DNA of 64,000 nucleotides, from the NCBI GenBank assembly GCA_026874595.1, contig CM049313.1, positions 35,677,159-35,741,158 of the forward strand, given 5' to 3'. The first letter of the stretch is position 1; the number at the start of each line of letters is the position of its first letter. Below are positions 1 to 64,000 of this stretch, one piece after another. Source of the stretch: Sipunculus nudus (lineage: Eukaryota > Annelida > Sipuncula > Golfingiida > Sipunculidae). The translations under genes were made by a program, and so were the position numbers. Below the pieces are notes generated by a model. The model did no database searches. It was not told the origin of the DNA and was given only the letters and a program-made list of their open reading frames with translations.

Positions 1-399
1 ATTTATGAACATGCAAATGTAAAAAGTGCAAGTCCAATTTGTTTTAATTATCAGCTTGCTATTCAATGGGGTCAGCAGGGTAGGTAAACTGCAAAACCTA
101 AAAGAAAAGAAATGCAGAAAGCATCACTAAGAGTCTTGTAATCAAATAAAGCCATCCTAAATCCAGGTAAAGACCCACATATTATCAGAACAAACACTTG
201 CTGGTATATCTGATGATTTTTATAATAATATTCAGATATCTAGAAAACTAAGTTTATTGCTATGATTCCATGATATAAACTGCAAAATGTTCCCATCATT
301 TTATAAATCAGTAGCTAAACCTTAACACTTAACTCTCATAGTCTTAACGCCTGGCTTAAGCATTCCGGCAACAGTGTTTTTGTTATGCACTAATGATAT

Positions 400-1655
400 A
401 TCCTTATCACTCCATGAGCTGATAAAAAAGGGAGTCATATATCACAAGTGTCACTGACAATTATGGGCACATAGTGAGATGTACCAGTTGTGAGTGCCAT
501 GGTTATATATACAAGAAAACAAGAAAAATAGAGATGGTCTACAAAATAAGTTATTGTGAACATCCCTGACCTATGACCTTGGCCTTTTGCCCACATATCA
601 ACTGGATTCTTTCTAAATGATGGGTAACTACTTACCACTTACATCTGGCTGGGTGTAATTACTTGGCAACCAATGAGTGAATAACTTAGACCTGCAACCT
701 TTAACCTCCTGACCAGCTGACCTCAAAATCAATTAGTTATTTCTTCATGCAAAAAGACCCATAAATATGAAGTTTGAATCAAATTCAGTGATGCATAGAT
801 GTGGCATATGTGAAAGACTGAAGGTTTGGGTTGAACAGTTTCACTTGAAATATGTTCACAAGCATTTAGAACAATATTGTGACCTTGACCTTTGACCTTT
901 TGAACTCAACATCAATAGGCTTCTTCTCCTATTGGTAGGCAAGCCATATATGACAGATGGAAAGTATAGATTGAAAAGTTTGCCTTAAAATGACTCCACA
1001 CAAGAAGAGGGTGCTGTGAACTTCTCCTTTGACCTCAAAATCAACAGGTCTTTTCCCCTGTTGGCAGAGAAGCAATATCAGTGCTGAAAGGTTTGGAATG
1101 AAAGGTCTAGCTTGAAATGTGTCCACAACCTTCTCAAAGAAGTGGATCCTGTGACCCTGACCTTTGACCTTGTGACCTCAACATATATAGGATTCTTCTC
1201 CCACTTAGTAGGTGAGCTATATGTGAAAGATCAAAGAATTGGGATGAAAGGTTTGGCTTAAAATGCATCCTGAGGCTTTTTTCGAAGAAGTTGGTTCTGT
1301 GACCTTGACCTTTGACCTTTTGACCTCAAAATAATTATGGTTCTTCCCCTGTTGGTAGGTGAGCTGTATGTGAAAGATGGAAGGTTTGGGATGAAATTTT
1401 TGGCTAAAAGAATTATTTCTGGGGGGTGCAAACACACCCCATAACTTCGAGAATATAGGTCGCAGTGACCTAATTTCAGGTTTGTAAGGAGATCTTTTTA
1501 GAACTTCTAAGACCGCATAGGGTTCATGGCCCTAGCCCCTACGGTTACGATTTGTGCCCTGCTAACGGCCGGACGGCCGGCCGGACGGAAGGATGCCGGA
1601 CAAAGACCCATCGCTATAGCCCAGCATGACTGAAAGTCAGCTGAGCTAATAAAAA
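400..1655 (+). repeat. Pearl-like tandem-core element with TGACCT-rich cores and hairpin tail
   Basis: The stretch contains four to five diverged repeats of about 140-150 bp. Each carries a run of TGACCT motifs (near 566, 714, 880, 1023, 1151, 1301) followed by a conserved sequence of the type TTCTTCTCC..GTAGG..AGC.ATATGTGAAAGA. The cores end at about 1435. A flank follows that shares ACCTAATTTCAGG with the next element, then a CGGACGG-type microsatellite (about 1568-1590). The tail at 1612-1649 can fold into a hairpin (GACTGAAAGTC core) and ends GAGCTAA. This order of cores, (ACGG)-type microsatellite and hairpin tail matches the pearl elements of bivalves, now usually grouped with Helitron-related sequences. 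That assignment is from memory of the family; the repeats themselves are visible. The left boundary is uncertain. Confidence 0.6.
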
Positions 1656-3935
1656 CATTTAATGTTCAATATCCATGCAAAGAAGCATGGTGGTCTCTGG
1701 ATTAGTTGTTCAGATACTTCAGCTTTTGTATCAAATTTTCCATTATTCTGAGGGATACTTTGGAGTCCTATAGCTTGAACGATATGGGTAACAGAGACCT
1801 AATTTTAGGTTTCCATAGACACTTTTCATGGGCCTTCTTGCATGACAAGAATGAAGATTCTAGGTCCAGTTGTTACAATTTGTACCCTGTTGACAGATAA
1901 ACACATCTTTAAAGGTCTCAAAAATAGAGAAAATAATTCTTAAAAATTTGAAAAAAATAGAGGTGGCACACCTAGTCTGCTAAAACTGATGGAACATGTC
2001 ATGATCATTATGTATTCAAAAATCATGAGCATCAGTGTTGTAGTTATTGAGATACTGGAGTTTTTGTATCAAATTTTTCATTATTCTTGGGGGGGGGGGG
2101 GTATTTTGGAGCCATACAGCTTAATGGATATGGGTAACAGAGACCTAATTTCAGGTTTCCATGGAGATTTTTCATGGGTCTCCCTGTGTGTAAAGAATGA
2201 AGATTCTAGGTCCAGTTGTTATGATTTGTGCCATGTTAACAGATGTTCATATCTTTAAAGGTCTCAAAAATAGAGAAAAAAATTCGAAAAAAAGCCCGAA
2301 CAAATATATGTGCCTCCACCAGGCTCGGAAACTGATGAAAAACTCCATGATCAATATCCATACAAACAATTATGGTGATCTCTGCCTAAGTTGTTCAGAT
2401 ACTTCAGCTTTTGTATCAAATTTTCCATTATTCTGAGCTGTACTTTGGAGTGCCATAGCTCAAAGGATACGGGAACAGAGACCTAATTTCAGGTTTCCAT
2501 GGAGACTTTTCATAGGTCTTCCTGTGTTTCAAGAATTTTCATAGGTCTCCCTGTGTGTCAATAATAAGATTCTAGGTCCAATTTGAAGCCTTTTGACAGA
2601 TAACTACATCCTTAAAGGTCTCAAAAATAGAGAAAAAATTGGAAAAATTTGAAAAATACAGGTGGCGCCACCAGTCTGCAGAAACTGATGAAACATCTTA
2701 TGATCAATATGTATGCCAAAATTATGACTATCAGTCAAGTAGTTAATCAGATATTGAAGTTTTTGTATGAAATTTTTGACTATTCTGGGGGGGGGGGGTA
2801 CTTTGGGGCCCCATAGCTCGAAGGATATGGGTAACAGAGACCTAATTTCTGGTTTCCATGGAGACTTTTCATAGGCCTATCAGAATGTTAAGAATGAAGA
2901 TTCTAGGTCCAGTCTTTTGGATTTGTGCCTTGTTAACAGATGTCCACATTTTTAAAGGTCTCAAAAATAGAGAAAAAAAGACGTAAAAAAATAAAAAATA
3001 TGGAGGTGGCGCACCCAGGCTGCGGAAACTCATGAAACACTCCATGATCAATATCCATACAAACAATTATGGTGATCTCTGCATTAGTTGTTCAGATACT
3101 TCAGCTTTTGTATCAAATTTTCCATTATTCTAAGCTGTATTTTGGAGTGCCACAGCTCAAAGGATATGGGTAACAGAGACCTAATTTCAGGTTTCCATGG
3201 AGACTTTTCATGGGTCATCCTGTGTGTCAAGGATGAAGATTCTAGGTCCAGATGTTACAATTTGAACCCTGTTGACAGATAACTACATCCTTAAAGGTCT
3301 CAAAAATACAGAAAAAAATTGTAAAAATTTGAAAAAATACAGGTGGCGCCACCAGTCTGCAGAAACTGATGAAACATCTCATCTGAACTGTATTTTGGAG
3401 TGCCACAGCTCAAAGGATATGGGTAACAGAGACCTAATTTCTGGTTTCCATGGAGACTTTTCATAGGTCTCTCAGAATGTCAAGAATGAAGATTCTAGGT
3501 CCAGTCTTTACGATTTGTGCCCTGTTAACAGATGTCCACATTTTTAAAGGTCTCAAAAATAGAGAAAATAATTTGTAAAAAATCAAAAAATACACATGGT
3601 GCACCAAGTCTGCAGAAACTGATGGAACATCTCATGATCAATATGTATGCCAAAATTCATGACCATCAGTGATGTAGTTAATGAGATATTGAAGTTTTTG
3701 TATGAAATTTTTGACTATTCTGGGGGCCCATAGCTCGAAGGATACGGGTAACAGAGACCTAAATCCAGGTTTCCAAGGAGATTTTTCATGGACCTCTCTG
3801 GGTGTAAAGTAAGAAGATTCCATGTCCAGTGGTTACGATTTGTGCCTTGTTAACGGACAGACGGCGGGATGGCCGGACGGACAAAGAGTGATCGCTATAG
3901 CTCAGATGACTTACAGTCAGCTGAGCTAAAAATAA
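1656..3935 (+). repeat. Pearl-like element, ~340-bp cores (family A), with ACGG-type microsatellite and hairpin tail
   Basis: The phrase GGGTAACAGAGACCTAAT recurs with small changes at about 1786, 2132, 2471, 2831, 3167, 3420 and 3747, a spacing of roughly 250-360 bp. Each unit also has TTAAAGGTCTCAAAAATAGA, a palindrome GGTGGCGCCACC or a decayed form, and GATGAAACATCTCATGATCA. Two units carry poly-G tracts at the same place (2089-2101 and 2787-2798). The element ends with an ACGG/CCGG-rich microsatellite (about 3861-3882) and a hairpin tail at 3893-3933 (GATGACTTACAGTCAGCTGA inside it). Short open frames here follow the repeat period and are not genes. A reverse-strand relative lies at 52577-53800. 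Confidence 0.65.
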
Positions 3936-4017
3936 GCTGAATCCCACAAAATTTGATATGTGACGGAATATTGCATAAAATCTGGGAATGGTAGCTCCTG
4001 AAATTATGGATTAATGT

Positions 4018-5832
4018 ACAGATGACCAATGACCCCCGTACAAAAATAGGTCAATTCAGGTGGTGCCACCAATACCTGAATTTCATATATGACTCATGTG
4101 ACCAACACTGGCCAAAAATTTGGTGATGATAGCTCTGGCTGTTTCTGAGACTGTCATTTTAGTATGCTTTTTTGGACAGATGACAAAATTGAGGGAGATG
4201 GTATAAAAGATTATTTCTGTGAAATATTGAACAATTTGGCTTGAGTGTTTCAGAGGAGAAGATTTATTTTGGCTTTTTCTCTACAAAATTTAAGAAAATT
4301 TTCAGATGGCTAATTTTTTGCATTAAATTTCATGATGCTAGCTCCAATCATTTTCAAAATAGTATTGGTAAACGTACAGAAGACAAACGCCGCCACACCA
4401 TCACATTAGTTCACAGGTTCACTAAAAATTAATACAGATGCATATTGAATGCAAAATTGTAATACAGATACATCTCACTGATGGCAAAATCTTGAATTAA
4501 TTTGACTATGGATACCAATTATTTATAATCCATGTACAGCCGCCTTTATATACCCACAGAGAGCTGTATAGCTGTGATTGTAAACAATGTGCCTGGCATG
4601 AGGAATTTCTAAAAATCATAAATCTAAATTTTTTAAAAGCTTTTAAAAAACATTCTTGTCAATATTAACCATAGATAACCTGAAATCTAAATGTCTAGAG
4701 GCATGATGTTATAAATGCTGATAAACTGGTGCCAGTCTAGATGTATCTAGATGTATCTGTGTATCTGCTTCACACAGCTAGCATATATGGTAAAATGACT
4801 CAATTGAACCTTTATAATTCAGCCAAAATTCATTCTTTGGAACCATAAAAGACAACTATTATAAGAATTATTCAGGGGATTATTCTTGTAAAATATTAAA
4901 CAAATTGGCCTCAGTAGGGTCAGTCGAAAAAAAATTTTACAGGTTTATAACTCATATGGGAAAATACAGCAAAATGGCTAAGTTAAGCTTCCCATAACTC
5001 AGCCAAAAATCACTAAACCAAAACCATTTGAACAAACTTGAATTATCAACATCTAAGGATAATTAATGTGTGAGATTTAAGAATTTGGCCCAGTGGTTTT
5101 TGAGGAGAAGATCTTTGTAGCCACTGAGCTAAAATGGGCTGTTACAGTATATGACTAAATTCAGCTTCCCATAACTCAGCCAAAAGTCACTGAACTTAGA
5201 CCATTTGAACAAATTTCAGAAAGCACTACCCTAGGATCATTTCTGTGTGATATTAAACTATTTGGCCATATGGTTTCAGAGAAGAAGTTTTTTGTAGCTG
5301 TAAGTATGATACAGGTACTGATGACCCCCGTACAAAAAAGGTCGATGCAGGTGGCACCACCAATACCTCAATTTCAGATATGTCTCATGTGAACAACATT
5401 GGCATAAAATTTGGTGATGATAGCTCCAGCCTTTTCTGAGATTGTAATTTTAGTATGCTTTTATGGACAGATGACTAAGTTCAACTTCCTGTAACTTGGC
5501 CAAAAATCACCGAACTTAAACCATTCGAACAAACTTGAGAAAGATTATTCCAGGAATCATTTCTGTGAAATATTGGACAATTTGGCTGAAAAGTTTTGGA
5601 GAAGAAGATTTTTAAAGCTTTTATAGCTTTTTCCCTAAAAAATCTAAGAAAATGCAGTTAGCCAAAAAATAAGCAAAATCTGATATAGTTTTTTAGATGA
5701 CTAATTTTTTGCATAAAATTTCGTGATGCTACCTCTTGCCGTTTTCAAGATAGTATGGGTTAACGTACAGATGATGGACGACGGCCGACGGACGACGGCA
5801 CACCATCGCATAAGCTCACAGGTTCGCTAAAA
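4018..5832 (+). repeat. Interspersed repeat family C, copies at 4018-4430 and 4436-5832
   Basis: A 3' module starting GATGACC.ATGACCCCCGTAC and ending in a GACG-rich stretch followed by CTCACAGGTTCGCTAAAAA occurs at 4018-4430 and again at 5316-5832. Between them, 4436-5315 contains the longer 5' part: TGAATGCAAAATTGTAATAC, CTTCCCATAACTCAGCCAAA and CCATTTGAACAAA, each repeated several times. The same order recurs at 9000-9788 and 14800-16192. Decayed forms of the GGTGGCGCCACC palindrome (GGTGGTGCCACC near 4060, GGTGGCACCACC near 5350) sit inside. No coding potential was recognised; it looks like a non-autonomous element with internal core repeats. Confidence 0.6.
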
Positions 5833-7780
5833 AGGTAGATTAAGTACTCACATGGATGGCAAGAACTCAGATACTGCCCAAACAATAGTTTTGGGCAAAG
5901 CAGGTTCATTAATTTAAATCTGTTACAAATTGTTCTATACAATCTAATGAGCATAAGATTTATTTTGCCGGCAGTCCACAATGTTAGGACAGCACAAATG
6001 TAAGGTGTTAAATTTACTTGGGAGGCAATACACTGACATAAACCATTTATGCTTGCAGAATGATCCTGTTACTACTTTGAAATTAGGTCTAAAGTGTTTT
6101 ATAATTTTCATATGGAACTTGCCAAAACTGGCTTTATCAATATGCATCCAAAACATTTTGAAACAACCTCCAGAGCAAGACTATGATTATTTTGCCTAGG
6201 GCAGAAGGATATTTTGCCTGCCATGAGAATACTTGATAAGCATCCAAAACTGTCTGGATTGAAACTGTGTTGGATTTCCAATGTGAAAGAGCTATATATT
6301 AACTAGAATCATTTAAAATAGTTTCAGGTATGAACATCAGGTGGCATTGATAAGCAACCGAGGTATTACCATAAATTATAATAAACATGATATTAAACTA
6401 ATCCAACTTGTTTAATCTCAGAAGATGATTCTAAACAAGGTTTACTTCTGTAAGATTTTAACACTGCTATATCAAGCTGAGACTATCCAAACTTGAGAGG
6501 GATCACAGACATACAAGTGTCCCTTATACTTGATCCTAGTGTAGGTGTGACCTTAAAAGAACAATCGTATTTACCGATATGGAGACTCTGAACCATGCAC
6601 ATTATTGTGATCAAAACAGGTTGTATTGATAACACTGTCCAGGGAAGAGACCTAAGATAACATTTTGTCAGTTATTGGGTGTGAGTAAGTCATATAAGAT
6701 AAACTTTAACCTATTGACTGATTATGAGCTTGTATTGTTTACATACCTCTTAACTACTACTTTATGGCATACTCAGACAGCTCCTTTTCACCTGAGATTA
6801 ATTACTGATAGTTCACAGGTGGGTACCTGGACTTAAGATAAACAGTTTCCAAAATAAATATACAAATGCCTGCCTTGATACCACAAGATGTAAACCTGAC
6901 ATAATCAAACTAACTATTTCAAGGGCATCTGTTGACAAAGCACTCTGACTGAACAACACAGCAGTAACTCATTGTATAACCTAGATCTGACCCTTAACTA
7001 AGGAAAAGACTATATTCTTTGCCCAGAGTATGTGGATATATGGGGCACATGAAATATATCTGTTAAGGTTTTGTAAGTTGCAGATTATAAATGAAATCTT
7101 TCAAGAGCATTCAAATATGCATTTTTTGTCTCATTGCCAAGACTGGACCTTTTAAACTGATATAATATCAAGATTGTCCGGATAAAGTGTAACCAGGGTC
7201 AGAGACATATTACCAAAAAAGTATCAAGTATTATCCAGAAAATTTTTTCCTAAGCAGCATGGTCTAAGACCCCTCCTGACTTTAACTGTAATACACGCAC
7301 CTAAGAATTTGCCATGATCTGCTGGTAAGCTGGATCGGTCTGACAAATTACCTGTTTATTGAAGGGAACGACAATCACTCTCTGGTGTTTATGAAATTAG
7401 ATATTTTGTTTTTTGAATAGTCATAGCAACAGAAGGACTGTTTCAGACTTCTAAAGAACTGCGGCCATATTCTGATGTGTATTTCCCGGATTAGTGTAGA
7501 GCATGATGCACAACAGTGGTGGTCCTTCTGGATGATTCTCTTTGACTGACCTAAAATCAATGTTATGCATGGTTGGCAATGAATGTGCCAGACAGTTTGG
7601 TGGGCTGTTCAGTTCAACAGCTCAATGTAACCTACTAAATTACCTAGTTTCAGGGTCACACAGATCACGTGTGCTGTGCCAAATTTTCCAGGACAGCGAA
7701 AGACCATAATTGGTTCTGTGATAGCATTGTCAATCCAATACAATTCACATATTATTCAATCCTAGCAGTACTTGGCAGAA
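5833..7780. other. No gene or repeat recognised
   Basis: AT-rich sequence with only short open frames that lack splice context. I see no RNA gene, microsatellite or clear repeat. Position suggests it lies downstream of the proposed minus-strand gene or in one of its unseen 3' introns. Confidence 0.4.
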
Positions 7781-7789
7781 GTTTCGGAG

Positions 7790-9790
7790 ACAAAAAAAAG
7801 GCCTACAGGCCTAATGCGAACCTGTGCATTGCAAAATATACAAAGTACAATGCTTCAATGCTGGACCATTACTTTTCATGTATATGAACAATGCAATTAC
7901 TAAATATTTTGAATAAGAAACAATTACACAAACATCACTGCTGAAATTCTGGCATGGGTGCACACAACACAAAAATGATTGTAGCTGGCACCACCAGTCT
8001 TGTATACAATGAAACTATCAGAGATATACAAATATGCCAATTTTCAGACTGATATATCAAACCCCTCCTGAGAAATAAGCAGGGACACAAACTGTGCAAA
8101 AATTATTGTAGGTGGCATCACCAGTCTTGTATATGACAAAGCTATTCGATATGTATAAAAATGCCAAATTTCAGGTTGATATATCAAATTCCTCTGTAGA
8201 AATAAGCAGGCACATACACTGTGCAAAAGTCAATGTACGTGGCACCACCTGTCTTGTAAATAAGAATACCATCATAGACGCAGACAGGTCAAAATATCAG
8301 TCCAATACATCAAACTTCCCCAGAGTTTGATGCACTGGGCTGACAAGGCTTAGGTGAGTAAGGCAGTTGCCACCTGTCTTGTAAATAAGAATACCATCAT
8401 AGACGCAGACAGGTCAAAATATCAGTCCAATACATCAAACTTCCCCAGAGTTTGATGCACTGGGCTGACAAGGCTTAGGTGAGTAAGGCAGTTGCCCCCG
8501 AGTGACCTGTGACAAATTGCTGCCTCAAGCTACTGCACTGAGTGAACTCTTGACCTGCACCTGGCTGGACTTGAGTGAACTTTTGACCTGTACCTGGCTG
8601 CACTGAGTGAACTCTTGACCTGTTGCATAATCTGACACAGTTGGCAGTCTGCCAAAGGCTATAAATATATTCAGGCTTAACTATGGTGCCAAATATGATG
8701 CAGTGAGCAGTCTGCCAAAGCTATAAATAGAATGCAGCTACTGCACTGAGTGAACTCTTGACCTATACCTGGCTGCACTTCTTCCAATCCTGGCACTGTG
8801 CCAAAACTATTTATAGAGCTGACATCATCTTGGCTAATGGCCAACATCAAGGCACTGGCAATCTGCCAATGGTAATACAAGTGCTACTATCTATTCACAA
8901 AAGTGGTCCCTACTTGAAATATCTTTGAAATTTATTTTCCAAATACAAAATGCTTTTCAGCTGACTTTTTATAAAAAAAGAAATCAGGAAAATATGTAAA
9001 ATTATTATGGATGCATACTGAATGCAAAATTAAAATACAGATATATCTCATTGATGGCAAATTCTTGAATTAACTTGCGGAGGGATACCAATAATTTATA
9101 ATCCATGTACAGTTGTCTGTATATAGCCACAGAGAGCTTAATATCCATGATTGTAACATTGCCTGGTATGATGAATAACTTAAATCATAAATCTAAATTT
9201 TTTAAAAGCTTTAAAAAAAAAATTTCTTGTCAATATTAACCAAAGATAACCTGAAATCTAAATGTCTAGTGGCATGATGTGATAGATGCTGATAAACTGG
9301 TGCTAGGCTAGATGTAACAGCATTACACAGCTAACATATATGGTAAAATGACTCAATTCAATCTCCATAGCCAAAAATCATTCATGTGGAACCAATAATG
9401 ACAATTATTATTAAGAATTATTGTAGGAATTATTCTTGTAAAATATTTAATAAACTAGCTTCAGTGGCATCAGTCGAAAAACATTTCGCAGGTTTATTAC
9501 TCACATAGGACGATACAGCTAAATGGCTAAGTTCAGCTTCCCGTAACTCTGCCAAAAAGAACTGAACCAAAACCATTTGAACAAACTTGAATTATCAACA
9601 TCTAAGGATAATTAATGTGTCAGATTTAAGAATTTGGCCCAGTGGTTTTTGAGAAGAAGATCTTTATAGCCACTGAGCTAAAATGGGCTGTTATGGCATA
9701 TGACTAAATTCAGCTTCCCAAAACTTAGCCAAAAGTCACTGAAAAGAGACCATTTGAACAAACTTCAGAAAGCACTACCCTAGGATCACT
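7790..9790 (+). repeat. Composite repeat block, copy 1 of a ~2-kb direct duplication
   Basis: Starting at GGCCTACAGGCCTAATGCGA (near 7799), the order of sequence is the same as in 13740-15560. First come three units of about 130 bp with TGTGCAAAA..TATTGTAGGTGGC..CACCAGTCTTGTA. Then a segment repeats CTGCACTGAGTGAACTCTTG. Then GCCAAAGCTATAAATAGA. Last is the family C 5' part ending near 9788. Compared with the second copy it is truncated on the right, where unrelated sequence begins after CTACCCTAGGATCA. It is non-coding. Confidence 0.65.
8246..8495 (+). repeat. Perfect 125-bp tandem duplication
   Basis: Bases 8246-8370 and 8371-8495 appear identical, each beginning CACCTGTCTTGTAAATAAGA and ending AGTAAGGCAGTTGC. 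The homologous block near 14.2 kb has only one such unit. Identity between the two units in an otherwise decayed repeat indicates a recent duplication or an assembly artefact. Confidence 0.85.
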
Positions 9791-10451
9791 GTTTACACTT
9801 CTTTCGTAAGTTTTGGACTCTTGCCATTTCATACTTATGCACATTTCCCCTTGATTTCTCCCAAAAAAGTTTAAATTTACTTAGTTTTATCCCCTTTTCC
9901 TGCAATGATAAGATAAACTAAGTTATATTTAATTCTTCGTTCATGTGCTTCAACAAATAAAGTCAGCTGTTGTGAGCTAGGACTTCTCCATGATCCTGAG
10001 ACCAGGAACAATTTTTCTCTGTCCTTCCACCTTAAAACCTGAACCATCTTGGACCGTCTTATATATGGGTCTGGCTTATACCTGATACTTTGCAGCATTA
10101 GTAAACTTTAACTGAAGTGAAAATTAGTAACGGTGGCAAAGACCTAAATCATAACGGCCTAATACATATAAATTGCATCACTCCAATTATAATGTTATTT
10201 TATATGGATTTTATTGTTTTTTGCTAAATAACACCTTTCAGAATCTGACAGGAAACATTGCATACACATGTATATATCCTTTTTTAACCATACTTTTTTT
10301 TACATCAACATCAATGCAACCAAGCTGTATCCTTTTGTACTGACCTTGGCTCCACTTCTTTGAAAGTTCAATCTTGAATATGCATATTGAAAATATGTAA
10401 ATAAGATTTTATAAAAAGGAGAAAAATTATTACCTGGGTTTTTTCCCTTAC
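9791..10451. other. No gene recognised; intergenic or intron of the proposed minus-strand gene
   Basis: AT-rich sequence. A reverse-strand open frame at 9877-10098 has no supporting splice sites. I see no repeat family beyond the end of the block at 9790. Confidence 0.3.
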
Positions 10452-10567
10452 CTTTAATATCAGCTGCATTCGCATATTTTTTTCTGTATAGTATTCTGAG
10501 GAGCGAACGGTGGCCCCTGAGACATCCTCTATGGTGTCATGTGAGTCAAGGCTGTTATCCATGGTCA
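10452..10567 (-). CDS. Coding exon of an unidentified minus-strand gene (most 3' exon found)
   Basis: On the minus strand a pyrimidine-rich acceptor (TTGTGCCTTGCAG) precedes 116 bases that are open in one frame and end at a good donor (AAG/GTAAGGG). With two bases completing a codon from the previous exon, it reads 38 codons: T, then MDNSLDSHDTIEDVSGATVR, SSEYYTEKNMRMQLILK. The composition is acidic and then amphipathic, with normal codon use and no repeat similarity. The internal ATG has an excellent Kozak context (ACCATGG), so translation could begin here, with upstream exons being 5' UTR. Otherwise it continues the frame of the exon at 17553-17607, whose one leftover base fits. It ends in phase 0, and later exons were not found in 1-10451. 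I do not recognise the protein family. Confidence 0.6.
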
Positions 10568-10734
10568 CTGCAAGGCACAAATGGCCAAACCAAGTTGACT
10601 TGTGCTTTAAATAAAAGCTTTTTATCAAGGCAATAATTTTCTTTAATAATTTCAGTCTGTCATATGTCATGTATAACCTGCTAATGATAACACAACATGC
10701 AGCTGAAAGAAAAGTTCTGCAACTTCAATAAAGA

Positions 10735-10785
10735 ACTAGAAAAACAAGGCACCCATGGGTCATTGTGCTCAGCTGAAGCTGACCT
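10735..10785 (+). repeat. Short repeat terminus ACCCATGGGTC..GCTCAGCTGA (family E)
   Basis: An A-rich tract is followed by ACAAGGCACCCATGGGTCAT and GCTCAGCTGA. The same block occurs at 19131-19165 and 26640-26685, and in reverse at 24586-24610. It is probably the end of an interspersed element; its other end was not located. Confidence 0.5.
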
Positions 10786-11389
10786 TAAAGGTAAAAATCC
10801 AAGGTAATAACATATGGAGATAAAAGTCTGAGAGGAAAAGGTAATATTGGAAACTGTTGGTTGATATCATATGACTGGTGTGAATTGATGGGTAAGGGAC
10901 TGTTGCAAATAATATTTTTTTATCTGACTATGTGTTTTCTGATGTTGAAACTGAAGCATGTGAGCAGTTTGTAAACATAACATCTATTCTATTACTATGA
11001 CCATCATAAGCTCTTGGATAAGTTGTTGACAGTTCAGCTAATGACGCATATATTCAATTTTTAATATAATTTTTTTTTCAAAATTATCACTCCACTCAAA
11101 TTAATGTCTGATTTCAATGAACAGTAAGGGTTACATTCAGGATAGTGTTCAGATAATTTACTGGTTTGTTTGAGGTAGGCTGTAATGCTAGTGACTGCTG
11201 CAAGACTTAGCTTCGATCCTTGATTTGTGCATCTAGTTGGAAGCTTGGATGCCCGGAACTTAGTGTCCCAAAGAGATTTCAGCATCACAGATGCTTAACT
11301 CCCCCCTCCCCCCATTCTTGAAAGCCCTGCATTCCCCAAACAATAAATCAACAAGAGCTTAGCAAACATGCATTATACAACCATCTTAT

Positions 11390-11870
11390 GTCTTATGACC
11401 TCATTAAATATGCCTGAAATCTGCTGAGGAGTTTAACTGAGGTGAGAAACTCTATTGGTGAATATGTATAATGAGTTTTATGAAAATCCAAAGGATCTTT
11501 GGTGAGTCACCAAGGTGCCTCCAAAGTGCAGTGACCTCTGACCTCATTAAATATGCATGGATTATGCTGGAAAATAAACTTAGGCAAGACATTTTATTGA
11601 TTAACACAATTTCTGATGATTTTATCAAAATCCTTCATATTCTTCATAAGTTATTGCAGTGACAGTGACCCCTGACCTTATTAAATATGCACGGATTTTG
11701 TCTATGGCCTCATATGCCACCATGGGCATGAATAGGATAGGTAGGTAGGTAGGATTTTGTCTATAATCAAACTAAGGCAAGATAATCTGTTGGTAAGTAG
11801 TTATGGTGAGTTTGATAAAATTCATCAAAGCCCCAGCAAGTTATCATGGAGACACTAAATGTTAATGAAC
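11390..11870 (+). repeat. Tandem ~140-bp cores with TGACCTCATTAAATATGC
   Basis: GACCTCATTAAATATGC or close variants occur at about 11398, 11539 and 11675, each followed by related sequence containing TTTGATGA/TTTTATCAAAAT and preceded by GCAGTGACCTCTGACC-like text. A small TAGG microsatellite (about 11739-11753) interrupts the third unit. It resembles the tandem-core elements elsewhere in the window but lacks a recognisable hairpin tail. No gene is supported here. Confidence 0.5.
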
Positions 11871-12059
11871 AGATGGACAGTGGATATACCATAAAACTCC
11901 CATCATATGACGGAGAGCAGTAAGTTGCTTTATGTGGCAGCGAACTCTGATAGAAAAGCATGTTGCTCAATTTTTTGCTGACCGTAGCATTCAGCAATGG
12001 ATAGGTGGGAGTGTGTGGCACATAATTACATAATGTCACCAACCATTCCTTAACATTTC

Positions 12060-13730
12060 ACATTTGATGATTGTGGGAGCATGAAAACACATGTTAATTT
12101 GTAACTGAACATTTTCGTTGTAAATTCTGTATATTAGCTCTTAGCATCAGGCTAATAGCGTACTGTTAGATACATTTAGCACCTTTATACTACTAGTATA
12201 TATGTATAAACTATATTTACGAGTGTATGAGAGGACCCTGTGTTTAAGACGAACCCCAATTTTGAGCCTCAAATTTTGGTACAATTCATTTCAGCATCTT
12301 GGAGCTGCCAGCTACTGAGGATCACTATGTCATCATAATGATCACTTTAAAACTGATAATTGATATGGGATCTTATAATATTTGATTTTTTTTTTTTAAA
12401 TGGTCAGTGGTATATTTATTTATGATTCTACAAGTGAAAACAGGAAAGTTATAGAGAAAGATATGAAGCAGACCAAAACATATATATTAAACATATCAAA
12501 GAATGTGTATTACACAGTATTTCAAATGAATATCATAACAGACAGCAGAGGGTTATTTTTAGGGCCCAAATTTGGGTAATAAATTATTTATTGCAAATGT
12601 CCAGGCGGTCGCACCCACTAAGAATTAGCAAGTCAAGAGAATCTGTATTACAGGGCATCGACACCTTACACCTTACTCTTTCATAGAAATAAACAATTTC
12701 AAAGAAATGTCAGTCTTCTGCAAAATTTGAGGGAGATCACCCCAAACACTCACTGCATATCAGCATCCACATCCCCAAGTGGCTTAAGGTAGACAAGGGA
12801 CAGCGCACAAAACCAAGGCTACAATGATGCTCTAATTAACCACGCTTCCTCAATTATTATTCCCTGTTAATCTTAAACTATCAAAAATTATTTTTTCCTG
12901 GCCTGTCTACAACATTGACAAAGTCGCCAAATTTTCCCACAGAATATATCACGTTTGCGTAAAAGACGTCAGTTAGCAGTTACTATTATATAGATCATTT
13001 TCCAATAGGGTATATGCACCAGATCTGGGGTTTTGTTTTAAATTGTGAGGAAATTCGTCATATTTATATCCTGCAGAAACATGGTTCCTTTCTTGAACTC
13101 TGTTGACCTGTTATAATACATTCATTTCTTGACATAGCCCAATACTACAAGCTTGACAAACATTGAATTTCACAACACCTTAAGAAAAACCGCTTCATAT
13201 TTATAATGATTACGCTCTATTGGTTGTCTTGTAATCAAAGTGCCATGTGCGAGTCTCCGTGTATGTCAGTGTGCATTGTGAAAGCCAGCTGACAGCGTCC
13301 CAATTCACTGAACATTTTAGGATATAAAATTGGCACCATGTGAAAAAATCATCCTTGTTTTGATATGCATATTTGGTGCTACTGGATGGCATATCAGTAT
13401 TCTCCACTAGAAATTCTGATAGGGTGGTGGTATGAGCAGTGGAACCAGGCCTGGTGCCTACGTGTTACGCATCATGCAATTTTTTATTGTCTGATTAAAA
13501 ATTTTGCATGTAATAAAATGTATGTAAGAACATTAAGAGCAAGAGGAAGGGCATGTGTAATTTATTTGTATGAGTTGTCATAAGAACAACCAATAAAATG
13601 CAAATATAGAAATTTATTGTATCATCAAAACTTAAAGACCAGGTGTTATGGCAGCACACTGAGTGAATATACCTTCCTAGGAGCCACAGTCAGAATATGT
13701 ATCAATGTTAACTAATATCTATGCCAACAG
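12060..13730. other. No gene or recognised repeat; intronic or intergenic
   Basis: Within the 7.0-kb intron proposed between the exons at 17.6 and 10.5 kb. Only short open frames without splice support are visible. Confidence 0.3.
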
Positions 13731-13739
13731 GCATTGTGT

Positions 13740-16192
13740 TATTCAAAAGGCCTACAGGCCTAATGCGAAACTGTGCAATGGGTTTACACCAGGTATAATG
13801 CTTCAATGCTGGACCATTACTTTTCAAAAACATGTGTAACATGTATATGAACAATGCAAGTACTAAACACTTTGAACAAGAAACAATTACACAAACATCA
13901 CTGCTGAAATTCTGGCATGGGTGCACCCAACACAAAAATTATTGTAACTGGCACCAACAGTTTTGTACACAACAAAGAATACATACATATGCCAAATGTC
14001 AGGCTGATATGTCAAATCCCTCCTGCGAAATAAGCAGGGACACACACTGTGCAAAATTATTGTAGGTGGCGCCATCAATCTTGTACACAATAAAGCTACC
14101 TAATATGTATAAATATGCCCAATTTCAGGCTGATGTATCAAATTCTTTTGTAGAAATAAGCAAGCACAGGTGGCAACACCTGTCTTGTAAATGAGAAAGC
14201 CATCAAAGACACATAGACAGGTCAAAATATCAGGCTAAAACATCAAACTTTCCTTGAGTTTGATGCACAAGGCTGACCAAGCTTAGACGAGTAAGGCAGT
14301 TGCCCCTGAGTGACCTTTGACAAATTGGTGGCTCAAGCTACTGCACTAAGTGAACTCTTGACCAGCACCTGACTAGACTGAGTGAACTTTTGACCTGAAC
14401 CTGGCTGCACTGAGTGAACTCTTGACCTGTTGCATATCTGACACAGCTGGCAGTCTGTCAAAGCTATAAATAGATCCAGGCTGAACCTTGGTGCCAAATC
14501 TGATATAGTGAGCAGTCTGCCAAAGCTATAAATAGAATGCAGCTACTGCACTGAGTGAACTCTTGACCTATACCTGGGTGCACTTCTTCCAATCCTGGCA
14601 CTGTGCCAAAACTATTTATAGAGCTGACATCATCTTGGCAAATGGCCAACATCAAGGCACTGGCAATCTGCCAATGGTAATACAAGTGCTACCATCTATT
14701 CACAAAAGTGGTCCCTACTTGAAATATCTTTGAAATAAATTTTCCCAATACAAATTGCTTTTAGCTGATTTTTTATAAAAAATACAGGAAAATATGAAAA
14801 ATTATTACAGATGCATACTGAATGCAAAATTTTATTACAGATACATCTTATTGATGGCAAATTCTTGGATTAAGTTGAGTATGGATACCAATCATTTATA
14901 ATCCATGTACAGTCGTCTTTATATAGCCACAGAGAGCTGAATATCCATGATTGTAACATTGCCAGGTATGATGAATAATTTAAATCATAAATTAATTTTT
15001 TTTAAAAGCTTTTAAAAATCATTCTTGTCAATATTTACCGAGGATAACCTGAAATCTAAATGTCTAGTGGCATGAGGTAATAGCTGCTGATAAACTGGTG
15101 CCAGGCTAGATGTAACCGCATCACACAGCTTACATATATGGTAAAATGACTCAATTCAATCTCCATGATTCAGCCAAAAATCATTCATGTGGAACCATTA
15201 AAGACAATTATTATTCAAATTATTGTGGAGATTATTCTTGTAAAATATTAAACAAACTGGCTTCAGTGGCATCAGTGGAAAAACAATTTACAGGTTTATA
15301 ACTCATACAGGAAGATACAGCAAACTGGCTAAGTTAAGCTTCCCGTAACTCAGCATAAAATTACAGAACCAAATCCATTTGAACAAATTTGAATTATCAA
15401 CATCTGAGGATAATTAATGTGTAAGATTTAAGAATTTGGACCAGTGGTTTTGAGAAGAAGATCTTTGTAGCCACTGAGCTAAAATGGGCTGTTTTGGCAT
15501 ATGACTAAATTCAGCTTCCCATAACTCACCCAAAAGTCACTAAGCAGAGACCATTTGAACAAACTAAAGAAAGCACTATCCCAGGATCATTTCTGTGCGA
15601 TATTAATCAATTTGGCCATATGTTTTCAGAGAAGAAGTTTTTGTAGCCCTCAGTGTGATACAGGCACTAATGACCCCGTACAAAAATGGCCAATGCAGGT
15701 GGCGCCACCAATACCTCAATTTCAGATATGACTCATGTGACCAACATTGCATGCATAAAATTTGGTGATGATAGATCCAGCCGTTTCTGAGATTGAAATT
15801 TTAATATGCTTTTTTGGACAGATGACTAAGTTCAACCTCCTGTAACTAGGCCAAAATCTCCGAACTGGAACCATTCGAACAAATTTGAGAGAGATTGTTC
15901 CATGGATCATTTCTGAGTAATAACTAACAGTTTTGCTGGACAGTTTTGGAGAGGAAGATTTTTAAAGCTTTTTTAGCTTTTTCCCTACAAAATCTATGAA
16001 AATGCAGTTAGAGAAAAATAAACAAAATCCGATAGAGTTTTTTAGATGACTGATTATTTGCCAAAAATTTTGTTGATGCCAGCTCCTGCCGTTTTTGAAA
16101 TAGCTATGGTTAACATACAATCGACCCTCTACGAACGACGCATTGACACACGATGCCGCAACATCACATAAGCTCACAGGTTTACTAAAAAG
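13740..16192 (+). repeat. Composite repeat block, copy 2 of the direct duplication, with complete family C 3' end
   Basis: It begins AAGGCCTACAGGCCTAATGC and follows copy 1 (7790-9790) block by block: ~130-bp cores, the TGCACTGAGTGAACTCTTGA segment, the AGCTATAAATAGA segment, then the family C 5' part. Unlike copy 1 it continues through the family C 3' module (ATGACCCCGTAC at about 15670, an exact GGTGGCGCCACC at 15698-15709) to CTCACAGGTTTACTAAAAAG near 16190. The two blocks differ by many substitutions and small gaps, so the duplication is old, or they are independent insertions of the same long element. No protein-coding gene is seen. Confidence 0.65.
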
Positions 16193-16856
16193 CAATTAGG
16201 GAACCTACAGTGTGCTGCCTTATACCCAGCCAGTAACCTGATGTCATGGCTGTGATGATAAGATCCCAGCACTGACACCAGCTTCCAGGCTATCAGTCAC
16301 TCAGCAAGACCCTATGCAGGGTTGGTCTGTAAGGCCAGTCCTCACTACCCCTGACCACTGTATGTCTGGCAGGGACAGAGAAAGGGTGGTGAGGACAGAT
16401 GAAAGAGTGGCGGGTAGCTTTAGTTAAAGGGTGGCCGTGAGAAATGATATGGTAGCGGTGCGCTAGGCTTAATTGGCTAGTGGAGAACCCTGCCAAGATC
16501 CAAGGATTCCTTGCGCCAGCACTGTATCACACTCAGATAAAGCCAGGGCTTTGGGATCTTGAGTACGGTAGATGGGTTAGCCCGGCACGCTGTCAGCGGC
16601 ATGGACAATTATATCACTGCATACATGTTTCAAGTGGATTGCCAAGATATTTTTGGCAAAAAAATACATTAAAACTTAAATATTTTCAGGATTGGGAATT
16701 ACATTTCAGTCTGTCAGTTCTGCGATTCCGTCCACAATCGCAGAAAATCACTGGCTCTACTGCCAGAAGGGCTTTCATATATTGATTCCATTAAATCCCT
16801 GTACCAATGCGGCAAGGGCAATCCTTTTCTTATCAATTATTTAACTATGTGCACAT

Positions 16857-17335
16857 CTAAGTCTGATGTATAAAAGATCAATTCAAACAAAAACAAAGCA
16901 CTGTAATGTTCTTTACTGAGTCTATAATACCATCATACAGACATGATCACCGATAAACAAGGTGTCCAGTTCAACTGAGGTAATAATGCAAATTTCCGTA
17001 AATTATCCTTGGCCGCCCAGAGGTTGCTAAAAAAAACTTGTACTCTTGTATATGACAGCCCCCCTTCTTTGCTAAATATGCAAAACTGCCCATCTAAATC
17101 TGATGAATGAATGATCAATTCAAACAAAAACAAAGCATTGTAATATTCTTTATTGGGTGTATAATACCATCATATGGACATGATCACTGATATTCATGTT
17201 GTCAATGTCCAGTTGGACTGACATTATAATGCTAATTGCCGTAAATTATACATGGCAGCCCTGAGGTCGCTGAAAAAAAGTTGTACCCTTGTATATGACG
17301 GCCCTCTTCTTTGCCAAATATTTTGGGATAAAATT
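16857..17335 (+). repeat. Two ~235-bp tandem units
   Basis: CATCTAAGTCTGATG.ATAA.AGATCAATTCAAAC-type sequence at about 16858 recurs at about 17093. Both copies continue in parallel through CAAAAACAAAGCA, CTATAATACCATCATA, ACATGATCAC and the end TTGTATATGAC.GCCC. They are diverged direct repeats directly upstream of an (AT)n tract. Intron position; non-coding. Confidence 0.75.
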
Positions 17336-17353
17336 TATTGTCCTGTACATGAG

Positions 17354-17356
<3 letters not shown>

Positions 17357-17413
<57 letters not shown>
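17357..17413. repeat. (AT)n microsatellite
   Basis: About 28 uninterrupted AT dinucleotides. Tyr-Ile repeat open frames across it are artefacts. Confidence 0.98.
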
Positions 17414-17417
<4 letters not shown>

Positions 17418-17552
17418 CACAGCCCCAATGCCCCTATGATATATACATATTTGAAATCCTCAGTATAATTTCTAGACAAGATTTATACATATGAAAGTTT
17501 CATTTCCATTTATATGGGTCTGAAGCTTTTAAGATTCAAAGCGACAGCTTAC

Positions 17553-17607
17553 CTGTCAGGTGTGGGCTGGTGATGGTGACAGGCACAAGGACTGATAACC
17601 AGCATAG
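17553..17607 (-). CDS. Candidate internal coding exon of the minus-strand gene
   Basis: On the minus strand an acceptor (GATTTGTCTGCAG) is followed by 55 bases ending at a donor (ACAG/GTAAGC). The frame set by the upstream exon at 25654-25718 (phase 0) reads 18 codons without a stop, LCWLSVLVPVTITSPHLT. One base is left over, exactly what the exon at 10452-10567 needs. A different acceptor 26 bases upstream would open another frame (VNDEDLSAAMLVISP), but its end phase does not fit the next exon. The segment is hydrophobic, and the exon could also be untranslated. The evidence is splice sites and phase agreement only; no family was recognised. Confidence 0.42.
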
Positions 17608-18637
17608 CTGCAGACAAATCTTCATCATTCACACCTTAAGGGACAACTACAATTAACATTTAAATAATGATTAAGTATGCAGGATAAGGAAATATCTATT
17701 ATATTGTGCTGTGCCATGGGAATCTGGCAACAGAATCCCAATGACCAGAAGGCCAGACGGATGACAACAGAGCACCATACCTTTACCTCAATTGACCTTC
17801 CCTCTAAAATAACCCTCTAAAATACACTTTTACCTGCAACACATTGAGAAACTTAACTGCACTAACCGGAATGCAGAAAACTCTAGATCTGGATAGCATA
17901 GTTGTTCTGGCATAAAAAAGGCAACAAATAATAATAGAAATTTAGTCTAGACAGATAAACTTAAAGGAGCAGATTGAAGGCCGACCGTACTGGAATGCAC
18001 CAGCAGAGATTGTTGAACAATCCAGATCATGTGGTACCACTGACATAAGTGGAGAAAGAATTTTGCTATGTGTGATGCAGTCATGGCTAAGGCACCACAC
18101 GCAAAGATGTCACACATCAAGGCAAAAGTGATGTTCAAGAGCAATAATTTGCCAATAAAACATGACCTTGGCTGGTATCACAGGAAGTTAATATGAAAGC
18201 TGAAAAAACAACCTTAGCAATGAGGTAGCAAGAGATACTATTGGCCAAGAAAAAGAATGTTCAAAACAGGTAGTACAGCAAATAACACAGAAACTGAGAG
18301 AAAACAGGAAACTTGTATTAAAAAAATAAGATAGAGACAGGGAGAAATACAAGAACTAGCTCGAGACAGTGTATTCAAATGGAGGCCTATGGAAGACACA
18401 CTGAGAGGTAGAAACGAAAACAAAAGGTCTAACAAAGACAGGCCATTACAGCATTTTGGATACACATAACACATGACTGATGATGTGAAATATAAATATA
18501 TATATGAAATACACATATAATGAAATAACAAACCAACACAAGATTGTCATTGTGATTAAGTGTTTATTATATATCTCATGAACACTAGGTCCATTAACTG
18601 AATAGATATGCACATTACAGCTCAATTGGTCATTTGG

Positions 18638-18650
<13 letters not shown>

Positions 18651-18724
<74 letters not shown>
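18651..18724. repeat. (AT)n microsatellite abutting palindromic repeat copy 1
   Basis: About 37 AT dinucleotides that run directly into GTGTCAAGGCCCAGATC. The mirror arrangement occurs at 25051-25085, where GGGCCTTGAC runs into (AT)n. Confidence 0.97.
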
Positions 18725-18728
<4 letters not shown>

Positions 18729-19165
18729 CAAGGCCCAGATCACGACCTGGACAGATCTTAGAACTGTCCAGCCCAAATTGCGATCGCAGTTCAGGCCGGC
18801 CCAAACTGTGATCGCAATCCAGGCTGGCCAGATCTTAGATCCGTCCAGCCTAGATTGCGATCGCAGTTTAGTCCGGCCCAGATTGTGATCCTGTCTTTCT
18901 TGCTTCAGGATCGCAATCTGGCTGGACAGATCTTAGAACTGTCCAGCCGAGATTGCGATCCTAAACTTGACCAGCCCATATTGCGATCCATGCTTTTACT
19001 ATTACAGGAGTGAAACATCGGATGTTTTACCAACTCATTTGGTATTGCATGGTACCATTTTCCCATAATAAATACAATTATAATACAAATAGGTAAATGC
19101 AAAAAAAGCTGTTTCTTGTAAATGTAAAAAAACAAGGGACCCATGGGTCACGGCGCTCAGCTGAT
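18725..19165 (+). repeat. Nested-palindrome repeat (family D), single right arm
   Basis: After GTGTCAAGGCCCAGATC the sequence alternates blocks of GATTGCGATCGCAGTT, AGTCCGGCCCAGATTG and GACAGATCTTAGA..TGTCCAGCC. Many are self-complementary (GCGATCGC, AGATCTNNAGATC). From about 19000 a conserved tail follows (GGAGTGAAACAT, TTGGTATTGCATGGTACCAT, CATAATAAATACAATTA), ending near ACAAGGGACCCATGGGTCAC. It matches the right half of copy 2 (22950-23314) and is inverted relative to copy 3. The arrangement suggests one arm of a transposon-like inverted repeat. Confidence 0.7.
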
Positions 19166-20935
19166 CGTGATTGGACTATAAATGTTTCTCCACTGTGATA
19201 CTATATCAAGTCGATAAAGCTTATGAATATCATGTACATGTTAGGCTATTATAAAGGAATGTAATGTAATATGTGAGTAAATGATAAATGAAATTACCTG
19301 ACTGATGGATTAATAGAGTCAAATAAAGTGGTTTATTTTTTATTTATTTAGGAGGGGTTGAAAATTGTGATATATTTGAGCAAATATGAATGCAATGACA
19401 GCAGTAATAAGCAGTAGTAGAATGATGATAAGGCTATTTGTTGAAGGATCTAAAGTGTATGGTAGTCTGCAAGCGTTCAATTTGACAGATATGATGTTAT
19501 GATTAACTATGCTGATGAAGTGATTTATGAATATGTGACTGTATGACACAATATCTCTTTAGTCTTGACAAGGTACATTATTGTGATGCCCACTATGTCT
19601 ACATATTACACAATATTGACATAATTTCTGGCATGTACATAGGTACCTATGGACGAATAGTTATACAAAATATTAAAGTATGAATATATCTGATTCATCT
19701 TGTTCTTGCTTACTGAGGCTGACTTTGGGATGGGGTTCGGAGAAGGGAAAAGTGAGGGCAGCACGAAGGTGGATGTAGAAATATTCTATTGTAATGTTTT
19801 TCATTTATATAAGAATATGAAAAGCTAAGAGGAAAGGGGCCCTCCTACTTGGTTATAGTAAAGTTCTAAATATATGATTGCAAACTAATACTCTGACAAG
19901 ACTGTCATGAAGAAAAACAGTAAAAGTTTTGAGATACTGTGTTGCATACAAAAATTTATAGTTGGACAGGCAAGTGAACAGAATGGACTAATACCTTTAT
20001 TTCACTTTCAAGAGAATAATGCATTTAAGTTTAAATATAATCCTATTTTTTTAAGCAGATCCACTTTTTCCATTAAGAAGTTTTTATCTGAATCATTTTT
20101 TTTATTTACAGGTTTATAAATTTTTAATTAAAAAACCTGAAAATAAAAGTTAAAATATTAGAATTGTTGCAAAAGTTGCAATCATTTTATATACAAAGTA
20201 AAAAACATTGGGTCATATTATGCATACACATATATTTTATTATTTTTAAATCATAAATGTTTAAACTGATTTTAAAAGAAAATAATGCCACAACATGGCA
20301 TCTACAAGAATATTCCTTGAATCACTATTAAAAAGTTTTGCACATTGGAGTTTTCAGGACATGCTTAATTTTATTCACCAAAATAAAATAAAAGTAAATT
20401 TGATAAAATAAAACATCTTTTCAAATAAAGTATACACACTGTTGGTTGAATGAGGGACAAACAATATCATTGTGCTAATTACTATCCCAGTTTTAATTAA
20501 TTACTGGAATTAATAGTCAATTTCACACCTGGTGAAGTTTTTACTCTTCTGAAGTAAGGAATTACTTATCTCATGAACATCCACACTTTCACAGCAATAC
20601 ACCACTTTGTGGACACAATTAAATGTACACTTTAATCATTGTTACCCTGGTGGTACAATACAAAATCTAAAATGTAGCATGTCCAAGAATAAAATAAAAT
20701 ACAGAAAAATTATAACATTCATCTAGTTTATGCACCAGCTGGGGGGGGGGGGGGGATAAGTGCAGGGCAAAGGGGAAGCCTGCTAGTAGTGGCCAAGCTG
20801 GGCCAAGGTAAGCTGCCTGGGGTGGTTTACATAATGCAAGTGAAGGCTGTACTACTAGGTGGGCTAGATGTAAACAACACTTGACATGGTGTATGAAAAC
20901 ATGAATAAAAGCTATTCATTCCAATCAATTTCTTT
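19166..20935. other. AT-rich sequence without recognised genes
   Basis: Very AT-rich, with one 15-base poly-G tract at 20741-20755. The open frames present are short and low-complexity. Intronic if the minus-strand gene model is right. Confidence 0.35.
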
Positions 20936-22196
20936 TGAATGTTCAGATTTTAAAAGATTAAATCCTTATGCATATATGCTGGGAAAATTAAATCAACAGT
21001 GCCAAAGTTGGACAAAATTTAAGGTATTGATTTTTTATTTATGCTAATAACTTGAAAAATTTGCAAAATTCAGATCTAATTTTGGGTAAACAATTGAATC
21101 TTGATTAAATAAAGTTATATTCCTGAAAAAAAGTCTCTAGGTTCAGCAATTCTCATGTTAGGTGAGTATATATATTTCCTGATTTTTTTTAAAATTCCAT
21201 TATGTTTTGGCCCATAACTTCAAAATAATACCCAATACTGACCTAATTTTTGGTATGTTCATAGAAAATGTATAAAAGAATGTGATTACTAAATACAATC
21301 AAAAACAGATCAGTGGTTTTGATATTAGGCAGCCTTGAAGTGTAACAATGGCTTTTTTTTATGGAAAACAGAGTTTTTTTCCTTAATATCTCGAAGGAAC
21401 AAAGTCCTAATGACCCAATTTTCGGTATGGTAGGAGATTTTGGGGACATCTAAAATTATGTCAACAGCCTGGGGAGCATAGAGATGTGCACTGAATGACC
21501 TACAGTCATCAAAGTGCACTGCCTGAGAACGTAAGGGAATACAACAAGAGCCTCAAAAAAATTCAATAACTAGCCTAATTTTGCAGCTTTTATTTTCAAA
21601 TTTCAGATTTTTACAGATTAAATCCTTATGTATACATGGTGTGAAAATTAAACTCACAGTACTTACAGGAAAAAAACGTGCCATGGCCAAAGTTGGGCAA
21701 AATTTAAGGTACCAATTTTATATTTTTGCCAATATTTAAAAAAATTTAACAAATTTTGATCTAATTTTTGGTATACAATTAAATTTTTATTAATTAAAGT
21801 TGTATCACTGAAAAAAAAGTCCCTACCTTTAACACTTTTGGTCTTAAGTGACCAAATATCTTCCTGATTTTTTTACAAAGTCCATTATGTTTGGGCCCAT
21901 GTTTTGATATTAGGCAGTCCTGAAGTGTGAAAATAGATTTCTAATAAAAAATTGAGGTTTTTCCTTAATATCTCAAAGGAACGAAGTCCTATTGACCCAA
22001 TTTTTGGCATGGTAGGAGATTATGGGGACATCTAACTGTATGCTGAAATTCAGATTCGTAGGTCCAACGGTGTCGAAACGTGCCAGTCAGACGGACATCC
22101 AGACGGACAGACGGACGGACGGACGGACAGACAGACGGACGGACGACGGACAATGGACCATGACTATAGCTCAGATGACTTATAGTCAGCTGAGCT
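20936..22196 (+). repeat. Pearl-like element (family G) with (ACGG)n microsatellite and hairpin tail
   Basis: Two diverged direct halves (about 20936-21430 and 21590-22050) share GATTAAATCCTTATG, CCAAAGTTGG.CAAAATTTAAGGTA, AAAAAAGTC.CTA, TTTTGATATTAGGCAG and TTCCTTAATATCTCGAAGGA. The end carries an (ACGG)/(ACAG) microsatellite at about 22090-22150, then CTATAGCTCAGATGACTTAT and its complement, a strong hairpin, up to GAGCTAAAAA. The join between halves (about 21480-21575) is the empty-site counterpart of the insertion seen at 27.5 kb. Confidence 0.7.
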
Positions 22197-22861
22197 AAAA
22201 ATGAAACGACTAGGCTGTTTCAAAAATGCAAAACCCATGTAAGTCATCAATCCCAAGTAATTATTATGAACTTAACCTTGAGGCTATCATCTAAATATTA
22301 TACTTTCAGCCATCATGTATCTTTAAAAATATAAATATATTTTTATAAACCTTAATAGTATGTATTATATATTTGTTACCAGTAGCTGTTCTGTTTGACT
22401 CATTATTGGATTTGGTCTGATTAATTAGTTACCTATTCATGGTGCCTGGAATCCTGTGATCTTTCCATGTGCTTGAATAAACTGACTGATTGATACCATG
22501 TTTACTGTTGTTATTTGTTCAAACAGCTTAATAAACATTATGCTATATAAATTATTTAGTTTTCCTTTTTTTTCATAGTTAGTAAATTTTAAACATGAAT
22601 GTTTTAGTAAGCATGGATTAAGTTAGTGATGTATTCAGGGAGTGCAGTAAAATGTACTTAAATTTTAAAGTTTTAAATGACTTGGCTTACTTTTTGCAGG
22701 TACTTAGATGGACTTTTGTTGTGTACTGTGATAGATTGACATTGCTTGACATACAAGTGTGCTATTGAAGTTGTTTTTTAAATGTTTTTTATGTAACACA
22801 GTTTTATAAGTATGATCAAATGAATTTTGATTTTAAATTACTTAACTTTTTTTATGAATAT

Positions 22862-23320
22862 GTATTTATTATGGGGAAATGGTACCATGCAATACTAAGT
22901 GAATTGGTAAAACATCTGATGTTCAACTCCTACATGTGATAGTAAAAGCATGAATCGCAATATGGACTGGTCAAGTTTAGGATCGCATTCTGGGCTGGAC
23001 AGATCTAAGATCTGTCCAGCCAGATTGCGATCCTGAAGCAAGAAAGTCAGGATCGCAATCTGGGCCGGACTAAACTGTGATCGCAATCTAGGCTGGACGG
23101 ATCTAAGATCTGGCCAGTCTGGATTGCGATCGCAGTTGGCCAGGATCTTAGATCTTAGATCTGTCCAGCCTATATTGCGATCGCAGTTTAGTCCGGCCCA
23201 GATTGCGATCTTGTCTTTCTTGCTTCAGAATCGCAATCTGGACTGGACAGATCTAAGATCTGTCCAGTCAAGATTGCGATCCTAAACTTGACCAGCCCAT
23301 ATTGCGATCCATGCGATCCA
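22862..23320. repeat. Giant inverted repeat of the nested-palindrome family D (copy 2)
   Basis: Bases about 22950-23130 and 23132-23314 are reverse complements of each other with modest divergence. The left end reads ATCGCAATATGGACTGGTCA and the right end TGACCAGCCCATATTGCGAT. Between them each arm carries the same order of smaller palindromes (GATCTAAGATC, GCGATCGC, GCAAGAAAG versus CTTTCTTGC). The left conserved tail (ATTTATTATGGGGAAATGGT) begins at about 22862. The whole could extrude as a ~360-nt cruciform or transcribe as a long hairpin. No coding frame is present. Confidence 0.8.
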
Positions 23321-24585
23321 AGTGTTTCAGCTTGTAAATTTATAGTTATTTTAAAATTTAAAAAGAGTAAAATATGTCAAAATTTTAAAATTTTACTCAG
23401 ACAAGTACTGATTAAATATGTCCATATGTTTCACTAATAATATTAAGACTCGTGGCTGTATCAGCTGTCACAAGACTATGTAAATAATCAAAATCTGTAT
23501 TGCTGGTTCCTCAAATTATGTTAATAAAATTAAACTTGCCCATCTCAAGTTTTCTCCTTGTACAATTTATAGGGTGTTCTTATGCTTGAGTTATTTTTTA
23601 TTCTTATAATGGTTTCATAGCTGAGATTTCTTTTAAATTTTTTTTACAATTTTTAAAATAAAAATATTTAAATATGATAAAAAATTAGACCTTAGACAAG
23701 TTCTCGTTATGATTTCTGTAATGTTGATAATTGTCATAAGACTTTTGCTATGTCTAGTGCTTAGATTGATGTGAAAGTAGTCCAAAGTGAATATAATAGT
23801 TTTATGTTTAAATATAAATTAAAGCCATAAAACCAGGTACTTATGATCATTATGATCATACTTAAGATCAATTTGTAAAATTTGTAAATTCTGGATTCTC
23901 AAGAACTTTGTTTTGCTGAAACTGAATAAATACCAGACATGATAAGAATACTTTGCAAATATATTTGAATGCAAATATGAATATATGTACTCCATAATTT
24001 CATGCATAAAAATAGGAATACAGGTATAAATGAAAGTATTTGAATACAAATGCAAATACTTTCAAAATGTAATCATGAATGTTTTCATGAATATATTCTA
24101 TAATATTATTATAATAATCATTTATTTCAATTATATTATTAAAAGATCTTTTCATATGATGCTGTTATTATTTTTAATTTAAATTATATTTGACACAATA
24201 TTTGTTATTAATTTATAATAAATAGTTATATTATTTAAGTTTTATTCTTGGGTAGGAATAACCAGTAATTATTAAATAAAAGTTCTCATTTGTAAAAATC
24301 AGAATTACCATGACTGATAATGGACAGGTTTTTTCAAATAATTCTACTGCAATGTAGATAAAGTTATATGGCCAAGTCAAAACCTATGTGAAAACAGCAC
24401 ACCATTCCAACTGTATATAATATAAATGACATCAATCCTCTTCCCTGTCTCCAAGGATATTATCATAATCTTACATAACTTGAGTTAAACACCATCAGCT
24501 CATAATGCAGCTTATATTACCACACAAAACCTGCACTTGCCTACCTCCTCTTTCAAATCATATTTTGTGAGCATATAAAACCCAT
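23321..24585. other. AT-rich sequence without recognised features
   Basis: Long A/T runs, no splice-supported open frame and no recognised repeat. Intronic if the minus-strand model holds. Confidence 0.35.
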
Positions 24586-25047
24586 GGGTTCCTTGTTACC
24601 TTTTTTCAACAACCATGCAATACTAAATGAGTTGGTGAAACATCCCATGTTTAACTCCTGTGATATGAAGGAGTGAAAATTGCCTTTCTGTATTATAATT
24701 GTATTTATTATGCGAAAATGGTACAATGCAATACCAAATGAGTTGGTAAAACAACCAATGTTTCACTCCTGTGATCGTAAAAGCATGGATGGCAATATGG
24801 GCTGGTCAAGTTTAGGATCGCAATCTTGGCTGGACTGATCTTAGATCTGTCCAGACCAGATTGCAATCCTGAAGCAAGAAAGACAGGATCACAGTCTGGG
24901 CCGGACTTAACTGCGATCGCAATCTAGGCTGGACAGATCTAAGATCTGGCCAGCCTGGATTGCGATCGCAGTTTGGGCCGGCCTGATCTGCGATCGCAAT
25001 TTGGGCTGGACAGATCTAAGATCCGTCCAGATCCTGATCTGGGCCTT

Positions 25048-25050
<3 letters not shown>
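24586..25050 (-). repeat. Nested-palindrome repeat (family D), left arm, inverted relative to copy 1
   Basis: Read on the minus strand it starts next to an (AT)n tract with GTCAAGGCCCAGATC, passes through the same GATCGCAATC / GATCTAAGATC blocks, and reaches the CATAATAAATACAATTA tail (about 24695-24720). It continues through a second partial copy of the tail to ACCCATGGGT at about 24590. Copies 1 and 3 face each other across 18.65-25.08 kb. Confidence 0.7.

Positions 25051-25085
<35 letters not shown>
25051..25085. repeat. (AT)n microsatellite at the end of family D copy 3
   Basis: About 17 AT dinucleotides directly after GGGCCTTGAC, mirroring the arrangement at 18651-18741. Confidence 0.97.
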
Positions 25086-25087
<2 letters not shown>

Positions 25088-25653
25088 GTAATATACAATT
25101 ATTGTAAATATTGTGTTTGTCACATGTGTGAGTATGCTTTGACATATTAAGGTATTATATTAATATATATATAAATTTTTGAAAAAAAATATTATTTCAA
25201 GGAACACAATATATTCTAGTGTATTATATAAAATAATGATTTAATAGTGAAAGTAAAATGCTTCTTTGTGGATCATAATGTACCAATTCACTTGGGGATA
25301 CTAATAAGGGCTATCACAGGGTCTACTGGGTGTTACATAATAGGGGGCGTGGCACATCCATGCTGGTACAGATGACAGGTTTTTCTGGAAGGCTGGGCCT
25401 AATCAGGCTGTGCTCTAGATATATAAAATGTTATATCTTCAGAATGAAAATATAAGTGAATAAGTAACCCACCGTCTGATTCCTGAAATTAAATATTATT
25501 AATTGATATAATTTATTGTAAGATACAAGGATTTTGGATTTTTATGTATTATACCTAATGTAGATTAAGTCCTGTATGTACACTGTATGCAAAAACATCA
25601 CACTAAGACTGAGACATCACATTTAAAGTGCTGTATAATAAAATGCCACTTAC

Positions 25654-25718
25654 TACTGGTTCGGTTGTAAGAATGGCGTTTTGATGTTCATCCAAGTATT
25701 TCAAGTCCAGATAAACGC
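25654..25718 (-). CDS. Coding exon of the unidentified minus-strand gene
   Basis: On the minus strand the acceptor GGTTTTATTACAG precedes 65 bases ending at a near-consensus donor (GTA/GTAAGT). Two of the three frames contain stops. The remaining frame, with two bases completing a codon from the previous exon, reads 21 codons: VYLDLKYLDEHQNAILTTEP, V. This is a protein-like amphipathic sequence with ordinary codon use and no repeat similarity. It ends in phase 0, matching the exon at 17553-17607. A 10-base start exon 0.5 kb upstream fits its entry phase. No family recognised. Confidence 0.55.
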
Positions 25719-26226
25719 CTGTAATAAAACCAACGCTGTGTTTGTTTGCTTGATTGTTGCGTGAATTATGGTCAGCTACCAACAGTGTTTACCACTTACG
25801 ACGTTCCATTGATAATGATCAACAAACTGGATGACACATATGGTGCATTATCTGCCAGGCAGCAACATTACAATACAAGGTGCTGTTAAACGTTACATTC
25901 ACGCCCCTCTCGGTATATCAGGGTATAGCCTACTATGAACTTCAGGGGGCTAAGAACAAGTGAACTCAAAGTTTTTATGCAGAAAAACGTGGTTTCTCGC
26001 CTATTAGACACACAACTAGTGAACCTACATTTTTGTTTTTACGAATTTCCACGTTTCTGCCAGTGTACCCAGTTTTTCTCCCACTCCCAGTTATGGTCAA
26101 CAGTGCAGTGAGCGATATACGGGAGTTTTTGCAAAAATAAGTTCTCAGCCTTAGGTGAAGTTTGGATACTGCATCTGCGCTGTACACAAGGGAAAAGTTA
26201 CATAACAACTGATAAAGCATACAGAC

Positions 26227-26236
26227 CTGTTATCAT
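26227..26236 (-). CDS. Possible initiator mini-exon (ATG ATA ACA G) of the minus-strand gene
   Basis: The minus strand reads CCTCAAAATGATAACAG/GTCTGT. Joined to the exon at 25718-25654 it gives M-I-T-G-V-Y-L-D. An in-frame TAA lies upstream and no other ATG intervenes. The donor GTCTGT is weak and ten bases carry little evidence, so this is a tentative start. The upstream 200 bp (26.25-26.45 kb) is the least AT-rich part of this neighbourhood, with TGACGTTAC and several CpGs, which would suit a promoter. Confidence 0.28.
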
Positions 26237-27239
26237 TTTGAGGATGGTCACAGTCCAGCGCGTTATCTGGTTATCGCAAGATTAAATGGCGAGCAGACAA
26301 AGCCTATTTTCAATGTAACGTCACTAGAGGTCGTCACCGAAGGTGGGACCCTGGAACATGACTTGGTTATCTGTAAACACACAAGATGTCGCTTTCATCG
26401 ATAACACCGCTTAAAATTTCACACACCCGCACTTTTATTATTCTTTAATATAAGGATTAACGTATATTTATGTAAGAATAAGGCTATATATAAGGCTATA
26501 GAGTGTGATGACTAATATATGTGATATGTAATGACCAAAAATGCTCAAAAATGGCTTGTTTTCTTGGCGACGTCATCAACGTCATGCATAACCGTAAACG
26601 TAATGGCAAAAGATGAACATTTTAGCAAAAAAAAAAAAAAAAAAAAAACAAACAAGGGACCCATGGGTCACATCGCTCAGCTGAATTTTGGAAAATATTA
26701 GTAACTGCAAAATATTTTTATTTCTTTTGGTTTTTCATGTATATTATCATTAGAAAAGCTATGAGAAAATGGCCCTGCTAATTTGAAACTCTGTAAATTA
26801 TAGAATAATGGACATGAGCTAAACCATTTAGTGATGCACCAAGGGAACAAATAGGCTACGGTAAGTGTTATATTAAAGTAACATTTCATAAACAAATAAT
26901 ATGTGAAGGTAATTAAGTTTTCAAAAGTAAATATATGGCCATATGAGTTAAAAATTAATCCAACAAAGTTTGACCAATATTCCTAATTTTAATACTTAGT
27001 TAACAGTGTTATTCACACCTAGGCCCTGCCAACATTAAGAGATATGAATGAAATGCTACAAAGTATTTATATCTTTTTTAATCTTGTCAGTTAGCACTTA
27101 CATTAGATCCTAATATTTTATCACATTTGAATATTAGGATTAAATTCCTGAATTTTTTTTCTTTAAAACAATCAAAATTGTCCAAGTCTCATCAAAAAGA
27201 ATTTATTTAACATTAAAATTATAAGATTCATCTTTTTTA

Positions 27240-27549
27240 TTAGTTGTATTGAGGGAGTGGGTGGGGGGAGGGGTCTCCGTTGTTACTGCTCGTTGCTGAA
27301 AAAAATGTTAATTTTAAGATTCATCTAGTTCATAGTACAGGTCTGTCAACAGAATGGGGGTGGGGTGGGGGGGGGGGGAGGGGGGTAGGGGTTGCCAGAG
27401 AAAAAGGCTCCCTATGGTATGGTATTAACTGCAGACAGCCTGATCAAGCTCAACTCAGTGGAGAGAGCTGCACTGAATGACCTACAGTCACCAAAGTGGA
27501 CTGCTTGACAATGTAAGGGAATACATCAAGAGCCTCCAAAATAAATTCA
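27240..27549 (+). repeat. Left part of a pearl-like family G element, interrupted at 27550
   Basis: Bases about 27462-27549 match 21487-21560 (TGCACTGAATGACCTACAGT, then GTAAGGGAATACA.CAAGAGCCTC, then AAATTCAA). The match resumes after the insertion at 29035. A G-rich tract at about 27346-27387 lies upstream. Confidence 0.6.
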
Positions 27550-27554
27550 ACTAG

Positions 27555-29034
27555 AATACGGGTAGTCGACAAGCGACTACGTGTATCCGCCTAAATCAGA
27601 GTGGAACGGGTGAAGTGAGGCATGGATTAAGTGGCAAGGGGAAATAGAGTGAAGTGTTGCATATTAGCATGGATGTCTGCGGCCAAATTGTGTATGAAGG
27701 TTGCCCCCCCCCCCCCCCCCCCACCAGAAAATCCAGAAAGCCATCCAAGTTGTATACATATGCAAAATTTAAGGCAGATAAGTCAAACCACTACATGTAT
27801 ATGAGTGATTTTAGCCCGTGCCAGACAATCAGATGGACGCTGAGCAAAAATGGTTGCAGGTGATGCCACCAGTTTTGCGTATGATAAAGAGATATGTGAG
27901 AACTATACACATGCAAAACTTTGGCCTAATCGGTCAAACGGTTCCCAAGATATGAGCTTGGAGGTCTGCTGCATAAACTAGAATGCAGGTGGCGCCACCT
28001 GTCATAAAATCAAGAGAGCTGTCGGGGATGTATAAACCTGCAAAATTTTAGCCAGATATGTCAAACCACTGCCGAGATATGAGTGATTTTATCCCATGGC
28101 AGACAAACAGACAGGAGCTGTGCAAAAATGGCTGCAGGTGGCGCCACCAGTTTTGCGTATGATAAAGAGCTATGTGAGATCTATACACATGCAAAATTTT
28201 GGCCAAATCGGTCAAACGGTTCCCGAGATATGAGCTTGGATGTCTGCAGCGTAAACGTGAATGTAGGTGGCGCCACCTGTCATAAAATCAGAAAAGCTAT
28301 CCAGGATGTATACGCATGCCGAATTTCAGGTGAATTAGTCAAGTCACTGCAGAGATATGAGGGATTTTAACCCAAGGCAGACAAACAGATGGACACTGTG
28401 TAAACATGGTTGCAGGTGGCGCCACCATTTTTTTTTTGTGTATGTTATAAAGCTCTCCAAGGGCTACATTTGTGCAAAAAAATTTCCTGATCGGTCAAAC
28501 GGTTCCCGAGATATGAGCTTGGATGTCTGCAGCGTAGACGTGAATGTAGGTGGCGCCACCTGTCATAAAATCAGAAAAGCTATCCAGGATGTATACGCAT
28601 GCCGAATTTTAGGTGAATTAGTCAAGTCACTGCAGAGATATGAGTGATTTTAACCCAAGGCAGACGAACAGATGGACACTGTGCAAACATGGTTGCAGGT
28701 GGCGCCACCATTTTTTGTGTATGTTATAAAGCTCTCCAAGGGCTACATTTGTGCAAAAAAAATTTCCTGATCCGTCGAACGGTTCCCGAGATATGTGGGT
28801 TTATGTGTGGAAACAGACGCACAAACGGACGCAGAGCTCAGAGGAAAGGTCAGAGGTCAAAACAAAATCGGGGCGCAGCAGTTCACATGTGACCCGAACA
28901 TAATCCCGGGTTTCGTAAAATTCCGCCCAGCGGTTACGGAGGAGTTCTCCGGACACCTACGCGGCGGCGGCGGCGGCGGCGGCGTGCAGCTGAAAACATA
29001 GTATCCGGAAAACTCTGTTTTGGCGGATACAATT
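27555..29034 (+). mobile_element. Pearl-like element with seven palindrome-headed cores and (GGC)n microsatellite, nested in a family G element
   Basis: The left end has a small hairpin (GTAGTCG-ACAAG-CGACTAC) and GTATCCGCCTAAATCAGAG. The right end carries the inverse of the latter (CTCTGTTTTGGCGGATAC), forming subterminal inverted repeats. Inside, seven cores begin with GGTGGCGCCACC (27988, 28137, 28266, 28415, 28549, 28698; decayed at 27859) at alternating spacings of about 129-134 and 149 bp. Each core includes GTCAAAC.(G/A)TTCCCGAGATATGAG or a relative. A 19-base poly-C run (27704-27722) lies left of the cores and a (GGC)n run (about 28961-28984) right of them. ACTAG flanks both ends (27550-27554, 29035-29039). 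No transposase; non-autonomous. Short frames that repeat every 280 bp are artefacts of the array. Confidence 0.65.
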
Positions 29035-29745
29035 ACTAGCCTAATTTTGCGGCTTTTATTTTCAAATTTCAGATTTAAACAGATTAAATCCTTATGTGTA
29101 CATGCTGTGAAAATTAAATCCACAGTACTTACAGGAAAAAAACGTGCCGTGGCCAAAGTTGGGCAAAATTTAAGGTACCAATTTTATATTTTTGCCAATA
29201 TTTAAAAAATATTAACAGATTTTCATCCAATTTTTGGTATACAATTAAATTTTGATTAATTAAAGTTCTATTACTGAAAAAAAGTCCCTACCTTTAACAC
29301 TTTTGGTCTTAAGTGACCAAAAATCTTTCCTGATTTTTTTACAAAGTCCATTATGTTTCGGCCCATAACTTTTTTAAATTAAATAATACTGACTTAATTT
29401 CTGGCATGTACATAGGAACTATAGAGAGGAATATTTATGGTAAATATGAAGAAAACCAGATGAGTGGTTTTGATATTAGGCAGTCCTGAAGTGTGAAAAT
29501 AGATTTCTAATAAAAAATTGAGGTTTTTCCTTAATATCTCGAAGGAGCGAAGTCCTATTGACCCAATTTCAAGCATAGTAGGAGATTTTGGGGACATCTG
29601 ATTCGTAGGTCCAATGGTGTTAAAACGTGCCAGTCTTACGGACGGACATCCGGACGGCAAGACGGACGGACGGACAGACGGACGGACGACGGACAATGGA
29701 CCACGACTATAGCTCAGATGACTTATAGTCAGCTGAGCAAAATTT
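29035..29745 (+). repeat. Right part of the interrupted family G element, with (ACGG)n and hairpin tail
   Basis: From ACTAGCCTAATTTTGCGGC the sequence parallels 21563-22196: ATTAAATCCTTATGTGTACA, CCAAAGTTGGGCAAAATTTA, TTTTGATATTAGGCAGTCCT, TCTCGAAGGAGCGAAGTCCT. It then reaches an ACGG/ACGA microsatellite (about 29638-29692) and the hairpin tail (CTATAGCTCAGATGACTTAT and its complement, ending GCTGAGC). Confidence 0.7.
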
Positions 29746-31290
29746 CCTCCAAAATACACAATGACCCTATAGGCAGGAATAGGGTTTATCAACAAGATCT
29801 AGATACAACTAGGGTATCTGGGGAGAGTGGAAATAAGGGATGCTTATTTCCAATCCCCCATATGATAAAGACCGGTATAGTCTTAAGTATTTAGGCAGTC
29901 ACCGTGAACAAAATTTTGTGTTCATTCTTTCCAGTTATCAATTGGTTATAATAAAGGTAGTCTAAAATATTGCTTTTTTTTTTAGAAAATCCTTTTTCAT
30001 GTACTTCTTTAGAAGCATTTGGTATACATAGTTATACATTTAGATTCTTTAATCAATAAGGTTTTTTTTTCAGTTATAATATTAAAATGCATTTCATTTA
30101 AATGCTTTAAACATATAATTAAAGTTAAAAACATTGATGATTTGCAGAGTAGGCCCTAACACCTGAAAGTTAAATTACATTTATATTATCCGAAGACATG
30201 TATATAAATTTATATTCTTCTGCAGTGCCTGATAAATTTTGTTGAACTAGTTGGAAATTTATATGTTGATCATAAGAACTACCTTAAGTAGCGCATGAAG
30301 GGTGAGGAAGATTTAGACAACTCTTGATTCCTGGCTGAGTCCTTATCAGTTAATAGGTGGCACCTCATCAGTGAGCACTCGTTTTGTGTCCATATGTTCA
30401 CACTGGTGCTATCAGCTCTCTGCTCAGGATACCAGGTAAAGTCAAGACAGTTAAACTGGACTGGCACCAGCTACCCTTGTAGCATGTCAATACTTTACCA
30501 TACCACGGATTTCATCTTGAACATTTAAATGATGTAACTGTGGTGTCAAAATAGGTAAATATTACAAGAACTTTGATTAATAAAAAGCTAAAACTATAAA
30601 TGCAACATATTATGCTATAAGACTATTGTTACTGTACCGATATTTACGCATCTCAAAGATATAAGACCAGAAACATTCATTTTTTTTATTATGAATTATA
30701 ATATTCTTCAATGTTATCCTACTGAACTGCTGTTAATGAATTTCTTTTCTAACAAACACTGATTTATTCTATCTTACATGAGGAGTGGTAACACCCAAGG
30801 GGGAGTGGATATAAGCTTATCCTAAAATTAAACTGATATAATTATACCGTGTATACGTAGGCCTACTGGTGAGAAGTAGAACATCTTTTGTTTGCCCTAA
30901 ACTTTCGAATCTATTTTTAGTAGAAAACGAGAAATTTCGTTTAGCCCTTTATAAATGAATACATAATAATCCGAAATAGAAGGTTTGGTAATGATGATGC
31001 AATGATTTCGCATAGTTTTTAATAATAAAAATATTGGCGCAAGATAAAGTCAATTAGAAAAAAAATACGTGTCGCACAAGACTCACCGGATATTGTGGTT
31101 ATAGCGGAAGTTAAAACTATGGACTGCAGATATGAGATATATTTAGCGATCTGATAAGCATGATAAGCACTAGAGGAAAATCCCCACTAGTATAAATGAT
31201 GCCAAATTATATGAACTACCCACACATTGACTGACATAAAACATTTGCAGCAAGTTGGCAAGTGTTTCCAAAGAATAACAGCATAACAGG
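29746..31290. other. No gene recognised
   Basis: AT-rich, apparently single-copy sequence between repeats. No splice-supported exon, tRNA or microsatellite seen. Confidence 0.35.
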
Positions 31291-31386
31291 GGAAGGGGGG
31301 GGGGGGGGTAGGGGGGGGGGGGGGGATGGTTTGGTGGGTGGGAGGTTGTACCAGGGTTATATAATACAAATGTCGTGTATATATAT

Positions 31387-31970
31387 TAGTGGTGGGAGTC
31401 GGTTCCTTTTTCATAATCGATCATTGGTTTGAGCAAACCGATCGATGATCGATTAATAATCGATTCAGACAAATATAAAGAATCATGCAGTTTTCTGTGA
31501 AATTGTACTTTCTTAACAAAGCCCGCATGTCTCAGTAATTCTACCTCAAGAACAAATTTTTTTGTCATTTTTTTATATTTTCCTATTATTAGTAAAATAT
31601 GCTTTTAAAAAGTTTAATTTTAATTATTTATAATAATCAAGAATTAAACCACAATCCAGGACATCTACTTGCTGCACAGACCCGGAGAATTTATGGAGCA
31701 TTTTAACGCCATACCGCCCATATTGTGCAATGTACATCTCGTTACAAAACTCCCCGCTAATTCTGCAGCTCCCTGCCAGTTCACAGAGGTTTATTACGTC
31801 CTCCGTTCTCGATTTACCGTGGTAAACTCAGTTACATACGGAAGTTATTTGGGAACACTGACTCATTATCATGATTATGATGTAATCGATAGTTGGCTTT
31901 GGTAATCGAGCGCTTGAAAGTGGCAGCAAACCGACTGACTTTCGATAAGACTCGATGATCGGCCCACCAT
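31387..31970. mobile_element. Short non-autonomous hAT-like element with decayed terminal inverted repeats
   Basis: The left end AGTGGTGGGAGTCGGTTCC and the right end (minus strand) ATGGTGGGCCGATCATCGAG are related. Next to each end are ATCGATGATCGATTA-type palindromes (31428-31465 and 31882-31960). The GTGGTGGGA start is typical of some hAT termini as I know them. The interior has no transposase, and I see no clean 8-bp target duplication. The length of about 580 bp suits a MITE. Confidence 0.45.
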
Positions 31971-31987
31971 ATCTATGGAAATGGTAT

Positions 31988-32036
31988 ACACAGAAATGTC
32001 GGTTCACTGACGGTGGGAATCGAACCCACGATCTTC

Positions 32037-32040
<4 letters not shown>
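31988..32040 (-). repeat. tRNA-derived fragment (B-box / T-arm half) abutting (AT)n
   Basis: The minus strand reads CGTGGGTTCGATTCCCACCG, a perfect T-arm with the RNA polymerase III B box (32016-32026). No matching 5' half of a tRNA is present because the (AT)n tract starts immediately beyond. It is best read as a truncated tRNA-derived SINE rather than a functional tRNA. Confidence 0.6.

Positions 32041-32115
<75 letters not shown>
32039..32115. repeat. (AT)n microsatellite
   Basis: About 38 AT dinucleotides adjoining the tRNA-like fragment. Confidence 0.97.
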
Positions 32116-32118
<3 letters not shown>

Positions 32119-34040
32119 AGGAAATTGATATTTCAGTATTCATTAGTTAACAAAAAAAGGGGAAAAAACCCTTACCTACTCCCCCGAATCCCCCCACCCC
32201 CCATCCTTGAAGATTAATCGACATCGACCACATTGAATGGTTCTTTAGTTAATGTATTATGCACGAAATATATTTTGATTGCTGCCGGGCGGTTATATAT
32301 TGTCTTACCAGTATTTGATAGCCAACATCCCTCAAGGATGCCTATCTTCAGTAAAAATTTTTATGGTAATATCTTGAAGGGTTCTACCTAAATAGTTCTT
32401 GAAATGCAAGCGCATAAGGAAATTCAAAGATCGATGTCAGGTGTCCGTATTGTATTTCCGAATTTCGATAGCGCACATCTTTTTCACAGCTTTACTTGAA
32501 CAGTTCTTAAAATAATGCACGCAAACGAAATTCCAAGCTCGCTGTCTAGCGTCCATTTTGTTTTCTAACGGGTCTAAAATTCCAGAGCGCAAATCCCCTC
32601 GTGGATGAAAATCTTTGGTAAAATTTTCACAGCAATCGCTTAATAGACTCTAAAGATAATGCTCGCAGAAGAACGTGACGGACGGATGGTCGCGGTCGGA
32701 CGTATTGAAAACCTGCATAAATACTAGAGTGCGTCGGCCTGTTCGGGGCCTTAAAAGTTAGCATGCCATTAATATTCTTACAGTGAGATTTAATCATGAG
32801 AAAACAACTCAATAATACTCAAAAGTACAGTTACATTTACGATTAGGACGATTATGGAAAAATTATATCTACTTATATCTAAATTGAGTGGATATATACT
32901 AAAAAATATTAAGGTAAATTCTTAAGTCAACCTACAATAGAACAAATCTATATATGTAAAATGGAAGGTACAATGGAAAATCATTTAATTTACAAGGGCA
33001 TATCTGTGGATATTACACGTGCAATCAATAATATTACACATGTATATTGGAAATATTAATGAAACACACACACACATATATATCGCCCTATATACACTCC
33101 TCATAAACACATGCCTACACATAACCGCAGTTGAAGGGGAAGTGTAATATTAGATAATAAAGTTGACGCTACGGTGTGTAGTTCATCGTAATATTGATTG
33201 AAAACCGCCCTTGCTCCTAAACTCCACAAGGGCAACGTCCATCACTTGCTGGTTCCCCCGCCTTGACAACTGCGATCGTCTGCAAATTCAGCCGCTCTTT
33301 TAGCGGGACGCTCATCGCGGTTCGGTGAGTCAGCCCTGCCATGGATAAAAAAGAGAACACCCATTTGATTCTGGGGCGTATCGTGCCATGTGTCAACCAA
33401 ATTGATCTTTGTGGTATTCAACCAGAATTATAATATAGATAGAGGTAAAATATGATGTCTAACTGAATTGGCCGGTTGGTAGGTCGCCAGCATGTGTTTT
33501 TTTTTCTCTGGCGATGTTCATTCAGATATGTCCAAGGATTCCTACGTTGCAGACGAGACCACAATGCACTACGATGGCTCTCTGTGTAGTGCCTTGTTGT
33601 GTAATATCTTCCTATAGTAAGCAGCGGGTGACATGTGAGGTTAAACAGACAGTTATTATTGATTGCAGCACTAAGACAAAGAAATAAGAAGGCCAGAACC
33701 AACGCTTATATAAGCCACTGGGTTCAGAAATGAAACATGATCAAAAGAAACTATGAGGCATTCAGATTAGTGTTTCAGATAGTCGACAAATAAAATGTAT
33801 CAAACGATGCGTTTCTTATAGAAAGTGTCTTTAAATTGGTATAATAATCGTAAAATACGGAAAGGTACGTGTACCACATCTCAAGTTGCCAGGGAGCAAG
33901 TGTAATTAATATACGCTATGTTGTAGTTTATTTATAACATGGATGATATATGTTAATAGCAGTTGCATGTGTAAGAAATAAATATAATCAACAATTTTAA
34001 CGACTTCCATTAAGCATTATTTAGACAAGAGTAGAACTCA
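32116..34040. other. No gene recognised; a moderately GC-rich patch at 33.2-33.7 kb
   Basis: Most is AT-rich without features. At 33190-33350 base composition rises and a plus-strand donor-like GGTTCG/GTGAGT occurs at about 33324, which could mark an untranslated first exon, but nothing else supports one. The reverse strand at 33670-33540 begins after a strong acceptor-like tract and is open for a while; see the rejected list. Confidence 0.3.
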
Positions 34041-34050
34041 ATTCTGCATA

Positions 34051-34468
34051 CTAGGGCGTATTCAGGGTTTTAGAAAACCAGGTATTCAACCCGGTAGGAC
34101 TAATAAGAAAACCTCTAAAATGTCCGGCAGGTTTGGAAAAAAGACTTAAACCCCTCCAAAAAACATATGGCGCGGCTGAAAAAAGTGCGCGTGTGTGTGT
34201 GTAAACCCCTGTCCGCTTCTGGATCTGCTTCTGGCATGGCTGGAGCGGGTATGAGCAGGGGGAATAAGGGATTTTGGAAAGGGGAGGCTCCAACAAAGAA
34301 ACACTTAAAAGAAATCCAGTGAAAAAAGTTCCTCTGGTTCGGAAGGGGGGTCTAGGTCCCAAAATGTAGTTTTTAATAAATTTAAACACCAAATAAAGGT
34401 TGCAGCTAAAAAAAGGGAGATGGGATGTCCAGAACCCATGGAACCCCCTCTGGATCCGCCACTCTTAG
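34051..34468. mobile_element. Possible short TIR element
   Basis: The left end GGGCGTATTCAGGGTTTT and the right end (minus strand) GTGGCGGATCCAGAGGGG are loosely inverted, and the interior is rich in CCCC/GGGG tracts. GTGGCGGATCCAG-type ends are common on repeats in many animals. No transposase or clear target duplication was seen, so the class is open. The long minus-strand open frame inside reads as low-complexity and is not called a gene. Confidence 0.3.
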
Positions 34469-35175
34469 GCTAGGGAGCGATTTTCACCATGCAGTCAGGG
34501 TAGCCTTATATCTTTTTGATCGTCACGTGTGTTATCTTCAACTGAAGAATTTTCTGTTTGGATATCATGCATATCACCTCGATTCTGGTCCCAACAGAGC
34601 TTAAGTCAATTGAAACGTAGAAAGAGGAAAATAGATACAATGAAAGAAGAAAAGAAATGGGGAGCCCGTCATTTAATGATAATATACACCATCCTAACCA
34701 AATAAATAAAAAAATAATACAAGAATGTTTCGTGCAGGAAGTTGAAGAAATTGAATATAATTAACCTTTTGAATAACCAAGCTCTAATTCTAGAAGATAA
34801 TTTTACATGAACGACTTAAGGAAGAGATTTGTATTTATACGTTTTAAAGATTTTCTCAGATGATAACAGTACAGAAAAAAAGGTAAAAAAAAATAGTTAA
34901 GATCTCCTCATCAAAGAATGATATCTAAATTCGTATTAAAATCAGATTAACAGAAAGTATGTCTGACCAGGTCTATCTTTACTTCAAAATGCAGCCTATG
35001 TGACAAATGGCTGTATTTTGGTAGATTCCAATTCTGGACAAATCAAGTATATGATTTATGTTGGCTGGACAAAAAAATCACAGTTTATGATGGGCACCCT
35101 TGATCAATGTCATTTAACATTCGATGTTGTGAGAATGCTGGGTTTGTTGTTTTTCACGTATTCTGTATTATCTAT

Positions 35176-35470
35176 AAGCCCAACACCACAACTACCCCAC
35201 ACCATGTCCAAAACCACACTAACTCCTCACCTAGTCCAACACCACACAAGTCCAACACCACTCTTACCCCACACTAAGTCAACCCCCACACAAAGTCTAA
35301 TACTACACTAACCCAACGCCAAATCAAACACCACACCTACCCAAGACCAAGTCCAACATCACACTAACCGCTCACCAAGTCCAACACCACACCAACCCCA
35401 CACAAAGTCCAACACCACGCCAACCCCAACACTTCCACTCCCAGTCTAACACACATAATCAACCCCACAC
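35176..35470 (+). repeat. C/A-rich minisatellite
   Basis: About nine imperfect units of 20-33 bp built from CCAACACCACACTAACCCCA and CACCAAGTCCAACACCACAC. The plus strand is almost free of G. The plus-strand open frame across it (Thr/Pro/His-rich) follows the repeat and lacks splice support. Confidence 0.85.
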
Positions 35471-38400
35471 CAAGAAGTATTAGTTTCACTCGACTGACTG
35501 AAATTAAGATTTGGGATATATAGATTTTATTGTTGAGAGGAAGAATTGGTCAGCCGAGCTCTTCGGGCAAAATTAAAATGCTTGATACTGCAGAAATTCC
35601 GTTTTTGGAAACGGTGCTAACTGGTGTGTCAACATCTCAAAGCAAATATAGCAGGCTGATATTTAGCATGACGCACATCCATGGAAGAAAAATAACATAA
35701 TTTATATTTATTTGTTTCAACCTAAAGCGCCCAGAGGGCCGCGGAAAGAGAGGGCCGCGGAAAGCGTACCGTTTGATTTCAGAAGTCTATTCCATTTTTC
35801 TTTTCATTAAAATGTATTCTATAGCTCTTTTTTAAAAGTATAAACTCAAACATGAATATCACATTTAATTGGTAGGTTAGAAGTTTTAGATTTGGGTAAA
35901 TTTAATGTGTTTATGAATAGACTTATCCAAGGCTCGTTTACATTTTGTTCATAAATCCCGTGTCCCTAAATGCATGTTGGATGTAATGTCGACCATCAAC
36001 TTTTCATTAATGCATAAAGGTTCTTATTATTGTGACAAGCCAGGTATCGATGCGTTTGAGATGCCAGTGGTCAAATATTATTCTCAGACAAACAAATATT
36101 TTATCTTTATAAACGTTTTTACAATACATGAAGAATGTCTTTATAAAAAGTAAACAAAACGTTGACGGTTGCTCCGATCTTATTGATGGAACACCATGCA
36201 CCCCGATATAAGTAAAAAGTGAAATATTGTTTATAAAATGAAAACACACAAATGATTGTCACACAGTCGCATTAGTCATCGATGTAGCTTCAATTGTGAA
36301 ACCTAACACCTGTCATTTTGGGAATATACATCTACTGAATGGGATACATTTGCTGCATGCTATACAGAAGATATGATAATCTGTCGCATCTGCACTCGCT
36401 TTAAATGTGGCGACACGTGGTGATCTAACAAAGTATTTAACTGCTTATTATATTCATGAAAATTATTTGTTTTTGTTTCTTCCATGCAGTTTCACTTGCT
36501 TCTGTCGTTATTGTGAAAACTGTTGTGGATAGCACGACAGACACAAAGTGCAGCGTGTGTATAGCTTCTTTTACGTTGCTCGCCTTTATGTTACGGGGTG
36601 CCTTCTAAAATTGTGTTGATTACAATGAATTTGCTTCTTTTTTAGCGAACGAGTTTATCAAGCCTTATTTGTCATCTGTATGTGAATAATTAGAGAAAAG
36701 GTTAAAATTGGATCAGTAGTAAAAATAGCCCTCATCCCTTTAATAATCGAAATATGTCGTACATTCACGTTTTCTTTGTACCTCCTTATGGCATTTTTTT
36801 TCTATTTATCATGATTGATTTGAGAAGTATATGTATGAGGATATAAACGGCCTTTAATGCAGAAAAACAATAAAGCGTTTCAATGAATCCCTCTCTTACA
36901 GTCCATTCTTTAGTACCACTTCAACAGAACAGACAGCTTCGGACTTAAACCGAAAACAAAGTTGATTAAATATGTAAAACTGATTGGGTTTAAATAAAGA
37001 GGAAAGGGGAGGGGCCCCGGAAACCTTTTTGTACGCCTCAATAAATTTCTCTCGGAGGCCCTGCCTGGACAGAGAAACCAGATAACTAACAACTGATTGC
37101 CGCAAACACGAGATCACGGTCCTCCACCGATAAGTCGATCAGATCAGTCAAATTAACAAACATGAGGTACCTAACACAAGACCAGACCAGAATTCCTATG
37201 TCTGCGTGCCCCCTGGACTGGCTGGCACGGGGTTATAAGATTCCTCAAATATGTACTCTCCGATCTGATCCGGTTGTTATGTCCAGTCACAAACATTCAT
37301 TCAGTTAATATATTGGAGTCCAGGTGCTGAGCTCAAGTCTGCACATTCACCAGTGAACGGACAATAAATAGCCCTCGACAGGGCGGTATTTGTATGACAA
37401 CATTCCCCCTTCACAGGCTGCTTGGGCCGGTTTTGCTGTGTAGTATTGATACAAGCTCCTGTGTTTTCAATAGGTAAATATCGGTGAAGGATCTGCTGCC
37501 TGTATAAAGATGGTCTGATTGATCAGAAACTATGGTCAATAAGTTGATGTCTTGGACGTGCTATCTATAATGATGACGCGCCAGTCTGATGGTAACTCTA
37601 TATATTGGAGAGATTCTAATAATAACGTTCTCAAATGGGCTTAGTCCTCCGCTTCTATCAACTTCAGGCACGCTGAAGAGGTTAAAATGTGAAACGATGA
37701 CCTGATTTTGGCATAGGTCCAGTGTGTACTGGAATGTCTGCTCTAGTATCCGTTTGACATTTTCAATGTCGGAGGAATTATAACAGAGAAGGTTTCCGCT
37801 TGGACATGATTTATATTTTTCCCATACAGGTAAAACTTTGGATATCAGGATGTGAAACTACCCTCCGGTGTACAAGATCCTATATTTTGTAACGTGTGCC
37901 TGTGCACGCGAGGAAAATGGGTCTCTGTCTAAGGGCAATATTTATATTACATGTGAGCGGGACACGTAAATCACCGAGTTTATGAAAGAAAAAAACAATC
38001 ACCGAGTTTATGAAAGAAGCTGCTTTTGCCCTCTGGAAGAAAACCAATGAAATGTACGGAAGGGCAAGTATTACACAGCCATTTAATTAAGGCATAGCGT
38101 TGTGACTGTTTTCACATGGCAGCTCCAAACTCAATCACAAATCAACCATATATTCGTGCAGACACTATATACACATGAACAGTCCACAGAAGTGAAAACA
38201 ACTGACTACTGAGTCATACAGGAGTAGTATTTTATATTAAGCGTGGATTTCTCAGTTGAAATAAAAAGAGCTGCACGAAGTTCTTTAAAGTCTGAATGCA
38301 GGGTATACTGCATTGCCACCGGTTGTCTTGAGGTGGTACATGTAAAATTATAATGATAAATTTAGGGTTGTATACACTGGACATTTATTCCATTCTGCTT

Positions 38401-40200
38401 ATAGGAAATTAATGGAGGACTTCGCCACTATGCAGATATAATAATTAAATTGATATAGGCACAACGTTTCCGAAATAGTCACCGCTTGCTGCTGGGATAT
38501 TTTTCTTAGTGTATAGAAAGTACCACGTGACTGCTGCATGCATGCTGCATGGGTAGTCATGGCTACAAAAGTGTATGTCATCGAGAAAAAAAGTGTGAAT
38601 TATGTGTTTGCACAATGGTGTCAGCTATACGGTTTCATGAAAAGAAAAATATATATAAACCGCAAATATCTACCAAGGACTATAAAAGTTATATTTCAAA
38701 CGTAAGTATCTTTTCGCTTTTTGGAACGTTCAATCATACAAGACTAAATATCGGAAAGAAACTGCAACTGAATAATTTGGTTTACAGAAGAATAGTCAGA
38801 CATGGTTACAAGTGCGTATACCTAACAATAAATGCCATGTGCACAAAGAGAAATGTGTCCCAATTTTGAGAGAAATAGGCTGGAAGAATAGACCTGAATG
38901 TGCTGTGGCTACAAGACTGATTTCGTGGTAAAGGACTTGCATAAATAAAGCTGTATAGGATTCAAGCTTATATATTCACTCCGCGGTAAAAAGTCTTTGA
39001 TGTTATTTAATACCCGTGCATAATACCACGCAGGCGTTGATAGCCCCACTCAGTGTTCCTGGAGAGAGCTGGTTCGGTACCACGTCAATGAAGTGAATCG
39101 TCCTGCAACAAAATCTATCCCAGCATTCAACGATTGAGCATTGATAAGAGTGCTTATGTCACACGCTGTCATTGTAAAAAAGCACTGTTCCATATATTAT
39201 CGAGCGTCGCGACAAGATTCATCTTAGTATAACATATATAAAGCCAATACGTATTTCTGTGACCGGATTGGGGGACCACTTATATACTAAGTCTTTGCTG
39301 AATATGTTTTCGTTCTTTGGAAGTTGCTCAAGGTTTTGAAGTTTTACTACTCATTTAGATTTACATTTTTCTTGTGAAGAGCACTGGTATACACGGAACA
39401 TCTACTTTACATTTGTTATCGCCTTGAGACCGGTGGCTATTGAGTTGAAAGTATTTTGCACTCGGACCAATCGTAGCTTAAATATTTGACAGATAGTAAC
39501 GCTACACAGGATTTGCAAGATTTTGAACTTGAAAATCAATCTATATTTTCTATATAATGGATCATATCCAGTTTTACATTAAGAAAAGTTCATGGCCAGA
39601 CATTGTCACTTTGATTTGTATGCTACAGACACACCACGAGGGCTTGCGTGGAGACTTATAGTAGAGTGCATGAGGTGGAATTATAATTTGATCCCGGGAT
39701 TGATCAAACTACAATAAATACGGAGCTCAGGTTGACATCGGTGATACACGACTCACTCATGCTCAAAGGGATTTAAAAATCTCGGATTAATTAAACGTAG
39801 CAATGCTAATTTAACCGGATCGTTTTAGGCACTGTTATTCAGTGCCAGACCTCAGCAGTATATAATCTTGTTGAATACATACAGCTGCATCTTGAAGCAT
39901 GTCGGATTTTAAAAGGAAAGAGTCGTGAATATATAAATCGGAATGTGTCTCTGTGAAAGGAAAATCGCTTGAGGACAAAGTTCAAAGATCGGAAAGGTCA
40001 TATTGTTAGGCTATAAATTGGATATTCTACTCCCCAGCACATGGTCTAATATCCGATTTTGATTCCCTGAATAATTGGGACAATGTATTGAGTCGCCTCC
40101 ATTGAGAAACGTTTCAAAACGGTTTGGAAGTTAAAGCTACTGTAAATTCTAATGTAATACACACGAAATGCAAAACATTTTGAACATAATATGATTTTTT
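35471..40200. other. Upstream region of the plus-strand gene; no gene recognised
   Basis: No convincing exon. Minor features: a tandem AGAGGGCCGCGGAAAG pair at about 35737-35769, and a 22-bp direct repeat (ATCACCGAGTTTATGAAAGA) at 37969-37990 and 37997-38018. No clear TATA box lies just upstream of the first exon at 40230. Confidence 0.35.
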
Positions 40201-40229
40201 TAAAGTGAAATACCAGTAAAGTGGGAAAG

Positions 40230-40649
40230 ATGTCAGTGCTCAACACAAGGAGGAATTCTTTAAATTCCGCAAAACGGATCAGTGTGGAACGGATTCCGAT
40301 CCAGATCCAGAGAAATAATGTTGAATCCATCGCTGCAGGCATTAACAGAGAACCAGAATTAGTGAGGCCGGTGTCTGTACAAAGTGATTATGTGAACGGC
40401 CGGACTGGTGTCAGTGTGTCATGGCTGCAACCTAGGACTTCCGGTGGGACTTCCGTTGGGATTCCGGTCATTAATGGTGGCTCTAGAAATAACAGGACCC
40501 TTCGTCGATCTGTTAAGGGAGACGCTCCCTCACCTCCATGGCGACCAGGACCAAGGAAGTCATCCATGCTTCCCATCCACGCCGACCCCAATCTCATGAA
40601 CTCCATCGAAGTTCGGTCTGTACGAGGTTCCTTGTCGGGAGATGACTCG
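40230..40649 (+). CDS. Exon 1a (start exon) of an unrecognised basic protein, 396-residue form
   Basis: The first ATG after an in-frame TGA (40206-40208) opens 140 codons ending at a good donor (GACTCG/GTAAGT), phase 0. The ATG has A at -3 (GAAAGATGT). The product begins MSVLNTRRNSLNSAKRISVE, is rich in Ser, Arg, Asn, Gly and Pro, and contains SPPWRPGPRKSS. It has no signal peptide or membrane segment and looks largely disordered. Codon use is balanced, and GC content is higher than in the surrounding introns. It splices in frame to 47262-47322, then 55491-55767 and 60897-61329: total 1191 coding bases including the stop. The exon could also be used by isoforms that skip other exons. No family was recognised. 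I see the frames and splice sites directly; the gene is inferred from them. Confidence 0.78.
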
Positions 40650-40734
40650 GTAAGTGTTCACTTGAGTGAGAGTATGTTTCCCTGTTTGATTTTAACAGAA
40701 TAAAAGATATATAACATTCTAAAGTAATTCTAAC

Positions 40735-40794
40735 GACGTCAGACACATTATCACACATAGGAAGTGACGTCAGACAGATTATCACACAGGAAGT
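40735..40794 (+). repeat. Two tandem ~30-bp units with CRE-like TGACGTCA
   Basis: GACGTCAGACACATTATCAC and its neighbour GACGTCAGACAGATTATCAC begin at 40735 and 40766, each ending CACA..GGAAGT. The second contains a perfect TGACGTCA (40765-40772). It lies 85 bp into intron 1, just after the donor of exon 1a. An intronic regulatory role is only a suggestion. Confidence 0.8.
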
Positions 40795-42458
40795 TCTCAG
40801 AAGTTCACCTGGTCATTTAGGAAAACATAAAGTGAGTAATGAAAGTATTTTAGCATTTAAAGAAGAGGATTTATTTCGCCCTACTATATGCAATGCACAT
40901 ATATCAGCAGATCATTATTTTCAGTTTCCAAACCAGAATAAAAAGTGTTTTGATTTATAATAGGACGATAATGCAAAAATAACAGGAACAGTAATAAATA
41001 AATGATGAATGAAAATGCTTGGGAAAAAATATACATGGCAAACAATGTTAATTTCATTCTTATTTGTCATAATTTGCAGTTGAGTTTGTATTGATGTATA
41101 TATAAAGTTGTCGAACCAACATTAAAATGAATAAGAATTAGGTCGAGTGCTATTAATAACGCCTTCAAGCACGTCGGGTTTATACCTTTGATTATTCTAA
41201 ACCTGTGTAAAGTTGACCTTGAGCTGTATATGTATACATTGCTAAGTTGTGTTCGAGTGAGGCCATTAAGCATTTGAAACATGGTATCGGGTTTCTCTGA
41301 ACCCTTTAATTATTTATAAGGAACCTATATAGCCAGTATGAAAGTTCGATAAAATCCGCTATTGCTATGATTCTGAAGAGAGCAACCACTAGGTATAAAT
41401 CCATTTATCAACACAGCTATATATATACACTGCCCGTATGATAGTTCGGGCTTCAATGGTGAAGTTGCTATTAAAGGTTGGGTAACAGATCGAGAGGCTT
41501 AGGGCAGCGTGTTCATAAATCCATTATCAACACAAGTACCCACAAGTATATGATAAAGGGAGCTCCGATGGTAAAAGTACTATAAGACCTAATAATGTAC
41601 AACAGCTCGAAAGTTTTAAACATGCATGTGTACAAGGATTCAAACAGTTCAACGATCCGTTACCATGTAGCGGTCTGTCAACTGAGTTGTGGCTGCCCTG
41701 TTGGTCGGCACTACACAACAGTAAAGTGTACACCAGTAAGTGTTTGTTGTGGCACAAACGGAGCATACTTATCTACGGGGTGTCAACCAGGACCAACAAA
41801 TACCCGCTAACAGGGAATTAGGGACAATCGTGAAAGATCTGTAACGGTAATCTACAGTGACAGCGTCATTATAACATGTACACAGCAGTGAGAATAAATG
41901 TTACTGAAATAATTCTTCCCGATGACACCCGTTCCATGAACAACGTGCGCAATTCTAGGTAAATTTCCCATTTATTTTTACATCGGGTCTGCTATATTTC
42001 AGAGTTTGTATATATAAGAAAAAGCAACACTTTATCGCTTTTAAAATCAGCGGGATTCGGATTCCTTGACAACATATTCACAATTAAGTATCTAAATGAG
42101 GTGCTACTTTTTATTCATGTCATGATAACAATGTGCTTAGGGGATTTGAAGCGGCCTAATCACCGATAAAGCACGTTGAATTAACACGAAAAATAGCTTC
42201 TTCTCTTTTAAATAAATTGGTACCTGCCAAAACATTGCCTTGAAACCGTTTGCTTACTTCTGTACACGAGTGTTAAAAAACAGTGGACCGAGCGCGATCA
42301 CAAACATAAACATAAACACAGCGCGTGTTGCCGTGTGCATCGCTAAGCCACAACACCTGTCAGTCATAAGATGCCCTGACAGACTTGGCCCAAATACGTT
42401 CCCGCTGGCTGAACCACCATAGGCTTGTAACCCGATACACGACCTGTACCACAGAAGC

Positions 42459-42525
42459 TTGACGTATAAATTCAGAATAAATCAATAGATTTTCAAAACA
42501 TAAACGATATATGCATCCTCAAAGT

Positions 42526-42578
<53 letters not shown>

Positions 42579-42645
42579 CTCGGAGGATGCATGTATCGTT
42601 TATGTTTTAAAAATCTACGAATATATTCTGAATTTACACGTCAAG
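42459..42645. repeat. Long inverted repeat centred on an (AT)n tract
   Basis: The left arm (42459-42527) and right arm (42577-42645) are about 69 nt each and roughly 85% complementary. They share TTGACGT.TAAATTCAGAAT on the outside and ACATAAACGATA..TGCATCC on the inside. The 48-bp (AT)n core (42529-42576) is itself self-complementary. If transcribed as part of intron 1 it would form a ~185-nt hairpin. It could be a MITE or foldback element; no target duplication was identified. Confidence 0.85.
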
Positions 42646-42825
42646 TGCCTGTGACCTGTGCTGCCCGTGTCATTTTCGCTGAGGCTGCTGCATGGACCTA
42701 TCGTCCAAACTGCTGCGATAGGTTCTACGATGATTTTACATACAGCCAATGGACCGTAATGTCCAGCCAGCAGAGATATATCAGAGGACATGAAGGTCCT
42801 TGTATGGAATAGACTAATTTGGAGC

Positions 42826-42880
42826 ACTCTTTGTTTGGGAATTGTCGCGCTTACCACTCTTTGTTTGGGATCTGTCGTGC
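42826..42880 (+). repeat. Two short tandem copies of ACTCTTTGTTTGGGA
   Basis: ACTCTTTGTTTGGGA followed by a GTCG-containing tail occurs at 42826 and 42856, period 30. Non-coding; intron 1. Confidence 0.7.
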
Positions 42881-43719
42881 ATGCGCAAAGTCGGACCTCC
42901 GGTGACGCAGTCATGTTTATTGTTAACAGACACACGTGGCCTGTGTTTACAAACATGAAAAGCCATAACAAGGTGTTAAACAGCTCATAGGGAGGTACTG
43001 AGACGTGTGCTGGGATGGTTTTGCCTGGAAACTTTTGTATAAAGCAAACGTGAACTGATAGTGTGAAAGAATATGTATATATCATTGCTCTAGAGTCTAG
43101 ATTATGTCCCTTTAAGAAGAAGAATTACATCTGATGTAAACCAATGCAAACACACAAAATCGTGTTCAAGAAATAAAATATTTCACGTCTTCCATGTGGA
43201 CATTATCAAATCGTTACTAATTTATACGTCATTATTAACACGCCAGTTATTTCCATTGTTTCCAACTGGTGGAACATCTACACTCAAAAACTACAATTTA
43301 TGACAGTTTGACGGTCACTGTCAGCTATACATGTGTATGTTTGCCCGTTAAGAGAAGCATGAAAAGTATAATAGAAGCTTAAAGTTCACTTGTTACGTGA
43401 ATGGCACCGTTAAGCAGCATACCACGTTTTACAAATGAAAATAACAAAGAGCTCAATGATTCATTGAAATTTGATAGGCTACCAGTTCAGGCGTTAAGAG
43501 GGAAATGAAATATCTTTTTATTGACATTATCGTAGCCATCTTGGACAAAATAGTGTATTGCCCAGTAACTCCCAACGAGATCTTACGGAAAAGTATCAAC
43601 CATATCTCGTTCAGAGACCCGGAGACGAGGATGTTGACCCCGCAGTCTGCTACCAAGGTCGTACGTTAACAACGCTGACGTATCTGTGAGACCTGCGTGA
43701 CAACACTTGTTTTGTTTCA

Positions 43720-43770
43720 GTGCACACGCGCCACGCGGGGGCCGTTTCTATTGGTCCCACTTTTTGTTGT
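43720..43770 (+). promoter_or_regulatory. Possible promoter of exon 1b
   Basis: GC/CpG-rich CGCGCCACGCGGGGGCC followed by TATTGGTCC (inverted CCAAT) about 190-200 bp before the exon 1b ATG. The suggestion comes from composition and position only. Confidence 0.25.
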
Positions 43771-43941
43771 TTACACTTTGTTCTTGACTCCTCATATTTG
43801 AGACTGGAATACATGTTTACCCGCCTGTTGTTTCTATAACAACTTTCCAACATGCTTTCGTCGACATGAAAATCGGCAATATGGTAAATTGTCATAATAT
43901 TTGTTGCCAATAACATAATTGTAATCACGCAAACGAATCTT

Positions 43942-43998
43942 ATGAACGGCTTACCAGCGCCACCCGGCGGAAAGCCTTGGAAACGGAAACCCAAGAAG
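43942..43998 (+). CDS. Alternative start exon 1b, 275-residue form
   Basis: An ATG preceded in frame by TAA (about 43880) with no ATG between opens 19 codons, MNGLPAPPGGKPWKRKPKK, ending at a donor (AAG/GTTAGT) in phase 0. That is the same phase as exon 1a, so either can join 47262 in frame. No acceptor site directly upstream would make it an internal exon. The AG inside it (43956-43957) would give a 41-base exon that shifts the later exons into stops. The ATG context is weak (CTTATGA). A CpG-richer stretch with GTGCACACGCGCCACGCGGG and an inverted CCAAT box (CTATTGGTC) lies at 43720-43760 and could be its promoter. The overlap with an open reverse-strand frame weakens the case somewhat. Confidence 0.5.
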
Positions 43999-44525
43999 GT
44001 TAGTTCATATTAGTGAAACATATAATTGAATTTATGTGTACAGTCACAGCCATAATAAAACACAAGTGACGATTGGATTCTTGCCAAGTAGGGAAATGGA
44101 CGGGTGGACCTGGAAATAATTATGCATACAAGCAAAAAGTAAATGTTATTGTCTAAGAATAACGCGCATGGCTATATTTATTATATATAGGCTATCAGGT
44201 TATTACATATATTTGTTCAAATGACATACTGGCCTAGAAGCAATCCCGACGTAGACTACACGTACCAGAATATACTTATTAAGATATAGTTAGTTCATAC
44301 AAGGTGAACTACTCGATGAATTATAATATATTTTCTGAAATAGTTCATTAAAAGACGTACTGATGATTCAGACGTACTGGTAATTGTTTAATTTCTCCCT
44401 CCGTGTATTGAAGTTCGAATACAAAATTTTTATTACTCCGGTTTTTTGGTACATGTAGTAGTTTTAAACTATAATTATTTTTCATAGGTTGTATAAAAAA
44501 AGTTCTGATAACTTCTGCATTTATA

Positions 44526-44890
44526 ACGGGTGTCCGTGGTCTATGGGTAAAGCACAGGGCTCAAAGCCTGGAGATCGTGACTTCGATTCTCAGCCGAGGT
44601 TCACAGTCGGCCCCCATCCAGGATAAGCGCTCTGCAGGCTTAATGGGGAGACTGTGCCCGACAGTCGTGTTTAACTCGCTCACAAACGAGTGCGCCTTTC
44701 GGGAGTTCCTTGGTGATAATGGGGATGAAATGGGTATGACGCACACCCAGAACCCGCGATTGTTGTACTTCGATCTTGGTTGGTGCCAGAATTACCGCGT
44801 GTAAGCCCATGTATGAAACAGGACTTTGCAGATGTACAAAGTACTTAGTTAAGCAAGCATTAAAAAGAGGAGGCGCTGACCTCCACCAAA
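44526..44890 (+). mobile_element. tRNA-derived SINE
   Basis: The head resembles a tRNA of about 72 nt: GGGTGTCCGTGGTCTATGGG with an A-box-like start, then an anticodon-arm-like AGGGCTCAAAGCCT and a B-box-like ACTTCGATTCTC (44580-44591). A body of about 300 bp follows that is unlike the neighbours, with GTGCCCGACAGTCGTG and GACTTTGCAGATGTACAAAG. The tRNA part is too degenerate to be a working tRNA (acceptor ends do not pair). Located in intron 1. Confidence 0.6.
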
Positions 44891-45089
44891 ACATTTTAAA
44901 ACAATTGAATTCATCTATATATGAGACCTAAGGTAATAAAATTAAAGAAGGAATAATTGCCTTATAAAACTAAAGTCTATATTTATGAGTTTGTTTTGTT
45001 ACTGTGAGTTTCGAATCTTTTCGTTCCATTTTTTTTAAATATAATTGAGAGCATTAATATTATTCTTTTTGCATTAAACCATGTTATTG

Positions 45090-45350
45090 ACACCCCTATG
45101 CTAAAGTTAAATAAAACACGGGTTTTCTTGTATATAAAATCCTAGTATAGGGCCTAAGTTGAGGATTTGGGCGTGGGTCATAAAAGGCGTTATCCGCCCT
45201 ACACTTTGCCGATACACGTCCCCTTGCCACCAAAATTTCCATACGGGTGAAATCTCGCTTGGACGCTGTCCTAAGGGTACCTTCGTGTTGAACACTCCCA
45301 TCCACCCCCCCCCCCCCCCCCCCCAACCCCACTGCGGTTGCCATTTTGCG
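45090..45350. other. GC-richer segment with 20-base poly-C; no gene
   Basis: GCGTGGGTCATAAAAGGCGT and CACGTCCCCTTGCCACC precede a 20-base C run (45305-45324). Open frames on both strands cover it but lack splice sites or starts in context. Possibly a decayed repeat. Confidence 0.3.
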
Positions 45351-45739
45351 TACACAGTAAAACTCAGATGGTACATGTCGCTTGTTGAAATTATTGCTAT
45401 ACCGCTAATATATTAAATGGGGCATTTGTCGACAACATAACGGGGTTGATTTTAGGTCAGATTTCTCTTTCACCTAAAAATTTTCCCTCCTGAAAAACTA
45501 CCATTCTATTAAGAAGAAAAAATCTTAAAACTAAAAATAATCTGTAGTGGAATAGACGTCATAGAAGTTAGCTACTCCCTGTGACATAAGTTGGGTGAAA
45601 AAAACGATACCGGTATACAAAGAAACACGCGATATATTGTATCCAGTCGCTTGAATCCTTATTTTTGGGGAAAGGGGAAGAAAGCGGTAGAGCGTAGGAC
45701 AAATGCCTGTTTTTGGAACCATTTTTGCGATACACTTCA

Positions 45740-46009
45740 TCTCCGTACGAAGTATTTATAAGGAACGACCATATACTCATTTATATAGAGCACAGTTTCT
45801 GCACGATTTCTTGATAAAATCACACCCACAAATGGTGATTCAAGCGACTGTATTCTGTCATTAAAAGGTTCAAGGACCACATCATTCTTACGCATAATCA
45901 GAAGATGGTTGCTCTGATGTCTGTCACATGGGTTGCTGCAATATATCCGTGGGTTGCTCTTGAGGCAATTTCTCATAAAAACGCGAATACCCTCCCTGAA
46001 GATTTCCAT
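45740..46009 (-). other. ATG-to-stop open frame of 90 codons, unassigned
   Basis: A minus-strand frame begins ATG GAA ATC TTC and ends CGG AGA TGA. The protein is hydrophilic (MEIFREGIRVFMRNCLKSNP at the start), with no signal peptide and no motif recognised. It lies inside intron 1 of the plus-strand gene. It may be chance or a relic of a repeat-encoded protein; a functional gene is not supported. Confidence 0.2.
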
Positions 46010-46279
46010 TATACAAATTTTGCGGCGGAGAAGTGGGACCTTAAATGGATGACTCGTTCCGTCATGGGATAAAATTTTGTTAAAGGTAAAAAGAAATGTT
46101 GGGTTTAAAGTTTGATATCACTGATGATTTAAGTCTTATCCTACATTATATTTTTTACTGTTTATGGTTATTCAGGCCCGTTAATTCTTCTGGTTTTTGT
46201 CTGCCCCTATGGAAGCATATATATAAACCAGTGATCATAACAAGCATTAAAGATTAATGTTGCTCATATGCCTACCACT

Positions 46280-46352
46280 CAAGGTCCAAGTGGTTAAGCA
46301 GTTGCACTCTATAGCGGTCAAACCATATTATTTAGCCACGGTTCAGATCGCG
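46280..46352 (+). repeat. tRNA-like relic
   Basis: CAAGGTCCAAGTGGTTAAGC resembles a D-arm with A box, and GGTTCAGATCGCG about 50 bases later resembles a decayed B box. Stems do not close, so it is not a functional tRNA. It is probably the head of an old SINE. The text after it (about 46372-46415) reads as a second tRNA-like A-box region on the minus strand. Confidence 0.4.
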
Positions 46353-47261
46353 AATAACGGACTGAATGGGTCGTGAAGTCCAGTTAGCGCGCTGACCATT
46401 ATGCCACCTCGTATGCTCATGTATGTGTATGGAGAAAAGGGACTATAGTACAAGTAGTTCACGCGAATTTAAGCGTTCTACTTTAATTTCTAAAATCCCG
46501 AGGTGGTATATAACCCATCCGTACGAGCCAAATCAAAAGAAATGCCAACAACGTGTTTACCAACCGCAGCTTTTGTGTTGAAGTAATTTAGTATATATGA
46601 CGTTGGTAACCTGCTACAATCCCATTAAGCCTTCAAGTTAAAAAAAAATTCCTTTAATTTATATCCTTCGCTTTAATCATCATGCATATATACATCATCG
46701 GTTAACTTCATTGGAAATTGACGTTTATATAACTAACTTTTCCTCGAGTAATAATTTAAAACATCCAGAGAGTAATCAGCCTCCATTTTGGTTGACAAAT
46801 TTGTGACATGGAAATTAAATCATGATACATTATTATAGAACCATAACTGCAAAGAAACTCTTACTATTTGGAACCATGTTCGGAAACTTCTATTGAACTC
46901 TGTTTTCGATGAAAAGAGAGGGCAGCTTTCAGTGAGCAGGCTAACATTCATTTAAAAGTAGGTCACATGTGATCACTAAATCAAATTAGGTTACAATAGT
47001 CATAGTCGAATGAAGTACGATCTGGGAAGGACCCGCTGCTTCCTGCATCTTGTGTCATGATGGAAAAAGTTTCTAACATACAATCAATCAACCAAGTAAC
47101 AAATCAACACGAAAAGGGGAAAATATTATACTAATATCCGGGGGGGGGGTGAGATGTAGTATTTGAATGAGTTGAAAGGGATGTACTGCAGACATTTTGT
47201 AAATTTGGCCAATATTACAATCTAGTCGCGTCACGACTAAGGAATCTCTTATATGTTGCAG

Positions 47262-47322
47262 GCCGCCGGACCAACAGATGACCACGTGGACAACGCTGAC
47301 ATGTCAACCGCAGGAATATACG
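47262..47322 (+). CDS. Exon 2 of the plus-strand gene
   Basis: The acceptor TATATGTTGCAG and donor TACG/GTACGT bound 61 bases. Entering in phase 0 (from exon 1a or 1b) it reads AAGPTDDHVDNADMSTAGIY plus one base. That base (G) and the first two bases of the next exon (AC) encode Asp. The peptide is short and acidic, in contrast to the basic flanking exons. Intron 1 is 6.6 kb from 1a or 3.3 kb from 1b; intron 2 is 8.2 kb. Confidence rests on the triple agreement of splice sites, frame and phase. Confidence 0.75.
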
Positions 47323-48039
47323 GTACGTTTTAGCTAAATCTTCAAAAAAGAAGCACATTATAATGTAGCTTTCATTTATGCAAACGAAGTAATTATTAAA
47401 CTTTCATCGTTCTCATGTATTAATGCGCAAACATTGAAGGCAGAAATGAAGTGACTTTATACGTATTGAACAAAGTTCTTTCTTAACATATAATGCATAT
47501 TCATTGTCCTTATTTAAGATTTAGAATTATAAAAGTAGCAACTTGACATTAAATGCAACAATGGAATTTAAAAGATTATTTTATTTCCTAATTGCTGATC
47601 GATTAGTGGCATGGTTTATTTAATGTATTCTTACAAACAAGTACACGTTCATCATTTCCTGTAAGGTTAATGGTCCATCTAATATTCATGAGAGGGTCAC
47701 CAAGCCCTGAGCAGGAGGTAAAGTACGAGGTAAACCAATGTTTGTAGCATAATAAAGCCCTGCCCCCGTAGGAAGAGGGGGCTCACCGGGGGTGATGGGA
47801 TTATCTCTACAGCAATATCTTGGTGAAGATAGAATAGGGGCTTTCTTAGAATCTCAAAGAGCAAAACCATTTGCCAGAATTTAATTTTTGTTTTATTTTT
47901 TCTTTTTTCTTTCTTCTTCCCGTGTTTGCGCTAAATAGGTCTCCAACACGGAGAAAACCTGATCTTTGGTCATAGTTGTGTTCCTAGGTGACAGATTTGC
48001 ACCTGATATTATATTTGTTCTTGGTCAAGGTCAAATGCC

Positions 48040-48110
48040 TCATGACGCGGGGGGGGGGGGAGGGGGGAGTTGTCGTTTGGTGGTTAAAGACATGGGGGGG
48101 GGGGGGTATA
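48040..48110 (+). repeat. Two poly-G tracts
   Basis: G-rich runs at about 48050-48067 and 48093-48106, separated by TTGTCGTTTGGTGG. Possible G-quadruplex sites. Intron 2. Confidence 0.8.
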
Positions 48111-49168
48111 TGTTTGGTAAAATGGTCAACATTTTAAATATGTGAGACACGTTGCACCGTGAATTTGGAACTGATTGGAAGTAGTCACTGACTGCACTAT
48201 ATTTTAGGAATTCACACGAAACCGAGATATATACACAAGCCATACTTTCTTACTTGGCCTATAGTAACCTTGATAAAATAAAATTAAGGAAAGATGTCTT
48301 AAATAGACAATCAAAGGTTCAATTTTGTACCTATTATATATAGTTTCACTTAAAAAATTATTTCAGCTCCAAGGGTCCGCAGTTTAGTCACCATCATGTT
48401 TGCATGATTCACTATGATCGTGTCGCACGTTTTATGATTAATATATGTCTAGCTCGCCTTTAACATTTCTGGGGATGCTGCTGGGGGACTGCAGTAAAAA
48501 GAACTTCCGGACATAGAGAGTTTGAGGACAATTTGATAAATATAAATAACGAAAACTGGCGAGTTCCGTGTACTCTAAAGGCCAAGTATACGTTATTTTT
48601 GTTTGTTTCAACGGAAACGCGGCTCCTATTTTTGTTACGTGTCAATGTTATTCAGTGAAAGATAGACCAAATCCTCGGAAATGCTGCTGTATGGTGTTCT
48701 TGCTTCAATCCTTGTAAGAAAATTACGTGTGTAAAAGGAGCACAATTTCCATTCACAAATTGAAACTTTTTGAGATGTTCATGAACAAGTAGGAGTGGAA
48801 GAAAATTTTTGTAGCCTGCATGTATAGGCTGACCACATTTCCCATATTTGTCTCTGCGCTGAATTTTGAATAATTCCCCTCGATGTCATAATTTTTTTGT
48901 GTCCACGAGGCCGTGGGACAATTTGTATTCTTTGTGTTTGACTTAAATTCAGGAACAAATGTGTACACCATATAAGTGAGGTTACACGCATCTAAGACTG
49001 AAATGGTTATCAAACTTTTGACTCAAGAATTTTGCAATAGTTTCCATGACCATTCTACAATGAAATAATCCAATAGCCAAATTAACTGATTCCCGGGAGG
49101 AATGTATCACTATTTTAAATATGACCCTAGGGTTAAGTGCAAAAACATGAAAATATAACAGTTAAAAA

Positions 49169-49172
<4 letters not shown>

Positions 49173-49215
<43 letters not shown>
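49173..49215. repeat. (AT)n microsatellite
   Basis: About 21 TA dinucleotides in intron 2. Confidence 0.97.
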
Positions 49216-49218
<3 letters not shown>

Positions 49219-51211
49219 ATATCATTATTGATAAAAAAAGGAAATTTATTGTAAAAATTAAATAAAACATACAAACCAAATAAATATACATTTCTAAACA
49301 TGTCAGCCATTATACAAGTACTCGAGTATTGATTTTCGATTCGAGTGACGGGTTGGTATCGCTCGTACATTATACTCGACGTGTAAATACTCGAGTACTC
49401 TCGGCACAGTCTCAGACGCGGACACAGTGCAGATTGTATCTGAATCAATATATTATTCAAAAGCTCTAGTTTCTTTGACCAGACACGTTCAAGGCAGAAC
49501 CAAACAGGAAATAAATCTAGAGGGGAAAAATGCCCATAAGTTTGACAAGTCTGGTTGAGGTGCAGGGCACGTGGGCCCTTCGATCTCTTCTCATGGTCGC
49601 AGCCAACTCGAGATTAGACATGGCTTGTCTGGTTTCACATTGAGTGTACACCAACAAGTCCGCCAAAATATCGGAATATTACGTTTATATTTATGGTGCA
49701 GACGAAAACATTGATGATCGAGGCACAGATTATGTTAAAGTGCTTTAGTGTTGGTTGAGAGGCTTATCTGTATGATCAGATATAATTTAAATGATATATA
49801 TCAGATTGTCCAAATATAATATTTGAATCAGACTGAAAAAATAGGCTGACGATTACCTGCTATCAAGTGGTTTCCTCTGAGTGGGTGGTAACAACCTCCG
49901 TTTATATTTTGAATCCAAAGATTAGCTGGATTTTTTTCCTTTTTGACAAGAAAAATGAATAAATTTATGAATTTAATAAGAAGCGGGGATAGACTTCTGT
50001 CTGTATAATATTATTGTCAAATAAACGTTAGACTTGTTAAGATTTTCCTGTTTTGAAGTGATAATTTTAAGACATAAATAAGAAAATTCCGTTTATCAGT
50101 GGAAAAGTGGAATTACACACTGCATGGTTACTTAAAACGAAGATTCTTGATGTATTGTAAACAAGCCACATCACAGCTGCAGAGGTGGCCCCAGAGAAAA
50201 CCAGAGAAATACTTTATATATCATTCACGCCATTTTCACGAGATTTTCTAGTCATGTACCGAGTTACTGTAACTCATGGAAATGTGTTATTGAGATGCAG
50301 GAACAACATGCAGTAAGTCATGCGCACGGGATACTAAGTCATGCGCCGTGCACACGAGGTAACATGTGAGGGAATGAAAATGTCAGGCGTATACTCACTA
50401 TAGATTTTACGTCCTGGAGAAAAGTTACTAACTCGCTGGAACGAGATACCAAGTCGTTTCCACGAATTAGTTAGTGAATCTCCATTATTTATATGCAATA
50501 CTTTGGGGCTATTCGTGTCGTTTTCATTTGGCACACCATACCACATCATATAAGATCAAAGGCTTAATACCAAAAAAAGTCAAAGACCCAGATGTAGACT
50601 TTATTATCCAACGTACTGCATGACTCGCCTGTTAATTCAGCCAGGTCCAAATAATTTCTGACCTTTTCGTTTGACTACATAATCCCAACTCCAGAACTGC
50701 CACAATATAACCAATGTAATTTTTTCTTGTATGATGTTTTGGTAGGGAGGGTTAATGAAATGCATTCTCAACGAATCATCCGGAAAACAGCTGCAGGCAT
50801 GTGAGAGTCGTTTAATACAATATACAGGCGACTAGTTAATAAGGTTATACGATTTACAAGTTAAGCCCAGGTGAGAAATTATTTGTTGTAAAGATGCTTG
50901 ATCATGGTCGTTACATGTAAAGCATATGTGAAATCATTTACCCTAATGCAATAACGTGTAGCCATCCAGTTTAAAACATTCCATTTTGTAGGAACGAATT
51001 CGCATATTACGAAAGAATAATTAATAATCATGTAAAGCATCTTAAACAGTTCCAAAAGAGGGAGGGGACAAAATCTGTACCTGCAATCTGTAATCTACTC
51101 TGTGGGAGTTGGTATCATGTTTGCTTGGTAATTAAAATATTAAAACTGAGAGCGTAAAATGACGCTAAATTGAAGCCCTTAAAACAATAATTTTGATACA
51201 GTGCTAACAAA

Positions 51212-52357
51212 TACGGTGGCTCGTATAGGACATGCACAAAATTATTTTTTATCTCGTTCCTACGCGATAGTATCTCGTTCCCACGCGATAATATCTCGTT
51301 CCCACGCGATAATTATCTCGTTCCAACGCGTTAGTGTCGCGTGGCCACGCGTTAGTATGCCATGCTAGCTTAAGCCCTCATTTGGACAAGAATGTCTGTG
51401 GTCTGTTTTATATCGAGCGTCGATGCAGCTTAAACTGTTTCTATGTATTTCGTTGTATTTGCGTTTGCGCCGAATGCTTTGAGGTAAATTTCAGCAGTTT
51501 TCAATTCGTTGGTTCAACATGTCATTGCGTTGGTTCAACTAGCCCATTTTTATTTGTTCATGGAAAACTGTATTGAGTTTGTTTTAGGGTGAGGGTGATA
51601 TAAAACCCTTGTGTACCAAACATATAAATTAAGTTGTTTGTATTTTACCTTCCCAGAAAATCTTATTTTTTAGGACTAGGGTTGGGGTTATTTAATTTCG
51701 GGTATACCGAACAGGATAAACAACATGTCGGTTAGTGTTATGTCTCAAGGGAGAAGCTTACAACAAAAGGTCTCAGCCATGCCACTTCATTATGACTGGG
51801 GGGGGGGGGGGGGGTTAAGGAGACCTTTTTACCAGAAATTTGCTCATTCTTCCCCTTCACATCTTTCTTTCTAAAATAAAACTTCAGTTATGTAATTCAT
51901 ATTATGAACATTTATTAAGACAAATATTCAACCGAACTAGCCCCCCCCCCCCCCTTTCCCCGCTAACACATTCTCTAAACAAACATGGTCCACGAGTGTT
52001 GTATGAGTCCCCATTGCATCATTCCAGGTCTAAGAATATTAAGCCCGTTCTAAATTCATGCAAATAATTGACCGTAGTCTTAATCCAGTGTCAGAAACAT
52101 GCCTTAAGGATTTAAGATGTAGGTCTTACTGTAATTGTCTATCTACATTTATTTCGTTCCCACGCGATAATTATCGCTTGGCCACGCGATACTATCGCGT
52201 GGGAACGAGATAATTATCGCGTGGCCACGAGATACTAACGCGTGGGAACAAGATAATCATCGCGTGGCCACGAGATACTAACGCGTGGGAACGAGATACT
52301 ATCTCGTGGGAACGAAATAAAAATAATTTTGTGCATGTCCTATACGAGCCACCGTAT
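51212..52357. mobile_element. Long-TIR element with internal tandem CG-containing repeats
   Basis: The left end (CGGTGGCTCGTATAGGACAT, then GCACAAAATTATTTTT) and the right end are inverted copies over about 37 bp, bounded by TA on both sides (possible TA target site). Just inside each end are direct and inverted repeats of ATCTCGTTCCCACGCGATAA and CGCGTGGCCACGCG (51250-51356 and 52150-52316). They make large palindromic subterminal regions. The ~790-bp middle has no transposase; it holds 17-base poly-G (51798-51814) and 14-base poly-C (51941-51954) runs that could pair. It looks like a non-autonomous TIR element. The superfamily is not assigned, though TA duplication would fit Tc1/mariner-type elements. 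Confidence 0.75.
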
Positions 52358-52576
52358 TACAATGCCATCAACGATGCAGACTAACTAATATGTTTGAAGG
52401 AACATATCACACACCAGGTATCTTGAGTAAACATGGTATAAAAGTTTCTCCTTGCAATAGTATGGTTCTCAATATTTCGTTCTAAAACCGATTGCTTACT
52501 CCAGGACACAAACTTGCAACAGGCAGGACTAATGGTCAGCTGGCGGCCCTACCACGCAACTTAGCAAATCAAGATT

Positions 52577-53800
52577 ATTAGCTCAGCTGACTGAAAATCA
52601 TCTGAGCTATTGCGATCACTCTTTGTTCGTCGTCTGTCCGTACGTCCATCCGACCGGCCGTCCGTTTACAAGGCACAGATCGTAACCACTGGACCTAAAA
52701 ACTTCTAATGGAATACCCATAGAGGTCCATAAAAAATGTCCTTGGAAACCTGAAATCAGGTCTCTGTTACCCATATCCTCCTAGCAATGGGGATCGTTAG
52801 TAACCCCCCCCCCCCCGAGAATAATTAAAAATTTGATACAAAAATCTCCAGTATCTGAATAACTAATGCGTTGATCGCTATGATTCTTTGCATGCGTATT
52901 TTTATGATGGAGTGTTTCATCAGTTCCTGCCACCTGTTTTTTTATTTTTTTTCCATTTTGAGACCCTATAATGAAGCGGTCCGCTAACACGACACATATC
53001 GTAATTATGGGACCTAGAATCTTCTAATTTGACATGAAGAGGGGTCCATGAAGAATCTCTTTGGACACCTAAATTAAGGTCTCTGTTACCCATATCCTCC
53101 GAGCTATGGGGCTCATATATATCCCCCCAAGAATAATAAAAAAATTTCCCCAGTATAAAATACAATAAAAATGCATTGATCGCCATGATTTTTTAAATGC
53201 ATATTAATCATGAAGTGTTTCATCGGTTCCTGCAGACTGGTGGCACCACCTGTATTTTTTTTTCTAATTTTTACGCATTTTTTCTCTATATTTGAGACCA
53301 TCAAAGGTAGCGTTCGTCCGTTAACAAGGCACACATCGTAACCGTTGGACCTAGTATATTCAAGCTTGATATCCGGAGTGGTCTATTAAATCCATGAAAA
53401 CCTGAAATCAGGTATCTGTTACCCATATACTCTGAGCTATAAGGCTCGTTAGTACCTTCCAGAATGATTAAAAATTTGATATAAAAGTTCCAGTGTCTAA
53501 ATAATTAATGCATTGATCACCATGATTCTTTGCGAGCCTCTTGATCATGGAGTGTTTCATCAGTTTCTTGAACTGGTGGCGCCACCTGTATTTTTTTCGA
53601 ATTTTTACATTTGTTTCTCTATTTTCACAATTTTTTCTATTTTGAGACCTTCATATGAAGCAGTCTGGCTGTTATTAGACCACAAACCGTTAGACCTAGC
53701 GTCTTTTAACTGTACATTCAGGGAGGTCCTAGACAAATCTCATTGGAAACCCGAAATTAGGTCAATGTGACCTATATTCTGCACGATATGTGAAAGATTA
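52577..53800 (-). repeat. Pearl-like family A element, reverse orientation
   Basis: On the plus strand it starts with the hairpin tail in reverse (TAGCTCAGCTGACTG, then ATCATCTGAGCTATTGCGAT), then a CGTC/CCGT microsatellite (about 52627-52668). About three cores follow with CCTGAAATCAGGT.TCTGTTA and CCATATCCTC at about 52765, 53080 and 53415. A poly-C run (52804-52816) sits where family A cores have poly-G. GGTGGCGCCACC is exact at 53575-53586. After 53800, sequence of the GTGACCTATATTCTG type (to about 54060) may belong to the same element. Intron 2. Confidence 0.65.
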
Positions 53801-54508
53801 TGATTTGAGCACCCTATCGGACAGATTTGCATAATTGGTTACAGTTAGAAGCTTCTTATTTGATTAAGATCCAGGGAGGTCAGTGTAAAAATTTCTTGAC
53901 AAAATGAAATAATGTCACAGTGACTTATATTCTGCAAGCTGTCTGAAAGAAAATGATTTGAGCACTCTGTTAGTCAAATTGGCACAACTGGTGGCAGCTA
54001 GATCTAGAATAAGGTCACTGTAACTTATATCTAAGGTCTATAAGCAAAATGCCTGGTTTTGAGCACTCTGTGAGTAATTTTACCCATTGTTCAAGGTTCC
54101 TGGAATTCAGCTGAGCGTCATGGACCATTGGCCATTTGTTTTTAGCTTCCAATCGTTGTTTCTTAGTTCCGTGTTTCTTCTTTTATGTTTATTCTCGTTG
54201 TTTGGAAGTTACACAGTTTATAGTTATGTTAAACAGACACAAGTGCACTGTATTTTCACAAGACTTTTGTAGCCGATTTTTCAGGTCGAATTTTTCGAAA
54301 TCGGGCCCGCAGCACCCTCACATTTAAAAGTCCTATTGATATTTCCGGCAGACAAAGAATGGGCCGGAAATTCGGTAGATAGGAGGCAGGCTGCAAAGAG
54401 TTCTGTGCAATATGTGCAGTGTCTACATATAAATGAATTTTGACGGATTACATTGTCCTTTACGGTACTATGTCAGCCCCTGCATTCATCCCTTAGAGTC
54501 ATAAACGT

Positions 54509-54880
54509 GTGTGTGTGTGTTGGGGGGGGGGGGGGGGGGCTCTTAACCACCTCCAAGTTTCACAGCCTTTAATAACATTCCATAATTTTAGATTTTTAAA
54601 AAAAATTAAATTGTCTTTTATTCTGGAGTTTTATTTGCCCAAACTGGACTTTCGTATTTATTTAGATATAGAAGTACCAGGTCCCCCATTATTTTTTGGT
54701 ATACGAGACCTAGATGTGTTGAACCGTAGTGCCCTTGTACTATATCCCCGCCAACATTGGATGATACAGATGATTCATCTCCTTTATACAACCTTCACAC
54801 GTAAATGTTTAACGGCTGAGCCTGGTCCTGCGGGCAAATACAGAAAATACCCACTGCCCCGTGGATTGTATGTCAGATGA
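54509..54880 (+). other. Open frame, possible retroelement remnant, low support
   Basis: A plus-strand frame of ~120 codons follows a GT repeat and an 18-base poly-G run (54522-54539). Its second half (DIEVPGPPLFFGIRDLDVLN) faintly recalls the region after the active site in retroelement aspartic proteases, where a PxLLGLDxL-type motif is usual. The catalytic motif is not seen, there is no ATG in context, and the match is impressionistic. It could equally be chance. Intron 2. Confidence 0.18.
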
Positions 54881-55490
54881 TGCGACGGAATGAGGCTAAT
54901 AAACCGGCAGCATCAGTATTCCCGCGGGGCTAAGTGAGCAAAGCCAAAACCTAAGGCCAAACATCTAGATTAGATTGTGTATATATGTATCTCAGATATT
55001 ATGGCTGAGAGGGCAAGGAAGAATATTAGCTGGCGATGTATTATTGATGTTGCAGTTTCGTTGTTTGGAAAATTACCAGGTATTATTTATGCGCTGCTCG
55101 GATTAATTAGTGTCTGAGGCTCTTTGGCTGGCTGCGTGTGCCCCTTGGCTTCAAGTGGTGCAGGCACTGACTGCGGATCCGGACACCTTGTCCGCTTGAG
55201 ATCATCTCCGTGGAAATCGATAAAACAGGGGCAACCCCAGCCTCAGTGACGGGATGGCGGCATAATGAATGCAGTATTGATCTGTCACGTCATATCCTTC
55301 TGTGTCTAGCTCTCTGAATATGGCCGTACCGGCTTCATTTGGTGTGTAACGCTCAGGTCTCCACCGCTTGTGCCAACCGTCCTTTTTCATCAAGCGCGTC
55401 GACCTGATTGCTCAAAGGTAAGATAAACATTTAGACTGGTGAGTTAGGTAGCATTTTTTCTCTATGGAAGATTTATATGTGCTATTTCAG

Positions 55491-55767
55491 ACGTGGACAC
55501 TGAGCATGCATATATTATGGCCCAGGCCCTGAGATCATACAAACAGCACAGAGAGAGGGAGAGTAGAAACACGCGGCGCACCCAGTCAGCGAAGAAGCTT
55601 CCAGTGTCATGGACCAGGCACTCTGGGACTATAGCCCGCAGCCCTCTCCCTTTAACCCTTAAAGGGTTTCCAACCCGTCTGTCCCGCCCCTCGCGCCCTC
55701 GCACGGCCCCTGGTCTGTTGGATGCCATTCGCGAGGTTGGTCAAGCCAATAAAATCCAACCTGTACG
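55491..55767 (+). CDS. Exon 3 of the plus-strand gene
   Basis: The acceptor GTGCTATTTCAG and an ideal donor (CG/GTAAGT) bound 277 bases. It enters in phase 1, which completes Asp from exon 2, and reads 91 further codons. It starts VDTEHAYIMAQALRSYKQHR and continues with a strongly basic Ser/Arg/Pro segment (SWTRHSGTIARSPLPLTLKG, then FPTRLSRPSRPRTAPGLLDA). It ends in phase 2 with CG, completed by A of the last exon to give Arg. GC content is clearly above the flanking introns. The N-terminal part may be helical (HAYIMAQALRSYKQHRERES); the rest looks disordered. Function unknown. Confidence 0.8.
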
Positions 55768-57210
55768 GTAAGTCCTGCACTGCAGCATGCAATGTCAAGC
55801 CATATTTGCCCTGGTGGTTCTGGCATCGCATATGCTTCTACTAGAGCTCTGCTTTATGCTTTATCTTATGATAGATACCTCCCTGTCTTGCTAGTTTACA
55901 TATTACAGAGGTAATTGAGCCGTGGGATTACCACATGTTCCATAAGTGTCTCCTAAGGAATTTGATGCATACATTGTGTATCAGCGTGTAGATAATAACC
56001 TCAAATGATAAACGTTCTACATATAGGTAACAACAAATGGCATTACCCTTTCAAAAAAGCTTAACGCAAGGGGCTATTCACAATGAATAAACACCAAACA
56101 GAAGAATATTCAAATTATATTTTAAGTAATTTTTTTTTATTTACATAATTTAAATGCTACTTTATATCGAAGAGAATTATGAAATTCAAATAGTTACAAG
56201 AGTTCTTTATAATGAAAAAAGAGGGAAACTGTCTTCAATTAAGGTAAAGCTCATTGGTATTTAATGTATTACCTTGGGTGTCTACTAGCCGTCTTGAAAC
56301 TGACGCCTCATTCCTGTGTCCTTTTCTACATTTATAACAAATGGTCGTGTTTGTTTAGACGTTTATGGTATCATTAACATCATTACCGAATCTATTCAGT
56401 TTAACGCAAATATACACACACACACAATCCAATAATTACAAATTAAAAATTGATGGCCATGGGTAACATAATTTCCAAAAGGTGCAGACGCATATATACC
56501 ACACACTTGTAGTTCACTATAAAAACTATAATATACACACAACTATAAAAAATATCACGAAGGCATGGACTTCTATTCACACTTTAAATAAGGTAAAATT
56601 CTGTGTCTATGATTAGATTACGAAAGTGTGAATTCTTACATTCTGAAAGCTGCATTGTTAAACTTTAAAGACAAAAAGTTAGTTACATGTGTTCAAAATG
56701 ATCTTCCGTGTTAAGTTCTAATGATAAACTTCAACTCAATTGCTTACATGCTGTAAATGGGAAGGATGACATTTTAATCGTTTCGCCGTTCAGCGTCTAT
56801 TGGAAAATTTTCATTCCGGTCACGAAATAAGGTCACTTCATTTTCCGAAATTCTTAATATTCCCAGCTCCAAGCAAACCAGAGCAATAAAATTTTAAAAT
56901 TCAAGATATGGTTGCCGTTCACTATCGTATGACCAGTTTTGAAGGTGAAATTAACAGTGGATTTATTGAAAAATACATCCTTTGCAATCATGAACGCAAC
57001 TTCAAATACTGTGGTTGGCTTTATATTCGCGTGCCTGAAATTTCGCAATTTCATTTTGAATGTTTCGGGATGGCTTCATTTTCTCAATTTCACAAGAATC
57101 TATAAAATTAAGTACAATAGTAATTGTATGTCTTATAAAAGATGAATAATACCCACGTTACCTCTTCACTTCTAATACAGTAATTATATTATATATGATA
57201 TGTGTAACAG

Positions 57211-57310
57211 TCAGGGTTGGTTTTCTTCCGGAAGAAATGTATTTCTTCCGAGACAATGGAAGAAATTTGTAGGAAATGGGGTTTCCTCCACTTTCTTCCG
57301 GAAGTATTGG
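57211..57310 (+). mobile_element. Terminus of a hAT-like element with TTCTTCCGGAAG palindromes
   Basis: CAGGGTTGG is followed by TTTTCTTCCGGAAGAAATG, TTTCTTCCG and CTTTCTTCCGGAAGTATTGG. CAGGGTTGG plus repeated TTCCGGAA-type sequence is a common style of hAT terminus. The opposite end (CCAACCCTG) was not found downstream, so this is a fragment or a chance match. Confidence 0.35.
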
Positions 57311-60300
57311 ATGAAAGTGGAATTTAGTGGACAGTAAAAATGATAGTGTGATTTACAAAAATCAAAACAGATATTTGAACTATTTTTATTTCATTTGAAT
57401 AAAATAAAACAATATGACTTTAATCAGTGTACAGGAACACTGATTTATCTAAATATAATTTTGTTTGTTTTATGCTAAAAGTTTTGCCCAAATTGCAGCT
57501 CATAGATTTGTATTTCAACTATTTAAGTATGTAGTGTTGCTTAGTATGTGTTGACGTGTAAAAAGAGATTTAGTGTGAGCCTACATTGATACCTCCGCCA
57601 GTATTCTTATCAAACTTTCCTCTGCTCTACCATGCAGTATAACGGCTCACTACAACGCTTCACAGGTGAACTCAAGAGTAATTACGACACCTAATACCAA
57701 TGAATTAATTGGCACCGTGCTCGGTCCGGAAAAATAAATTACCTTATCTCAATTGAATAATATACACTGAATTCAAATACATGATGGTGGTCCAGTTTAC
57801 ATCCAAATCTAATCTCTGATTCCTTCGGTCATGTCCTAACCCCCCAAAGACCACAATTTCATCCAAATTATTTCATACTATAGTAACGCTTTCAGAAAAC
57901 ATGCTAACTAACAAACCTACCATCCATTTCCCGACCAATGAATCTCTTCCCTTCTGGCTGACCAAGATGTGTTAACTCTCACCTTACCTTCTGCTAATTT
58001 ATGGAGAAGGAGATTGCTTTGCTAAAGCGGGAAAGAATATTCCGGATTTCATAAAAAGTTGATGTGGATGGCATTGCTTAATATATGTCAAGATTCATCC
58101 TTAAACCGGATGTATCTATATGCTGTGTTTCACCACTCCATGCCCGTGCACGTGTTTTATTTTAGAGATAATTTTCTTAAAAAAATACTTTTTTTTTTAT
58201 AATTTCATAGGAAACTGCACATTTGAGTGACAACCTCGTATGGGAAGATGGCAAAATACGATCATGATAGCACAAGTTATCACTACAAGTTATCACTATA
58301 TACTTTAAAGAGACTTCCCAGTGATTTTAAAGCAGATGATATGCCTCTCTCTAAATTCGTATAGTCATCTTCCTTTTTTAGCTGGTATTAGGTATCATCG
58401 TAAAGTTATAGCAACAGTTAGATGTCCAATGAATATAAATCGAATGCCATCGGTGTGGTTGATATATTGTAAAACGATTTTTTTTTTATGCAGATAAACG
58501 GGAATTTATAAATATTTTAAAGGTATTTCACTTCTTTGTTATAGCTTATATAGCCAATCAACGCCGGATAAATCATTTAACCGCGGGATCACGTTTGTTC
58601 ACGGTACTAATAAGGGTCACAAGATCATTATGAATATAAATATATATGTTTTCAGTGACATGCTTCTGTCAGGTGTTACTGGTCAAAGTATTTTTGCTGG
58701 GAGAGGCATTTATTTAACAAATGGTATTAAGAAACTAAAGAAAAGAGGGAGAGAAAGTTTGGTAAGTCCGATATGCGAGCTAGGGAGCGAAACGACCGAG
58801 TTAAGGGGTGGGAGAGTGAGGGCCCTAGTTGAAACCGACCTAGTTGAAACCATCCATGTTACTTTAGCTTACAATTTTACTATAATATAGTATTTACAGT
58901 TCCTGAAAAAAAGTTTGTATTTTTTTTACAGATCTGTGTCGTTTATATAATGAACTGGTATTTGTTAATACCGTGCATGTAGATAAGGATTATGTTGTCA
59001 AGTATGACAACTGTCATGTATCCACAGGCTGCTATTATGCTTAGTGGGAAAAAAGTGGTTTCCAATCTCCTCTTCTGTACTGGAATTTTTTTTAAGTTTA
59101 AAAAATTTTTTTTTTTATTTCTTCTTTGAAAATTAAACTTGAAAGTTTTGCTCGCCGCAAAAAGGGAGATTGCAGTTCGGACCCCCTTGACCCCCCTATC
59201 TATTAGTAGCCAGGGTAAGCAAGCCCCACACTGACATTCACACTAAGATTGCACAATTTTGACTTCCTACGTTTTGTTGACATTTATTAAATCGATTTTG
59301 ATTTACTTATCGTTTATATCCAAATTTACAATGCGCAATCCAACTGCCCGATCTTCTGCAGCCTTTGGTGTGAAATCAAATGCTCACGAGAAATTAATTA
59401 AAACCAGACAATCATTGTAAACAACATCGAGGCTAGGCTTTCATGTAAACGAAATCCTATAAGATACATCTGTATAAGGACTCAACTATAATCGTCGTTG
59501 TACTGAGCCAACACGCAGTCCAATAGACCACATGAACACTATGACGAGATTTTTTTTTTTTATTTCAGTTGTGTTTCAAGAAGTGCATGTGCACACGCAG
59601 AATTTATTACCGGATTGAAGAGAAAATATTATACATTTCCAAATCGGATGGAGTTTGCTCCTTTGTTTTAGAATATTGTTTGCTCTCTCTTTATATACGA
59701 TCAGTCAAGCTCTAAGATAAAAATGTACGGTAATTGCATAAAGCATGGGGATATGGAAACTGACATCGCAACCTGAACAAAATGGTAACGCAGAGCGTAT
59801 GTAGCGCCACCTATATATTATTTCCTGTATCTCGTGTTCGCTTTGCAGGAAGGCTTAAATAGGGATTTCCATGCAATTATTGTGTAGAATTAAGTCAAAT
59901 CCCTGCTTAAGTCCAAAATATAGCATTTATGATCATCTGGAATTATCCAACACACCCAGTTTACAGAGAAAATCAATATTGTTTCATGATAAGTACGAAT
60001 ACCATGAAAGTCAGTACTTATACTCAATTATACAAATCAGACCGTTGCAGCATTTGCTTTTTTTTAACGCAACTGCAAAATTAAAGAATAATAAGTTGTA
60101 CCTCAACATTGTGTAGATAAGATATGCGAGATTTCTGATAAATATTACAGTAGCAAAAGTAATAAAAACAAAATGCCAGTAACCGAGTATATTAAAATTT
60201 ACTTGTTTTGTAGATTACCTATACCCGCTGTAATTGAAAGAAAATTAAAATTATGTTAAGTAAAACTAGTATGTCTTTAATGAATTATGCCATTCATAGT

Positions 60301-60340
60301 GAATACTTGTCAGATCTGCGCATGGACCCAGTAATGTCCG

Positions 60341-60455
60341 TGACGTCATGTTTACGTCGGTCCCACGCCGTCATCAGATGGCTGACTGTGGGCGCACGTG
60401 GGCCCTCTCCTGTCCATGTCGGGCCCACGCTGGGCTGACTGTGGTATATAAAGGT
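60341..60455 (+). promoter_or_regulatory. Possible internal promoter: CRE plus TATA box
   Basis: TGACGTCA (60341-60348) is followed by CpG-containing sequence with CACGTGGGCC and GGGCCCACGCTGG, and by GGTATATAAAGG (about 60442-60453). It lies 450 bp before the last exon, whose ATG at 60940 (CCAATGGCGG) could start a short C-terminal form of 129 residues. An alternative is that this is the end of a repeat. Confidence 0.3.
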
Positions 60456-60896
60456 TGCCATCATATGGGCTTGCCACTGACGCCTCGTTGGTACCACGTG
60501 TGTTTCATTTATTTCTGCACTTCTTTCACTAAATATTATTTCTTGCTTTGTCACGCTTAAAGCACTCTATTTCTATAATTCAAGTTGAACGAAATTTTAG
60601 TTAAAAGGGTGAATTAATGTAAAGTGGATAAGAACTCAAGGTCTAGGCCTTCTTGCTAGATTAATGTTATGCACTATATATGTTTGGAGAATTAAAACAC
60701 AGGTTCGATACGTCTTGATAAAATATGGATAATATTGATATCCAATATTGGTGACTTGCCTCGGCTAATTATAGGAGTATAGTACATATATCTGTTTCTA
60801 CCGCTCTGATTGTGTAAAGCAGTAAACTTTTTATACTATATACATATACTTATGTAGAAGCAAGACAGATCATTCAAATATCTGTTCTCCTTTCAG

Positions 60897-61329
60897 ATTT
60901 CCACGGCACACCCTTCACAAGACCACTCTCAAAATACCAATGGCGGAGAAAAAGGTCAAGATTGTCAGAAGTAATAGTGAAAAAAAGCCAAAAAGAGAGA
61001 GAAGAGATGCTTCCGGGGACCGGTACAATTTCGATGGTGGATTCTTTAATACCGTTCATTCACCTAGAAAACAATGTTTTACAATACACCCAGACTGGGT
61101 TTCGGAAAATCTCAACGTGCAAAAAATTAGCATACATGATAGGAAGTCTAGTAGTAATGTATCCTACATATTGCCCCATATGCACAAGTCAGCAACTTTT
61201 CCCGGGCGGAGGTGTAAAAGTGCGCCCCCACCGCGAATCAGGAACCCTATCACTTGGGAGGGTTGGGAGGTCAAAAGTTGGACTCCGCCCCCACGAAGCA
61301 GAAATCCGATCACGTGGGAGAATTGGTAA
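60897..61329 (+). CDS. Exon 4 (terminal) of the plus-strand gene, with duplicated PPPR.RNPITWE.W motif
   Basis: A strong acceptor (TTCTCCTTTCAG) opens 433 bases to TAA (61327-61329). The first base completes Arg from exon 3; then come 143 codons. A basic cluster KKPKRERR (residues ~282-289 of the 396-residue form) could be a nuclear signal. The middle has CFTIHPDWVSENLNVQKISI. The last 34 residues hold PPPRIRNPITWEGW and PPPRSRNPITWENW, period 20 residues, ending at the stop. The other two frames hit stops or do not fit the phase. No enzyme motif, signal peptide or membrane segment is visible. Short aromatic/proline C-terminal repeats with KSAPP-type sequence are reminiscent of cytoskeletal or ciliary proteins, but that is only an impression. 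Confidence 0.8.
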
Positions 61330-61682
61330 CCAATCAGCAGCCCCGTTGTCAGACCCGCTATTTCTCCCGAGAATGTGACGGAGGTGCCATTTCCGCACTG
61401 TTTCGCTGATGTTTACGCGTGCTTGAATTGAAAGCGAGGCTTCATTTGAAAGATAACTGGATTGTCGATATAAAAAGTTGGTCGGTATCTTGATAAAAAT
61501 TAAAACAGGTGTTCTTGGGAGGGAAAATGGGTTGGTAGAGGAATACAGCACATCATGTGAGCGTTCGTACCACAACCTACTAGTCTGATGTTAATCTGAA
61601 CCTGACGATGAAAACATGGAGTACATAAAGCAGCCGTGCCTTGCAATATCATCTTAAACAAATCCAAGAAGACTCTAGAAGG

Positions 61683-61736
61683 TTTCATGATGTCATCCAG
61701 TTTCATGACGTCATCCAGTTTCATGCCGTCATCCAG
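61683..61736 (+). repeat. Three 18-bp tandem units TTTCATGNNGTCATCCAG
   Basis: Units at 61683, 61701 and 61719 differ only at two positions (AT, AC, CC); the middle one contains TGACGTCA. If the transcript ends near 62.6 kb this lies in the 3' UTR. Confidence 0.9.
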
Positions 61737-62635
61737 TTGGTGATTGCTCGTTCCTCTTAACAATCCTCCTCTCTCCTTAGGAAGTTTGCTTCTACAAGTG
61801 TGAAACTGCATAAGTGTTCCGTCAACGTGCTAGTGGCTTTGTTCTATTCTATGGTCACAACAACCGGTCGCGTGTGCTTCAAACCTATAACTACACTCCG
61901 TCTATCGGTCTCCAAGACCTATGGACAAAGTTTCCAAGATTTTATTTCGATTAGAGGGAAACAACCCTCTGGACGCTAATGTCACATCGCCTTCGGCTTG
62001 CACAAGTTAAGATATGGATGAATTGGTTTTCGTTCTGGAAATGTACATGTCGCATGTGCTTCAAGGTGCTTTTAGTGTTAGATGGATTCTGTGATCGGAT
62101 CGAATTGCTCCGTTGGTTACCATTTCCAGTGGGGATGAAGTTCGTTGAAAACTTAAAAAAAAAATTAATACAGCATAACGTTTTCTTCAAGTTATATCTG
62201 AATTTCGTTCGATATTCGATGGAAATCACAGTCTGATAAAGAAGACTGGTCGAACGTCGTAAACATGTATAACAGGTATTTCGTTGTTGATGAGTTTGAT
62301 TATAAGTAATTACAAATATTTTTGCAGTAAAGAATCTACCAAAAATTAATGCTGAAATAAGATTATATGACGTTTCAACAAGCAGGTTTCATGAAGGAAC
62401 AGTTTAATATCTACACTCAAAAGTGCTTTCTTGAAATAGCAAAAGTATTATAAATAATATATGCTATGTACAAATTGTGAATGTTTGGAAAATGAAACAC
62501 GTCCTAATCATTTTGTACATAACCAGTTAATGAACAATTTACCTATGTGTATAACATGTTATTGTATATTGTACAAAATGTCATGGATCGGAATGATTTA
62601 GTGTTAATTTACTTGCAAATTCATGCATGGAGCAT

Positions 62636-62641
62636 AATAAA
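62636..62641 (+). other. Possible polyadenylation signal AATAAA
   Basis: First clear AATAAA after the stop codon at 61329, about 1.3 kb downstream. An ATTAAA at 61499-61504 is an earlier alternative. The motif is short and frequent in AT-rich DNA. Confidence 0.3.
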
Positions 62642-62649
62642 CAGCAACA

Positions 62650-63720
62650 TGCCAGCGTTATAACTTTGAAGATTGAGCTTCACAAACGTTCGGCAGCAGT
62701 GAACCCCAAAATATGATAGTTCTAGATATCATTTAGAGGCCAAGGTACACTGCAGTAGCGCTTTTTTTAAAACCAAGACAACCCCTCCAGTATTTCACGG
62801 TTGTTACAAAATATTTTGGTCACCAATATTTTCTTTACCGTGACTCAATATTATATTCACGGAATAGTATTTTTCAATGAACGGATGATTGAGCTTACTA
62901 AAAAAATATTGTACTAAATCAGCCTTTCAAAGGCACTTACTGAATTGATAGGTTTTGGTTAATACTAATTTTCATTCACAATTATTTGGAAAAAGGGAAA
63001 AGGATGATGGAAATAGGGTTACACAATGTGATTGTTTGTAATATAAGTCTTATAAGAACTGTTAAATACAGACATATTGGCTGCCTTTCACCATACATAT
63101 TCTTCAACCCGTCTTTTCTCAATCTGGGTCCTGCATATTATTGGCCGCGCCTGAACGGTACTCAATACATTCAGAATCAGCTTACATTTTCGCACTTGGC
63201 GGCGTTAGTAATTCGACACCAGTAGTATCAAAATACACCAAAAAAGTCAGATTTTAAATATAAGACTCTGATAAAACTCTTTTTAGTGTAAGCCACTATA
63301 CTGTTCTTGCTTAACTGAACTTCATCGGAAATTGACCTTTGTAATGCTTCTTGTAAATATTGGACTTCTTAGCTTAAAACTATATATGAAGCACAAAACT
63401 CAGTCCACATTCATCAGCTATTACGTCATATCTTTTGCATATGCAAGTGTTTACAGACAGTTATTATTTAAAGTAAGATGTCAGGTGATTTAAATAAAAC
63501 AGGAAACATTTTCTGAGGAGCAGAATATTTGTTTTATTTTCCGTAAACACTGATAACACTTTTGTAGATTTTATATTGGAAAATTATTTTTTAACTCATT
63601 TTAAGTGCTATTTTTAAACTTTTTGTTGTATAAAAAATATTTAAATCATGTATATTTATTTCTGTCTGCTTATTTAATTATTTATACTGTCTTTATGAAA
63701 GGTATATATGTAAGTTGATA
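62650..63720. other. Downstream AT-rich sequence without recognised genes
   Basis: No splice-supported or long open frame, RNA gene or repeat family recognised. Confidence 0.35.
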
Positions 63721-63723
63721 TTG

Positions 63724-63724
<1 letters not shown>

Positions 63725-63773
<49 letters not shown>
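63725..63773. repeat. (CA)n-(TA)n compound microsatellite
   Basis: About 17 CA dinucleotides followed directly by about 7 TA dinucleotides. Confidence 0.97.
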
Positions 63774-64000
63774 TCAAATAATACTGTGTAAATTCAATGT
63801 TATGTTTGCACGTGGACAAAATGGGTACTGGATAGTCGAGTGGTATTTCGATGTTTGAGGAGACGAAGCGCGTTTATAAAAGAGAGCCCAGATGGCGCTG
63901 TTGTACCTATTTTGCACTGTTTATTCTTCGTTTCCGATGCATTATTTTTACTATGCACATGACCACAGCTGGTGTGACAGAGCATTCACACGCCTCGGGC

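What the first reader, a model, noticed from the sequence alone, without database searches (positions are those of the whole stretch)
40230..61329. Unrecognised plus-strand gene with fully phase-consistent exons
Four exons with good splice sites join in phases 0, 1 and 2 without a stop into a 396-residue basic protein. I cannot place it in a known family. In a region otherwise filled with repeats, such agreement is unlikely by chance.
Basis: partly seen in the sequence, partly recalled or inferred. Interest (0 to 1): 0.75.

Follow-up and report, generated by a model that had tools for sequence, protein, structure and literature searches.

The report
Unfamiliar four-exon animal gene, probably real
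A stretch of a large animal genome very probably holds a genuine single-copy gene, split into four exons, for a basic, probably floppy protein that matches no protein family I could search; such genes are common and this one's job is unknown.

Summary
The four stretches have GT/AG borders and join in phases 0, 1 and 2 into 396 codons plus TAA. A search of all four-exon chains recovers this model as the longest on the + strand; none of 100 whole-window and none of 2 x 300 block-wise shuffles reaches its length. Two C-terminal copies of a PPPRxRNPITWExW segment differ at 12 of 51 aligned bases but only 3 of 17 residues, as expected if this frame is translated. Each exon was found once in the 1.43 Gb genome; intron 2 holds a high-copy element. 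A real spliced gene is very likely, though chains with extra exons can be drawn and no transcript was seen.

It is unplaced: no Pfam, NCBIfam, PHROG or credible PDB match. No animal proteome could be searched. The protein is basic (computed pI 11.1); exon 4 alone gives a structureless model. A disordered, perhaps microtubule-associated adaptor is a weak guess (about 0.2). An ordinary kind of gene; modest interest.

The parts
40230..40649 (+). Exon 1, coding, ATG start, 140 codons, ends in phase 0
   Evidence: Open frame closed upstream (stop-to-stop ORF begins at 40209); donor G|GTAAGT rank 27 of 3480; one match in the genome
47262..47322 (+). Exon 2, coding, 61 nt, ends in phase 1
   Evidence: TGCAG| acceptor rank 43 of 3548, G|GTACGT donor rank 59 of 3480; one match in the genome, E 9.5e-4. 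The weakest part of the model, because it is short
55491..55767 (+). Exon 3, coding, 277 nt, ends in phase 2
   Evidence: TTCAG| acceptor rank 248 of 3548, G|GTAAGT donor rank 12 of 3480; one DNA match in the genome
60897..61329 (+). Exon 4, coding, ends with TAA
   Evidence: TTCAG| acceptor rank 48 of 3548; one match in the genome
61216..61326 (+). Tandem C-terminal protein repeat KSAPPPRIRNPITWEGW / KSWTPPPRSRNPITWENW (copies start at 61216 and 61273)
   Evidence: 12 nucleotide but only 3 amino-acid differences over 17 aligned codons; a DNA pattern for its core (RNPITWExW) has exact matches only at these two places in the genome
61499..61504 (+). ATTAAA, possible polyadenylation signal 170 nt after the stop
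   Evidence: Pattern match only, one of three such hexamers downstream in the window; not tested

Best explanation
A genuine, single-copy, spliced protein-coding gene of an animal nuclear genome. Four coding exons spread over 21 kb, with introns of 6.6, 8.2 and 5.1 kb (intron 2 holds a high-copy repeat element), encode a 396-residue protein of 44.6 kDa and computed pI 11.1, rich in Arg, Ser and Pro. Shown: the open, phased structure beyond chance, exons found once in the genome, and a pattern of change in the C-terminal repeat that fits selection on this reading frame. Inferred: that it is transcribed and spliced as drawn. Inferred and weak (about 0.2): that it is a mostly disordered adaptor whose paired C-terminal PPPRxRNPITWExW motifs dock on a partner and whose basic stretches bind an acidic surface, most plausibly microtubules of cilia or sperm tails, with DNA or RNA in the nucleus as the alternative. 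The confidence given is for a real gene built essentially on these exons (it includes the variants of the first rival), not for this role.
For: Model verified base by base. Best 4-exon + chain in the window and in the window plus 60 kb of flank; 0 of 100, 0 of 300 and 0 of 300 shuffles match it. Repeat: 12 nt but 3 aa differences; 46 of 200000 simulations of 12 random substitutions gave 3 or fewer aa changes (P = 0.00023), and the other two + frames differ at 10 and 11 of 16 residues. No paralogue or retrocopy found: 4 matches of 5 candidates, the four being these exons. CDS G+C 50.5% against 37.0% for the window and 44.2% in 27 kinase-domain stretches of the same genome. Exon 4 folded alone without an alignment: 142 of 143 residues below pLDDT 50. 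Computed net charge at pH 7 +34.6.
Against: Synonymous codon usage does not favour the used frame over other frames, although it does not single out 27 known kinase stretches either. The splice matrices are generic and recalled, and the first thresholds were set at the model's own weakest sites; at stricter thresholds no 4-exon chain remains. With more exons allowed, chains of 1200 nt (5 exons) and 1230 nt (6 exons) that replace part of exon 1 by upstream pieces exist at the same thresholds; in the extended region a 6-exon chain of 1341 nt runs from 55517 beyond the window; with looser sites chains of 1500 nt (5 exons) and 1554 nt (6 exons) read exon 4 in another frame (all). Shuffles were compared for four exons or two to four, not more. 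The internal repeat was noticed after the fact, and one antisense frame also keeps it fairly well (4 of 16 residues differ). A low pLDDT without an alignment is weak evidence for disorder.
Confidence: 0.86

Rival explanations
1. The gene is real but its exon set differs: an additional exon (for example 58545-58807, which puts exon 4 in the other open frame ending at 61378) or further 5' exons are used.
For: With looser site thresholds, chains of 1500 nt (5 exons), 1554 nt (6 exons) and 993 nt (3 exons) include 58545-58807; at the model's thresholds chains of 1200 and 1230 nt add upstream exons. A second open frame overlaps exon 4 (ORF 60818-61378).
Against: The chains with 58545-58807 in the window need weaker splice sites and put exon 4 in a frame in which the repeat copies differ at 10 or 11 of 16 residues instead of 3 of 17; the upstream additions gain only 12 and 42 nt.
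Confidence: 0.12
2. A chance chain of open frames, or a decayed pseudogene or non-coding transcript with good splice sites.
For: No homologue found in the libraries searched and codon usage gives no support.
Against: 0 of 700 shuffles in three sets reach its length (100, 600); no stop inside the joined frame; protein-level constraint in the internal repeat.
Confidence: 0.08
3. A transposon- or virus-derived coding sequence caught between repeats.
For: The region is rich in repeats; intron 2 holds a high-copy inverted-repeat element.
Against: Each exon was found once in the genome, the model carries three introns, and there is no Pfam match; PHROGs, which covers viruses of bacteria and archaea only, gave none for exons 1, 3 and 4.
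Confidence: 0.03
4. As for role: a nuclear basic protein (chromatin, sperm nuclear or RNA binding) rather than a cytoskeletal one. This competes with the role, not with the gene.
For: Computed pI 11.1, basic residues in excess in exons 1, 3 and 4; an NLS-like KKPKRERR run in exon 4 (sequence; the NLS label is recalled).
Against: The Trp-containing paired motif is not a feature I know from such proteins (recall); no test was possible.
Confidence: 0.2

Closest known systems
Trochin and lophotrochin (spiralian-restricted ciliary-band genes, Wu et al. 2020, PMC7441323; outline with abstract, and passages)
   Same: Protein motifs with no recognised counterpart outside a clade; trochin is reported there to have no detectable similarity to any non-spiralian gene or domain
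   Different: No sequence comparison could be made; I saw no letters of these proteins in the passages. Whether this gene is spiralian, conserved or ciliary is untested. Only the kind of situation is alike
Lineage-specific (orphan) genes as a class (PMC7660931; title and start of abstract seen in search listing)
   Same: An intact gene without recognised relatives; that listing says essentially every lineage has such genes, and the title says many can be explained by failure to detect homology
   Different: Lack of relatives was tested only against Pfam, NCBIfam, PHROGs, PDB and its own genome, not against animal proteomes
KCNQ3 channel construct 5j03 (best PDB sequence match)
   Same: Residues 159-243 align at E 0.012
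   Different: An isolated weak match that includes what looks like a cleavage tag of the construct (recalled); taken as chance

Membership tests
Lineage-specific (orphan) protein-coding gene | Genuine intact coding sequence | tested here: met
   Phased 396-codon chain beyond shuffles and frame-specific conservation of the internal repeat; no transcript evidence
Lineage-specific (orphan) protein-coding gene | No detectable homologue outside its clade | tested here: inconclusive
   Whole protein: no Pfam family, no credible PDB match. Exons 1, 3 and 4: no NCBIfam match better than E 0.18, no PHROG. No proteome or genome of another animal could be searched
Transposable-element or retrocopy-derived gene | Multi-copy sequence, element domain or intronless copy | tested here: not met
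   One match per exon in the genome, three introns in the model, no Pfam domain
Ciliary or axonemal microtubule-associated protein | Expression in ciliated cells or sperm and localisation to axonemes | not testable with these tools
   No expression data; no credible sequence match among solved PDB chains
Spiralian ciliary-band genes (trochin, lophotrochin) | Sequence similarity to the published proteins | not tested
   Their sequences were not compared; for lophotrochin an N-terminal similarity to DUF4476 is reported and no Pfam family matched this protein, which speaks against lophotrochin

The most novel reading that the evidence does not exclude
The founding member of an undescribed family, conserved within molluscs or spiralians, marked by a paired C-terminal PPPRxRNPITWExW motif that works as a docking site in cilia or sperm tails.
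Probability: 0.25. Interest if true: 0.4.

Novelty: new member of a known kind. Interest (0 to 1): 0.25.

Why it matters
It shows that a gene with long introns in repeat-rich DNA can be read from raw sequence alone, and adds one probably intact, uncharacterised gene with a distinctive paired motif that could be followed in related genomes. Genes without known relatives are common, so the importance depends on conservation and expression data not available here.

Tried and rejected
Codon usage: one search listed 135 kinase-domain matches in the same genome and gave 30 loci (L007-L036). I trained on 27 of these 30; L012, L025 and L033 were left out beforehand because one search counts a stop inside each. 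The model did not separate the used frame from the others; the 27 left-one-out stretches score -0.045 to 0.116 per codon and this CDS 0.031. Rejected as uninformative.

PDB matches to KCNQ3 (E 0.012) and COP9 subunit 1 (E 0.34 to 0.51) are weak and taken as chance. One NCBIfam match, E 0.18, rejected.

Ten other long open frames of the window were scanned against Pfam up to E 1: two weak matches, none over a cut-off. No tRNA gene (bacterial-code setting) and no Rfam family at gathering score in the window.

Pattern search for the motif core: 15 matches with up to 2 mismatches, 2 of them exact and both in this gene; 13 have two mismatches, against 7 matches of the reversed control pattern. I did not examine those 13.

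Structure of exon 4 without an alignment gave no usable fold, so no fold search was made and the second structure job was not used.

Literature: the string RNPITWE is in no held paper.

Full report
Observation. The four exons are present exactly as given. They total 1191 nt (396 codons plus TAA), with lengths 420, 61, 277 and 433, canonical GT/AG borders and junction phases 0, 1 and 2. Upstream of the ATG the frame is closed, since the stop-to-stop ORF begins at 40209. On generic splice matrices recalled from memory, the donors rank 27, 59 and 12 of 3480 and the acceptors 43, 248 and 48 of 3548 on the + strand.

Chance. I searched chains of phase-compatible exons, starting at ATG and ending at a stop, for the longest CDS. 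With thresholds set at the model's weakest sites, the best four-exon chain on the + strand is this model, 1188 nt before the stop. The minus strand gives 426 nt with introns up to 10 kb and 648 nt with introns up to 12 kb. Whole-window dinucleotide shuffles: 0 of 100 reach 1188 (max 717). Shuffles within 500-base blocks, which keep local G+C, counting chains of two to four exons: 0 of 300 (max 834) at these thresholds and 0 of 300 (max 1017) at looser ones, where the real minus strand gives 702. Adding 20 kb upstream and 40 kb downstream of real sequence leaves it the best four-exon + chain; the minus strand there gives 705 nt.

What the chain search shows against the exact model (all). The first thresholds favour the model by construction, which is why looser ones were run. 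At stricter thresholds (4.8 and 3.7) no four-exon chain exists on either strand of the window; exon 2's donor and exon 3's acceptor (scores) fall below them. With five and six exons at the model's thresholds, chains of 1200 and 1230 nt arise by adding upstream pieces and shortening exon 1, and in the extended region a six-exon chain of 1341 nt runs from 55517 out of the window. With looser thresholds, chains of 1500 nt (five exons) and 1554 nt (six) add 58545-58807 and read exon 4 in another frame. Shuffles were not run for five or six exons. So the gene is well supported, its exact exon set less so.

Selection on the frame. The last 37 codons before the stop contain two copies of one protein segment, KSAPPPRIRNPITWEGW and KSWTPPPRSRNPITWENW (one extra W left out of the alignment). 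They differ at 12 of 51 bases, 8 of them at third codon positions, and at 3 of 17 residues. Twelve random substitutions give three or fewer amino-acid changes in 46 of 200000 simulations (P = 0.00023). In the other two + frames the copies differ at 10 and 11 of 16 residues; one antisense frame does better, at 4 of 16. The repeat was noticed after the fact, so the P-value is indicative. It supports this frame over the competing open frame in exon 4.

Copy number and surroundings. Searching the 1.43 Gb genome with the protein gave four matches of five candidates, the four exons themselves; exon 3 as DNA also matches once. No paralogue or retrocopy was found, at that search's sensitivity. By contrast a 151-base piece of intron 2, from an inverted-repeat element, has 123 matching pieces from 40 scored of 936 candidates (some places count more than once). 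The CDS is 50.5% G+C against 37.0% for the window.

What it might be. There is no Pfam match for the whole protein at a limit of E 10, though HMMER's filters drop most matches above about 0.1. Exons 1, 3 and 4 scanned apart give no NCBIfam match better than E 0.18 and no PHROG match up to E 1. PDB matches are weak, the best E 0.012 to a KCNQ3 construct. The protein has a computed pI of 11.1 and net charge +34.6 at pH 7. Exon 4 folded alone gave mean pLDDT 36, compatible with disorder but weak because no alignment was available. A DNA pattern for the motif core has exact matches only twice in the genome, both here. I propose an intrinsically disordered basic adaptor, perhaps on ciliary or sperm microtubules; this rests on composition and on general knowledge that such proteins are often basic and rich in short Pro/Arg motifs (recalled), and I give it about 0.2.

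What gave no support. Synonymous codon usage trained on 27 kinase-domain stretches of this genome cannot tell the frame, for this gene or for the kinases. There is no transcript, no orthologue and no animal proteome in reach. The species and the mollusc label were not established.

Known context. Clade-restricted genes are common: the listing of PMC7660931 (title and start of abstract seen) says so. A published spiralian example with no similarity outside the clade is trochin (PMC7441323, outline with abstract, and passages). No held paper contains the string RNPITWE; that says little about the gene. Verdict: real gene very likely, ordinary kind, family open.

Noticed in passing
window 51210-52358: An element in intron 2 with perfect 40-base terminal inverted repeats and 116-base, 86% complementary arms made of 21-base units such as TATCGCGTGGGAACGAGATA; a 151-base end piece has 123 matching pieces from 40 scored of 936 candidates in the genome, up to 97% identical outside this locus. 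It looks like a non-autonomous DNA transposon.
   Followed up: partly
window 52657-54002 and 3135-3635: Units repeated at 319-349 base spacing in intron 2; by eye they resemble, on the opposite strand, the 253-base tandem repeat at 3135-3635.
   Followed up: no
window 42450-42653: A palindrome of two 102-base arms, 87% complementary, with no spacer, centred on an AT run in intron 1.
   Followed up: no
window 18747-18890 and 24887-25030: Two arrays with 77- and 28-base periods containing TGCGATCGCA, of equal length (144 bases) and equal score, 225.
   Followed up: no
window 35176-35432: Degenerate tandem array of CCACACC/GTCCAACACC-like units with periods of 17, 28, 44 and 45 bases.
   Followed up: no
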